64,000 bases of DNA from Tetraselmis striata. Its lineage: Eukaryota; Chlorophyta; Chlorodendrophyceae; Chlorodendrales; Chlorodendraceae. Below are positions 1 to 64,000 of this stretch, piece by piece (within the stretch, counting starts at the first letter, position 1; each line of letters opens with the position of its first letter). The notes below the pieces were generated by a model. The model worked only from the letters and a program-made list of their open reading frames with translations, did not search any database and was not told the DNA's origin. Position numbers and translations under genes: made by a program. The stretch spans positions 52,580-116,579 of the forward strand of contig VCJN01003129.1 of assembly GCA_006384855.1 (NCBI GenBank). The letters run 5' to 3'.

Positions 1-651
1 ACTGTACTCAGAATGATCGAGGTAAGTAGGATAGTATTGCACTGCCTTGTTGAGGGTGGTAGCCACGCCAGGACTCTCGTGGTCGGAGATAGGTGTCGCT
101 CCGCCACCGACGATTGCCTGCCAGTTGACGGATCCTGTGTCGGTAGAGTTGCTGAAGTACAATTCATACTGGACATAAGGGTAGTCGACGGATGAGCCGC
201 TTAGATTGATCTGTGGGACAGCGGAGACGTCGAATAGGTGAACGGGCTGGGCTACAACGCCTCCAGCCACTAGCTCTGCCGAACGTAGCTCATTATTGCC
301 GTTCCCGCGACGCCAAGCACCGTAATTCCTAAGAGTAAACACAGAGCGACGTAGTGTGTTGCGAAGCAGCTTGTTCGCACGACGACGTGAGGAGATCCGC
401 TTTCCGTATCGAGCTCTAATGCGCTGATAGTCGTTTCCGGTTTGCGGGCAGTATTGGTACTTGGCATTTTGTTTTGTCTTAGTGTTAGATGAAGATGCCT
501 TGAACTTCTTATACACACCTGCCGCCTGCTTGCCTAGGGCTGCGCCTGTACGAACAGCGTTGGCCATACGACCGACCTGTCTCCAGGAGTTCGTGTTGTA
601 ACCAGGGAGCTTGCGCTTCTCAGACTGCTGAAGGCGGCGACGGTAGGGCAT
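1..651 (-). CDS. Capsid-like protein of a CRESS ssDNA virus, partial (endogenous viral element)
   Basis: The minus-strand frame is open from an ATG at 651-649 to the window edge, 217 codons with no stop, so the C-terminus is missing. The first 60 residues and residues 75-120 are rich in Arg and Lys (for example the runs PYRRR and ISSRRRANKLLRN). The rest is polar and beta-prone with Gly, Ser and Thr, as in small jelly-roll capsids whose basic N-terminal arm binds DNA. It starts 23 bases after the stop of the Rep-like gene on the same strand, which is the main reason for calling it a capsid. I see no diagnostic capsid motif, so the assignment rests on composition and neighbour. No intron signals are evident and the frame is undamaged in the visible part. 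Alternative: another basic DNA-binding protein. Confidence 0.6.
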   Translation of the reverse strand, partial: MPYRRRLQQSEKRKLPGYNTNSWRQVGRMANAVRTGAALGKQAAGVYKKFKASSSNTKTKQNAKYQYCPQTGNDYQRIRARYGKRISSRRRANKLLRNTLRRSVFTLRNYGAWRRGNGNNELRSAELVAGGVVAQPVHLFDVSAVPQINLSGSSVDYPYVQYELYFSNSTDTGSVNWQAIVGGGATPISDHESPGVATTLNKAVQYYPTYLDHSEYS

Positions 652-674
652 TGTATAATTTACATTTGAGATAT

Positions 675-1405
675 TTATTCATCCATGGCGGTGTTGTCCT
701 CGATAGCTTCGTCCTCTGCCCAGAGAACTAGATCCTTGTCGGCGGTGGTTTCCATCACACGCCACCTATCGGGAGACATCAGATTGAAATCTGGGAGGCT
801 GTTGGTGAACACGAAAATCTGAGGGCGATCAAATCTAATCTTCTTCCCCTCATAACGCTTGTCATACGCGAGGCCATTCTTCAGTGTCTCGAGTCCAGAG
901 TAAAACTCTCCAAGCTTGTCTTTCTTCATGCCACGTGGCATATCCACCATGTAACACGGGTAGACTTTGAAATTCATAATAAACGCCATGATGTCCTCCA
1001 TCAGACGAAAAGGTGGGATTTCAAAAGCCAGACCTTCATACTCCAGATATTCGCACATGATACTCTTGCCGAGATTGCCACGGACGTCGTAAATAATGTT
1101 GATGTGTCGGTCGTCAAGCTCCTCGCACATATATAGCTTTAACCTTGGACTGCCAAGGGTAGAACTCCTCCTTCATAAACGAGCGGAGTTGACGGGTCAT
1201 GACCTTCACTTCATCGCGATCGCTCCAAGGTCCTTCCACACGGGTGTCCAGCTTAGAGACGTAAAACGCCTCGCCGGTACAAGGGTTGGATGTTGGTTCG
1301 CAGTAGTTCGGCAGATCCACAGGGAGGTTGCCTTCTGCGTACTGCTTCTTCCAAAGAGTCTTAAGTTCTCCGACACGCCTCTTCTTCTGTTTATAACGGG
1401 CGCTT
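675..1405 (-). pseudogene. CRESS-virus Rep-like protein, 5'-truncated and frameshifted
   Basis: Reps of circular ssDNA viruses nick the origin with a HUH endonuclease and unwind DNA with an SF3 helicase. The helicase part (about 151 residues, 675-1130) shows Walker A GNLGKS (residues 18-23), a Walker B-like stretch ending in Asp 63 (YMVDMPRG), motif C ending in Asn 110 (IFVFTN) and then SPDRW. Upstream, 1114-1405 in another frame holds the linker typical of these proteins (VEGPWSDRD, then FYPWQ). The two parts are separated by a one-base frame change near 1114-1135. The HUH motifs are absent: the frame closes upstream of about 1405 without an ATG. It is therefore a decayed viral copy, in Rep-then-Cap order on one strand. 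The family call is secure, but the exact viral family is not. Confidence 0.85.
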
Positions 1406-1430
1406 CACTGGAATAACGGGCAAAACAAAA

Positions 1431-1488
1431 TGAGCCACGCTCCTTTTCTTTTTATAGGACTCTTGGCTCATGTGGCTCAATTGGCTCA
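1431..1488 (-). promoter_or_regulatory. Iteron-like repeats and TATA box upstream of the Rep-like gene
   Basis: On the plus strand TGGCTCA occurs at 1464-1470, 1473-1479 and 1482-1488, spaced exactly 9 bases apart, and its reverse complement TGAGCCA lies at 1431-1437. A TATAAAAA box reads on the minus strand at 1449-1456, between the direct copies and the inverted copy, pointing at the Rep-like gene. Tandem short repeats beside the rep promoter are the usual Rep-binding iterons of CRESS viruses. I see no clear nonanucleotide stem-loop nearby. Confidence 0.6.
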
Positions 1489-3260
1489 TTTGTTCTTCTT
1501 AAGTCCTTTTCACAAGTATAGTACCTCTTACGTGTACAAACCCCGAATCCCCGATTGTTAAATCTTTGCTTAAGCTGTTTCACGACATGGATTACCTGTA
1601 CAGGGACCGTTACCGATAGTAGTTCTTTACAGATGTTTCGTAACGCCTAAGGTACCCGTACGGTAGGTCCCGAAGTCCCGAACTCGCTCCAGGTACCGGG
1701 ACCAGTGCCCGCGCGCGCGGCGCGGGATGCAGGCCCCTTCCGATCGAGCGGCTGTTGATCTTTTATAGTACTTAGTGCTTTTTTTGGTGGTGGATTTTTT
1801 GCTGCGCGTCGTCGTAGCAGATATATGATGACAATCGCCATTGATAATTATTGAACGTACGGGTACGGTCTGTATTGGGCGTGGCGCAGGCACCACGCAT
1901 CCTTTGCCTGTGCACCCGTGACCATTCTAGTCGCTGCCAGCAGCAGCACCGGCGCTAAGGTCATAGGTCACCCTTATCTGACACAGGGCTGGTAATATCT
2001 CCTCTCGCTGCCGCGCACAAGGGCACGGCGTCTGACTGGCACCGCTTGTCGCCCGTGGTGGCCGCGGAGCGGCGGAGCCCTAAGTTCGTGCGATTGCGGG
2101 AACTCTGACAGCAATGCAGGAGCGGTACCGAGGGGCCACGTGCCAAATGCGGCCCCAGTACTTCCAGGCATCGCTCATTCTACTACTAATATCGTTTTCA
2201 AAGGCTGTGGAAGGCAAGGGGACAGGCTGTACCGGACAGTCCGGCGGTGCTTGGGCTGAGGTACGCCGGAACCGGCAGAACCCACTCACGCAACCGTCCC
2301 GCCTGCGACCTTGAACTGAACATTCGACATCGCCACGGGTGCGCTACTGCTACCAAAGCGGTATGCATGTACTGGCGGTGTGAATTACCCTGCAAGCAGT
2401 ACCGGTACGGTAGCCAATTCACTAGATATTTGCTGGTAGTAGCGGGAGCCACGTACGCCGGGGCCCCATGTGGCCTCATTTTCAAGTACTGCGCCGGAAC
2501 TGAAATTAAAACGGGAGCGCTGCCGGCCGTACCAGGTGCGCCATCAGCATTTCGCCCGAGAGGGTGCTGGAGCATTTCACATATTTATATAACTGATGTT
2601 ACAGCCCAAGGACGAGCGTACGCGCCGGGCAGCAGCCAGCGACGGCGGCCCGTGGGGTGGTGCATTAGTCATGTCGCTTCCTGTACTGTTCGTTCCATCG
2701 TCGCAGTACGGACGATAATTCTTACTTCGACGATGGGGCTCTGATGGGCCCCGTATCTGGCTCTACAGTACCAGTACCAATATCCCGGACTGACGGCACC
2801 GGTACCGGTAGCGCAGGAAAGTGATGGCGAGTGCAGTGGGCAGCGCCGGATGAGAGGATACGATGCTGACCTGCTACCACCAGCGACTAAATTATAATCC
2901 TTATCAGGCCGCGACTACGACGATGATAAATGAGTATCACAGAACCCGCAGTCGTACGCAATGTTGTACGAGGTACATGGTATGTTTATATGTACTACAG
3001 GACGCAAAACAGCAGCAGGGACACAGGTACGAATCCGTGAGAACGCTGCACGCCACAGCATGGCAACAAACCATTTTCTTCAGTGTGCGGGCTCAGCCTT
3101 GTGCACCCTCTAACTTGCAGCCCATGCATGCCCTTGCAGCATCATCCTCTCTGCCCTTCTTCCCCCCCCCCCCCCCCCCCCCTCCCGGGGCGGGCGCAGC
3201 TTGACTCTCCACGCTGTTCCCCCACAATGACATGTGTACCCCGCTCTCATTTGGGCACAG
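1489..3260. other. Intergenic stretch, no gene recognised
   Basis: Short frames are present on both strands but none has recognisable protein character. The sequence is rich in GTAC-containing words and ends with a poly(C) run at about 3163-3182, just before the first exon I can support in the downstream gene. The first exon(s) of that gene (start codon, signal peptide) probably lie here but cannot be placed. Confidence 0.5.
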
Positions 3261-6200
3261 GGCATCTGTACCATTGATGCAAACGGCGCGCGGAGCAGCT
3301 CGTGCAAGCCCTGCTTAGTGGGTGATGAGTGGGACGCACTCCGAGCGAAGCTTGGCACGCAGCATGTGGCTGGAAAGCGGAACTCCAGGATCAATGTGGG
3401 GGTGGCAAACTGGAACAGCGCCACCATGCTGTATTCCGTCTTCCGCATCATTGCTGAGGTAACGAAAGCCGCTTGTGCGGCGCATGCTCTTGGGCATGAT
3501 GATCCGCAGGGTCTGTTGCATGTAGGCAGGTGGCCGAGCTGGGTGGGAGGGCCCACATAATTTCTACCACAGGCCCGCCGCCATGGTCAACGCCCTGAGA
3601 ATGGCATATCTACGCGCTGATGGAATAGAGGCACGCGCAGGAACTTCTCGGGTACAGCAACATTGTGAGCATTGCCAACGGCGGGGAGATGACGGAGGAG
3701 ACAGCCAACCCGGACTGCAAGGTGAGACGGAGGCCGGATGCTGGTGGAATCGGACATCCGCATGGGTGCTTGCGGTAGCAAGGGCTTTCCTGCACATGGA
3801 AGGGGCATACTTACATGGTTTCCCCCCCTCGCAAGCCCGCATCTTTGACGCATTCATGCAGGTTGTCCTACACACGCGGAACTTTGCTGCACACACCCCC
3901 GAGCCACCCATTTCACTGCATGCCTGTACTCCTGCATGTGCCCTGGGGATAGGCGATTTTCCTGGAGGCATGGAATGGCGGCAGCGACATGGAGCTGCAG
4001 CGCCGGCTGATAGAGGACGACCGCATCATCCTCACCAACTACCTGGGCGCTGCGGGCCATGAGACCCTCTACGTGCCCGCCTACATGCCATTCATCTCCT
4101 CGCACTACCGCTCGCTGCACGAGAACATTGTGCAGCTGATGCCGGACGGGAAGCTGGTGGAGGCCATGGACAACTTTGTGCGCGACGGCACGGTCGGCAT
4201 CGCCAACCTGACAGAGTTCTTCGACACGGACGCCTACGGCTGTGATGCCATCAACACCGCCTCATGGAATGTGTCCCAGTGCGTGGCGGGCCGCTGGTAC
4301 GTCCCGGACATTCCCCCGACTCCCGCCACACGCCACAGCCCCCCCCTGTGTGGTCAACACGAGGTGCCATCATCCACTGCCTTCTCCTTCACCAGCCTAG
4401 CATGTAGACGCGAGGCGCCCTGTCCGGTGTATTAGGATACATCCTGAGGCGCAGTAATGCTGTGTCGTAGGTACCCAGAGCGATGCGGCACTACGTTCCC
4501 GTCATCCCACTGCGCAGAAGCCTACATTCCCAATGCCGTATGGTCCTCCGGTATGCGAGACGCGCAATCTCTCTTCCGTCGCCATCCCTCTCTTGTGCAC
4601 GCTTGCGCATGCGCGTGGCGGTCCCCGCCCTTCCGGCGCTGCATGCTGCATGACTAAGCCCGGTGATTTTCGCCGATGTGATTGCAGGTATTTTTGAGTC
4701 TGCTATTGACAATCTCGGGCTCAACTTCAGTGTCGTCTACACGGTGCAACCTGCACCGCATGCGCCGCCGCTAGATTGCCAACCTTTGTCTCCTCTCCTG
4801 CCGCATGCCGTTCAATTTAGCTTGCGTTTATAGTGGTTTTTGCGCCTGGTTGGTGCATGGTTTGCGCTCACAGCCACAATTTTGGCATTGCAGGGCTACG
4901 ATGGGCTGCTGGAGGTCGTCAAGGAACGGCATGAGCAACAGGCTGGCATGGTGTACTACTGGTGAGGCCGTGGCCAGTGGCGCAGCTGCAGCTGCGGCGT
5001 TGAGTCCCGATGAGCTGACATCCCACCCTGCCCTGCGGCTGACAGGTGGGAGCCGGACCCGCTACACGTCCGCTACCCGTCGGCCAAGCTGATCTTGCCT
5101 CCAAACTCGCCCGAGTGCGAGGACAAATACCATCCCGATCCCCTCCTCTCGGGGTCGGACTGCGACATGGGGAAGCTGCTGCTGCGCAAGTTCATCCATA
5201 CCGACCTCCGCAACTCGGAGCCTGACTTGTACAATCTCTGGGAGAAGTTCCAGGTCGGCGAGCGCATAGCATCGTGCTCAACCGAAGGCTGACGTTGAAT
5301 GCATGCGCGCTGCCGGGGTGGGTGGGGAGGGTGCTGCCCCGGGGCGCCTGCACTGAATTTGCATCACCCAACACGATGCAGTTCAGCACGGAGGAGATAT
5401 ACGAGATCATGGCGCTGCAAGAGGCCGGCGGCGGCCCCTTTGGCTTCGAGGACGCCGCCTGCGAATTTCTCAAGAGCGACAGCTCCGTCAACTGGCAGTC
5501 CTGGCTGTCCATCACCGACTTTTGCAGCAGCAACGGCCCCAACTATGAGTGGCAGGAGGACTTGAAGAAATGCACGGCACTGGTGGACCGGGCGAGCTGC
5601 ATTCCTGGCCAGTGAGCTCCCTGCCACCAAGATGGCCAATAGTCTCAACTGCGCTGACGGTGCTAAGGGGTTGTGCTTGCTTCCAGGGGCCCCGCTGAGT
5701 CTTTTGCTTGCAATTCGCTTAGTAAGACAGGTGTTGCAAGTTGTGCCGCCCGGTGCCCCATTGGCAATCGACACATACCATAGAATTAAATACGGTCCGC
5801 AGGGACAATAGTAGTGAAAGGTTTGGACCTTGTTGTCGGAGAACTCGTGCTGTTTTCATGTTTTATTCTGACTTATTTCTCCGTTTTGATAGTTTGCCCT
5901 TTTCGCAGGGGGTTCGAGAACATTATTCATCCGCATACGGTTTGTGTTTGGACGTTACATTCCGTGCAATTAAATGCAAGTCGCGGGACCCAAAAATAAT
6001 CAATCGTTTTGTACCTTAGCGTCGGAATATTTGTGATGTATTTGTGCCATATTCTGATTTCTTCGCGGACTGTTTCTGTTCGTACAATAAGGTGTATCTG
6101 TACAGAGCGGTTGATATTATATACGCATGCCGACACGGTGGTAAGACCACCGATAATACGAACCTGCTGCCTGCCTGCCAGACGTCAAGTCGGGCAAAAA

Positions 6201-9200
6201 TATAGCGGAGCTATAACAGAACTTCCTGCAGGTCGCATGCAAGCCCAGTTTCAGGCTTTTAGTAAGGGTCCGCATTGGTGCGCCGGCACTCGTGTGTATG
6301 TGGTGGTGGACCGGAGACAGTGTGCTGACGCACAGACGGGCCGGCCCCGGCCTTCCACCTTGGGACCGCAGGTTCTTTGACGCGGAGGAGGAGAGCTGCA
6401 AGCAGTGCCCGCCCGGGCACTTCACCGACGCGTCGGGGCTGACGGAGTGCTTCCCGTGCCCCGCCGGCTCAACCTGCTCCGAGGAGGGCTGCCCCAAGTG
6501 CACGCTCTGCCCCGCCAGCACTTACAGCGACGTGCCGGCCGCCCTGAGCTGCGTCACCTGTCCGCGCAACACCCACACCTACACCCTTGAAGGCGCGGAC
6601 GCCATCGGCCGGTGCGCCTGCCGCGAGGGCTTCTACCGGCGCGACGGCCGCAGTGGGGCGGAGTGCTACCCGTGCCCTGAGGGCGGCCGCTGCCTGGGCG
6701 GCGTGTTCCTTCCGCACGCGCAGCCCGGCTACTGGGGCGACTGGGCGATGGTGGTGGCGGAGGGGCTGCCGGACAGCAAGGAGGCGTCCGTTGCCATCAG
6801 CACGCAGCTGTTCCACTCGTGCACGCAGCCTGCAAGCTGCAACGGCTGCTTTGGTCCGGAGGCGGAGCTGCTCGGAGACGACGCCGTCCACGAGTGCCGC
6901 ATGGAGCAGAACAACATCTGCACCGCGGCCTACGCGGGCGTCATGTGCCACTCGTGCGCCCCCGAGCACTTCTCCATCCAGGGGCAGTGCATGGCCTGCC
7001 CCCCATGGGCTGGCTTTTCACCCTTAGCTGCCTCGCCCTCATCGTTGCCCTCTGGTACATCATCAATCGGTGCGGCGCCCTCTCCCATGCCCAATGCCCG
7101 CCTCCCCTGCCTGCGCTGCACCATTGCCACACAGTGCTGCCTCTGTGCCGTACAGACACTACGTGCATCTGTTCGGTGCTGACACCAATCTGCTCCAAAA
7201 CAGTGTTGTCGCCAACGAGTACGACGCCGTGGACCTGCTGCTGCTTTACTTTCAAAACGCATCGACCGTGTCCACGTTTACGCTGGGCTGGAGCAAGCTG
7301 CTGGTCACTGTGCCCTTCCTCGTGCTGGCGATCGTCAACTTCGACGTCACCTACATGTCGTGGGACTGCCTGCTGCCAATGCAGCACTCCCCGGTGCTCA
7401 GCTACGGCTTTGGTTTTGTGCTGCAGCTGGCGCTGCCTGTCCTTCTGGCTGCTGTCAACTACGTGTACTACCGGCTCCTCCGGAATGTTCAGCCGTCTCG
7501 GAGGTGCTGCGTGGCCCAATCTCGCGCCCAGAAGCTACACCTGAACAGGACGTTTGGCCTCTGGCACCGCCTAAGCAGTGGCATGACTAAGTGCCTTTGT
7601 TGGTGTCCTTCGCTCGCAGTTTTCAAAGGCAGCCTGGAGGAGGTGGCGGACAATGCGGTGGCGTCCACCGGCGCATTTGCCAACCTCGTGATCCACACCG
7701 TCACGTTCAAGTGCCTCGAGCCCATGATGTGCATACAGATGCCTGGCCAGCTGTCGGTGCTCCGCGCAGGTGGGCATGCCCCTCCGCAGTCATGTGGCTG
7801 TGCACGCCCGGCAGCGCCGCATGCAATTCAGCCCACACCCACGGTCATTTTACTGCTGAGCAGTCATGACCATGCCGGCCGGGCGGCTTCCACTGACATG
7901 ACCGGTTGCCCCGCAGCGCCCGGGATCCCCTGCTGGGAGAGCAACCACATACCCTTTGTGGTGGTCGGATTTCTGGGCCTGCTGTTCTACACCGTTGGCG
8001 TCCCTGTGGCGTGTGTGGCGATACTCAACTACGGCGCAAAGCACAACTTGCTCCGGTGACCCCCCCCTCTCCTAACGATCAGCACCATCTAATCTGCAAT
8101 CCAGCGCATAGCGTTTCCTGTCGGCAATCATGGCCGCATGCCAGAGGCCAAAGAACACACGCAGCCTGAAACTTTCTGCTGCTCCATGTACGTCTGCAGG
8201 ACGACGCGCTTTCAGCGCCGGTGGGGTTGGCTCTACCTGCGGTACCCCCCCCCCCCCCCCACCCCCCCCTGCCCCCCGAATTGCAATGGTACCTCCTCAC
8301 GGACGAGTGGTATGGGTACATGCTCTGACGCGCCCCCTCCCGCGCAACTTTCCGCAGCTACGAGCGAGATTGGTTTTACTGGGAGCTGCTCATCATGGGC
8401 CGGCGCTGCCTGCTGGTGGGCGTGAGCGTGGTGGCCGCGATGGAGCCGGCGAGCATCCAGGTGGTGCTGGGCGCAGGCATCTGCGTGACTGCCATGACAG
8501 TGGTAAGCTGCGCTGCCCATCCTGGGCAAGAAGGGAAGATGATGCCACCAATGCAGGAATAGGGCGAGGAGCATGGCCCGATCGGCGTGCACCCGAATGT
8601 AGAACGTTGCCTATCGAATTATATGTTGGATTGTGTTCATTGGATTACATATCTTATATGCGTACACATGCATCCATCCGTACATACACACATACATACA
8701 TCTATATAGACATACATCTATGCATATATATAGTCAGTCAGAAAAGGTGTTTTGCGTTTATTGGATTATGAATAATTGGATTAGAACAATAGGATTATCT
8801 TTATTGGATTAATTAGCACATATATACATATGATATAAACATGCATACATGTATACCTCCAGATATAGACAGAAATATATCCTTACATAGTCAGAGTCAG
8901 AAAATGCTTTTGCCCCACTGCAACAATAGCACTTGCATCCATGGAGCATTTAGTATTCCACACAGCTAATACGCAACCTGCTGCTGCAGCATTTTTACGC
9001 GCGCCCCTTCATTCATGAGGGATTGGACCGACTGGAGATGTTCTCGCTGATTTCGCTAATGGTCATCATTTTCACCGGTGCGACACGACCCTACCCGCCC
9101 TCCCCTCGTCCTCCTTGCCGTGCACACATTATTTGCTCACATGCACAGATGCGTGCGCGGGCTGTTATGAAATACCATGTGCCGTAATTCCGACAGGTGT

Positions 9201-11782
9201 CTTGTTCTCGGATGACGCTGGCCGGCTGCGCTTTTCTTCATGGGACACTGTGGCGACTGGTGCCCCCCCCCCCCCCCCCCCCGCCCCCCGCCCCCTTGCG
9301 CCTCTACCCATCCACCTTCATTGCCGCCCCTGTAGCATTGCTGCCCAGAGGGCACCCTGCGCTGCATGGATGTCAGAAGGCGCCGCTCTTTGGATGTGAA
9401 TACGCTGCTGCATGCTGTCTGTACGCTGAGCGCTGTGGCACTGTGCGCGCGCAGCCCTCACCCTACTGGCCATCCTGGGCTGCATCGTGCTTGCGGCGAC
9501 AATGGTGTACCAAAACGTGCGCGAGCGCACTGCCATCCGGACGGTGTCGCGCCGGATGCGGCGCGCGTTGCACCACGCCCTTCACGCGCACTGCGGAGGT
9601 GGTACTGGCTCGCAGAGCAAGATGAGCAAGATGAACGTGTTGACTGTGGTCAAGGCCGCCGTTGGGAAGCGGCACGCCAACGTAGGTGAACACTGGGGGG
9701 ATGCGGTCAGCGCCTCGGGTGAGATTGTGCCAGATGGCAGCGACGGCATACAGGCAGAGATCCGTGCGTTGCTGGACGCTGAGGAGCTGGAGCTCCACGA
9801 GACTCTGGACGTGCACCAAATTGTCCGCTGGATGGAGAACCTATCCATTAAGGTACGCTGATGAGTGTCGCAACACGTGCTCTGCGCCTGCCTCACTCGG
9901 CCAGTCACGACAACAGTGCCGCCATTGGTGACACCATACACTTGAATAACATCCACGTTGGCCGCGATCTGGCAATCGATTTCTGCTAGGATAGAATTGA
10001 TTCGAGCAGCGCCTTCAGCTTTGGAAGCTGGCAGGCAAATGGGCGCTTGGTGCTGTACATATTTGGAAACATAGGGAGGGGTAGCGAAGCAGAGGAAGGG
10101 GGCGGCTGGTGATGGTGTGAGGGTGGGGGTGGGTGGGGCGGGGGGAGGGGGGGCATCTTGGTGCTCTGAAAGGGAGAGCCTGTAGATACAGCACTACGCT
10201 GGCTGCATACTTGAATAGGAGTTCTGGTGAAGTCAGCCCCCCCCCCCCCCCCCCCCCTTCCCCTCTGCAGGGGGTCACACTTGCGCAGTCCATGCGGAGT
10301 ATAATGGGCTCAGCAAGGAGTCTAAGCCCGAGTCTCAGCAACTCGGAGGTAGAGCCAGCAACGCAAGTCTCCCACCGGCGCGGCTCGCAGGCAATGCTGG
10401 ACTCCGCAGCTTTCGACAGCCACAGCCAGCACGGCGTGCTCAGATTCTGGCTGGCCAACCACTGGCTGGCGGCCCTCATGTCTGACAGCTCGCCCGTCAG
10501 CTGCTACAGCTCCCGCAACTTTTCGCGCTTCTTCGCCAACCTCATCCAGCAGAATCCCTTCCTGATTGACCACCTGCTGTTTTCCTCCGGCGAAGAACTC
10601 GTCCGCGCCAAGGTACGGGCCATTGACCAGCACCCCGCAACTAGCCCCCCCCCCCCCCTGGCGCTCTCATGTGACTGACCTCCTCCCCGCGGGTGCAGGC
10701 TGCCGTCAACGACCTGAGGGAGGCACAGGTATTCCACACCACGCAGGGGCGGCTGGCGCCAATGGTGTCTGAAAAGGACCGGGGCTCCTTCCTGGCGTGG
10801 CTCACCATTGCGGACGAGTCCCAGATCGAAGTTGTGAGGTACGCCCAGCGGCCACTCTTGTGTCCCATGGGATGTCCGGACGCATGCCATGCTCCAGGGC
10901 AGGCGGGCATGCACAGCGTGCCGGCTCGCTGACACCGCTCTGATTCCCTCACTCCGTTTATTGCGCAGAAACCTCATGGTGGATATCTACCGTGACAGCC
11001 ACGATGGCAACCATCCCCTGAACGATTCCAACGATCCTTCATGGAGGCAGCGAATGTTAGTCCTCGACCCCCCCCCCCCCCCCCCCCCGCCGGCCTCGCC
11101 CTGCCCTCTCACACACACACACACTTGTCCCCTGCCCTGGCCCGGACGGTGGCACCTCAACCCGCTGGCACCCAGAGAATTAGCGCCCGGACTTAGTGGC
11201 GACCCTGCTGGTGATAGGGCCGCGCCTCTCAACCATGAAGACGCGGAGCAACCGCGCGGGACGTCCATGTTCTCCACTGCGATGAAGCTGTCTGCGGCCA
11301 CAGTGGCGCCTGCCCCGCAGTGCGACAAGGTGCCTGCCTGCACTCCCCCTGCCCTTTCAAAGGACCCCCCCCCCCCCCCCTCCCCCCCTTTCCCCATGCC
11401 TCCGCCTGCCGGCAAGAGTTCTATCCATACAAACACCGCCCTGGTTGTTCAAGGAAACAGCCATGTCAGCCATGGAAGCCATGTGCGCTGCAATGGGCTC
11501 TCACTGTGCCGCGCTCGCTCACAGGGGGCCGGGGATGGGGAAGGGGAGGCCGGCCACAAGGACGATGACAGCATACAAGCTGAGCCGGCCGGTGCCCATG
11601 CCAGCAGCAGCGCTACCGCCTCTGCCGAAGCGAAGATGACGCGCTCAGAGACTGCCCAAGTCAGCGGGATGCGGAAGATGATCTGCCGCTCGCAGCTGTC
11701 CCGGCTGGGCGCCGAGCTGCGCGCCATGGCCAACGTCGGCTCGGAGCTCGAGGACTACTTGCGCTCTAAGCTGGGCCAGTGA
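3261..11782 (+). CDS. Multi-exon receptor-like protein: betaine-type binding domain, GCC2/GCC3 Cys-rich repeats, multi-pass membrane region
   Basis: About 22 GT...AG exons join in phase, about 1,440 residues visible. Exons 3261-3458, 3641-3721, 3953-4296, 4471-4550, 4688-4743, 4894-4961, 5046-5253 and 5382-5611 give an OpuAC-like glycine-betaine/proline-binding fold (INVGVANWNSA, then LLGYSN, LEAWNGG, LYVPAYMP). Exon 6372-7069 adds Cys-rich GCC2/GCC3 repeats (ESCKQCPPGHF, CPCPEGG-type) and the first membrane span. Exons near 7156-7503, 7612-7769, 7917-8055, 8200-8241, 8358-8502, 8990-9077, 9197-9259 and 9455-9852 carry further hydrophobic spans, including the RDWFYWELL...RR motif seen in algal GCC2 membrane proteins. 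Exons 10271-10612, 10699-10838, 10969-11055, 11176-11329 and 11525-11782 form a Ser-rich, probably cytoplasmic tail ending at TGA 11780-11782. The start codon is not found. A C-run at 6999-7004 is one base short for the frame. Role inferred: cell-surface sensor of a small osmolyte. Confidence 0.8.
5788..6090 (+). repeat. Dispersed repeat inside the receptor intron, two diverged copies; third copy at 35240-35400
   Basis: Within the 760-base intron 5612-6371, two stretches share the order CAATTAAAT.., CGCGGGACC.., TTTTGTACC.., ATTCTGA..TTTCT. One starts near 5788 and the other near 5968. A third, better-kept version lies at 35240-35400, including ATAATCGATTGTTTTG and ATTCTGACCTATTTCTCC. No coding capacity is seen. 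They look like fragments of one dispersed element. Confidence 0.5.
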
Positions 11783-12215
11783 TCAGCACAGCGGCAGAGG
11801 AGTGGCACCGACCGCGGCTGTTTCTGGAGGCACTGCGGCAGCGGCTGTCGATGCCTGCGGGCATGCATGGATTCCCTGCAAGTATGCCGCTCGGATGATG
11901 ACTTGGTTGCAGCAAGGTCTTGAGGACGAGCTGGACCCTCCCCGAGCGACGCAGCAGGCCGGCGGATGCAGCTTTGGCCTCAGATGCCTTGTCAGGTTCA
12001 GTGCTTACAGTCGATCATGTACAGCCGGCAGAGAGCCACGTACCGTGCTGTCTGCTAGAAAGGCCTCTAACCATACTTAATATTACGGCGCTAAGAATAT
12101 GAATATAAGACATCGCTTGGTGAAATGTACATTTTCCCGACCTGGAAGCATGAAGTGCAGCGCCGGAATCGCAGCCGCGGCATTCCCTCCCTGCGCCATC
12201 CATCCGGCGCAGCCC
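11783..12215. other. 3' flank between convergent genes
   Basis: Between the receptor stop codon (11782) and the stop of the minus-strand coiled-coil gene (12216) I see only short frames. This is expected to hold the two 3' untranslated regions. No repeat or RNA gene is recognised. Confidence 0.5.
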
Positions 12216-13382
12216 TCATGCCCGTATGGCGGGTCGCAGCACCGCGTCCGTTGCTTTCAAGGCTTGCCTCATCTCTCGCGCAGTGGACGCCTGGTTGTTG
12301 CGCACAGTTGGCTGCTGCTGTGCTCGCACCGTCACAGGGCCGACCAGCATGTGCTGCGCGCTGGCTTCATCGTCCAGGCTTCTACACCTGCGGCGCGGGG
12401 GCTCAGCATCCTCTCTTTCGAGCCTCTGCCGTTGCTTCCGTGCAGTTGCACTCTTCCGAAACTCCTCGCGCTCTGCCGCGACGGCGCGCAACTGTGCGTA
12501 GTCTGCCAGCGGGGTTGTCGCTGGGGTAGGGGACTTGGGTAGGGCGAGCCGCCCCTGCAGCTCCGCATGCCGCGATGCCATGCGGGCATTTGTAGCCTGC
12601 AGGGCAGCTTGCAGCTCGGCGCCGAGGTTGCTGCCTGCTGTAGCAGTCGATTGTTTGTCTGCATGACGTGGCTGCTGGCTCGGGCGTTCGGTGATCTGCT
12701 GAAGCTGCTGGGTCTTCGTGACAGCCTCATCATAATTCCGCACACCGAGTTTCTCCAACTGCGCCACAGCACTGCGCAATTCCTCGGAGACCTTGATCCC
12801 GGCACGTGCGAGACGCTCATTGTCCGCGGCGAGTCTACTGTTCTCTTGTTGGAGCTCGAGCCTGTCAGCCCGAGCTGCTTCAAGGAGCAGCATGAGCTCG
12901 TTTTCCTCGGGGGTTGCCGAACAAATTCGCGTGGGAAACACAAGCTTCGGCGAGGTACTGTGCGCCTGCCTCTTGACGGCCCTTTGATCCTGTGGGCTCG
13001 ACGGACGAGACACCATGCCGCGGAGCCTGCTAGCTGCAGCTTCGGCCTCCTGCTCTAGCGTGTATCGCTCGTTGTTGCTCAAGTGCTGAACGCGCTCTAG
13101 CTGCCGCTCAGCCGCGTCGGCGCGGCTCTCGGCGGCCTGTGCCCTGTACTGTTCCTTGATAAGCTGGTCCTTCAGCTCTGCTACCTGGGCCAGCGCCGAC
13201 ATGGCCTGCGCCTGCATCATGGCCACGAGTTTGTTTGATTCCGTCGCAGTCTGTTGCACGCGCAGACGTTGGTGGCAGGAGCTCCGACGAGGCTGTCCCG
13301 AGACGGCTCGTCGCGCACGTGCGCCTTCGCTTGGTTGTTCCGACCTCTGAGGCGGTGCTTCAGCAGACGAACGCTGTGTCAA
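12216..13382 (-). CDS. Coiled-coil protein of unknown function
   Basis: One uninterrupted frame of about 388 codons ends at a stop at 12216. Most of it is heptad-rich, high in Ala, Glu, Gln, Arg and Leu (for example QLERVQHLSNNERYTLEQEA and LLLEAARADRLELQQENSRL), predicting long coiled coils. Two Ser/Pro/basic breaks separate the coils (near residues 125-150 and 330-350). The frame opens at 13382 on a TTG, not an ATG, so the true start is probably in an upstream exon. A candidate signal-peptide exon lies at 13506-13706. No catalytic motif is seen. The frame is open over its whole length and codon use matches the neighbouring genes, which supports a real gene. Confidence 0.6.
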   Translation of the reverse strand: MTQRSSAEAPPQRSEQPSEGARARRAVSGQPRRSSCHQRLRVQQTATESNKLVAMMQAQAMSALAQVAELKDQLIKEQYRAQAAESRADAAERQLERVQHLSNNERYTLEQEAEAAASRLRGMVSRPSSPQDQRAVKRQAHSTSPKLVFPTRICSATPEENELMLLLEAARADRLELQQENSRLAADNERLARAGIKVSEELRSAVAQLEKLGVRNYDEAVTKTQQLQQITERPSQQPRHADKQSTATAGSNLGAELQAALQATNARMASRHAELQGRLALPKSPTPATTPLADYAQLRAVAAEREEFRKSATARKQRQRLEREDAEPPRRRCRSLDDEASAQHMLVGPVTVRAQQQPTVRNNQASTAREMRQALKATDAVLRPAIRA

Positions 13383-13505
13383 TGTCGCTGCTGGCCGGCG
13401 GGCGGTGGCTCCATCGAAGTCGGCCGTCCTTTTTGATCCGGGGATCGTGAGCCTGCCATCACAGCGCCAGTCGCTTGAAGCTGGTGCTTGTAGTGTTCTG
13501 GCTCC

Positions 13506-13706
13506 TCAGCATTGTGTCTTCTGAGAGGCTCGGTATGCGGCTGCGGTCGTGGCAATGCAACCCGACCCGGCGGATCGCTGCGGTGCCGGTGTAGATAAGT
13601 GCTCTTCATCGCTCCCTGCACGGGACACTGGCAGCACCAGCAAAAGAGTCAGGGAAGAAATAACAGCAGCCATTGTCCTCTGGGCAAGAGCAATCGGTCG
13701 CCGCAT
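13506..13706 (-). CDS. Possible first exon with a signal peptide
   Basis: A short minus-strand frame contains an internal Met followed by a hydrophobic run (AAVISSLTLLLVLPVSRAG) that looks like a signal peptide, then a Ser/Pro-rich stretch. It lies just upstream of the coiled-coil gene on the same strand and could be its first exon, but I could not fix the splice junction. It may also be chance. Confidence 0.3.
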   Translation of the reverse strand: MRRPIALAQRTMAAVISSLTLLLVLPVSRAGSDEEHLSTPAPQRSAGSGCIATTAAAYRASQKTQC

Positions 13707-14869
13707 GGGGGCCGACCGACTGGCCTCGCGTGCTGACGAGGGCCCGGCTGCCCTAAACAGCGCCCAATCAGACGGAGCAGTGAAGTCATGACTGCCCTAC
13801 CCGTATATAGCGAAGGGAATAAAAACAATGAAACAAGTGCCAGAAAGTATTGTACGCGAGTACCCGTATTGGGCCATAATGTGGGTACCAGCCAGGGGTA
13901 CAAAGGCAGTTTTAGGGTCGTACTACCTAAGGGTGGAGTTTTGCAGAGAGTTGCCCAGCGTCGCGACTTCTCTGCGCTCTCGCTCTCTGCTCAGCTCTTG
14001 CCGCTGCGCTCGGCAGTCACGGTCGAGAGTGGAAGCGCTGGTCGAAAGTAGAGCAGCGCTGGCAGCGCCTCACCTGACAGGTGATGGACCGCGTGGTCCT
14101 CTGCTCCAGGCAGGACCGCAGGAATAGCCGGGCGCGGCACAGACTTGCCTTCTGAAGCTGCCGGCACTGCAAAGGAGCGGCAGGGAGAAAAACACCGCGA
14201 CCCCTGTCGTCAGCGCTGGACAAATCCAACTAGCAGAAAACGACGCGAGGTGGAAAGACTCGGGAATGGGTGCAGGGGGCAAATAGCCAAGGGTACCAGT
14301 ACCTACGCTGCGCAGTCTACTCGCAAAGCAGCGTGCGCCGTGCTGATTAGTTGTGGGTTCCGCCGTAAATTGTCCCGTCCCGTCCCGTACCGTATTACGG
14401 CCAGTAGTGCGCGTTTCGTCCCGTCTGGTATGGTCTGTCTGCTCGTCTCAATTGTTCGATCGTACAGTCGATCGCTCAGTTCGATCGTTTCGCGTGGTCA
14501 GAGGCTAATAGCGTAGAGGCCTGACACAGCAGCCGGTCTTGGCAGATCTGCAAGTATCCACCTCGGCGGGAAGTGCTGACGCAGTGAGACCTGCTGCGGA
14601 CACCGCGATACCGCGGTTCCGGTGCGACTACCAAGGCTACCATCAGCAGTAGGTTGCTATGTGTAGGGACTCTCTAGTACCATCAGAAGCTGCGCGCGCT
14701 GGGTTCTGCTGGCGGGCGCGCGGATATCAGCAGTCCCGGACTGTCTGATTGCCGACTATCCGAGTACCGTATCTGTACAGGTATAAAGGACTTTAAATAA
14801 GGACCAATAGATTATTTATCCCCGCGTGCCTGTACGACCCGTAGTCGCTACCAGGCGCAATGATGTGCA
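13707..14869. other. No gene recognised
   Basis: Only short, featureless frames on both strands. TATATA at 13803-13808 (the sequence CCGTATATAGCG) is a possible minus-strand promoter element for the coiled-coil gene. Confidence 0.4.
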
Positions 14870-15213
14870 ATCATCCTTTTATATCTTATTTATGGTCGCT
14901 ATTGCAATAATCCTTTTATATCTTATTTATGGTCGCTATTAATATCATAATATCATAGTCCCCGTATAGTATATCATGAGCAAAAAACAGTCGGGCGTGC
15001 TGTGGCCGGCCGCGCGGCAAGCCGGCAGCCATCGTCATCATCGACGACAAGGTCGACGAATCGACGCTGGCGACCAGTCGCTTCGTCGAGGAGTCGCTAT
15101 AAATGACGAGTCGCTATATTTTAAATTGCAGGGCTTTCAGAAATCCTTGTTGATTATTTTCGATTTGCAGCCAAACGCGTGAATTATTTTCGATTTGCAG
15201 CCAAGCGCGTGAA
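14870..15213. repeat. Two short tandem duplications
   Basis: The phrase ATCCTTTTATATCTTATTTA followed by TGGTCGCTATT occurs twice in tandem at about 14872-14942. Further on, ATTATTTTCGATTTGCAGCC followed by AA(A/G)CGCGTGAA occurs twice at about 15152-15213. Both are direct repeats of about 30-37 bases with no coding role. Confidence 0.7.
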
Positions 15214-15282
15214 TGACCAGCACTGTAGAATAAGCATATATACTATATCTCCACAGGTCTGGTGCAACATTTGTCGAGACCC

Positions 15283-17268
15283 TTAGGCCTGGAAGATTTT
15301 ATCCGTTGTCTTTGGTGGCGATTTTGCTCGGGAAAAGGGGGGGGGGGGGCGGAAATCTTCCTTTTCCGGAAAAAAAAACTTATAGTCTAATAGTACTTTG
15401 AACAGTTCTCGTCGATGCCCCCGATGTCGTAGGCGACAGCGCCGGCGCAGCTGACTCGACACCGGCACAGTACAGTAGCGGCGGATGGGGAGACAAACCG
15501 CCGCAATGCATCCTCTATGCTCTGTTTATGGCGGGGTTTCAAGAACCAGTCAACTGTCCTAGTGCGACCCGTACAATATGTTTCGGGTTTCAAACGGGTT
15601 TTACCGGTACCTTTCGGGCTGCCTTATCGCCCGCGAGCCTTGCGCCGGGCCTGGCCGGGGAGCTACTTAGGACAGCCACCATCATCTCATCTGCCCATTC
15701 ATTGCCTTCCATATATCCGATATCCCTCCACCCTATCCCACCACCACCAGCACCCGCCGCCCACACCAGGCAGCACCACTATGTACCTCATGGCGTCACT
15801 GGCGGCGTGCGTCAGCATTTCCGTTGACGGCATGACTGCAGTAGTGCGTAACGTATGGATTAAGCTAGGCGCTCAGGAGTGGATGATGGGGCGACAAGAA
15901 CTCTACAGACCAGCTGAATGAGGCAATCGAGGCCCACGCCCCCAACTACCACCCCCTGTTTGCTGACACCGATATCAAGATGGTGTGCATGGCCGGCACC
16001 CGGCACGACCGTGGGCTTTCGCGAGACTGCACAGCGTTCCTGCTAGAGGCAGTCACAGACTCACACCCTGGCGTTCCTTGCTTTGAGACGAGAGCGGTTA
16101 CGATTAAGGTTGATTGCCAGCGCCCCGCTACCCGGTTACGATTAAGGTCTCGGCAAGCACCGCACAACCCGTTCCCGACGATGATGATGGCTAGCGCCGC
16201 GACGAGCCCTGAGAGTCATCTCCGCCTCCCTACTCGCAAAGTGCCTAGCGGCGCCCCGCTGTCTGCCAAAAACCAGCAATACAACTCTTTGATAGACTGG
16301 CAAGAGTTAGAGGGCGTCGGTTGGTCGACGGACATGGCTAAACCGGTCGGCTTCGACTTCGTTCGTCTTCGCCCTCCATCGCGCCTTGTTCCCTCTCAGC
16401 TCTCGTTCCAAGACTGGCGTTGTATCTGGGGTATGAGAGCATCTCTGCAAAGGGCCAGCCCCGCCGGACAAACGTTTCGCGCAGTTCTTTGGGAAGAAGA
16501 AACTCGGACATAAGGCAGACCGGCCGAACGTTCCGAAGCTCGTTGGAGTACCTCAATACCACACTGTTCGCAACGGTAATTGGGTCCAGAAGGGCAACTG
16601 GCTGGCCGAGCATCATCGCGTTGCTAAAGCCCTGGAGCTCTCGCTATTTCGGTATGAGGAGCGGCTCGGCAAGCAGCGCGACTATGACCGTAAGTCAAAA
16701 CTGATGGAGGAGCCGGTACGGTCGGCCAAGACGGCGTCGCATGTGGAGACCATCGAGGCGCTGAAAGCGCTGGCCATCAACCGCGATTTCCCAACCGACA
16801 TGCGCTCGCTTAGCCACCGGCTGCTGGACACCCCGTCTATGCTGTCTCATACTGTCGGGCGGGTCTGGGGTTGACAATGTAAACAACATTGTCATTTATT
16901 ACATTCATTTATGTGCCATAATATTCATCTATATGCCGTGGTCTTCTATGCATCCTCTTGCATCTGTATTAACGGCCTATTTGCTGCCCCAGCCTTGTCT
17001 ACAGTACTGCACAAAGTACTGTCACAGTCCCCCCTTTTTCACCTGAAGGTGGGGGTGCCCAATACCAATAGAAGTTCATCTATAACATGTTTTTAGTTGC
17101 CCTGGCTGTTCCTGCATGCTTACACGGCACAAACACGATGTTTCCTTGTTATTTGTTTCATGGCAGTACTTTAGCAGTACTGCAGAGGAAGGAAGTATTT
17201 CCAAAGGGGGGGCCCCAAAAAAGGGTGGGGGGGCACCAAAGACAACGGATAAAATCTTCCAGGCCTTA
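15283..17268. mobile_element. About 2-kb unit flanked by inverted repeats
   Basis: The 35 bases at 15283-15317 and the reverse complement of 17234-17268 agree at 34 of 35 positions (core GGAAGATTTTATCCGTTGTC). Inside each arm is a G- or C-run followed by a weaker GGAAAT..CTTCC match, so the arms may be about 90 bases with decay. I could not define a target-site duplication. The unit encloses an unknown frame (15918-16874). It may be a small DNA transposon. Confidence 0.45.
15918..16874 (+). pseudogene. Unknown protein-like frames inside the inverted-repeat unit
   Basis: Two stretches look protein-coding. At about 15918-16165 the frame reads through LNEAIEAHAPNYHPLFADTD and DRGLSRDCTAFLLEAV. 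At about 16453-16874 another frame reads RFAQFFGKKKLGHKADRPN, later LFRYEERLGKQRDYDRKSK, and ends at TGA 16872-16874. The middle does not stay in one frame, so the gene is either spliced or decayed. I recognise no domain. A hairpin with an 8-base stem (16873-16880 and 16886-16893) overlaps the stop codon. The second part is basic and probably binds nucleic acid, which is inference only. Confidence 0.35.
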
Positions 17269-17463
17269 CATCGCACGGTTTGTATGGCACCTCCATCATT
17301 ACTCGATAAGTCTCAATTTTTTTAGTTCAGCACTACTATCTTTATGTACTGCGACGATACATTTTTATGATGTAATCCTTTTGATGTATCACGTAGCGAC
17401 CTATGATGAATATGTAGGGTTTTCGCAGCTAGACAGCGTACCCTAGGGTAAATTTTGCCCAGG

Positions 17464-17509
17464 GTAGATTTTGCATCAAAATGTACGGGGTCGGCTGGGA
17501 CCGAAAGAT
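17464..17509 (+). repeat. 46-bp direct repeat, left copy (right copy 22194-22239)
   Basis: GTAGATTTTGCATCAAAATG and the following 26 bases are identical at 17464-17509 and 22194-22239. Both copies are preceded by a related TTTTCGCA.CTAGACA.CGTA phrase. The left copy has about 23 extra bases between the two parts. Together they bracket the non-LTR element and the left terminal repeat of the DIRS-like element. Confidence 0.85.
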
Positions 17510-20500
17510 AGATCCACGACTGGTACGGGGCCGCCAGACCGGATGGTGTCCGGAAATGGATGTGGATGGTGTCCCGAGCCCCCGCCGGTATTGTAAATTA
17601 TATGCCACGAGCGATCACGTGGCTCATCAGGACAGTACATTCCGCTATGCTGCTCCCGGCCTCTCATCACGGCCAAGACGCTGGAAAAGCCTGACTAATT
17701 GCTGCAGCACTTGGGCTTATCGGACACGCTACACCCCTTGCCGACCGACCGGCCGCCGCGCCTTGCGCCTGCCCGTCACCCGCCTGGCGTCTCGCGGACC
17801 GACCCCCCCCCCCCCCCCCCCAACCCTTTTTGGCTGGGCGTCCTTGGAGACCTCTTCCCGCTGCGGCGTTTCTTCTTCTTGGAGCTTCGCGCCCGCGACC
17901 GACCTGCGACCGACCGCGCCCGCCCCTGGTTTTCTGCGCGCGCCCGTTTTCTCCTGCGGCTCGCTGTTCGTGACGCAGATCGGCATTTGATGTCGGCGTG
18001 CCAGCGCTGCGACCTGTGGTTCCACGCTTCCGGCCTTGGTCGGCACCTGCGTTCTTGTGCGGCGGGCGCGGCCCAGCCGGCTTCCGTCCTTCTCCCTCGC
18101 TCCGGGGGTGGGCTACATGCTGCGCCGGGTTTGGGCGATATGCCCCCGGCTGCTCGCTGGTGTTTTGATCGTGGTGCCCGCGGCGGCGCCTCGCAACTTG
18201 ATTTCTTTGAGTCGACCCTCCTGTCCTTCCGGTCTGCTACTTGCGCTAATGGATGCCCTAAGTCCGTGGTTGCCCTGGTTAAACCCCACCATGACGCCGC
18301 CCTTACCTACGCTCTCTCGTTCAAGGGCCGCGCGAGCCAATCTGAGGCTGCCCATGCTGCGTGGAGTGCCTACCTCTTGTTCTTCAGGTTGATATTGCGG
18401 CCGATGGTTGACACCCCGCCAGGGTCTTTACCCCCCGACCCGGTGGCGGACTACCGTGACAACCGTCTGTCGCATTGGGAGCGTGGTGACCTAGGCACGT
18501 TGTTCGCCCTCGCGCGTTCGCATGCATCTGTTCGGGCTACTCCTCATGATTACGTGGCTCCGGCGTCGGCCATTTGTGGGGACCCACCGCCGGTTACCAA
18601 ACGCCAAGCTGCTCGGGCCTCGGCTTTGGCCGCGGTGGGCGAGTACAGCCGCGCAGCTGCCGCCCTTCACTCAGTCCCGCTCGCGCCCACTGGTCCGCGG
18701 CTTCACGAAGAGCTCCTCCGCTTGCATCCCCAGACCCCGGACCCTGTTCCTTGCGCGCTCCCGGATCCGTTCTCGTTGGACCGCCGCACTTTCCCTAAGG
18801 CTTTGGTGGACGTTTGCGAGGTGTTGTCCAGCAGCCCCAATGGTTCTGCCCCATTCCTCGATGGCATCCGCTTTGAGGCTCTCCGTGCCCTCTGCTCGCG
18901 CTCCCACCTCCGTGGCATAGCCGAGGCCATCGCGAATGCGGAGGTCCCTGCCGGCGTCGCCCATTTCCTTTCCTCCGCTACCTTGGTTCCCCTAGATAAG
19001 CTCACGCCGGCGGAGCGCAATGCGTTGGAACTAAGTGCCGGAGACATGAAGGGGTCCGTTCGGCCCATTGGCATCGGCAGCGTGCTTGTCCGGTTCGCTA
19101 TGCGCGTCCTCTTGCGCGCTCATGGCGAGCCCATCGCCCAATGGCTTGCCGCCCGCGGCCAGTTCGGTTTTGGCGTTAAGGGTGGCGTGGAACTAGTTCA
19201 ATTGCTTGTGCGATCTCGCCTAGACTCGGATCCATCCCTCGTCTTGGTGCAGCTTGACGACGAAAACGCGTTCAATTCCTTCTACCGCTCCGAAATGTTC
19301 CGCACACTGCTCGAGGACCCTGTTTGGCAGCCTCTATTGCGTTCGGCGATCATGCTTTATGGTCAAGAGTCCAATCTGTACGTTTTCGACGGCTCCCAAC
19401 CCGGTCCTTCTCTCCGGATTCCAAGCCGTCGAGGGGCCCGCTAGGGTTGCGTCCTCGGCCTCATCATGTTCGCCGCCGTCGCTGCCCGAGTGTATGCTCG
19501 CATCGGCGCGGCTGCCCCCAGTCATTAGTGTTGGCGGCTTTCTCAGACGACGTCAACCTTGTCGGCACTGGCGATGGACTTGCGCTTGCTACATGGGTGG
19601 CCCCGTCCGCTTTTGCCGCCGTTGGGCTAAGCGTCACCATTCGCAAACGACAGGCGTATTGTCAGCTTGGCTCTTCGTCCCCGTTCGGCGCCCTTCCTTT
19701 TGGGCATTTGTTGCATGGTGTTGTTGTCTCCTCGTCCGGAATCAAGGTGCTTGGTGCCCCTGTGGGCTCGGCCATTTTCGCCCGGGAACTGCTGGACAAA
19801 ACGGTCGAAAGATTTCGCCAATTCGGCTCCCGGCTTATCGGTTTGGCAGACCACTTCCACTCCCACACTGCTACTCGTTTGCTGCAAGTTTGCGGCCGTC
19901 GTTTTGGCCACCATCTCCGCGCCACGCCTCGGGGCTTGGGTCGATCCGAGGGGTATGGCGACACTATTACGTCTTTCCTCGAAGATGCCGACGCCGCCGC
20001 ATTTTCAACGCTTGCCGGCATATGGGGTGTTAGCTCCGACCTCTTGGATACGCCCTCCATGCGCATGTAGCTGTCCCTCCCGGTCCAATTTGGGGGCCTC
20101 GGCATCGGCGATAATGTGGCTATAGCAGATGCCTCCCACATCGGCGCTGCCACCCTCGTGGTTGGCCAAGCTGTGACTTTCCTCCGTGCTCAACACGCCA
20201 CCCTAAGCGACGCCGGGGCGTTCTTTTCCGACCCGTCCGGCGTATCCAGCCCTCATAGCCTCTACCTTGCTGGGGGGTCCTCGATCCACCAGGCTTTGGC
20301 CACCCCAACGTTGGAGCTCGATGCCGGCGCCAACGCGTCGGCGCCGATGTGGGCAGTCGAGCTTCGCGCCGCTCATACCCGTGTCGTTGACGAGTGTGGA
20401 GACGCGGTGCTCGAAGATCTAGCGGGGCCGTTGGCCTCTGCCCTAAAGTTGCTCCCCTCCAAGCGCTCCCACGTTGCCCGTGCCGGCTGCTCGGCCGCCG

Positions 20501-21900
20501 GGGCTGAGCCGGCGTCTGCAATGCGCTCGGCGGCCGACCTCCAAGCTATCCCGCATTACTCGGACTTCCCCTTGCACTCCATGCGGAAAGTACAGGAAAC
20601 CCTGAGCCACCGCATTCACACGGTCCGTTTCGCAAAGCTTGTTGCGCGTATGCCTACAAGCGGCCCTGACAGCAACCGCTTCCGAGGCCGCCTCTTACGC
20701 GCTGCGACGGCGTTCCTGGTGACTGATCCTCCAAGTGAGGGTCGCCTTGGTGAAGTCCGTGAGCGTTCCCCTGAGTACTACGATTCCATGTTTCGTGTTG
20801 CCGCTTGCCCCCCATTTGGCCTTCCGGCGGCTCCTATCCTCTCCCTTGGCGAGCCATGCTCTTGTATGTGCTTCTTGCTCCTTCTCGGTACAAGGTATGC
20901 TTGCCCGTTTTGAGGACGCTGGGGTGGAGTTCACTCCTTCAACTTGGGCGGTCGCATACGCTGATCACGCGGCACGTTGCTCTGGGGACGACTCCAATCA
21001 CGCCGCACACGAGTGGGCGGCACATGGCCTTTCCGACATTTGCCACGACGTGACGTCCGCGCTGGGCGTGAGTGTCCAGATCCTCACGGACCCGTCGGTG
21101 CTTGTTTCTCTCCCGAAGGGCAGCGACGGGCGGCTTGCCGATGTTGGGCTTTTTGGGTATGGCGGCATCCGCGGAAACACGGTTGCTGTCGATACCACCA
21201 TTGCCCCTATCCTCGGCGTGTCAACCTCGGATCCAACGACTGCTTTGCGGGCTGCAGAGCGCCGCAAAATCCAGAAGTATGACGAGGGTGTCCGAAACGC
21301 TGCCGGCATGCTTCGCTTTGTTCCTTTCGCCGTTTCCGAGTTTGGCTCGCTGGCCCCGCACGCCGAGGCTTTCTTGGTGGAGCTCGCGAAAGCTAGCGAA
21401 GCACGCACTGGCCAAAAAATCGGCCAGCTCTTGTCTGCGTGGCGCCGCCGTTTCTCCTTGCTCATCAACATGGCAGACAACGTTCTTGGCGGGGTCGCGG
21501 CCGCGCGTGCGGCACGTGATGGTGCTCCTGCGCCTGCGTCGCGTCGCTCGTCGGCATGTGTTGCTATGACCCGGGTCATTGGCTGCAAGCGTCCTCGCCG
21601 CGCCTGATAGCCTACCCCGGGGCGGGGGTTCCTTTAGTTCATGGCAGCTAAGTGACTTCGTGGTTCCCTTGGCTCCTTCTTGGTTCTTGGCTCCCTGTCC
21701 TCCTGCTCGACCTTGGTTTCAAGCTTATGTCTCTGTTTTGCTGGCAACCTTTCATAGTTGCTGCTAGTTCTGTTGTAGTGCGCTTTTGTGAAAGCCCTGA
21801 TGTAATTTAAACTACACCCCTTGGGATCGTTGGGATGGCGTATATCAATACTGTTATTCACTCCCCACCTCGGGCGCTTTCAGAACTAACCAGACTATCC
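17510..21900 (+). mobile_element. Non-LTR retrotransposon with restriction-like endonuclease (copy 1)
   Basis: The unit has a 5' leader with a poly(C) run (17805-17820), a broken ORF (17990-21607) and a 3' untranslated part to about 21840-21900. Part of the C-terminal ORF and the 3' tail recur as a second, minus-strand copy at 43150-43520 plus 51825-52530, which confirms it is a repeat family. The 3' regions of both copies share CCTTTCAT and a terminal TGATGTA phrase. The exact 5' end is not defined. Confidence 0.75.
17990..21607 (+). pseudogene. Reverse transcriptase / restriction-like endonuclease polyprotein, broken
   Basis: The protein would copy the element RNA into DNA at a nicked target. 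An ATG at 17990 starts a CxxC...HxxxC finger (residues 4-23). The RT core follows: VQLDDENAFNSFYR (motif A, near 19250), then RGAR-stop-GCVLGL (motif B, the TAG at 19442-19444 standing where Gln is usual), then FSDDVNL (motif C, near 19545) in another frame. A second TAG is at 20068-20070 and a further frame change falls between about 20810 and 20900. The last frame, to 21607, has a Cys/His cluster (RCSGDDSNHAAHEWAAHGL) followed by RLADVGLFGYGG...VAVDTTI, which fits the restriction-like endonuclease of R2/CRE-type elements. At least two stops and two frameshifts make it inactive. Confidence 0.75.
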
Positions 21901-21979
21901 CTAATCTAAATCGAGCAGCATCCGGAAACGTACCACACAAGCGAATAATTGTCTCCGGATGGGCGGGAGGGAGACATTC

Positions 21980-22179
21980 TAGTCGGGTGCCTTCCAACAA
22001 CTGAAGGCGCTCCCGATCCGCGGCCGCCCGTTATACTCGGATAAAGGGCGCCGCCGGACTGGCGCCGGCCGGTCCAGGCGGACCGGCGGGCCGGCAGGGT
22101 CGTCACATAACCCTGACGGCGCTGCGAAAACCAGGGTTTCCTACGTCGTTCCTCCCAATCAAGGAAACCCTACAGTTTT
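21980..22179 (-). repeat. 3' terminal direct repeat of the DIRS-like element
   Basis: Matches 27234-27432 over about 200 bases with a few substitutions and small indels. It includes GGCGCTCCCGATCCGCGGCC and GCGAAAACCAGGGTTTCCTA. Both copies begin after TAG. Confidence 0.85.
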
Positions 22180-22480
22180 CGCATCTAGACACCGTAGATT
22201 TTGCATCAAAATGTACGGGGTCGGCTGGGACCGAAAGATCCAACAGATGAAAGAACAGTGGCCGGTCTGGCGGGGCCCGTACACGGACATATGTGAGTCA
22301 AATCATAAAGGGAATTATATACATTCATGTACAGACATAGGCATGGGACATCACAAGCACGGCATAAAATTGCCACCAGGTCGGGACCTAAGTTGCGTTC
22401 TGGGAGGAATCTGAGTTGGTGTCGGGTGATGAACCGTCACCGTCACTATCGTCCAGCTCCATTGTCTTCTTCGGCAAGTG

Positions 22481-23462
22481 TCAGGAACTCAGGATCGCAC
22501 GCGACACGGGCTCCTCATTCATCCCCATATAGCGGAGCTGAGTAGAGGTTGACTTCCAACCACCGTGTTGGCCCCATGTTGCAAACGGGATGTCCGCGTT
22601 AGCGGCGGCGGAAGCGCCGCCACTCCGGCTGGACTGGGTGCCGAACCGGGTCAGGAAAGCGGCCTCGGTCATCGCATGGGTGAGCAACGGGCTCAACCAC
22701 CGCGCGAGGTAGCGTATGAACGTGGGGTACTCAATAGGGGAGGAGGAGGGGACTATCCCTATCTAGCTCTCCCTTGTGCCGTAGGACTGTGCCGCTGAAC
22801 CCCGGGAACACTGTCAGGGTGGGTGTAGCCCAACGGATCATGACGGGCTGATACCGGCGCAGGAGTCCATAGACGCACACCACGGCGCCGGGCATCTTAG
22901 CGACACGCACCTTGCCACATAGGCGGTGCTGGTCGTTCTTGCGCTTCACGAAGCGGCATTCGAGGTAAGTCGAGAAGAAGGAGACGTCCTCCCACCGAAG
23001 GACCCGGAGGTCGCTGTAGCGGCAAAAGCCGGCAAAACTAACGGCTGCGGCGACTGCTACTATCCAGGAACAAATACCTGAGTCGTCCCGGCAGCGAAGC
23101 CGGACGAGCTTCGCGATGTCATGCCATGCGAAGGGTTCCTTGGCGTTCTTCGCGGCGAGCCCGAGGGTGTGCTTGGCTGCCGCCCGGACCGAGGCGCAAC
23201 ACGGTGATAAGGTAGGACTGGGATGCATATTCAGCCGGTGCATCTGCGATACCGCCGCAGATGCGGACCTGATCACGGAATAACTGTTGGTAGACGGGGC
23301 GTCCAACCAAGCTTGTAAAAACATAGCCACCACAATCGGAGCCGCTGGCATAGGGTACATGGGGCGTGTCCGAGCTTCGCAAAATATCACAAATCGATTC
23401 CATATGTAGGCATAGCCACGATTAGAGCCAGCTGCCCACTGCCGTGGAGCCGACGTGATCAA
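22481..23462 (-). pseudogene. Tyrosine recombinase of the DIRS-like element, frameshifted
   Basis: These enzymes integrate circular cDNA by site-specific recombination. The N-terminal 243 codons (22731-23462) include the SAM-like core and the first catalytic Arg region (FAGFCRYSDLRVLRWEDV). A frame change near 22735-22745 separates this from the C-terminal part (22481-22696), which keeps SRSGGASAAANADIPF, HGGWKS and the catalytic Tyr context LRYM. The usual HxxR motif reads QSSR here, so the His is replaced by Gln. The frameshift and this substitution suggest loss of activity. Confidence 0.75.
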
Positions 23463-24100
23463 AGCATTAAACTAACAATGATGTGCCGGTCACATCGGAA
23501 GACGCCACCGGGTTACTCGGCCAGGCGGGAAAACACCCACGGGTGATGGCCGAATCATGAGTTGTGACGGTCACACCGCCTTGGGTGGAGTCAGCGGTGG
23601 CGTGCCGGGGTGCGCCGCGCGCCACGCCGGCAGTCGAGCGACACGCAAGGCGAGGACGCGCCAGTTCCTGGAGCAGCTCGGGCGGCTGTTACCACTGCCC
23701 TCGCCAGAACTGAATAGCTCCTCGCCGCTGTCGAGCATGACCCAATCGACCACACCGTCAGCTAGGTGCCTACCGTCAGGAGCTACTAATGTCCACCAAG
23801 ACTGACTAGGCCATAAAGGCACTACAACTCTAGCGACCGCGCGATCAGACTTCAGCTTGCGCATAACTCGGCCAATGCAGCTAAATGGAGCATTAATCCA
23901 GTTGTTCACATTCTCGCCCTAGAAGTGGCGTCACTGAAAGCATCGACGCCTTCGCATCCAGGGCACTAGAACCGTGAGTAGAATCTCGGTACTTGATGGC
24001 TCATATCAGATGCGAACCGCTCAATATGGCGAGTGCCCCACTTCACGCTGAGGCGCCGAAAACACTTGGGCAACACTTGCTAGTCGTCTTTGTCGAGCAT

Positions 24101-25571
24101 CTAAGAGATCTCGTCAGAGCCCGGATTCTCCTCTCGGGAGGCCCACACAATAGAGAGTGACGCTCCCAAGGAGAGACATAGGAGGTAGACTTGTTGAGCT
24201 ACAGAGTTCAGTGACAGGCTCGAGCGTGAGCCGTGCTGGCAAACTGGTAGCATACCTTTCTTATCTACCTGGACCTGCACTCGTTTGCCTGCGATCAGGT
24301 GTGACAGGGACTTCAGGACAAAGAGTAGACCTCGAGCCTCACGGTGTGTCGAGGACTCTACACGTTCCCACGGAAGGAAGAAGCCGTAAGCTTTCGCGAC
24401 GGGGTCGGAGCTGCCATCTGTCGGTCTGGCCAGGCCGCCCCAACCGATGCCCGAGGCATCACATTCCAGAAAAACGGACAGCTTGCTATCCAAGTCAGGT
24501 ACGATGCGTCCAGTTAACTGCTCCTAGATACTCGGGACCAAAACTGTCGCTCCTCACGGGATTCCTCAGAGAAAGCAACGTGATGACCCGACCGTTCAGC
24601 TTGAGCAATGTTGGCATACAGACCTCTGGAAAATAGCCGAGAAACTGGGCCCAACGCTAGCCCCATGGAAGTCAATTTCCCCGTACAGATGGCTAGGGAC
24701 TTGATTGTGTGGCGTTTGCGGTGGCCATGCAGCAAGGACTGGATATCGAGCTGAAGGGCATCCCATCGCTTCTGAGGAACAGAGAAGGTGCCAGCCACAG
24801 TGTCCAGATCAAACCCCGGGTGGGTGATGGTGGGGCTGGGGTTCAGACTGGATTTTTTTGAAGTTGATGTTGACATGAGCGCGCTCAACATCGGCCAACA
24901 CTTGCTGAGTAGTCAAATGTGCCGTTCTGACAGAGCTAGAGATGAACAGCCAGTCATCCAGGTAGCAGAGCATCCAAATGCCCCTACTACTGCGCCAGTG
25001 TCACACCAGAACTCCCATGACCTTAGAAAAACAGCGGGGGGCATCGGATAGCCCAAAACACAGAACCCGCCAAGTATAGAATTTTCCTCTCCACTCGAAC
25101 CCACTGTAAGGGGCAGCTGAGTCATGGAGGCGGACATGATAATAGCCTTGAGTCAGGTCCATACTGGTCAGCATGTCACCGGGATTCACCTTGTTTGACA
25201 ACTTAGATAACGACTCCATTTTGAAAGGAGTGTGAACCAAACGCTTGCTTGTTGACATGACGCTGGTCACAGTTCAGTCTGAGACTACCATGGGGTTTAG
25301 GAACCACACCCAAGGGATTCAGGACCACAGGACGCACAGATTCTTCTCTGATATGGCCCAGCGGCAACAGCAGAGCGATCTGCCCATCAATAAAATCAGG
25401 GTGCTGAAGAGGAGAAGGGTGATTTGATAGATGGCTAGATGGAGCGGGTCCATCATCCCAGTTCATACGGTAGCCATGCCTGACCCACTCTCTGACCTGA
25501 CTGTCTCTGAATGAGTCAATGATGCTGTCCCAAAATTGCCTGCCTTTACGGATAACACCGGCAGAATCCAC
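24101..25571 (-). pseudogene. Reverse transcriptase / RNase H of the DIRS-like element, broken
   Basis: Read on the minus strand from 25571, an N-terminal part ends in LGVVPKPHGSLRLNCDQRHV. A frame change near 25225-25240 leads to the catalytic core MDLTQGYYHVRLHD (motif A) and FGLSDAPRCFSKVM (motif B). An in-frame TGA at 25001-25003 is followed in the same frame by YLDDWLF (motif C, about 24945-24965). Another frame change falls in the seven-A run near 24860. The RNase H part follows (24101-24493), with ECDASGIGWGG. Order and motifs are typical. The gene is inactive as it stands. Confidence 0.8.
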
Positions 25572-26070
25572 AGGAGAATTGACGTCCAGTGCCGGCTCAT
25601 GAGGAAGCTCAAAATAAGCTGACGTTTAAACTGTCACAAAATGCCAACGCCACAGACAGCGTCATAGTGGTCAGCAAGCAGTTTGGATGATTGCTGCCTG
25701 AATCAAACATGGAGTTTGAAATCGAAATTGTATGTAACTGAAAATAACAGGATTTTCAGATAAATATCGCTTCGTCACATCGGGAGATATGAACCGACAC
25801 ACAGGGTGGGAAATCGCCAACCAACTTATGAAAAGTTGCAGAGGCAACTGCCAGGGGCAGCACATGATAGCAGGGGCTATCATATGTATTACACACGAGG
25901 TATATCTCAGAGATATAGTACCAACAGGTGCTTCCCCCTGAGGGGAATCAGAGCTGCCACGACAAGAGCCTGTGCTCAGCTCCCGGAGGAGGGCTAACAG
26001 TTGCCCGGAGGCCGAACTGCAGCTACGTACACGAAACACCATCACTGGACATGCCAGGAGGATTGCAGAC

Positions 26071-27138
26071 TTTACATCTTCAGCGACGTGCACACGGGCA
26101 GTCCCTACTCAAGTGACCCTTCCTCTAGCAACGGTAACATGTGATGTCCGCAGCAGAAGACCGACTAGGCGGAGTCCTCTCCTCACGACGGCCGCCCTCC
26201 CTCCGGTTGTCGCTCCCACGGCGAGACGACTCAGGCTTGCGAGAAGAGGAAGCTGGCCTCGCGCGCGAAGAAGAAGAGGAAGGTTTCTTGGCCTTGACCC
26301 TCTCAATCGCCTTCTTCAGCTCCTTGTTGTCCGCCGAGCCCTTCTCGCCGAGCGGGTCCACTGCATCAAACTCCATGGCAACCTCCTCGCCGTACTCGTG
26401 CTCCACATGAAGCTTCTTGGCACGCTTGTTGATCCGAAGAGCCACAGTGGTACACAACGCCAGAGCCGCGGTAATCGCCTTGACCAGCTCCGCAGACGAA
26501 GCCGGAGAGGAAGCAGGAAGATCGGTGCCGTCCTCTACCAAGTCACGCAGAGGCTCCTCCGCCGGTGCCAAAAGGTCCTGGATCTTGAAGATATCGTCTA
26601 GGTCGCGTTGAAGAATTCGCGCATCAGCGGTATGGCGGCGGTGAACCTTACCATCTTTGTCGAGCCAGCCATCCTCGGGTGCGTTGATGGTGCGAGACGG
26701 CACTTCCGCAGCCGGGGGTTGAGTTGGCCTCTTGCCCGCCTTGCGATCGTAGTCGGCGTCCCCTTGCGCAACGCGTTTCGAAGCTGAAGCTGAAGTGGAC
26801 GGGCGGACCGCTCGACGACGCGACCGCCTACCTAAGCTCTGAAATCTCACGTTCGATACGGAGTAGAGATGCAGAGGTATCAGCTACTGCCTGTCTAGCG
26901 GCGACGAGTGGGGGGGGACTCAGGTACCTCGTTAGCAGGTGGAGTATCACCACCTAGGACAGTGGGATGATTTTCGCGCGTAACGAGTTGCTCACGAAGA
27001 GCTTTGCGAGACCCAATTAACTCGTTCCAAACGAGTTCAAAGCTGTCCACCGCTAAAACAGGGACGAGAAAGCACGGCGACAGCACCACGAGCGAGACAA
27101 AGAGCCACGCCCAAGACGGGCTCGCGAAGCAAGCCATG
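26071..27138 (-). pseudogene. Gag-like protein of the DIRS-like element with a stop inside its zinc knuckle
   Basis: The best frame (26125-26850) is polar and ends in a Ser/Arg-rich region followed by a CCHC knuckle: CYRC, then TAG at 26125-26127, then RKGHLSRDC. With the TAG counted as one residue the spacing is exactly CX2CX4HX4C. The frame then closes after a few residues near 26071. Upstream, another frame (26895-27138, starting MACFASPSWAWLF) probably supplies the N-terminus, and a frameshift near 26830 separates them. Gag would bind the element RNA. The assignment rests on the knuckle and position. Confidence 0.6.
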
Positions 27139-27233
27139 GTGAGTGCCGGGATCACACACACGACACAGAACGCAGCAGAAATTTGAAATTCGGAGTTGAA
27201 GATAAAACGAAAATGTACCAGTCCAATACAATA

Positions 27234-27432
27234 TAGTCGGGTGCCTTCCAACAACTGAAGGCGCTCCCGATCCGCGGCCGCCCTTTATACTCGGAAGATA
27301 GAGGGCGCCGCCGGACTGGCGCCGGCCGGTCCAGGCGGACCGGGCCGGCAGGGTCGTCACATAACCCTGACGCCGCTGCGAAAACCAGGGTTTCCTAGGT
27401 CGTTCCTCCAAAGGAAACCGCCCTACAGTTTT
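27234..27432 (-). repeat. 5' terminal direct repeat of the DIRS-like element
   Basis: Partner of 21980-22179 (see there). It begins TAGTCGGGTGCC and ends CCCTACAGTTTT. The element's coding strand is minus, so this is its upstream end. Confidence 0.85.
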
Positions 27433-27719
27433 TTACATCAGAGCTTTTACCTATGCATATTTGGTCGCTGATGTACATATGGGCAAACTGCCGAAGGCGA
27501 TCGGGGAATCACCCGAAAAAGCACTACAGTACCGGTACCCTTGGGGGGGCTCCCTCGGCCTCTGCCGCCTTCGCGCCATTGTAGTCCGTAACGTAGTCGT
27601 CACAGTTGTCACCTCGAGTTGACAGCACGGTTCCCCCCTCCCCCCTTGCGCCCGCCCCTTCCATCCCCCCCCCCCCCCCCCCCCCCCCCCTGGTGCTTTA
27701 CACTTGCCCTTCCTGCAGT

Positions 27720-30700
27720 ATGGCTAAGGTGGCGGGACCCAGCATAAGGACAACCGCTCCCGGCGGCGTGGCGGCGGGGCGGGTGGAGAAGCGGCGCACA
27801 CATCGGCCGGCTGTCGCTCACCCTGCAACCGGCGGCAATGACGACGCCGCGTTGGTGCTGGGCAACGTGGTAGCGGTCGGCGGCGAGGCGGCGGCAGCCG
27901 CCGTGGGTGGTGCTGGTCCGCAGGAAGATGCGACCTGCGCCAACGGCGTGACCAGTGTGGCTGTGCATTACACAGCGCTACCGAGGCAACCCCCCCCCCC
28001 CCCCCCTTTCCCGGCCCCCACACACTCTTCCAGTTCTGCTTATAATAGGTTATTCGTGCTGTCCCTCACGCACAGGCCGTCCATTCACCTACGCAATCTT
28101 TGGCCAGGTGTTGCATACCCCTGATACCTCGTTCGCAATCAGGGCCAGCAAGGAGCGTCTGGAGGCGATGCTATTCCAGTGGCTGGACTGGCACAGCGAG
28201 CAGCAGACACAGGCATGTTACCCCCCCCCCCCCCCCCCCCCCCCCCGCAAACCCTCCCACGACGCAGCCCACTGCTCTCAATCCTGCAGCTGAGCTATAC
28301 ACCAGCGTGGCGCGCAGGGAGTGGACAGATCGGCTGTCCGAGCTGATCGGCCAGCTTCATGCGGGTGTGCAGGCGGAGAGCGCCACGGCGGAGCGGCTGA
28401 GCGGCGAGCTGGAGGTGTTTGGCGGCAATGGCGGCGTTGGTGGGCTGCGGGTGTGGGCGGACCGCCCGCGCTGCAGGCAGGTGCTGTCGGGCGGCGCCAG
28501 CGGCAGTGTCGAGACAACATTCGACTATGAGGCGCGTTTCAAGGTGGGAGGCAGGGGGCGTACCGACCCCCGCTCTGGGCTGCCGCCCCCCCCCCCCCCC
28601 CCTCCCTTTCTCTCACGTGCACCACCCTCAACATGTGCCCGCCCTATCCACGCACGCAGGTGCCTCAGTACGACCGCGCGTGCGTGTCGCTGACTGCCCT
28701 GGCTGCTGGTAGTAGCAGCCAGCCGACCAAGCAGGGCAACCGCTGCTTTAACTGCGGCAGCTACGGGTGCCCCCCCTCCCCGTGAACCCCCTTGCCTCCA
28801 AACTTTTCTGGCTGCCACCTCACATGTGAATCCACATAACGCACCCCCCTATGCCATTGTCAGCCACGCCATGAACAAGTGCACGCAGGCCAGGGATCGC
28901 GATCGCATCACCTCGTCGCGCCAGGCAGCGGGCTTTAGTGCGCCCCCCCCCCCCCCCCCCCCCACTCTCTCAGCACACACACACACACACACACACACAT
29001 CAAACCCCCAGCCTTGACCTTGCTTAATGGACATTGCATATGTAGCATTCCCGGATTCCTGGCGTCTGTGCCCCCCCCTCTCTTTCCCAGGGGCTGGCTG
29101 GCAGTGCCATAATAGCGCCTTTCTGATGGCGCAAGCAAGGTGCTAGGGTCCTAGCGCTTGAATCCCATTGCATCCCCCCTTGCCGCGGCAGGCACGGGCG
29201 GGCCCAACACGCCATCGCGCTACTTCCTGGCCAGCGCCGCCAGCGAGTTTGCGGATGTGGTGCCTGGTGCGCGGCCCACCTTGCCCGCCTCCCCCCCCCC
29301 CCCCCCCCCCCCCGCTCTCTCCCACCCACCGCCTTGGTTCTGCTTCAGGGGTGGTAGCCACCACGGGTGGTGCTGCAGCCCTCTGCAGCAAATCATTGGA
29401 ACCCCCGGCCCCCTGTACTACGCACCCCATAAGGAGTATCTGCACATCAGCAGTGCCACGCACGGCCCGGCATTGCACCAGTGAGGCGGTCAGCACATCC
29501 GCCAGCCTTAAGTCCCGCATCGATTAGTGTTGGCTGTTGGCGTAATGCGAATGTTCCTCCCCCCCCCCCCCCCCTCCTTGCGCCCTTTCCCAACCCGGGA
29601 GCAGAATGCTGACAGAAATGCCAAGGCAGAATGCCGATACTGCTCTGGCCATGTTTACGTAGGCATGATATTCAGATTGTTCTGGCCCCTACTTTGGGCG
29701 GGTACGTATTGCGGGAAGCCAATGGGAGGGGGGGGGTCCAGCTGCTGAAGCTAGGGTGGGTGGTGGCGCTGACTGCGAGCCGGTGAAATGGCTGCAGGCG
29801 AACTTAGCGCAGAGACGCGTGCTGCGCTTGGCATCGGGGCCGCGGACCCGCCGCCGTGGCTGCCACGTATGAGGCTGCTGGGGCTGCCGCCTGGCTGGAG
29901 CGGCAACGCAGCTGCCAGACGCGCGGCGGGCGGCGAGGAGGATTTTGTCATTTTTGACGGCGAGGGGGAGGCGGCGCAGGTGGGGCGCAGCGGCGTCCCC
30001 CCCCCCCCCCCCCCCCCTCTCTTACACACAAAATACACCGCACATTATGGAGCGGCCTGGCTGCCGGGTTGTCCCCTGGTTGGCGCAGTTTTCCTAGTAG
30101 TGTCCCCCTCACCAGCTGCTCTTTCTTCCGTTGCAGACGGTGCCGATGACGGAGGGCGGCAGCAATGGCGCGTCGATAAGGTGCCCCCCCCCCCCCCCCC
30201 CCCTCCCCCGGACTTTTTCACACTCAGTTTGTTCCACTGCAGTCTGTCACATCATACCATGTACATATGCATGCACAAGCGCTGTCGTGCCGTGCCATGA
30301 CAGTTCTCCATGGCGCTGCGGCCAATCGGTGTCAGTCACCGCCAGATTGACCCCCCCCTCCCTTCGGGTCGCACTGGCATTGCCCTCTGCCGGTCTTGCA
30401 GCATCCGCCTTGCCGGCATCAATGCCGAGGTTCCTGCGGGGACTGCGGTGGAGGTTGCGCGCTGGGCGGATGCGCTGGCGCGGCACCCAGGGTCCGAAGG
30501 TGAGAGTGGGGTGCGGGGGAGGAGGGAGGGGTAGCTGCCATGGCAACAGTGTGTCCTCAGGCCATTGTGCTTACTACCAGCTGCTCCTTTGCCGATACAT
30601 AGCCTAAAACCGGCTCGCAAGCTGATAGACCCGCTGTTGATTGTGGCCGGGCGCAGACGTTCAGTTTCACCGCAAGTTCAGGGAGCTGCAGGCCAGCATT

Positions 30701-30838
30701 GCGGCGGCGACTGCAGAGGAGGGCCGTGCGGGCGAGGGGGTGGCCGCGGGGGTCGCGCCTTCCCCACCTGGGGGGCAGCCCGGGCCACCACTGGCGAGAT
30801 CTCACTCGGCGCCTGGCGCCCCGCGGAAGTTTTTCTGA
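27720..30838 (+). CDS. ZCCHC8-like zinc-knuckle/PSP-domain protein
   Basis: ZCCHC8 is the scaffold of the nuclear exosome targeting (NEXT) complex, which feeds unwanted RNAs to the exosome. The knuckle CFNCGSYG / HAMNKC (CX2CX4HX4C) is split by an intron between exons 28660-28766 and 28864-28937 and is followed by DRDRITSSRQ, as in ZCCHC8. Exon 29192-29266 has SRYF...EFADVVPG, and exon 29798-29979 continues in phase with LSAETRAALGIG, DPPPWLPRMRLLGLPPGW, the PSP domain. Later exons are 30137-30180, 30402-30499 (AGINAEVPAG) and 30657-30838, ending with TGA. Earlier exons are 27720-about 27988 (first ATG 27720), 28076-about 28213 and 28290-28543, and their borders are less certain (possible GC donors). 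Almost every intron carries a poly(C) tract. The family call is strong, the N-terminus weak. Confidence 0.8.
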
Positions 30839-31225
30839 TCGTTGCGGGAGGGGGGCATTCTGTAGTTGCTATCTGGGCAGGACATGCTGACGTGTGGCTT
30901 GAGGGTGGGCACACGCGAGGCGCACCGTGTAATGCCCGGCCGGATAAATTCCAGACATGCCGATGCTGCACGCAGAAAACTGCACAACCATCGCAAGGTT
31001 ACGGTTTGATTGGGCGCATGAGGGCACAGGGCATTTGCTGGCAGCAGTCAGATGGAAGATGCACACTTTTTACGTTTACAAGTAGTCAGCTACGATGGGT
31101 GTCTCATTCGTTGCCTTCCACCTGTGCTTCCGCATTCAAAAATACGCGCTAGAACGGTGTTGGGGGGGGGGGGGGAGGGGGGGGGCTAAAATGGCCGCAG
31201 CCGTGTGTAGCGCTTCTACTGTACT
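30839..31225. other. Intergenic, mostly the left end of the cystatin inverted duplication
   Basis: No gene. From about 30950 the sequence matches, in reverse complement, the region ending near 34632 (CATGCCGATGCTGC against GCAGCATTGGCATG). A poly(G) run at about 31159-31187 corresponds to the poly(C) run at 34396-34443 in the other arm. Confidence 0.6.
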
Positions 31226-31873
31226 CTATTCTGCCTTGTACTGCAGGCTCGTTATTTGCATCACCGCGTTGGCGCCAAGCGGCTGGTACACCACGGCGGT
31301 GCCACTTCCCAGCCCGGGAAGGGCGACCTCCAAGTAGTAGTTTGTTCCGGCCACAACCTGCGTGCAGGCGGCGGTCACCTCGAACGCCTGGTTGGCCAGT
31401 CCCAGGGACGCCAGTACGAACTCGGCGGCGGCCTGCACGTCGGCGTCGTCGGCAGGGTCCTCCTGCTGCGTCCAGCCACCCGTCAGCCCGGCCGGCCCGG
31501 GGCAGACGCTGTCGCCGACGGCGGGGGTCACGGTAGGCTCATCAGCAGATGCTGTAATGCCCTCGTCGTCGGTTTTATTGGCGGGGAAGATCACCGGGCT
31601 GATGCTGAACGGGAAGAGGTTGATCGGCGTGGGGAGCGTGGCGTCGGGGCAGTCGACCTCCCAGGGTCGGATGCAGCTGGATGTGGAGCTGCACCACACT
31701 TGGCCGGCGGACGCCCTGCAGCCATTCTCGTCGACGTCGTTGCCGACCAGCAGCGACGCCGTGGTGGGAGTCGGATCGGTGGTACCCGTCAACACGCGTC
31801 CGGTGGCGAGGCCGGTAAAGGAGAGCAGGAGCAGCAGGGCAATCGGGGCGCAGCGGCGGTGGGCGCGGGCCAT
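31226..31873 (-). CDS. Secreted cystatin-like cysteine protease inhibitor (copy 1)
   Basis: The ATG at 31873-31871 gives 215 residues. Residues 1-25 form a signal peptide (APIALLLLLSFTGLATG), so the product is secreted or vacuolar. A short Cys motif, WCSSTSSCIRPWEVDC, follows at residues 60-75, known from many algal secreted proteins. The C-terminal domain (about 125-215) fits a family I25 cystatin: GGW near its start (132-134), a helix (VQAAAEFVLASLGLANQAF) and the inhibitory loop QVVAG (172-176, consensus QxVxG), then the strand NYYLEV. It would block papain-like proteases. It is a single exon. Its twin at 33711-34361 is about 90% alike and divergently oriented. Confident as to fold; target unknown. 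Confidence 0.8.
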   Translation of the reverse strand: MARAHRRCAPIALLLLLSFTGLATGRVLTGTTDPTPTTASLLVGNDVDENGCRASAGQVWCSSTSSCIRPWEVDCPDATLPTPINLFPFSISPVIFPANKTDDEGITASADEPTVTPAVGDSVCPGPAGLTGGWTQQEDPADDADVQAAAEFVLASLGLANQAFEVTAACTQVVAGTNYYLEVALPGLGSGTAVVYQPLGANAVMQITSLQYKAE

Positions 31874-32134
31874 GGTGGTGGCTGCACGGTTGTCGAGTGG
31901 CCAAGCTGGCAAAAGGGGGCGAATTCAATTTAGCGGCGACTGACGGCTGTTGCTGGGAGCGTGAGGGAGCGGTGCGCGGAGCGGAACCGACGCGAACACG
32001 GGGTGCTTGCGACAGTGGCGGTGCCGGTTGGTCTTGCTGACGCGCCGAGGGTTTATGTCGGGGCTGCGGTAGTGCCGGTGTAGGTGAGCTCGACAGGTTA
32101 CGACTACTATGCTGGGATGTGCGTCGGCGGCAGC

Positions 32135-32143
32135 CTTTATATA
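32135..32143 (-). promoter_or_regulatory. TATA box of cystatin-like copy 1
   Basis: TATATAAAG on the minus strand, followed by GCTGCCGCCGACGCACAT. It lies about 262 bases upstream of the ATG. The same arrangement (TATAAAGG, then CCACCGCTGACGCACAT) precedes copy 2 at a similar distance, so the promoter was duplicated with the gene. Confidence 0.7.
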
Positions 32144-32170
32144 CAAGCGGTCTACTGGGCGGTTTTCGAT

Positions 32171-33429
32171 GGACCGAGAGCCGGCAAGACGTTGCCTACT
32201 GTCCGTGCTGCTGGTCGCCCCCTCTGGGAAGGCACACCATCAGACGACGATACCGTCGCTGATGATTTCCGATGTCGCCTTCTGCTGCTAGCTCATGTAA
32301 TTTGTATAAAGGCATCTTTCGCGGATGTGGCGAACGAACGTGATAGTTCACGTTATATCGTTAATTTGTATACCGTCGCTACAGGAACAGGGTAAGGATT
32401 AAGGATTACCTGGTACCAATAATGGGTTTTTGTGTTGATTTTCTAATTCTGGGGAACTGCCCTTTTTGTAATTCACACCAGTACCAGGCAGGGTCCATCA
32501 GGGGTAAGTAGGAACGAAGTAGCGACGACTAACTACACGAGCTAGCAGCAGAAGGCGATATCAGCAGGAAATCACCAAAAAAAAAGGACAATTAGAAAGG
32601 TCAAGTAGGGACTAACTAGTGCTGGCTTACATCATACACGCAGGAGTACCGTAGGTAGTGTTGGAGCGTGTTGCAGCAGGCGCAGCAAGGAGTACCCTGT
32701 ACCTGCTGGTCTGCCAGCGATGTAGCGACCCGGGTGGTGAGACTTTGCCGCCACAGGCCGTACAGGTACGGACGGTAGTGCTGCGCGGTGACTACCGATG
32801 CGCCATCATTTTGTACGCCTATTTAGGCCAGCAGTATGGAAGTATCGACAGTAATACTTTGGTCGTCGGTTCGGATATCGCATGGCAGCCACCGACTAGA
32901 TATGGATGCGCGCTACATAGCGACTACCCTGTACCTGTACCGCTGCATCACTCGTCCATCGCGCCTCGTGCGGGATGCAGGCCGCTTTTGGATCACAACT
33001 CGTTGAGGTAAACTGCGCCCTCTTTTAAAGTATGAAACTGTTTTGGAATGCGGAAATATTAGGCACATGCTTTGATGTTTTAATTAATACTGCTTTATCG
33101 GCGGATTTGTCCCTGGGCTGTTTTGTAATTCACGCAGGTCGCTACGACCAGTATGAACGACCGCGCAAGTTTTGCATGACGATGGCGCAATGTAATCCTT
33201 ACGCTTGCTGAATCGCGACTAGTCGCGATTCCCACCGGCTCGATATCAAATGTATCATCGACGAGGCCTAAATAGGCATTGATGCAAGTGCTCTCGCGCG
33301 CCAACTCGCCAAGCAACCCGCAGCATGCACGACGCGGCGCGTCGCAGGCAAGGGCATCGTTCCTGTCAGTAGGCGACGTCCCTGGGACGCGAGGGCGACC
33401 AGCCGGACCAACAGCCGACAGGTGGTGTC
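32171..33429. other. Spacer between the divergent cystatin-like genes
   Basis: About 1.26 kb with no convincing gene. It is less GC-rich in places and has GTAC-rich words. Regulatory sites for the two promoters may lie here but none can be named. Confidence 0.5.
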
Positions 33430-33454
33430 TGCCACACAACCAGCAGGCCGGTTG

Positions 33455-33460
33455 TATAAA
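33455..33460 (+). promoter_or_regulatory. TATA box of cystatin-like copy 2
   Basis: TATAAA followed by GGCCACCGCTGACGCACAT, about 255 bases before the ATG, conserved with copy 1. Confidence 0.7.
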
Positions 33461-33710
33461 GGCCACCGCTGACGCACATTCCACCATATCAGCACCGTTG
33501 CCGAGTGCAATCAGACCACAACCACCGTAGCACATACACACAACCGCTCGGCGCCCCGGCAGAAACATAACACCGCCACGTACTACCGCTGCAATAAAGA
33601 TCATCGCACTGCTTCCGCTGCACGCGCCACACCCTCACGCTTCCAGTAACAGCCGTTGGCCATCCGTGCAGCGAATTCGGAAACCACTCGAAAACCGCGC
33701 AGCCACCATA

Positions 33711-34361
33711 ATGGCGGGTGCACATCGCCGCAGCACCGCGTTCGCCCTGCTGCTCCTGCTCTCCTTCGCTGGCGTCGCCACCGGACGCCTGCTGACGTGG
33801 TCCACCGAGCCGACGCCCTCAGCGACGTCGTCGCTGCTGGTCGGCGACGACATGGACGAGAATGGCTGCAGGGCGTCTGCCGGCCAAGTATGGTGCAGCT
33901 CCACATCCAGCTGCATCCGACCCTGGGAGGTCGACTGCCCCGACGCCACGCTCCCCACGCCGACCAACCAAATCCGTTTCAGCACCGGCCCGGCTATCCT
34001 GCCCACCAATACCACTGACGACGAGGGCATTACAGCCACCGCTGTGGAGCCCGCCGTGACCCCCGCCACCGGCGACAGCGTCTGCCCCGGACCGGCCGGA
34101 CTGATGGGTGGTTGGACGCAGCAGGAGGACCCTGCCAACGACGCCGACGTGCAGGCCGCCGCCAAGTTCGTGTTGGCGTCCCTGGGACTGGCCAACCAGG
34201 CGTTTGAGGTGACCGTCGCTTGCACGGAGGTTGTGGCCGGAACCAACTACTACCTGGAGGTCACCCTTCCCGGGCTGGGAAGTGGCACCGCTGTGGTGTA
34301 CCAGCCGCTTGGCGCCAACGCGGCGATGCAGATCACAAGCCTACAGTACAAGGCGAAATAG
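33711..34361 (+). CDS. Secreted cystatin-like cysteine protease inhibitor (copy 2)
   Basis: The ATG at 33711 opens 216 codons to a stop at 34361. Layout is as in copy 1: signal peptide (FALLLLLSFAGVATG), the WCSSTSSCIRPWEVDC motif, then a cystatin domain with GGWTQQEDPANDADVQAAA. The inhibitory loop reads EVVAG instead of QVVAG: the Gln of QxVxG, the most conserved position of the family, is replaced by Glu. Other differences cluster in the linker between the two parts. Both copies keep full-length frames, so both are probably functional, possibly against different proteases. A poly(C) tract (34396-34443) lies 35 bases after the stop. Confidence 0.8.
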   Translation: MAGAHRRSTAFALLLLLSFAGVATGRLLTWSTEPTPSATSSLLVGDDMDENGCRASAGQVWCSSTSSCIRPWEVDCPDATLPTPTNQIRFSTGPAILPTNTTDDEGITATAVEPAVTPATGDSVCPGPAGLMGGWTQQEDPANDADVQAAAKFVLASLGLANQAFEVTVACTEVVAGTNYYLEVTLPGLGSGTAVVYQPLGANAAMQITSLQYKAK

Positions 34362-34632
34362 ACGAGTACAGTAGAAGCGCTGCACACGGCTGTGCCCCCC
34401 CCCCCCCCCCCCCCCACCCCCCCACCCCACCTCCCCCCCCTTCCAGCCCGTAATTCGGATACATCCGGATACACATGTGAACGGCAACAAGGGCCATACC
34501 GCCATAGCTCCCTTAATTGTACATTATGTAAAAAAAACTTGTTCATAATATATGACCATCTTGCGCAAACAAACAAATGGCAGAACCTGGCGATGATTTT
34601 GCACTTCTATGCCCGCAGCATTGGCATGTCTG

Positions 34633-37079
34633 GGGCGCCAGGCTCCGGCTGCTGTCATGCAACTGGAGGCCCAGGGGGGGTGGGGGGGTGATGGGGCGAT
34701 CCCGGTGGCTGAAATGCTCATGTCGCAAGTCCGCCTGCCTGCACCGCAAGCTTGCCCTATGCACATAGCAGGTATGGGCAACTGCTGTGTTGCTCAGTGG
34801 CTGCAAGGACAATGCGCCTCGCTTGATGATGTTGACGAGGCAATCCTCCATTATCTTGTCTAGATTGGAATACACAGCTCGCGGCGGAAGCAGCTGCTGT
34901 CACGCCATGAGAAGGGAGCAATAGGGTTTGCGGCGCATCTGGATGTAGTTGAATTCGCCTGACACCGCAATTCAAGTCCAATAAAAATACTGGGAGATAC
35001 CTTGCTTCTGGTCAGCACAGCTGGAGGTAGATGTCGCACTTGGCGGACTTACTTGCATGTGTCGTTGAGACGGGTTAACTCCGGAATCCTGCAATTTAGT
35101 ATCCGGGCATGGATTCAGCTCGGAGCGCCAGCATATCGTGCGGGGATCCTGATGTCCGCGGTGCACTATTACTTCCCCGCTCGCCATCATTGCGAAACAC
35201 TGCAGCTCAGCCGCTGAGTGGACTTATCAAAAGCGTGCCGTACAATTACATACGGCCCGCGGGGCCAAAACATAATCGATTGTTTTGCACCCTCATGTCG
35301 CAATATCCGTGATGTATCCGTGTATTCTGACCTATTTCTCCATTTTAATAGTTTTTCTTTCTTTGCGGGGGTCAAAAGCGTTATTTGTCCTGCTTGTTTG
35401 TGTTTGTACGGAAGTGATAATGAAGGGTTCCTGAATAGCAAGCCTGGGTTCCTGAGTAGCGGAAACCGGCACTTTGCCCAAGATGGCAGGGCTATGGGCA
35501 GCATTACTAATGGATCCGGTAACAATGTTTCATTGATTTCGTACTGGTTTTTCAGCGGAAGGTTGCATTGTGGAAGAACATAACACGATATCGATGTACA
35601 GAAGCTAGCATTCGAGCCAAGCCCCACCATGGGGTGCAGATGGCTGATGGCCATGATAAGTTGCCTCCTCACACTTACAGTTCGCGCAGAAGGGAGGCAC
35701 ACAGAGCAACATGCTGCCCAGCAAACGCTTCACCTCAGCTGTGCTCCTAGCCTTGGTCGTTGACTCATACAGTGATCATACAGTATCATGCCTTGCCCCA
35801 AGCTGCCTGAGCGTCAGCCGCCTCCCCCCCCCCCCCCCCGCCTCCCCCCCCCCGCCTCCCCCCGCGTATATCAACGGCACTATTATACATACTATACTCT
35901 CCCGCTTACATGCACTAATAATTATGCATTCGCGCACGTAGCTGCAAGATCAAGGGAAACTCTTGGGCAGGCGGCCCTTGGATCCAGCGCTTTGACGGAG
36001 GCCGCAGCTTGAGTACAAGTACGTACCGGTATACACTACTAGTACTACATATTCACTATATCGATAGATATCTGCAGTCTGTATGTGGCGGTATTAATCG
36101 TGAAGGCAGCCACATCAGTTGGCTTGCGTAAAGGTTAGAGATAGCAAGTTTAAATTCTTTGAAGGTGAAGTTATAGGGAACCGGGGGGGGGGGGGGGGGG
36201 GGGGCAGCACCTCTCCGCAGACTCACTCGCTGATGCTAATATCGCAGGCGCTACAAATCAGCTGCGGCTAGCTTGGGTAATTGGTCACACTAGCGTGGAC
36301 GCAGGCGCCTGAGTGACTGGGGAGTTTCGAGATCCACAGTTTAGATTGAAAGGGGTGGCGGTAGGTGAGGCCAAGCTGCGATTGATGTGTTCCACTTGCC
36401 GCCTGCCTCTTGCAGACATGCTGGCTGGGCTGCCCATGCATATTCAGGTAAGAGCAGTTCGAGGATAGGTGGCGACTGTCGAGGACGTGCTGAAGGGGCG
36501 GGGGGGGGGGGGGGGGGGGGGGGGGCGGGGGCTTGCAGTCAGCTCGGTGTGAGCTCGTAGTCGTAGCAGTACGAGTAGCAGACGATATTGTAGCACGTCG
36601 GATGGCGCCGCAGCGCGAAGGGGTGGGGAAGTGGGGGGGGGGGGGGGGGGGGGGGTTAAATCGAAACACGGCGACGGTTTTTTGTCGGCGAAACAAAGCG
36701 AGCACATCGATAAATGCCAGGAAACAGCAGCAGTGCGCCCTTGCCTCGATGACCAGCTATAGTCTTAGAGGAAATTGTCGCCGCGGTTGCCAGGCGAGAC
36801 GAGAGGGCATTCCTGCGTCCAACGCCCCGCGTGATAGGCTGCATCGCCGCGATTCTTCGTTTCACAAATAACTATCAACGACGACCTGCCGACGGCAGGC
36901 GGTGCTACGAGTAGGACCAGCGACGAAGCGCAGCCGCAGGGCGGCGGTTTCAGAGGAGCGCGACGGCGTGCATGCTTTCGGCGCACCACATTTTATTGCT
37001 ACTTTTATATATTATCATTTGTACTTTTAATATTTGTCCTTTTTTTTACATTTGTACATTAGTATTTTTATTTTTCATA
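34633..37079. other. Repeat-rich stretch without a supported gene
   Basis: It contains the third copy of the dispersed repeat (35240-35400), a poly(C) block near 35823-35866, and poly(G) runs at about 36183-36204, 36498-36524 and 36634-36653. A weak plus-strand frame from 35711 has a signal-peptide-like start (FTSAVLLALVVDSYS), but it runs into proline from the poly(C) block and is not trusted. Confidence 0.45.
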
Positions 37080-37088
37080 TTTGTTTAC

Positions 37089-37097
<9 letters not shown>

Positions 37098-37130
<33 letters not shown>
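37098..37130. repeat. (GT)n microsatellite; (CA)n at 37371-37392
   Basis: Seventeen or so GT units, in an AT-rich setting full of TATA/CATA words. A (CA)n run of about 11 units follows at 37371-37392. Each is joined to the TGTCAGACACA / TGTCTGACACA phrase, so the 37.08-37.40 kb region is itself a loose inverted repeat. Confidence 0.85.
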
Positions 37131-37131
<1 letters not shown>

Positions 37132-37583
37132 AGACACACAATGCATATATGAACAATATATAGATAATTAAATAACTTATTTATACATTGTATCCATACG
37201 TATATATATACATATATGAAATAATTTATATGTACATAGATATGCCTAGATACACATAGACACACATAGACATATGCATACTCGCTCATATACATACATA
37301 CATATATGCATATGTATATCTACAAGTAATTTAATTATTTAAATATTTTTTATATGTAGTTCTGTGTCTGACACACACACACACACACACACCCACAGGT
37401 AACATATACAAACTACTAATAGATCCGATCTACAATAGTGATGCAGTGTTGATCGCGACATCATCACGGCAGCCACCACCATATGCTCGCCGCGCGGTTT
37501 TGCGGCAGGCATCTGCATCACAAGCAAGATAGCAGCCACGTTATGGCGGGTATCATATGAGCTTATTATGCGACATCATGGTA

Positions 37584-37739
37584 GTGAATACATAATAATT
37601 ATTGTGTTTTATTATGTATTCACAATAATACATAATTGTGAATATGTATTATTCACAATTAATAATACATATTATTCATTATGTATAATATGTATTAAAC
37701 ATATGAGCTTATCATTCCATAAGCTCATATGTTTAATAC
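37584..37739. repeat. Cluster of perfect AT-rich palindromes
   Basis: Three hairpins follow one another. The first has a 15-base stem (37584-37598 with 37609-37623). The second has a 10-base stem ATTGTGAATA / TATTCACAAT with a 5-base loop, near 37635-37660. The third has a perfect 21-base stem (37692-37712 with 37719-37739), loop CATTCC. No coding potential. Confidence 0.85.
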
Positions 37740-39132
37740 AACCATGCTACGCCGGTAATATCAACCCATTCCATTGCGCAGGTAATTAATGATTATGGAA
37801 GCCATATCAACTATAAAGACCGCCAGTAATGATACTGCAGTAGACGTTACAAGAGAGGCCTGCTGCTTTCTATACATTCAAAGCACGGGTACACCATTGG
37901 CAACGAATCATTCCTACATTGCATGCAGAAAAGTATTGGACCCCAATATGTGAGCAGCGCATGCCGTTATACTCTATTGAGGGAAACTATAGGTTGCTCA
38001 CGGCACTAGCCGGGTGGGGCCATATGACAATGCCGTTTGCGCAGCAGGTCTGCTGCTTTTGACATTGCAAACTTACTGCCACGCATTATGCACAGCAGCA
38101 CAAGCATATGGACTGTCTTCTGTTGCCGCATATATGACTGACCCCAGGGTGCCTCCTTTGGGGCAGGTGTGCGGCGGGGCGGCTGGGTTTCTGTTGCATG
38201 GGATGATGGCAGGCTCGCTGATGAGGGGGCGCCCAAAGGCAGTTGCACGCCACTCCATCAGTGCAGATAAATACAGCGATGATTAAATAGGGACTCGGCA
38301 GCAAGCAGTGGTAGTAAGGCCACAGGGCGTCCCATGAGATGCCAGCATCATAATATGCATCGTATCTACCTATACATTTTGATACCACCAAGTGGCCTCC
38401 AAGGGCCATCATAAGCGTCGAGCACACACCGTCGCATCATTTATGTTCAAAGCACGTGCTACGGAGACCCATGTGATATGCGATCAATGTCCTGTTTGGG
38501 TGCAGGTGGTAGTCTGCAAGCCAGCAGATGGGCGGAGCAGCCCCACAAAGTGGCTGCATTGAGGTGTCGACGGACGGTCACAAACTAGCGGGCCGCTACA
38601 CCCAGTGGTGAAGTGCACCGCCCGCCTGCCTCGCTCACCGAATAAACCACTGTTTCACCAGTCAGCCCCCCCCCCCCCCCCCCCCCCCTCTGAGTGAATG
38701 AATGGTGGTTTGCTGACTGACTGACACATCAACGTACATTGGCAAGCAGTAGGTAGAGCACAGTAGGTAGAGCTCGTGGTGAAGTGCACCGCCCGCCTGC
38801 CTCGCTCACCGAATAAACCACTGTTTCACCAGTCAGCTGCCCCCCCCCCCCCCCCCCCCTCCACACTAATATCAAAACGAACTATGACAACAATCTAGAA
38901 AGTGTCAAAACACCCTCATTGACAAGTAATCCAAAAAGATACGAGGGGGGGGCTTTAAACGGAATGTGGCGGCCAGCTCATATCACACCATGGCCAATCC
39001 ACCGGGTGCTGCAACTCCGCACGGCTCAATGGAGACCCGTGCGCTCACATGGTATCCGCGCTGACGCCGCCGAGGAGCAGAGGACCCCCCTCTCGCTGGT
39101 GGCCCCGGGCGCAGGAATACCCTCGCGCGTAC
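37740..39132. other. No gene recognised; holds a 62-bp direct repeat
   Basis: Frames here are short and featureless. Two copies of a 62-base sequence ending in AATAAACCACTG...CAGTCAGC lie at 38605-38666 and 38776-38837, each followed immediately by a poly(C) tract. Confidence 0.5.
38605..38666 (+). repeat. 62-bp direct repeat, copy 1 (copy 2 at 38776-38837)
   Basis: GTGGTGAAGTGCACCGCCCG ... GAATAAACCACTGTTTCACC AGTCAGC is identical in both copies. Both run straight into poly(C), of about 22 and 18 bases. The distance between starts is 171 bases. Confidence 0.9.
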
Positions 39133-41922
39133 TCATCCCTGTGCTGCGGCCGCCTCCTCCTCCGCCCGCTGTTTCAGCTCTGCCAGCGCCGTTTTGCGCC
39201 GCAGCAGCTCCTCCACCGCCTCCGCCACCTCCGCGTCCTGCGCAGCACCCGCTCACGTTGGCACGCCCAGGCTGCGGCGGCGCCCTCTCACTCACATCAC
39301 CCGCTGCGGCGTTGCGCTCACCTGGTTGGTCAGCCCCGATTCCTTCAGCGCCCGGACAGCCTGGCCCTGCTCAGTCACCGCGCCCTCTGGGAGGCGCAGC
39401 CAGCAGGCGGCAACGTCACTCATCAGGCGCTCCAGGGAATGGCTTATTATGGTGTCGAGAAACACCATGCATGACATGTGTTCACTTCCATGCTGGGAGG
39501 TTTTTACAATGTAGCGCATTTCGTTATATACTCCAGATATCCAATTCCACTCGCCATTCACCATATTCGTCTACGTGCGTTGACGCACCCATAACAGCCC
39601 ATATCGTCAGCCTCTAAAGTGGGCTTGCATGCCACCCATAACATGCGCTATAGTTCTGCTGCAGTTTCGTCTACATTTGACCTCTGGCAGGAAAGGGCGG
39701 GTTCCTATTCGCAATGTTCTTACTTCCGCGCCGGCACCCCTACTACTATTTCAATATTATGCTCATGTATATATATACTCAAGTATCCATACATATATCG
39801 TGGTTGGAATGACACGAGCCGTGTACACTGCCCACGAACAAAGCGCATAGAAGGGCCACGATTTGGATTCCCGGTCAACCAGCTTATCTACGCCGTTCTC
39901 ATCATTTCTAGTACGTCCTGCGGCGCACCATCATTCCGCAGCCGGGGCCCCACCTGCTGCCTCGATCTCCTCAGGCGTGGGTGGCGGCGCGTTGGAGATG
40001 CCAACACCCCCCGTGCTGCCGTCTGGCTGCGTCCACATGCTGAACACGATCCCCTGGCCCATGATCTTGCCGCGCGCCACGGGCGCGGCGTCCACCTCGT
40101 CATCGCCCTCCTCTCCCGCCGACCACTGCGGCGCACAGGGGGCAGCGCGCAGCTCAGCGATGCGGAGCGTGGTCACACGTGTGGTCCGTGCAGGATCCCC
40201 GTTTTCGTGGCCGCATCGTTCAGTCGTAGCGGCGGATACCGTGCTTTCCAAATACAAGTTGCGCAGCGGCTTCTGCATGTATGGCACGTAACCCATGTCA
40301 TCGGATCGATTGCGGGCGCCGTCGTGGTGACGACAACACTGCAAGTAAGAAACACGCCCTGCTTGCCAGAGGTCGAATCTAGGCGAAACATGGCAACGGC
40401 TCGCATAGGTTGTATGCAAGCCCCATTTGGAGCTGAGAATAAGGTCATGCCAGGTGAGTTGCTCGGCAGCCGCGTACACAATGAAAGTGGCTGCCTCGGT
40501 CACTGGATAGGACATCCCCAAGCAAGTGCCCCAAATCGGTTAGGGGCCACAGAACATCTGGTGGGGATCAGTGGGAATCAAAGTCGAGAAGTTGAGTCGG
40601 GAAGTTGTTTGATTTTGCTTGTGACCAACTTTGATAGGCTGCAGCACTTTTTGCAAATATACAGGGTAATGTACTCAAGCACCTGGTGCTTTGTCAGCCA
40701 GACACAAATACGCCCCCCCCCCCCCCCCCCCCGTTCCCCCCCTCCCTTCCCGTGCCCTGTCCCCGTAAAACCCCCTTGCACAGGAGGGAGCGTAAATGTA
40801 AACATAGAAGATGCCACATCATGAGAATTCGACGCGGTGTCGCAAAACAGGTAATGGTTTGTAGGGCCCGCACGGGCATTGACGTGAGTCTGTAAAAGTA
40901 GCGGTGCCGAGTAAGAGAGTGCAGGTGTTGGCGCCTGCTGGGCGAGGGGCGCGTGGCAGGGCGCCCTTGCCTGCGGGGGACTCCACTGTCCAGACGGTCG
41001 CATCCTGCGTGATGACGGCGCCGGCGCCGGTAGTCACCGGGCCGGCGTAGCCCTCCAGCACGCCCTGCTCCTGCGCGTCCGACAGCTCGTCCTGCGCGGT
41101 GGGTCGCCATGGGATTGGCGGGGATGCGTCATCCGACGGCGGCTGTGCTCAGCACACGCACGGACAAGGAGTGAGCACTACCGTACCATTGCATCGCCAT
41201 CGATACTTCAATGTAATGGCAGCTTTGCCTCCAGAATTCTGCAGAGTTGAGTGCTGTGGAGTACTGTTCTGTTTTTTGGCTATTCATATTATTTCCCATC
41301 ACACGTGAGGGGGGGGGGGGGGGGGGGGGGGGGAGGGGACGACGATAAAACTACATACCGGTAGTGCAAACTATAAGTGCAATACCGGTAAGGGATTAAG
41401 GTGGTGTGTGCGTGTGTGTGTTTGGGAGAGGGGGGGGGGGGGGGGGGGGGGCACCAGCGCGAGGATGTCGCTCGCCGGGGTGTCCACCACTTCCTCCCAC
41501 GTCTTGCCCAGCAGCTCCAGCCCCGCTGCGTTGACGTATACGATCTTTGGGTCGGCGCTCAGCCCGCGGTCGCAGGTGATCATCACAAAGGGCGCGAGGT
41601 ACAGCTCCTTGGCGGCCGAGTTGATCTCCACGTTCTCCATCAGCGGCCTGCCGCGGCAGCCTGATGTTCAGGGGCGCCTATGCACAGCGTTCTGCTTGGC
41701 ACATTGCCATGAGCGGGGCCCCCATCAGCAGCAAGGGGGCGCGTGGGTGGCCAGGAGGTGGTCTTCTCACCTGCCCACGTTTCGTCGGAAAGACTCCACC
41801 ATCAGCAGGTTCTGCATGATGACGTTGACGTCCTCAAAGGGCTCCTTCGGCTTAACCATGTCCATCAGGCTACCAGGGCCCTTCTTCTTGCCGCCGCCCT
41901 TCTTGCCGCCCTTCTTAGCGCC
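39133..41922 (-). CDS. PAS-domain protein with MEKHLA-like region and C-terminal WHEP-TRS domain
   Basis: Minus-strand exons: 41771-41922 (Lys/Gly-rich, then EPFEDVNVIMQNLLMVESF), 41455-41647 (PAS core: KELYLAPFVMITCDRGLSAD, KIVYVNAAGLELLGKTWEEV), one from 41091 down to about 41000 (GYAGPVTTGAGAVITQDATV, WTVESPAGKG), and 39954-40125 (GKIMGQGIVFSMW). The last two resemble the C-terminal half of MEKHLA-type PAS domains. From the donor at 39954 the frame joins in phase to 39322-39386 (VTEQGQAVRALKESGLTNQ) and 39133-39237 (DAEVAEAVEELLRRKTALAE), a WHEP-TRS helix-turn-helix, ending at TGA 39133-39135. WHEP domains usually bind RNA or proteins in aminoacyl-tRNA synthetases. The N-terminus upstream of 41922 is not resolved, and one junction (between about 41000 and 40125) is uncertain. 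Retaining the 39954 intron would give a shorter product stopping at 39931. Poly(C) lies directly after the donor at 41454 on the sense strand. Confidence 0.65.
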
Positions 41923-43149
41923 CTACCGTCCGCCCACACAGCCCCGACGACGCCCGCCCGTCAGCCCCCCCCCCCCCCCCCCCCAAAACACACACACACA
42001 AAAACACGCACACACTGGCGAGCCTCACTGCCCCTGTCCCACCTGGTCCGCGACCGGGCCCTACCTTCTTCGCAGCTTGCACCAGCAATGATGATGTAGC
42101 TCGCGCATGACGGCCTGGCGGCACACATACGGCGGAGGCCACGCAGTTTAAAAAAAGGTGGAATGGAACTCTTGAAAGGTGGACTGAACCGTGCCTCAGC
42201 GCAGCCCTGCAACACTGCCGCAACCAGTGCATGCTCCCGGCCTTCAGAGCGGCGGCGGCGGCATCGGCACTCGATGGCACGATGCGGTGATCATGTGGGT
42301 ATCGAGGGGTAGTGAGTGGGCGACCGCACCTGGCGTGGGGACTCCAATCACAGCACGCGCGCTGGCCGGCCGGAGCCCGCGGAATCTGCGCGCCGCGGTC
42401 GGTGGGGGACTGCGAGCGTCAGGCGTACACGGACGCGGGGCAAGCGGGGTCGCCCGGGGGCGAGGAACCCGCCTGGAAGCGCCGAGCGTGCTCAGAGAAG
42501 ACCCTGGGCTGATAAGCTTACCCCGGGAGTGACGCCCTGGGCGCAGCGGCCAGCGAGCAGGATGTCATCGGGGCTGCCAACGTCATCGTACTCGGCGACC
42601 AAAACGGGTGGCGCGCGGCTATCGCTTCGCCTGCGAGCGAGCGAACAAAACCCGCTATCAGGGGATGTGCACCGACGAGTCTCCAGGCGAGTGCGTCCCG
42701 GGCGCGGCAATTCAGTGGGCGGATTGCTGCGTGCGGGCAGGGGTGCTTGGTGTGATAGGCTGGCAGACTGGCAGGTGGGTCGCGGCAGCCCTGCGCGTAC
42801 CCGCTGCTTCCTTGCCAGGATCAAGCGGCCGCGCTGCCCTCTGTTCTGGGCGTCGGCTTAGTTCATTGAGGGCAGGCGCAACACTCGCCGAATTACGCAC
42901 CTGATTCCTGGGCGTGTCCGAGTATTAATATGTTGCCTAGCAACCTGGCGTGTGGCAGCAGTGGAGCTGCGTTGTTGCTGCTTGCACACTTTTTCTGGCA
43001 CAAAACGTCGTTCTGGTTGTGCGCGTGATGGGGATCTGTCCCGGGTGGCCGCCGCCGTCATCGTCAGCGTCATCATATCTATCACGACCCGTTGCTGTCT
43101 GTAGGACAAAAAGTCTGAATGTTAATGTGTTATGGGTGTTTTGTTCAAT
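41923..43149. other. No gene recognised
   Basis: Possible upstream exon(s) of the PAS gene lie in 41980-42110 but cannot be fixed. It contains poly(C) followed by a CA-rich run (41965-42015). The long plus-strand frames at 42190-42860 lack protein-like character. Confidence 0.4.
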
Positions 43150-43520
43150 ATATATCTACATCAGCCGTGCTATAACATATGCGCACCAATAGCAGGACCA
43201 AGCAAAAGCACTGATGAAAGGTTGTTGGCAAAAGTGACGAGATATCAGCATGAAACCAAGGCGCGGGTGAAGCAGAAGGCCGGGGAGCCAAGAACCAAGG
43301 AATATAAGAGCCACGGGAACCAAGAAGCCACCAAGACAGTCTTCAAGGAACCAAAGGGTCGAGGGAAACACTGAAAGTCAAGGAACGACCAGACTAAACC
43401 GAAGGGGAACATGAAACCAAATGGGACCACCGCCCAAGGGTGGGCCATTATACGCGGCGAGTGCGCTCGCTGCCGATGACCCGGGTCATAGCAACACAGG
43501 CTGACGAGCGACGTGCCGCA
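43150..43520 (-). mobile_element. Non-LTR retrotransposon copy 2, 3' part (split by transposon copy A)
   Basis: In reverse complement this matches the end of the ORF and the 3' untranslated region of copy 1 (21550-21840): GTTGCTATGACCCGGGTCAT, later a GGTTCTTGGCTCCC stretch and CCTTTCAT. It ends near 43148 with TGATGTAGATATATA. Its continuation is at 51825-52530. Confidence 0.8.
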
Positions 43521-44231
43521 CACTGTGAGATTCAGATGTGACATACAGGTGACGAAGCACTACTACTAGCGACTATTATTTATCCGTGAAGGCTGCTGCT
43601 GGTGGCGGCACGTCCATCCAGTTACGTGCGAGTACATCCGGCGTTATTGCCGGCGGGCGATAAATCCTTTTTGTCATCATTCTGGCAGTCGTACCAGCCC
43701 GGTGAAGCGTACATGGCACTGACGTACAAGGTACAAGGTTGTCCGTGTAGTACCGGGTAGTACGCGATATATTTATTACGCCGGTACCGGGGATGTAGTA
43801 CCCGGTACCCGGTACCCGGGCACGAACCCTAGTCGTCCTGTGGATAACTACGACTATTAGTACATGGGAGCGCAAATCGCAGCCGTACGTATTTGGTAAC
43901 ACTGGGGAATTTGCAGTACTAGTACTGCTGATCGGGCCTGCCAGCCGTCCGATCAAAGGTCATCAGATGGGCGGTTTGGCTGCCATGTTTTGCCAAAGAG
44001 TGCTCACGTTACATAAATATTCGCGAGGGGGAGGGCGGGGGCAGGCAGCGGTTTGCCGAAGAATGATTGAATTACAATATTCGCGACAGCTGCCATCGGG
44101 GGATGTGGCCCGGGGGGGGGGGGGGGGGGGGGGGCGGGGGGACCACGCCCGCCCCGCCCCCCCCCGCCCCCCCTCGCCGCCAGCCGCTCCCGCCTGGGGG
44201 GGGGGGGGGGGGGGGGTAAAGGGGGCGGGGG

Positions 44232-44459
44232 CTACTGCTTGTTCTTGTTCTTGCGTGCCCGGGGGACCCTCCGCTTCGACGATCTCGCTGCCTCCGCCTC
44301 CGCCTCCGCCTCCGCCTCCGCCTGCGCCTCCGACTCCGCCTCCGACTCCGCGACCGTCAGTTTCTTACCTCGGCGTTTCTTCACTGGCCTCTTCCGCTTC
44401 TTGTCATCCGTCAGTGTCTTCACCACCCCGGGAGGCTGTGCCGTCGACGACGCCGCCAT
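44232..44459 (-). CDS. Small charged protein in transposon copy A
   Basis: The ATG at 44459-44457 gives 75 residues: an N-terminal basic cluster (KKRKRPVKKRRGKK), an acidic Ala/Glu repeat (ESEAESEAQAEAEAEA) and a basic end (RRVPRARKNKNKQ). The basic clusters look like nuclear localisation signals. The copy in transposon B (53317-53544) is nearly identical, so the frame has been kept. It may be an exon of a longer gene, since a second frame upstream (44532-44780, FVRERRKAHLNAKA) is also conserved in B. No domain recognised. Confidence 0.45.
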   Translation of the reverse strand: MAASSTAQPPGVVKTLTDDKKRKRPVKKRRGKKLTVAESEAESEAQAEAEAEAEAEAARSSKRRVPRARKNKNKQ

Positions 44460-44838
44460 GAGCTTCCTTACCTTGGCGTCGGGACGCCCCCTGTGCCCAG
44501 ACACCCACAACAAGCCACAATCGTTTCGCCTTTAAGCGGCTGAGGATGCGGCCTCCTCGGCCACCACGAGTTGCGCCGCTGGCACTGTGGAAGCCTTGGC
44601 GTTGAGGTGGGCCTTACGGCGCTCCCGGACGAACCTGCGCGCGGCACAAGTTAGCCACGAGTGGGTGCGTGCTAATGCGGAGGATGGAGTGTTTTGTTGC
44701 GCGCCCACCTTGTCACGGGTTTCCTCATGTCTTTCTCGTCCTCCTCGATGCCGGCGGCGCGGACACGCGAGACAACAAGGCTCGCCGCCCACTTTTGCCC
44801 GGGGGGGCGAGGTCGGCCATGGCGCTGTGAGCGGTGAA

Positions 44839-44876
<38 letters not shown>

Positions 44877-45255
44877 CGGCCGAGGTGGAGAAACTAACAC
44901 CCAGTCGACGACCGCCTTCCGCAGCAGTCAACGACACATCGGAGGCGAGGAGCAGCGCGCCACTACTATTTATATGCACGTATTGTCAAGAGCTAGTCGG
45001 TGCGGCATTGTGTCGGTGTAATTTCGCAATGTTTATTGTTGAAGTAGCACGGCGTAATGGATACGGCGAGTGAATCCGGGATAATGTGTGCGACGAATGT
45101 GCGCGCGCAGCGGTGTGCGGCGGTGTGCGGCGGTGTGCGGCGGTGTGCACCGATGTTAATATAGTGTGAATATTATATCGGCCGTAGACGATCAGGTCTG
45201 GCAGCACCGCCCGTGCTTGTAAATAAGCGACAATGGGTCTAGTCTCCCGCTAGTC

Positions 45256-46300
45256 TGTGCACCGCAAGTGCACTCCGCAAGCCTCGCCTCCATCCGCGTC
45301 GGAACCGGTAGTAAGTGTTGTTGTGTGCGCACATCGTGACAACATTAAACGGTGGCAATTGCAATTATTAGCGGTGGATAATGTGAAGGCGTTTTCGAAA
45401 TCGACAGAGAATGAGGCGGTGCTGGCGGAGTGCATTGGCGGTGCACAGAATAGCGTGTTGCTGGGGTTTTGGCTGCATCGGACGCCGTATTCCCACCCAT
45501 CCGGCACGGAATGTCCGGTTTTCACACATTTGTGTGTTAATAAAGCAGTGTGAATATTACGCGTCTTTTACGCCGGGTGGATGGGCATCCGGCGTCCGAT
45601 GCACCCCAATTATTTGCAGCACGCTACTCTACGCACCCCCAACGCACTCCGCAAGCCTCGCCTCCATCCGCGTCGGAACCGGTAGTAAGTGTTGTTGTGT
45701 GCGCACATCGTGACAACATTACACGGCAATTGCAATTAGCGGTGGACAATGTGAAGGCGTTTTCGAAATCGACAGAGAATGTGGCGGTGCTGGCGGAGTG
45801 CATTGGCGGTGCACAGAATAGCGTGTTGCTGGGGTTTTGGCTGCATCGGACGCCGTATTCCCACCCATCCGGCACGGAATGTCCGGTTTTCACACATTTG
45901 TGTGTTAATAAAGTGTGAATATTACGCGTCTTTTACGCCGGGTGGGTGGGCATCCGGCGTCCGATGCACCCCAATTATTTGCAGCACGCTACTCTACGCA
46001 CCCCCAACGCACTCCGCAAGCCTCGCCTCCATCCGCGTCGGAACCGGTAGTAAGTGTTGTTGTGTGCGCACATCGTGACAACATTACACGGTGGCAATTG
46101 CAATTAGCGGTGGGTAATGTGAAGGCGTTTTCGAAATCGACAGAGAATGAGGCGGTGCTGGCGGAGTGCATTGGCGGTGCACAGAATAGCGTGTTGCTGG
46201 GGTTTTGGCTGCATCGGACGCCGTATTCCCACCCATCCGGCACGGAATGTCCGGTTTTCACACATTTGCGTGTGAATATATATAGTGTGAATATTACGTA
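45256..46300 (+). repeat. About 370-bp tandem repeat, about 3 units (copy A)
   Basis: The anchor CCTCCATCCGCGTCGGAACC recurs at intervals of about 371 and 365 bases. Each unit also has GTGTGAATATTACG...CGTCTTTTACGC and ACGGAATGTCCGGTTTTCAC. Units are open on both strands for about 90 codons, but the frames shift between units, so I do not call them genes. Transposon copy B has five units. Confidence 0.9.
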
Positions 46301-47386
46301 GGCGTCTTTTACGCTGGGTGGATGGGCATCCGGCGTCCGATGCACCCCGAATCTCACCAACACGCTACTCTACGCACCCCCAACGCATTCCGCCAGCCCC
46401 CCCTCTTTCCGCGCAGGTCCTACGTTCCATTGTATGTATATACATACGTACATGTATTGCTCCGAAACCAGCCCAAACTTTATGAGTGCACAAGTGTAAA
46501 TGGGGGGGGGGGGGGGGGGTGGGGGGGGGGGATGTGGCGGCGGGGCATCCACTCACACATACCCCAGCGATGCATGACAAATATTACATGCCGTGGCGGG
46601 TCGGCGGGCCGACCCGGCGGGCCGACCCGGCGGGGGGGGGGGGGGGGGGGGGGCGTCTATTCAACTACACGTGCGACAGTGTCGTTTCGTGGAGCAGTAT
46701 ATGTGCCCGGCCTCATTTATACCGCCCCCTACCTGCGCTGCATGGTCTACCCCTAAGAATTACTTAGCACAAACCGTCATTACTTAATAGGAACCTAGCA
46801 CAGCCAGGCTTATATGCCCGCTTTCCCGATCAACTTCTACGCACTTTCCGTCCCTCAACCGCCGGACATGGGGGTTAAGCCGCCAGCCTCGGCAGTTGCT
46901 TAGCCAGACTTGGCATCCCGTACCGTGTCCATGGCTTCGCAGCTCTGCCGCTGGCACACGCCGAGTCCGGCGCTTGCTGCCGCGGGGTTGCGCACGCATG
47001 CACGCACGGTAATACGCCGCCGACGCCGCCACGCTTACTTCCACCACCTTCGCCAGCCGCAGCTTCGCACGCCTTTCCGCCGACATACGAAACGCACGAA
47101 TCCCCCCCCGTCCCCGCGTCATGTATATTATATTCGAGGCGACTATGCGGGGCGCAGCACACGCCGCGGCGTGGGTCGGCGGAGCGACAGGCGGCGGGAG
47201 CCCTAATGGCCGGGCAGTATCCACACCCACACAGGCACCGCCGCTCACCTCCGACGCGGATGAACCGCCTCCCAAAGGAAACATGCCGGTTGGTGGTAAG
47301 CCCAGCAGGCGTGCGTGGGGTGCCGGCGCCGGTACTGGTGCGACGGAGCTGTCGCGTCAGGAACCGCACCGCATGTGGAGCAACAC

Positions 47387-48016
47387 ATGGCGGTGCCGGC
47401 CCCACCTATGTCTAGGGCCACCTCCTCACAACACCCCGCCACGACGGCGTCGGCCACCGCCGACGGCGCCGTTGCGGGGGGGGACGCCCTGCCAGGCGAC
47501 GATGATGCGCCTGGTGCGCCGCGTCAGGAGGCAGAGGAGGCCGTGGTCGAGGCGACTGATCGGGCTGAGGGGGTTGTCGAGGCGAGCGAGGCTGCGCTCG
47601 CGCCACCCGCCCCGCAGCCACCTGCGGGACATGCCGACTTGCTCGTCGCCATGTTGACCGGAGCACTACGAGCAGTGGCGGGAGGCGGCCACATGCACTA
47701 TCATGTGCGTGTCCTGGCCGGACGCCCGTCATGCGTGGACTGCGGCCAACGGACGGACTGGGAGTGTTGCTGCGACGGCACCCCGGCTTTGTGCGGCCCC
47801 AAGTACCCATGCATGGCGACCCATCAGCGGGCAGTCCCCTGCCCGACCACGGCCACGAAGAGGGCGGAGTTCCGCCATGTCAGGGACGCGTTCCACGACG
47901 CGACTCGCGCCGCCGTGTGTGAGGCTTCCGAGAAGGCACGCGCGGCTGGTAGGGTGCGCAGGGTGAGGCGGCGGACGGCCCAGGAGCTGAAGGAGAGCGA
48001 GACATGCCGTCAGTGA
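47387..48016 (+). CDS. Zinc-ribbon protein in transposon copy A
   Basis: An ATG at 47387 opens 209 codons. The first half is Ala/Pro/Glu-rich (APRQEAEEAVVEATDRAEGV). Near residue 118 there is a Cys cluster: CVDCGQRTDWECCCDG, then LCGPKYPCMATH, spaced like the C-terminal zinc ribbon of piggyBac-type and related transposases (CX2C...WXCXC...LC...C...H). The tail is basic (RVRRVRRRTAQELKE). Copy B has an extra G in a G-run and lacks 26 bases just before the ribbon, so its frame is broken. This makes A the better copy. A DNA-binding role in transposition is inference. A poly(C) tract follows at 48198. Confidence 0.5.
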   Translation: MAVPAPPMSRATSSQHPATTASATADGAVAGGDALPGDDDAPGAPRQEAEEAVVEATDRAEGVVEASEAALAPPAPQPPAGHADLLVAMLTGALRAVAGGGHMHYHVRVLAGRPSCVDCGQRTDWECCCDGTPALCGPKYPCMATHQRAVPCPTTATKRAEFRHVRDAFHDATRAAVCEASEKARAAGRVRRVRRRTAQELKESETCRQ

Positions 48017-48060
48017 GGTCGGGCGCAATGTCATTGGGTGGGGCACACGGACGTGTAACA

Positions 48061-48365
48061 CTTGCACTTTGCGCGTACTGCTGGGTTACATCCAGGCTGC
48101 GTCACACTATGCAACCGGAAAGGCTGCGTTGCTACTGCAAACAATGCGACGCCTCACTCTGTAGCAACCGCTGCCGCGCCTATCCCACAGCCGCTGCCCC
48201 CCCCCCCCCCCCCCCCCCCCCGCGCGGGATCCCCGCCATCAGCAGCTTGCACTTGCACTTTGCGCGTACTGCTGGGTTACATCCAGGCGGCGTCACACCG
48301 GAAAGGCTGCGTTGCCACTGCAAACGATGCTACGCCTCACTCGGTAGCAACCGCTGCCCCGCCCA
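48061..48365 (+). repeat. Two about 118-bp direct repeats
   Basis: The sequence from CTTGCACTTTGCGCGTACTG to GTAGCAACCGCTGCC occurs at 48061-48178 and 48249-48365 with about 10 differences, separated by a poly(C) tract. Copy B has a single hybrid of the two at 58479-58596. Confidence 0.85.
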
Positions 48366-48965
48366 TCCCACTCGGGATGCTGAGAGCAGCTAAAGGGCAC
48401 CGGGGGCGGGGCAAGAGGGAGCAGGGCCAATGATTGTGGAAGAGCGGGGACCCGCTTGCATGCCATCGTATTATATCTTGCACAATATCTGTTGCTGCAC
48501 TCATATCTCACATCACTAGCTTAGCTATAGTGATTCCCCCCCCCCCCCCCCCCCCCGCACCGCGTACGCACAAGCCTGGGTATACGCATCAACTGCCCGC
48601 CGGGATGAGAAACTGGTATTGGTAGTGTGTCTGTGGGGTGGAGGGGGGGGGGCAAAAGAGCTGCCAATTGCTGCCAAGCTGGTGCGTTACATTGGGGCAG
48701 GCGCTGGGCAGACAATTGGGGCTCGCTTCAGAGCATTGTCTAGTGCCTATGCGGCTGCGCCGCCTCCGCCGCATGCAGACTCTGCGGGCTCACCAGCACC
48801 GCCACCTCAGTCATGCGGCCCTGCATCCCGCAGCCCGCCGCCGTCAGCCAGATCAGAGGTATCCAGAAGCCAGTGCTGGGGTTGTTGCGGCATGACCGCA
48901 TAGTTTTCAGCGGCTGCCGTCCACAGCTTGTAATGCATCCCTTTCCGCCGATTCCGCTGTATGCG

Positions 48966-49775
48966 CTGTCTTGGCGCCGCGCTGCCCCGGCCGCCGCTGT
49001 CTTGGCGCCGCGCTGCCCCGGCCGCCGCTGTCCTGGCGCCGCGCTGCCCCGGCCGCCGCGCCTTGGCGCCGCGCTGCCCCGGCCGCCGCGCCTTGGCGCC
49101 GCGCTGCCCCGGCCGCCGCGCCTTGGCGCCGCGCTGCCCCGGCCGCCGCGCCTTGGCGCCGCGCTGCCCCGGCCGCCGCTGTCTTGGCGCCGCGCTGCCC
49201 CGGCCGCCGCTGTCTTGGCGCCGCGCTGCCCCGGCCGCCGCGCCTTGGCGCCGCGCTGCCCCGGCCGCCGCTGTCTTGGCGCCGCGCTGCCCCGGCCGCC
49301 GCTGTCTTGGCGCCGCGCTGCCCCGGCCGCCGCGCCTTGGCGCCGCGCTGCCCCGGCCGCCGCGCCTTGGCGCCGCGCTGCCCCGGCCGCCGCGCCTTGG
49401 CGCCGCGCTGCCCCGGCCGCCGCGCCTTGGCGCCGCGCTGCCCCGGCCGCCGCGCCTTGGCGCCGCGCTGCCCCGGCCGCCGCTGTCTTGGCGCCGCGCT
49501 GCCCCGGCCGCCGCTGTCTTGGCGCCGCGCTGCCCCGGCCGCCGCTGTCTTGGCGCCGCGCTGCCCCGGCCGCCGCTGTCTTGGCGCCGCGCTGCCCCGG
49601 CCGCCGCTGTCTTGGCGCCGCGCTGCCCCGGCCGCCGCTGTCTTGGCGCCGCGCTGCCCCGGCCGCCGCGCCTTGGCGCCGCGCTGCCCCGGCCGCCGCG
49701 CCTTGGCGCCGCGCTGCCCCGGCCGCCGCGCCTTGGCGCCGCGCTGCCCCGGCCGCCGCGCCTTGGCGCCGCGCG
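48966..49775 (+). repeat. 30/31-bp GC-rich minisatellite, about 27 units (copy A)
   Basis: The unit is CTTGGCGCCGCGCTGCCCCG followed by GCCGCCGCGC (30 bases) or GCCGCCGCTGT (31 bases). The two unit types occur in blocks. Copy B has only about 7 units (58608-58835), all of the 30-base type. Confidence 0.95.
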
Positions 49776-51251
49776 GGGTATCGAGTCCTCCCCTCCCTAG
49801 TGAGCGCGTCCACCTGCGCCTTGCGCTCGGGGCCGTCCTCCTCCGTCACCACATTCTGCAACCCCCACCGCGTGACGAACCACGCAGCTCCTTGCATGCG
49901 CTTGTACATGTGCCCAAGCACCGCCTAGGGACGCGAAGCTCCTTCTCGGTCATGATCGCCTTCACCCGGGCCTCCTCGAGCAGCGGACCGGCGTTAAGAA
50001 TGGAAAACGTTTCCATGTGGTGCAAGCAGTCCTCCATGACCCAGCCGGACTGCACCGTCACCTTGCCTGACCCTGCAGTCATGGAGGGGAATGCCGTCAC
50101 GCCCACGCCCACGCCCACGCCCACGCCCGGGGGGGGGGGGGGGGGGGTTACCTTTCGATTCTTGGACACTGCAAACGAAGGGCGCAACCCGCGTTCAAAG
50201 TTGCTGGGTATCGGGACTAAAGCCTGGCGCCGGTCTTCCTGCTTCATAGCTCGGAATCCAATGTGGCCCTGCACGGTGACAAATTTCCTCCAGAAGTCCC
50301 TTCCCAAGCCAAAAAAAAACAGGTGGAACGGCGCGAGGGGGAAGAGGTTGATCATGCTGACATAGCCCAGGACCACATGCACATGGCACACGCCATGGCA
50401 GCCAGTGTTCTGCTTGGCCTCCGCCAGCCGGGTTGTGTTGAACGCACGCCGGGCAAGGTGCGTGATTCACTGGACAAGTCATCGCCTTGATGGACGGTTA
50501 CCAAGCGAGCCTCCCCGTCCGCATCCACATGGGGGTGCTCCTGGGCAGCCGCCATAGCCTCCACAACCTGCCACGCCGACCGGGCGGGTGCGTGTGATTC
50601 CATACAACCGCAGTTGAGTGGTGCCACCAGCACGCAGGCCGGGCCCACTCACCTCTGAACGCAGAAGGTCCACAATGTCACCGTCCTCGAAAACAGCGCG
50701 CCACTGGGTCGCCCCGCCGTAGTCCTCCAACACCCACTCGGTAACGACGCCGGTTATCACGCCGTAGTGCCATACTCCCCGGAACTTCTTGGCGATGACC
50801 TTCATGTAGAAGTCGCCGGGATCGCCTTTCCATATCACGCCCTCATCGCGGGTTCGACGCCCGCCGGCGGCCACGCAGGCGCGTCGATGTCCATACCGTC
50901 TTCGCCAACGGGGTCCTCCCCCACGCCCATCACATCGTCCACCTTCGAGCCGCCGTCGTCCGAGACCGGCGCCGGCGGGCCGTTTCCGACGGCTGCAGCT
51001 ACTCCTGCTGCCGCGCTTGTTGCTGCTGTTGCTGCTGCTGCTGCTGCCGCCCCTGCTGCTGCTGCTTGTGATAAGGCGGCCTTGCGGCGCAACTTAGCCG
51101 CACGCTTCAACGAGTGGCTACAGTTCGGGTATTTCCGGAAGTGCCGCTCTCGCGCCGTCCTTTCACTACTACCCGTCACGATGCCGTGGCAGTGCTTGCA
51201 TGTGTACACGCCATCCTTCGACACACTCGCTATCCATCCCTTTGCCGGCAT
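49770..51251 (-). pseudogene. BED-finger / tudor-like protein gene in transposon copy A
   Basis: An ATG at 51251-51249 starts MPAKGWIASVSKDG and a BED-like finger (CKHCHGIVTGSSERTARERH...C), then a poly-Ala stretch encoded by GCA repeats and an acidic linker. A one-base loss near 50845 shifts the frame. The next frame holds KKFRGVWHYGVITGVV and VFEDGDIVDLL, like the tudor/SAWADEE-type modules at the front of algal transposases, up to a GTGAGT donor at 50653. Downstream, 50152-50391 (FHLFFFGLGRDFWRKFVTVQ) ends at a GTAAC donor followed directly by poly(C). 49846-50096 (GWVMEDCLHHMETFSILNAG) continues towards the GC-rich array. I cannot identify a catalytic domain. It is a candidate transposase or accessory gene. 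Confidence 0.5.
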
Positions 51252-51824
51252 GCCTGCTGCCGCGCGCGGGGGGCGGGGGGGGGGGTTGAGAGTTGGGGTG
51301 GATGTAACCCACCACCGGCAGGCAACACAGATGCGAGTGCGCGGCTGTCCGCGCTTGATTCAACGGTGAGCGGCGGTGACCGTGAGGCGACCCCGTACTT
51401 CATGCGCGTGCTGGGGCGTTACACAATCATCAGCAGTTAGGGCGGCTGCATTAAAACGCGCACCTACGAACACCACCTACCGCCTACCACCTACCGTACC
51501 ACCTACATCCGCCCACACCTCCGCCCGTCGTGCCGCACATCGCGGCACACCGCGGCGATGTGCAGCGATGTGCAGCGAGTACTTGCAGCCGCCTGTACTT
51601 AGCCCGGGTACTCCGCGTCGGCGGGCGACACGCGAGCCCGCGTGCGCATATCAATTTGATGAAATTATGGAAACGAGAAATTCATATAGTACTTTACAGG
51701 TCGCGCGCGATAGTCGTCGCTACTGGGTATGAAATCCACGTCCCTCGTCCGTCCCGTATCGTCCCCGTATGTCGTCGTTCGTCACCAGTAGGGCACATTT
51801 ACGTCACATCTGAATCTCACAGTG

Positions 51825-52530
51825 GCAGGCGCGGGAGCCCCATCACGTGCCGTGCGCTCCGCCGCAACCCCGCCAAGAACGTTGTCTGCATGCGCCATGT
51901 TGATGAGCAAGGAGAAACGGCGGCGCCACGCAGACAACAGCTGGCCGATTTCTTGGCCGCTAGGTGTGCATGGGGCTAGCTGCGCTTTCGCGAGCTCCGC
52001 CGAGAAAGACTCAGCGTGCGAGGCCAGCGGGCCGAACTCGGACATGGCATCAAAGGGAACAATGCGAAGCATGTCAGCGGCGTTTCGGACACCTTCGTCG
52101 AACATCGGGATTTTGTGGCGCTCTGTGGCTCGCATTACAGTCGTTGGACGATCCGAGCTTGACTACACGCCGAGGAAAGGGCCAATGGTTGTGGTATCGA
52201 TAGCAAGCGTGTTCCCGCGGATAACACATACCCAAAAAGCCCAACATCGGCCGGCCGGCGCTGCCATTCGGAAGAGAAACAAGCACCAATGCGTCCGTGA
52301 GGATCTGGACACCCACGCCTAGGGCGGATGACTTAACGTCGTGGCAAACGTCGAAAAGGCCATGTGCCGCCCACTCATGTGCGGGATGATTGGAGTCGCC
52401 CCCACAGCAACGTGCTACGTGATCAGCGTACGCGATCGCCCAAGCCGATGGAGTGAACTCCACGCCGGCATCCTCAAAACGGGCCAGCATGCCTTGTAGG
52501 CTTGTACCGAGACGGAGCAAATATAAACTC
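51825..52530 (-). mobile_element. Non-LTR retrotransposon copy 2, 5' part (truncated)
   Basis: Minus-strand match to the endonuclease-domain end of copy 1: GMLARFEDAGVEFTPS (about 52470-52515), ARCCGGDSNHPAHEWAAHGL, and SAWRRRFSLLINMA (about 51900). It carries frameshifts. Similarity to copy 1 stops near 52530, as expected for a 5'-truncated insertion. The remaining 52531-52601 is unique. Its 3' part is at 43150-43520, beyond transposon A. Confidence 0.85.
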
Positions 52531-53316
52531 GGATAGCAATGGCCACGTTTCGAGCTGCAAATCATATCATGTGCTGGCTATACATAGTCTAATATGCCAC
52601 CCACTGTGAGATTCAGATGTGACATACGGGTGACGAAGCACTACCGTACCGGTACCACTATTATCCGTGAAAGCTGCTGCTGGTGGCGGCACGTCCATCC
52701 AGTTACGTGCGAGTACATCCGGCGTTATTGCCGGCGGGCGATAAATCCTTTTTGTCATCATTCTGGTAGTCGTACTAGCCCGGTAAATTGTTACATGGCA
52801 CTGACGTATAAGGTACAAGGTTGTCCGTGTAGTACCGGGTAGTACGCGATATATTTATTGAGCCGGTACCGGGTATCTAGTACCCGGTACCCGGTACCCG
52901 GGCGCGATGACGAGTCGTCGTGTGGATAACTACGACTATTAGTACATGGGAGCGCAAATCGCAGCCGTACTATTCGGTAACACTGGGGAATTTTGTGTAC
53001 ATTATAGCTAGTACTGCTGAACGGGCCTGCCAGCCGTCCGATCAAAGGTCATCAGATGGGCGGTTTGGCTGCCATGTTTTGCCAAAGATTGCTCACGTTA
53101 CATAAATATTCGCGAGGAGGAGGGCGGGGGCAGGCAGCGGTTTACCGAAGAATGTTTGAATTACAATATTCGCGACAGCTGCCATCGGGGAATGTGGCCC
53201 GGGGGGGGGGGGGGGGGGGCGGGCGGGGGTGGTCCCCCCGCCCCCCCCCCCCCCCCCCCCCCGCCGCCCGCCGCTCCCGCCGGGGGAGTGAGGGGAGGGG
53301 GGTAAGGGGGCGGGGG

Positions 53317-53544
53317 CTACTGCTTGTTCTTGTTCTTGCGTGCCCGGGGGACCCTCCGCTTCGACGATGTCGCTGCCTCCGCCTCCGCCTCCGCCTCCGC
53401 CTCCGCCTGCGCCTCCGACTCCGCCTCCGACTCCGCGACCGTCAGTTTCTTACCTCGGCGCTTCTTCACTGGCCTCTTCCGCTTCTTGTCATCCGTCAGT
53501 GTCTTCACCACCCCGGGAGGCTGTGCCGTCGACGACGCCGCCAT
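53317..53544 (-). CDS. Small charged protein in transposon copy B
   Basis: Counterpart of 44232-44459. ATG at 53544-53542, 75 residues with the same basic-acidic-basic layout. One visible change is a Thr for Arg before SSKRRVPRARKN. Conservation of the whole frame in two copies supports a real product. Confidence 0.45.
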   Translation of the reverse strand: MAASSTAQPPGVVKTLTDDKKRKRPVKKRRGKKLTVAESEAESEAQAEAEAEAEAEAATSSKRRVPRARKNKNKQ

Positions 53545-54739
53545 GAGCTTCCTTACCTTGGCGTCGGGACGCCTCCTGTGCCCGAGACGCCCACAACAAG
53601 CCACAATCGTTTCGCCTTTAAGCGGCTGAGGATGCGGCCTCCTCGGCCACCACGAGTTGCGCCGCTGGCACTGTGGAAGCCTTGGCGTTGAGGTGGGCCT
53701 TACGGCGCTCCCGGACGAACCTGCGCGCGGCACAAGTTAGCCACGAGTGGGTGCGTGCTAATGCGGAGGGTGGAGTGTTTTGTTGCGCGCCCACCTTGTC
53801 ACGCGTTTCCTCATGTCTTTCTCGTCCTCCTCGATGCCGGCGGCGCGGACACGCGAGACAACAAGGCTCGCCGCCCACTTTTGCCCGGGGGGCGAGGTCT
53901 GCCATGGCGCTGTGAGCGGTGAAGGGGCGTGGGGGGGGGGGGGGGGGGGGGGGGGGGGGGCGGCCGAGGTGGAGAAACTAACACCCAGTCGACGACCGCC
54001 TTCCGCAGCAGTCAACGAGCGACACATCGGAGGCGAGGAGCAGCGCGCCACTACTATTTATATGCACGTATTGTCAAGAGCTAGTCGGTGCGGCATTGTG
54101 TCGGTGTAATTTCGCAATGTTTATTGTTGAAGTAGCACGGCGTAATGAATACGCGGTTTCACCGAGTGAATCCGGGATAATATGTGCGGTAGGGCGCGCG
54201 TATATGTGCGCGACGAATGTGCGCGCGCAGCGTTGTGCGGCGGTGTGCGGCGGTGTGCGGCGGTGTGCACCGGTGTTAATATAGTGTGAATATTATATCG
54301 GCCGTAGACGATCGGGTCTGGCAGCACCGCCCGTGCTTGTAAATAAGCGACAATGGATCACGTCATGCTCCGGTTGTACTCCTACACTTCCTCCACTTTG
54401 GCGGGTGGGGGGGGGGCGGGGGGGGGGGGGGGGGGGGTCATGTCCTTATTACTTGCATCGGTGGACGTGCTGGATATGGAGGTCACCGGGCACATCGCGT
54501 GGTTTCGGAGCAGTTCATTCGCGCCTCCTCGTCTTGTTTGCAATCGTCGCCCTAATCCAATGCAGGGTGAGTAGCGGGACACTGTGCCCCCCCCCCCCCC
54601 CCGGGTTTATGTAAACAAATATCTAGCCGTGCATGCGCCGCAATCGGTACCCAATGAGCGGGGTATGCGACAGTGGTTTCGGAGCAGTGCAAGCATTCCG
54701 TGCGTGTGCACAAGCACGTACGACTGGGAATGAGGCGGG

Positions 54740-56730
54740 GGTTGCGGATGGAGTGCATTGGCGGTGCATAGAATAGCGTGTTCCTGGGGTTTTGGCTGCA
54801 TCAGACGCCGTATTCCCATCCATCCGGCACGGAATGTCCGGTTTTCACACATTTGTGTGTTAATATAGTGTGAATATTACGCGTCTTTTACGCCGGGTGG
54901 ATGGGCATCCGGCGTCCGATGCACCCCAAGTATTTACAGCACGCTACTCTACGCACCGCCAATGCACTCCGCAAGCCCCGCCTCCATCCGCGTCGGAACC
55001 GGTAGTAAGTGTTGTTGTGTGCGCACATCGTGACAACATTACACGGTGGCAATTGCAATTATTAGCGGTGGATAATGTGAAGGCGTTTTCGAAATCGACA
55101 GAGAATGAGGCGGTGCTGGCGGAGTGCATTGGCGGTGCATAGAATAGCGTGTTGCTGGGGTTTTGGCTGCATCGGACGCCGTATTCCCACCCATCCGGCA
55201 CGGAATGTCCGGTTTTCACACATTTGCGTGTGAATATAGTGTGAATATTACGCGTCTTTTACGCCGGGTGGATGGGCATCCGGCGTCCGATGCACCCCAA
55301 TTATTTGCAGCACGCTACTCTACGCACCGCCAGTGCACTCCGCAAGCCCCGCCTCCATCCGCGTCGGAACCGGTAGTAAGTGTTGTTGTGTGCGCACATC
55401 GTGACAACATTAGACGGTGGCAATTATTGCAATTATTACCGGTGGATAATGTGAAGGCGTTTTCGAAATCGACAGAGAATGAGGCGGTGCTGGCGGAGTG
55501 CATTGGCGGTGCATAGAATAGCGTGTTGCTGGGGTTTTGGCTGCATCGGACGCCGTATTCCCACCCATCCGGCACGGAATGTCCGGTTTTCACACATTTG
55601 TGTGTTAATATAGTGTGAATATTACGCGTCTTTTACGCCGGGTGGATGGGCATCCGGCGTCCGATGCACCCCAAGTATTTACAGCACGCTACTCTACGCA
55701 CCGCCAATGCACTCCGCAAGCCCCGCCTCCATCCGCGTCGGAACCGGTAGTAAGTGTTGTTGTGTGCGCACATCGTGACAACATTACACGGTGGCAATTG
55801 CAATTATTAGCGGTGGATAATGTGAAGGCGTTTTCGAAATCGACAGAGAATGAGGCGGTGCTGGCGGAGTGCATTGGCGGTGCATAGAATAGCGTGTTGC
55901 TGGGGTTTTGGCTGCATCGGACGCCGTATTCGCACCCATCCGGCACGGAATGTCCGGTTTTCACACATTTGCGTGTGAATATAGTGTGAATATTACGCGT
56001 CTTTTACGCCGGGTGGATGGGCATCCGGCGTCCGATGCACCCCAATTATTTGCAGCACGCTACTCTACGCACCGCCAGTGCACTCCGCAAGCCCCGCCTC
56101 CATCCGCGTCGGAACCGGTAGTAAGTGTTGTTGTGTGCGCACATCGTGACAACATTAGACGGTGGCAATTTATTGCAATTATTACCGGTGGATAATGTGA
56201 AGGCGTTTTCGAAATCGACAGAGAATGAGGCGGTGCTGGCGGAGTGCATTGGCGGTGCATAGAATAGCGTGTTGCTGGGGTTTTGGCTGCATCGGACGCC
56301 GTATTCCCACCCATCCGGCACGGAATGTCCGGTTTTCACACATTTGCGTGTTAATATAGTGTGAATATTACGCGTCTTTTACGCCGGGTGGATGGGCATC
56401 CGGCGTCCGATGCACCCCAATTATTTGCAGCACGCTACTCTACGCACCGCCAGTGCACTCCGCAAGCCCCGCCTCCATCCGCGTCGGAACCGGTAGTAAG
56501 TGTTGTTGTGTGCGCACATCGTGACAACATTACACGGTGGAAATTGCAATTATTAGCGGTGGATAATGTGAAGACGTTTTCGAAATCGACAGAGAATGAG
56601 GCGGTGCTGGCGGAGTGCATTGGCGGTGCATAGAATAGCGTGTTGCTGGGGTTTTGGCTGCATCGGACGCCGTATTCCCACCCATCCGGCACGGAATGTC
56701 CGGTTTTCACACATTTGCGTGTGAATATAG
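54740..56730 (+). repeat. About 373-bp tandem repeat, 5 units plus partial ends (copy B)
   Basis: The anchor CCTCCATCCGCGTCGGAACC recurs near 54980, 55352, 55726, 56100 and 56473 (steps of 372-374 bases). Units 1 and 3 share AAGTATTTACAG. Units 2 and 4 share AATTATTTGCAG together with an ATTAGACGG...ATTACCGG version. The array is therefore organised in dimers of about 746 bases. Confidence 0.9.
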
Positions 56731-56934
56731 TGTGAATATAGTACGCGTCTTTTACGCCGGGTGGATGGGCATCCGGCGTCCGATGCACCCCGAATCTCAC
56801 CAACACGCTACTCTACGCACCCCCAACGCACTCCGCCAGCCCCGCACAGGTCCTACGTTCCGTTGTATGTATATACATACGTACATGTACTGCTCCGAAA
56901 CCAGCCCAAACTTAATGAGTGCACAAGTGTAAAT

Positions 56935-56969
<35 letters not shown>

Positions 56970-57827
56970 TGTGGCGGCGGGGCATCCACTCACACATACC
57001 CCGGCGATGCATGACAGATATTACATGCCGTGGCGGGTCGGCGGGCCGACCCGGCGGGGGGTGGGGGGGGGGGGGGGGGGGGGGGGGGGTCTATTCAACT
57101 ACACGTGCCACAGTGTCGTTTCGTGGAGCAGTATATGTGCCCGGCCTCATTTATACCGCCCCCTACCTGCGCTGCATGGTCCACCCCTACGAATTACTTA
57201 GCACAAACCGCCATTACTTAATAGGAACCTAGCACAGCCAGGCTTATATGCCCGCTTTGCCGATCAACTTCTACGCACTTTCCGTCCCTCAACCGCCGGA
57301 CATGGGGGTTAAGCCGCCAGCCTCGGCAGTTGCTTAGCCAGACTTGGCATCCCGTACCGTGTCCATGGCTTCGCAGCTCTGCCGCCGGCACACGCCGAGT
57401 CCGGGCTTGCTGCCGCGGGGTTGCGCACGCATGCACGCACGGTAATACGCCGCCGACGCCGCCACGCTTACTTCCACCACCTTCGCCAGCCGCAGCTTCG
57501 CACGCCGTTCCGCCGACATACGAAACGCACGAATCCCCCCCCCCCCCCCCCCCCGTCCCCGCGTCATGTATAATATATTCGAGGCGACTATGCGGGGCGC
57601 AGCACACGCCGCGGCGTGGGTCGGCGGAGCGGCAGGCGGCGGGAGCCCTAATGGCCGGGCAGTATCGACACCCACACAGGCACCGCCGCTCACCTCCGAC
57701 GCGGATGAACCGCCTCCCAAAGGAAACATGCCGGTTGGTGGTAAGCCCAGCAGGCGTGGGGTGCCGGCGCCGGTACTGGTGCGACGGAGCTGTCGCGTCA
57801 GGAACCGCACCGCATGTGGAGCAACAC

Positions 57828-58432
57828 ATGGCGGTGCCGGCCCCACCTATGTCTAGGGCCACCTCCTCACAACACCCCGCCACGACGGCGTCGGCCACCG
57901 CCGACGGCGCCGTTGCGGGGGGGGGACGCCCTGCCAGGCGACGATGATGCGCCTGGTGCGCCGCGTCAGGAGGCGGAGGAGGCCGTGGTCGAGGCGACTG
58001 ATCGGGCTGAGGGGGTTGTTGAGGCGAGCGAGGCTGCGCTCGCGCCACCCGCCCCGCAGCCACCTGCGGGACATGCCGACTTGCTCGTCGCCATGTTGAC
58101 CGGAGCACTACGAGCAGTGGCGGGAGGCGGCCACATGCACTATCATGTGCGTGGACTGCGGCCAACGGACGGACTGGGAGTGTTGCTGCGACGGCACCCC
58201 GGCTTTGTGCGGCCCCAAGTACCCATGCATGGCGACCCATCAGCGGGCAGTCCCCTGCCCGACCACGGCCACGGTGAGGGCGGAGTTCCGCCATGTCAGG
58301 GACGCGTTCCACGACGCGACTCGCGCCGCCGTGTGTGAGGCTTCCGAGAAGGCACGCGCGGCTGGTGGGGTGCGCAGGGTGAGGCGGCGGACGGCCCAGG
58401 AGATGAAGGAGAGCGAGACATGCCGTCAGTGA
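57828..58432 (+). pseudogene. Zinc-ribbon protein in transposon copy B, broken
   Basis: It matches 47387-48016 but has 9 G instead of 8 in the run near 57916 and lacks 26 bases before the ribbon (near 58150). The ribbon itself (CVDCGQRTDWECCC) and basic tail are intact at 58145-58432 but out of frame with the N-terminal part. Confidence 0.6.
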
Positions 58433-58607
58433 GGTCGGGCGCAATGTCATTGGGTGGGGCACACGGACGTGTAACACTTGCACTTTGCGCGTACTGCTGG
58501 GTTACATCCAGGCGGTGTCACACTATGCAACCGGAAAGGCTGCGTTGCTACTGCAAACGATGCTACGCCTCACTCGGTAGCAACCGCTGCCCCGCCCATC
58601 CCACTCG

Positions 58608-58835
58608 CGTTGGCGCCGCGCTGCCCCGGCCGCCGCGCCTTGGCGCCGCGCTGCCCTGGCCGCCGCGCCTTGGCGCCGCGCTGCCCCGGCCGCCGCGCCT
58701 TGGCGCCGCGCTGCCCCGGCCGCCGCGCCTTGGCGCCGCGCTGCCCCGGCCGCCGCGCCTTGGCGCGCGCTGCCCCGGCCGCCGCGCCTTGGCGCCGCGC
58801 TGCCCCGGCCGCCGCGCCTTGGCGCCGCGCTGGGT
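58608..58835 (+). repeat. 30-bp GC-rich minisatellite, about 7 units (copy B)
   Basis: Same unit as 48966-49775 (CTTGGCGCCGCGCTGCCCCG...). One unit has a 1-base loss (near 58765) and another a C-to-T change. It is fused directly to CCCATCCCACTCG. Confidence 0.95.
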
Positions 58836-60277
58836 CTCGAGTCCTCCCCTCCCTGGTGAGCGCGTCCACCTGCGCCTTGCGCTCGGGGCCGTCCTCCTCC
58901 GTCACCACATTCTGCAACCCCCACCGCGTGACGAACCACGCAGCTCCTTGCATGCGCTTGTACATGTGCCCAAGCACCGCCTGGGGACGCGAAGCTCCTT
59001 CTCGGTCATGATCGCCTTCACCCGGGCCTCCTCGAACAGCGGACCGGCGTTAAGAATGGAAAACGTTTCCATGTGGTGCAAGCAGTCCTCCATGACCCAG
59101 CCGGACTGCACCGTCACCTTGCCTGACCCTGCAGTCATGGAGGGGAATGCCGTCACGCCCACGCCCACGCCCACGCCCGGGGGGGGGGGGGGGGGGTTAC
59201 CTTTCGACTTCTTGGACACCGCAAACGAAGGGCGCAACCCGCGTCCAAAGTTGCTGGGTATCGGGACTAAAGCCTGGCGCCGGTCTTCCTGCTTCATAGC
59301 TCGGAATCCAATGTGGCCCTGCACGGTGACAAATTTCCTCCAGAAGTCCCTTCCCAAGCCAAAAAAAAACAGGTGGAACGGCGCGAGGGGGAAGAGGTTG
59401 ACCATGCTGACATAGCCCAGGACCACATGCACATGGCACACGCCATGGCAGCCAGTGTTGTGCTTGGCCTCCGCCAGCCGGGTTGTGTTGAACGCACGCC
59501 GGGCAAGGTGCGTGATTCACTGGACAAGTCATCGCCTTCATGGACGGTTACCAAGCGAGCATCCCCGTCCGCATCCACAGGGGGGTGCTCCTGGGCAGCC
59601 GCCATAGCCTCCACAACCTGCCACGCCGACCGGGCGGGTGCGTGTGATTCCATACAACCGCAGTTGAGTGGTGCCACCCGCACGCAGGCCGGGCCCACTC
59701 ACCTCTGAACGCAGAAGGTCCACAATGTCACCGTCCTCGAAAACAGCGCGCCACTGGGTCGCCCCGCCGTAGTCCTCCAACACCCACTCGGTAACGACGC
59801 CGGTTATCACGCCGTAGTGCCATACTCCCCGGAACTTCTTGGCGATGACCTTCATGTAGAAGTCACCGGGATCGCCTTTCCGTATCACGCCCTCATCGGC
59901 AGCTTCCACGTCCGCCGGCGGCCACGCAGGCGCGTCGATGTCCATACCGTCTTCGCCAACGGGGTCCTCCCCCACACCCATCACATCGTCCTCCGAGACC
60001 GGCGCCGGCGGGCCGTTTCCGACGGCTGCAGCTACTCCTGCTGCCGCCCCTGCCGCTGCTGCTGCTACTGCTGCCGCCCTGCTGCTGCTGCTTGTAATAA
60101 GGCGGCCTTGCGGTGCAACTTAGCCGCACGCTTCAACGAGTGGCTACAGTTCGGGTATTTCCGGAAGTGCCGCTCTCGCGCCGTCCTTTCACTACTGCCC
60201 GTCACGATGCCGTGGCAGTGCTTGCATGTGTACACGCCATTCTTCGACACACTCGACATCCATCCCTCTCCCGGCAT
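58830..60277 (-). pseudogene. BED-finger / tudor-like protein gene in transposon copy B
   Basis: Counterpart of 49770-51251. An ATG at 60277-60275 starts MPGEGWMSSVSKNG and the same CKHCH finger. Here the frame breaks in the GCA-repeat/poly-Ala stretch (near 60080-60090). The part that is broken in A (the join of the acidic linker to KKFRGVWHYGV) is intact in B, running to the donor at 59703. Downstream exons parallel copy A. Confidence 0.5.
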
Positions 60278-60574
60278 GCCTGCTGCCGCGCGCGCGCGGG
60301 GGGGGGGGGGGGGGGGGGGGGTTGAGAGTTGGGGTGGATGTAGCCCACCACCGGCAGGGAGCACAAATGCGAGTGCGCGGCTGTCCGCGCTTGGTTCAGC
60401 GGTGAGCGGCGGTGACCGCCAGGCGACCCCGTACTTCATGCGCGTGCTGGGGCGTTACACAATCATCAGCAGTTAGGGCGGCTGCATTAAAACGCGCACC
60501 TACGAACACCACCTACCGCCTACCACCTACCGTACCACCTACATCCGCCCACACCTCCGCCCGTCGTGCCGCAC

Positions 60575-60593
60575 CTGTCTCTTATACACATCT
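60575..60593. other. Tn5/Nextera mosaic-end adapter sequence (assembly artefact)
   Basis: CTGTCTCTTATACACATCT is the 19-bp Tn5 mosaic end used in Nextera libraries. In transposon copy A the matching place (about 51536) has no such insert. Sequence before it matches A closely. After it, up to about 60860, there are many single-base indels, as in an uncorrected read. Confidence 0.95.
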
Positions 60594-60883
60594 CCGCACA
60601 CGCGGGGTAGCGATGTGCAGCGATGGCAGCGAGTACGTGCCAAGCCGCCTTACTTAGCCCAGGGTACTCCGCGTCGGCGGGCGACACGCGAGCCGCGTGC
60701 GCCATATCAATTTGATGGAAATTATGGAAACGAGAAATTCATTATAACTTTACATGTCGCGCCGAGATTTAGTCGTCGCTAATGGGGATGAAATCAACGT
60801 CCCTCGTCCGTCCCGTATCGTCCCCGACATGTCGTCGTTCGTCACCCGTAGGGCACATTACGTCACATCTGAATCTCACAGTG

Positions 60884-60928
60884 CTTGTTTTCCTTGTCCT
60901 TGGCAGGCTCGTTCTTCTTTTGCGCCAT
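60884..60928 (-). CDS. Lys-rich N-terminal fragment abutting transposon copy B
   Basis: The ATG at 60928-60926 gives 15 codons (MAQKKNEPAKDKENK), and the sixteenth codon is the first of the transposon end. It could be the start of a gene disrupted by the insertion. It is too short to identify, and the join may be an assembly error. Confidence 0.25.
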
Positions 60929-61569
60929 TATGGCTGTAGGTTGGTTAACACGGTAGATGAGCGGGTTTCTTGGTGGGTAGCGGTGAGGGAGAGGTGGAAA
61001 TGACCTTGTCTCCGTCTGCCGCCGCTCTGAGCCCTGCTGGACCAACAACGCGCGTGCGCGCACTACAGTGCACCTTGTTGTCGTCATCAGGTTCATATAT
61101 TTTGCATCGCAACGAATATACAGGGCAAACTCATGCGACTATACATTACTATTACTGGGAGATAATATATTCCCTACTCGGGAGTCATGACGGTACGAGA
61201 GTACAGTATCGTGGCAATAATATTCCTTTATGCGATGATATATTCCTTGAATCGGATTCTGGTGTACATACTAGTACATAATTATTAACGATATACGAAA
61301 AAAATACGAAATATCACGAAATACTACCACGGAAATATTTCCTAAATATTTTCTGTACTACGATTTACAAAACCTCATCTGTACGGCATCATGTATTATG
61401 GCTCAATACCGATCATGTGTTTGAGTCATCAGGTCGTTCAATTATTTTGACCCGTAGTTGGATATTATGCACCCCGGTCAACGGCCCGTCCGAGAACGGT
61501 CATCGGCCGTCACTCTTCCTCACCACAAATCACAGTCCTTCACCGCCCCCACTCGCCCCACGGTGCAGC
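60929..61569. other. No gene recognised
   Basis: AT-rich stretch with many ATAT and GTAC words upstream of the transposase-like gene. No clear promoter motif. Confidence 0.4.
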
Positions 61570-63941
61570 ATGGCGGCGGTCGAAAGCATGGGCTCTTCTC
61601 CAGGATCCGGCGCGTCGGACACTACAGTTAATGTACCGCTGTGTTCGTGCCGCAGCGGGTACTCGTGTGATTGCGACGCGAGTGCTAGTGATAGTAAGGA
61701 GGTTGAGAAAAGAAAGTACACATGGAGCAAGGGCTCCGATGAGGTCGCCGACAGCAAGACTGGCAAGGTCTCGTAGCTGATCAGCAAGCGCACCTCTCGC
61801 GACTATATTCGCCTCATGCTCGCAAAGGAGGCTAGCGAGCAGCCGCCGTGCTGGTCGCGAAAGTGCGTGCACAAGCTATACACTCAGTGCGGAGAGGCCC
61901 TCGTTGACGCCGTGATGGACCGTCGTTGAGTGTATACTCTGGCAATCAGAACTGCTCCTTGGACCGGCTCGCTCAGGTTCTCAGAGGTGGCTACGACTCG
62001 TCATCCGACAAGTTCGATTACATGTTCATTTGATCACGGTGGCTACTTGCGCTCTTTCGATCATCGAGGCCCGATCTACACGTGTGGGCGTGCATGGGAG
62101 GTATTGCATCAGGTCTCGAAACGCGGACGTCTCGTGATCCAGCGGTCGGTGGCGCATAACGAACCCACGTACATCAAGCAGCGCAAGCAGAACGAGAGCA
62201 GACAAACCGGACCAAGGGAGCACGTGCGCATGTTTCTCGAGCACTTCTTCTCAGATGACCTCGGTCACGTCGAGATCATGCCTTTTCACGACAGCAACAG
62301 CGAGACCTTCAAGAAGCACCTACCTCCCTGGATAACCAATATTTGCGTCTACTACTATTACAAGTCGTGGGCTGAGGACGACAACACCATTCTCCGTGGT
62401 AAGTAAGACCCAAATTGTCCTACTGGTGACATAACGATTTTCGTCCCGCTGATGACAAACCGATATCGTCCCGATGATGACATAACGTTTCGTCCCGCTG
62501 ATGACAAACCGATTTCGTCCCGCTGATGACAAACCGATTTCGTGCCCCTGATGACATAACTTTTCGTCCCACTGATGACATACCGATTTCATCCCACTGA
62601 TGACATAACGTTTCGTCCCGCTGATGACATACCTATTTTTTGCCAGTGATGAGAGACATATTCGTCCCGCTGAGGACATAACAGATTTCGTCCCGCAGAT
62701 GACATTACCTGTTTCGTCCCGCTGATGATATAATCGATTTCGTTCCACTGACGACAAACCGATTTCGTCCCTCTGATAACATACAGTTTCGTCCCGCTGA
62801 TGATAGACCGTTACGTCCCACTAAGGACAGACCGATTTCGTCCCACTGCTGACATAACGTCTTGTCCCACTGATGACATACCGTTTCGTCCCACTGATGA
62901 CATTCCGTTTTGTCCCACTGATGACATAACATTTTCGTCCCGCTGATGACAAACCGATTTTCGTCCCACTGATGACATAGCGTTTTGTCCCACTGATGAC
63001 CGACCAATTTCGTCCCGTTGATGACGTACCGATTCTGTCCCGCTGATGATTTACCGATTTCATCTCCCTTATGACACACTGTTTCGTCATGTTGATGACA
63101 AACCGATTTTCGTCCCGCGGATACATCCATGTTTTCTTGCTAATGATAAAAAAATTCGTCTTGCTTGTTACGGACATGTTTCGTGCTGCTCGTGACGGGA
63201 CCGCTGATGATAGAAATCGTGATGAGACTAGTTTGCCCCGCTGATGACATGCCTTTTTCATGTATTGACGGAACTAGTTCATCCCACTATCGATATAATT
63301 ATTTCGACCCACTTTAGACCAAACTTTTTGTCTCACATTGTGAGACCTAATTTGTCCCTTTGTACACCGACCTATTCTGCCCCTGCCGCTTTATAGATTT
63401 GGCGACCGAGAGCGAAGCGATGCTCGCGTCGTTCGACACTTTCCGCCGGACTTGGAAGGAAGATTTCCCGGGTGTCACCACGCCAAAGGTGAAGCTATTC
63501 GGCCACTGTCCCATTTGCGCGGCCGGAAAAGCGCTCAAAGACCAAGCTCGGCGGAGATTTGCACCAAAGGACATGACGCCAAGGAACGTCAAGTGCACCG
63601 GTCAACATCAGCAGCTCGTGAGGCGTCAAGTCAGAGCCGAGCAAAAGGTCCACCTCGAGAGAGTGCGCCAGGAACGAAGGGATCTGAACAACGCCGTCTT
63701 CCAGTCGCGCCTTGGCCATGGAAACTTCTTCTTCTTCGAAATTGATAGCATGGACTCCGCGAAGACCCTGATGTCTCCTTGGATTCGCATCCCCAAGAAT
63801 GTGAAGCCCGACATGCTGAAGTACCACCTCACCTGTGTGAAGTACGGCGGCTACCGCCCGGACGACATCTACTACTACACCAACACCATCCCCCACGATT
63901 CGTCCACGATTTGCACTCTAATATGGATCACGATCATGAAG
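61570..63941 (+). CDS. Transposase-like protein (DUF7869-like), partial
   Basis: An ATG at 61570 starts a Cys/Ser-rich N-terminus (VPLCSCRSGYSCDCDAS), followed by ARDYIR-type and CWSRKCVHKLYTQCGEAL sequence. The exon ending at 62398 (GRAWEVLHQVSKRGRLVIQR, PPWITNICVYYYYKSW) has a perfect GTAAGT donor. It joins in phase to 63397-63941, which has TTPKVKLFGHCPICAAGKAL, a basic helix (HLERVRQERRDLNN), and FFEIDSMDSAKTLMSPW, where the Asp resembles the first catalytic Asp of these RNase H-fold transposases. A donor follows at 63942, so the gene continues beyond the window. Between 61770 and 62050 the frame changes at least twice (stops near 61773 and 61926), so there are extra introns or damage. 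Family call moderate. Confidence 0.5.
62405..63350 (+). repeat. About 27-31-bp minisatellite filling an intron
   Basis: About 32 degenerate units of the form CTGATGACA(AA/TA)CCGATTTCGTCCCG. Units keep TGATGACA and TTTCGTCCC best and decay towards the 3' end. It fills nearly all of the intron 62399-63396. Confidence 0.9.
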
Positions 63942-64000
63942 GTGAGCTCGTAAGCCTCCCGCAGATTCGCCGTGGTTGTCCCTGTAGCCGTGGACTGATG

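What the first reader, a model, noticed from the sequence alone, without database searches (positions are those of the whole stretch)
43518..51827. 8.3-kb CACTG-ended transposon inside a retroelement, with the empty site present in the same window
GCA flanks both ends. Joining the flanks recreates the non-LTR sequence as seen intact near 21535-21537 in copy 1 (reverse complement). This proves a clean insertion with a 3-bp duplication and orders events: retroelement copy 2 first, transposon A later.
Basis: seen in the sequence. Interest (0 to 1): 0.75.

Follow-up and report, generated by a model that had tools for sequence, protein, structure and literature searches.

The report
Deletion-derived CACTA-like transposon in Tetraselmis
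The 8.3-kb sequence is a recent, clean insertion of a DNA transposon that has lost its own working enzyme and is probably moved by a rarer 15.9-kb relative in the same green alga, a well-known way for such elements to spread.

Summary
Element A is 43521-51824 (8304 bp). It has identical 22-bp terminal inverted repeats (CACTGTGAGATTCAGATGTGAC) and GCA on both sides. The unfilled site is in copy 1 of the host repeat at 21535-21537, and 40 of 40 scored genomic places match the joined flanks.

The host is almost certainly the green alga Tetraselmis striata. The exact repeat end occurs 1868 times in its assembly (0 in the reversed control). Of 21 copies with both ends read, 17 have a duplication of exactly 3 bp and 4 have none.

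A 15,859-bp relative with the same ends and a 3-bp duplication carries an Ulp1/C48-protease-like gene and a transposase with CACTA-type motifs. A is a rearranged deletion derivative of such an element. It lacks the protease and the transposase's catalytic core and C-terminus. Copy B (52602-60883) shares the main junctions, so one derivative was probably amplified, to somewhere near a thousand copies.

The best reading is a non-autonomous EnSpm/CACTA-like element mobilised in trans. Superfamily placement rests on ends, duplication length and motifs read by eye. Pfam does not recognise the transposase and the structure model was unusable. It is a new member of a known kind.

The parts
43518..43520 (.). 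left target-site duplication GCA
   Evidence: empty-site comparison
51825..51827 (.). right target-site duplication GCA
43521..43542 (+). 22-bp terminal inverted repeat, left end
   Evidence: 1868 exact occurrences genome-wide, 0 in reversed control
51803..51824 (-). 22-bp terminal inverted repeat, right end
43521..51824 (-). transposon A, 8304 bp, non-autonomous; strand given is that of the transposase remnants
45270..46413 (+). 368-bp tandem repeat, about 3 units in A (5.6 in the 15.9-kb relative and in B)
47300..48013 (+). 238-aa ORF with a Cys-rich C-terminal part, remnant of the 3' end of the plus-strand gene whose first ORF in the 15.9-kb relative is Ulp1/C48-protease-like; an MMETSP transcript encodes a 99% identical protein
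48964..49774 (.). 30-bp minisatellite of variable length (about 7 to 58 units among 20 copies), lying where the transposase C-terminal exons are in the relative
49777..50455 (-). transposase remnant, the stretch following the catalytic core; aligns to relative 10883-11598
   Evidence: by reading
50464..51550 (-). transposase remnant, N-terminal exons with a CxxC zinc-finger-like and a Tudor-like stretch (by eye), reading frame broken; aligns to relative 12950-14037
52602..60883 (-). copy B, 8282 bp, same family and same main deletion junctions, about 93-95% identical to A in the long alignments, no target-site duplication (ACC / CTT)
43214..43520 (-). host repeat copy 2, part left of A
51825..52520 (-). 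host repeat copy 2, part right of A
20875..21755 (+). host repeat copy 1, holding the empty site at 21535-21537

Best explanation
A is a non-autonomous cut-and-paste DNA transposon of the EnSpm/CACTA type (CMCT group) in Tetraselmis striata. It arose by internal deletion and rearrangement of a 15.9-kb element that encodes the transposase and an Ulp1-like protease. Shown: the ends, the 3-bp duplication, the empty site, the shared ends of the transposase-bearing element, and the absence of the catalytic core from A. Inferred: the transposase made by full copies binds the common 22-bp ends, cuts A out and inserts it at staggered cuts of 3 bp, whose repair makes the duplication. One deletion derivative was amplified recently to near a thousand copies, and one of these landed in repeat copy 2.
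For: Ends and duplication. Full-length relative G000:C1870:319398-335256: exact 22-bp repeats at both ends and duplication CGT. It has an 829-aa open transposase frame and a C48-peptidase-like ORF (PF02902, E 5.6e-4, 20.3 bits, just under the 20.7 cut-off). Map of A and B on it with shared main junctions. 66 listed genomic places hold at least 171 of 242 residues of the region deleted in A, some with stop codons inside. Transposase motifs conserved with P0212, a relative 44% identical in the pairwise alignment. Recent amplification: 18 copies, median pairwise identity 99.43%, a sample drawn from the best matches.
Against: Pfam does not recognise the transposase (six frames of A). The genome search with PF02992 found nothing, though its control was void. 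The AlphaFold2 model was unusable (mean pLDDT 36.5). Of the H(3-4)H motif the second His is missing in the T. striata protein. Four of 21 copies lack a duplication. A scan of viral contigs found no relative of the transposase. No transposition was observed.
Confidence: 0.82

Rival explanations
1. The same cut-and-paste mechanism, but the transposase belongs to another lineage of the CMCT group (for example Chapaev3, Plavaka or Lanisha) or to an undescribed sister lineage, not to EnSpm/CACTA proper.
For: No Pfam match for the transposase; incomplete H(3-4)H motif. PMC12730594 (passages) says CMCT lineages mostly share CA..TG ends and make 2-5 bp duplications, so ends alone do not decide.
Against: CAC..GTG ends with 3-bp duplication are what that paper uses to call a family EnSpm. 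PlavakaB termini there are CATCA..TGATG and PlavakaA TGT..ACA, which differ from these. A large element with an Ulp1-like region has precedent in grapevine CACTAs (PMC2528002, passages).
Confidence: 0.2
2. A is autonomous and makes its own transposase from spliced exons.
For: A holds pieces of the transposase gene and a transcribed 238-aa ORF.
Against: The catalytic core (relative 11599-12949) and the C-terminal exons (9670-10882) are absent from A and B; the N-terminal frame is broken in A compared with the relative; nothing relevant in Pfam.
Confidence: 0.02
3. The copies spread by segmental duplication or recombination rather than by transposition.
For: 4 of 21 copies lack a duplication; A and B lie 777 bp apart in the same orientation.
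Against: 17 of 21 copies have a triplet duplicated at exactly 3 bp, with differing flanks; unfilled sites exist.
Confidence: 0.02
4. A is not a passive passenger: its Cys-rich ORF, kept in most copies and transcribed, has a function of its own such as a regulator of transposition or silencing.
For: The 238-aa ORF is open in 17 of 20 aligned copies, and one more has it within a 334-aa ORF; an MMETSP transcript encodes it. Between A and B the stretch 46721-48120 is 98-100% identical while the outer 400 bases at the left end are 92-94%. Against B and L018 alone the ORF has 3 nonsynonymous and 3 synonymous changes, 4.3 nonsynonymous expected.
Against: Copies are too young for an open frame to mean much. 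Over all 19 comparisons the changes fit no clear constraint (7 nonsynonymous, 5 synonymous, 8.7 nonsynonymous expected). The ORF lacks the protease end of the gene. Gene conversion could also even out a stretch.
Confidence: 0.1

Closest known systems
EnSpm/CACTA transposons of plants, e.g. grapevine Cactavine families (PMC2528002, passages read)
   Same: Large elements (10-25 kb), 3-bp duplications where given, deleted copies beside transposase-bearing ones, and an ULP1-like region in some families
   Different: Longer perfect terminal repeat (22 bp against 5-8 in the four grapevine rows seen); ends CACTG rather than CACTA; transposase not found by Pfam; many more copies of one deletion derivative
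EnSpm and Plavaka families of the CMCT group in fungi (PMC12730594, passages read)
   Same: CAC..GTG ends and 3-bp duplications (EnSpm); C(2)C motif after the second D; accessory gene carried along
   Different: Accessory gene here is Ulp1-like, not TET/JBP; second His of H(3-4)H missing in the T. striata protein
dSpm-type deletion derivatives of maize En/Spm (recalled, no call)
   Same: Internally deleted copies that keep both ends and part of the transposase gene and depend on a full element
   Different: Here one single derivative, itself 8 kb with an added minisatellite, appears to make up most of the family

Membership tests
EnSpm/CACTA | Termini CAC..GTG | tested here: met
   CACTGTG..CACAGTG at both ends of A, B, 18 fetched two-ended copies (one, L021, reads CACTATG at its left end) and the 15.9-kb relative
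EnSpm/CACTA | 3-bp target-site duplication | tested here: met
   17 of 21 two-ended copies exactly 3 bp, 4 none, 0 with 2 or 4-8 bp
EnSpm/CACTA | DDE transposase encoded by family members with the same ends | tested here: inconclusive
   15.9-kb element encodes a protein with TxDGF, WVxDxQGRRKI and ELWMENLMGxLK stretches conserved in P0212; assignment of D, D and E is by eye
EnSpm/CACTA (CMCT) | C(2)C motif between second D and E | tested here: met
   GCPWC, first Cys 19 residues after the D of WVxDxQGRRKI, in both T. striata and P0212; D and E taken by eye
EnSpm/CACTA (CMCT) | H(3-4)H motif between second D and E | tested here: inconclusive
   P0212 has HLFYH; T. striata has HLCFL, so only the first His
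EnSpm/CACTA | Sequence or fold similarity to known CACTA transposases | tested here: inconclusive
   No transposase family in Pfam for 10 gene models and the 829-aa frame; PF02992 not found in the genome, control void; PDB sequence search no relevant hit; AlphaFold2 model unusable
KDZ (Kyakuja-Dileera-Zisupton) | KDZ transposase domain PF18758 | tested here: inconclusive
   Not found in the genome, but the control rang in no genome; 3-bp duplication does not fit the 8-bp of Zisupton (PMC12730594 passages)
Non-autonomous deletion derivative | Keeps ends, lacks catalytic region of a named full-length relative | tested here: met
   Map of A and B on C1870:319398-335256

The most novel reading that the evidence does not exclude
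The 15.9-kb element represents an undescribed lineage of the CMCT transposase group in green algae. It combines an Ulp1-like protease, a zinc-finger-plus-Tudor-like front on the transposase and at least two further ORFs. Its main propagating form is not the coding element but one rearranged 8-kb derivative that makes up several percent of the genome.
Probability: 0.3. Interest if true: 0.5.

Novelty: new member of a known kind. Interest (0 to 1): 0.33.

Why it matters
The family is young and numerous, and coding and defective partners with the same ends sit in one algal genome. That makes it a good natural test of trans-mobilisation and a possible insertion tool for Tetraselmis. It also warns that hundreds of gene models in the T. 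striata annotation look like fragments of this transposon: the member counts of the 63 clusters sum to 631, five of them in the one cluster that also holds the transcript.

Tried and rejected
Pfam scan of A in six frames with stops read as X: one weak match (SAMP, E 0.08), nothing relevant. Pfam on 8 single ORFs at a loose threshold: only weak matches without meaning. PDB sequence search with the 238-aa ORF and with the transposase: no relevant hit. PF02992 and PF18758 in the own genome: no match, but the controls rang in none of 14 genomes, so this shows nothing.

I first took the N-terminal part of gene model P0032 for part of another transposon, because 12 of 12 fetched loci (2.2-3.4 kb each) showed no ends. 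The map of the 15.9-kb element showed that it lies within the element's own plus-strand gene.

Searching for ends with other neighbouring bases counted 7 and 147 ends; the 8 looked at were the same family. An older copy (L045+L049) was the same element with a foreign insertion, not a coding one. AlphaFold2 on the transposase (14 sequences) gave mean pLDDT 36.5 and was not used for a fold search. A scan of viral contigs found no relative of the transposase. The one gene model with a strong Pfam match, P0087 (DUF7869), looks like a fusion: only its last stretch resembles this family.
Full report
OBSERVATION. The element runs from 43521 to 51824 (8304 bp) and is flanked by GCA at 43518-43520 and 51825-51827. 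Its two ends are identical over 22 bases in inverted orientation and diverge after that. The left flank aligns to copy 1 of the interrupted repeat at 21643-21535 and the right flank at 21537-20875. The alignments overlap by exactly three bases, which are the single GCA at 21535-21537. A 300-base query made of the joined flanks matched 40 of 40 scored places (1664 candidates) on both sides of the join at 84-88%. So the insertion is clean and the unfilled site is real.

HOST. The window lies in a 224-Mb assembly of 2903 contigs without a name. Proteins predicted in the Tetraselmis striata genome (jgi Tetstr1, TSEL names) match the element's ORF at up to 99% over 88% of its length and 100% over shorter stretches, so the host is taken to be that alga. 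This is an inference from sequence identity.

FAMILY. The exact 22-mer occurs 994 times forward and 874 times reverse, 0 in the reversed control; with up to two mismatches 1221 and 1110, again 0 in the control. At two ends per copy this is about 930 to 1170 copies. At 8.2 kb each that would be roughly 3.4-4.3% of the assembly (my arithmetic; full-length copies, other derivatives and single ends are included). In the first 100 places listed I picked out by hand 28 plus/minus pairs 6.1-8.9 kb apart. Two wider pairs on contig C142 (13.0 and 13.9 kb) are also in that list. I fetched 20 of the 40 scored copies (1323 candidates); 18 had both ends within the fetched stretch. With A, B and the full-length relative, 17 of 21 have a duplication of exactly 3 bp. 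None has a duplication of 2 or of 4-8 bp, and 4 have none: L012, L018, L025 and B. The 18 fetched two-ended copies all have A's general structure, 7.5-8.9 kb long. A and 17 of them (L018 and B left out) have a median pairwise identity of 99.43%, range 98.76-99.87%. The sample was drawn from the best matches and is biased towards copies like A. Length differences come largely from a 30-bp minisatellite of about 7 to 58 units.

WHAT IS INSIDE. Six frames of A give no relevant Pfam family. A test for constraint between copies showed none clearly. A few ORFs with few changes fell below my loose flag of 0.75 of the expected nonsynonymous changes, among them the 238-aa ORF in the two-copy comparison (3 against 4.3 expected), not in the comparison with all copies (7 against 8.7). 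Between A and B, inner windows are up to 98-100% identical and the left end 92-94%; constraint or gene conversion could each explain this. Protein searches showed what the pieces are. The plus-strand ORF 47300-48013 is a Cys-rich protein annotated over and over in T. striata and present in an MMETSP transcript. The minus-strand piece 50464-51550 matches the N-terminal part of larger predicted proteins, and 49777-50455 corresponds to a later part of them. Their relatives in the T. striata gene set run up to 1274 residues. The middle of these proteins is missing from A. A search of the genome with that middle part listed 66 places with at least 171 of 242 residues, some with stop codons inside (150 of 293 candidates were scored).

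THE FULL-LENGTH RELATIVE. One such place, on contig C1870, was read end to end: 319398-335256, 15,859 bp. It has the exact 22-bp repeat at both ends and duplication CGT. A second transposase-bearing place, C279, has the exact repeat 3.3 kb from the catalytic exon on the right-end side; its other end was not read. In A's orientation the relative holds plus-strand coding stretches that begin with a C48-peptidase-like ORF (PF02902, E 5.6e-4, 20.3 bits against a cut-off of 20.7) and end with the Cys-rich ORF; gene model P0032 joins the later part of these. It also holds a minus-strand transposase gene with an 829-residue open frame and two further ORFs: 322 aa on the plus strand and 231 aa on the minus strand.

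THE DERIVATION OF A. A aligns to the relative in seven main blocks: A 1-885, 888-1271, 1272-1629, 1730-4703, 6257-6935, 6944-8030 and 8036-8304 against relative 1-886, 985-1368, 1839-2192, 6696-9669, 10883-11598, 12950-14037 and 15579-15859. What lies between is missing: among it the protease ORF, the catalytic core of the transposase (11599-12949), its C-terminal exons (9670-10882) and the 322-aa ORF. Part of the missing stretch before 6696 is extra units of the tandem repeat. Copy B has the junctions 886/985, 1368/1839 and 11598/12950 exactly and the one at about 14030/15579 closely, but keeps more of the relative before the tandem repeat, from 5318. A and B therefore most likely descend from one deletion derivative, which gained the minisatellite and was amplified. 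The four junctions I looked at show short novel bases at some and no clear repeat at others; I draw no mechanism from them.

MECHANISM. Shown: the ends, the duplication, the empty site, the common ends of coding and non-coding copies, and the absence of the catalytic core from A. Inferred: the transposase of full copies excises A at its 22-bp ends and inserts it at a 3-bp stagger.

CLASSIFICATION. A relative of the transposase from an unnamed source, P0212 (44% identical over the pairwise alignment; 41% in the search table), keeps TxDGF, WVxDxQGRRKI, GCPWC and NLHSAVCR..ACGHP..ELWMENLMGxLK. [quoted passage not shown] C(2)C is met. H(3-4)H is complete in P0212 but lacks the second His in T. striata. 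PMC2528002 (passages) describes grapevine CACTAs of 10-25 kb with 3-bp duplications where given and ULP1-like regions in some families. Against this, Pfam recognises the transposase in none of the gene models scanned (P0087's DUF7869 lies outside the shared part) nor in the 829-residue frame, the PF02992 genome search had a void control, and the structure model was unusable. I therefore call the element EnSpm/CACTA-like and give full membership as probable, not proven.

PRINT STATUS. Searches for 'Tetraselmis striata, genome, transposable' (10 papers), 'Tetraselmis striata, draft genome, annotation' (13, 10 listed), 'Tetraselmis, CACTA' (4) and 'Tetraselmis, transposase' (21, 12 listed) showed no paper whose title or abstract start describes such a family (listings only).

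HOST REPEAT. The interrupted sequence has 40 scored places (2145 candidates) at 95-100% over about 880 bases, copy 1 itself included. Upstream of the shared part of copy 1, ORF 17699-19441 reads by eye like a reverse transcriptase, but Pfam finds nothing.

Noticed in passing
window 52602-60883: Second copy of the same transposon, same orientation, 777 bp after A, without target-site duplication (ACC / CTT) and more diverged.
   Followed up: partly
window 47300-48013 and T. striata gene models: Hundreds of annotated T. striata genes look like fragments of this transposon; member counts of the 63 clusters sum to 631, and several models seem fused with neighbouring elements (P0059, P0062, P0087, P0216).
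   Followed up: no
L012, L018, L025 and window copy B: Four of 21 two-ended copies have no duplication; recombination between copies or flank deletion would explain it but was not tested.
   Followed up: no
L045 with L049 (G000:C1369): An older copy carries an insertion of about 1.8 kb near its left end with an ORF resembling an LTR-retroelement integrase and chromodomain (read by eye).
   Followed up: no
G000:C142:88885-101914 and 117723-131576: Pairs of exact ends 13.0 and 13.9 kb apart, possibly other long family members.
   Followed up: no
ends followed by GC, e.g. L048, L054: 147 of 1868 exact ends are followed by a different dinucleotide (GC in 98 of the 100 listed); one of them (C279) is an end of a transposase-bearing copy.
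   Followed up: partly
window 62406-63151: Array of diverged tandem repeats, copies 76-80% alike (self-comparison).
   Followed up: no
relative C1870 element, ORFs of 322 aa (+) and 231 aa (-): Two further long ORFs in the 15.9-kb element with no identified function.
   Followed up: no
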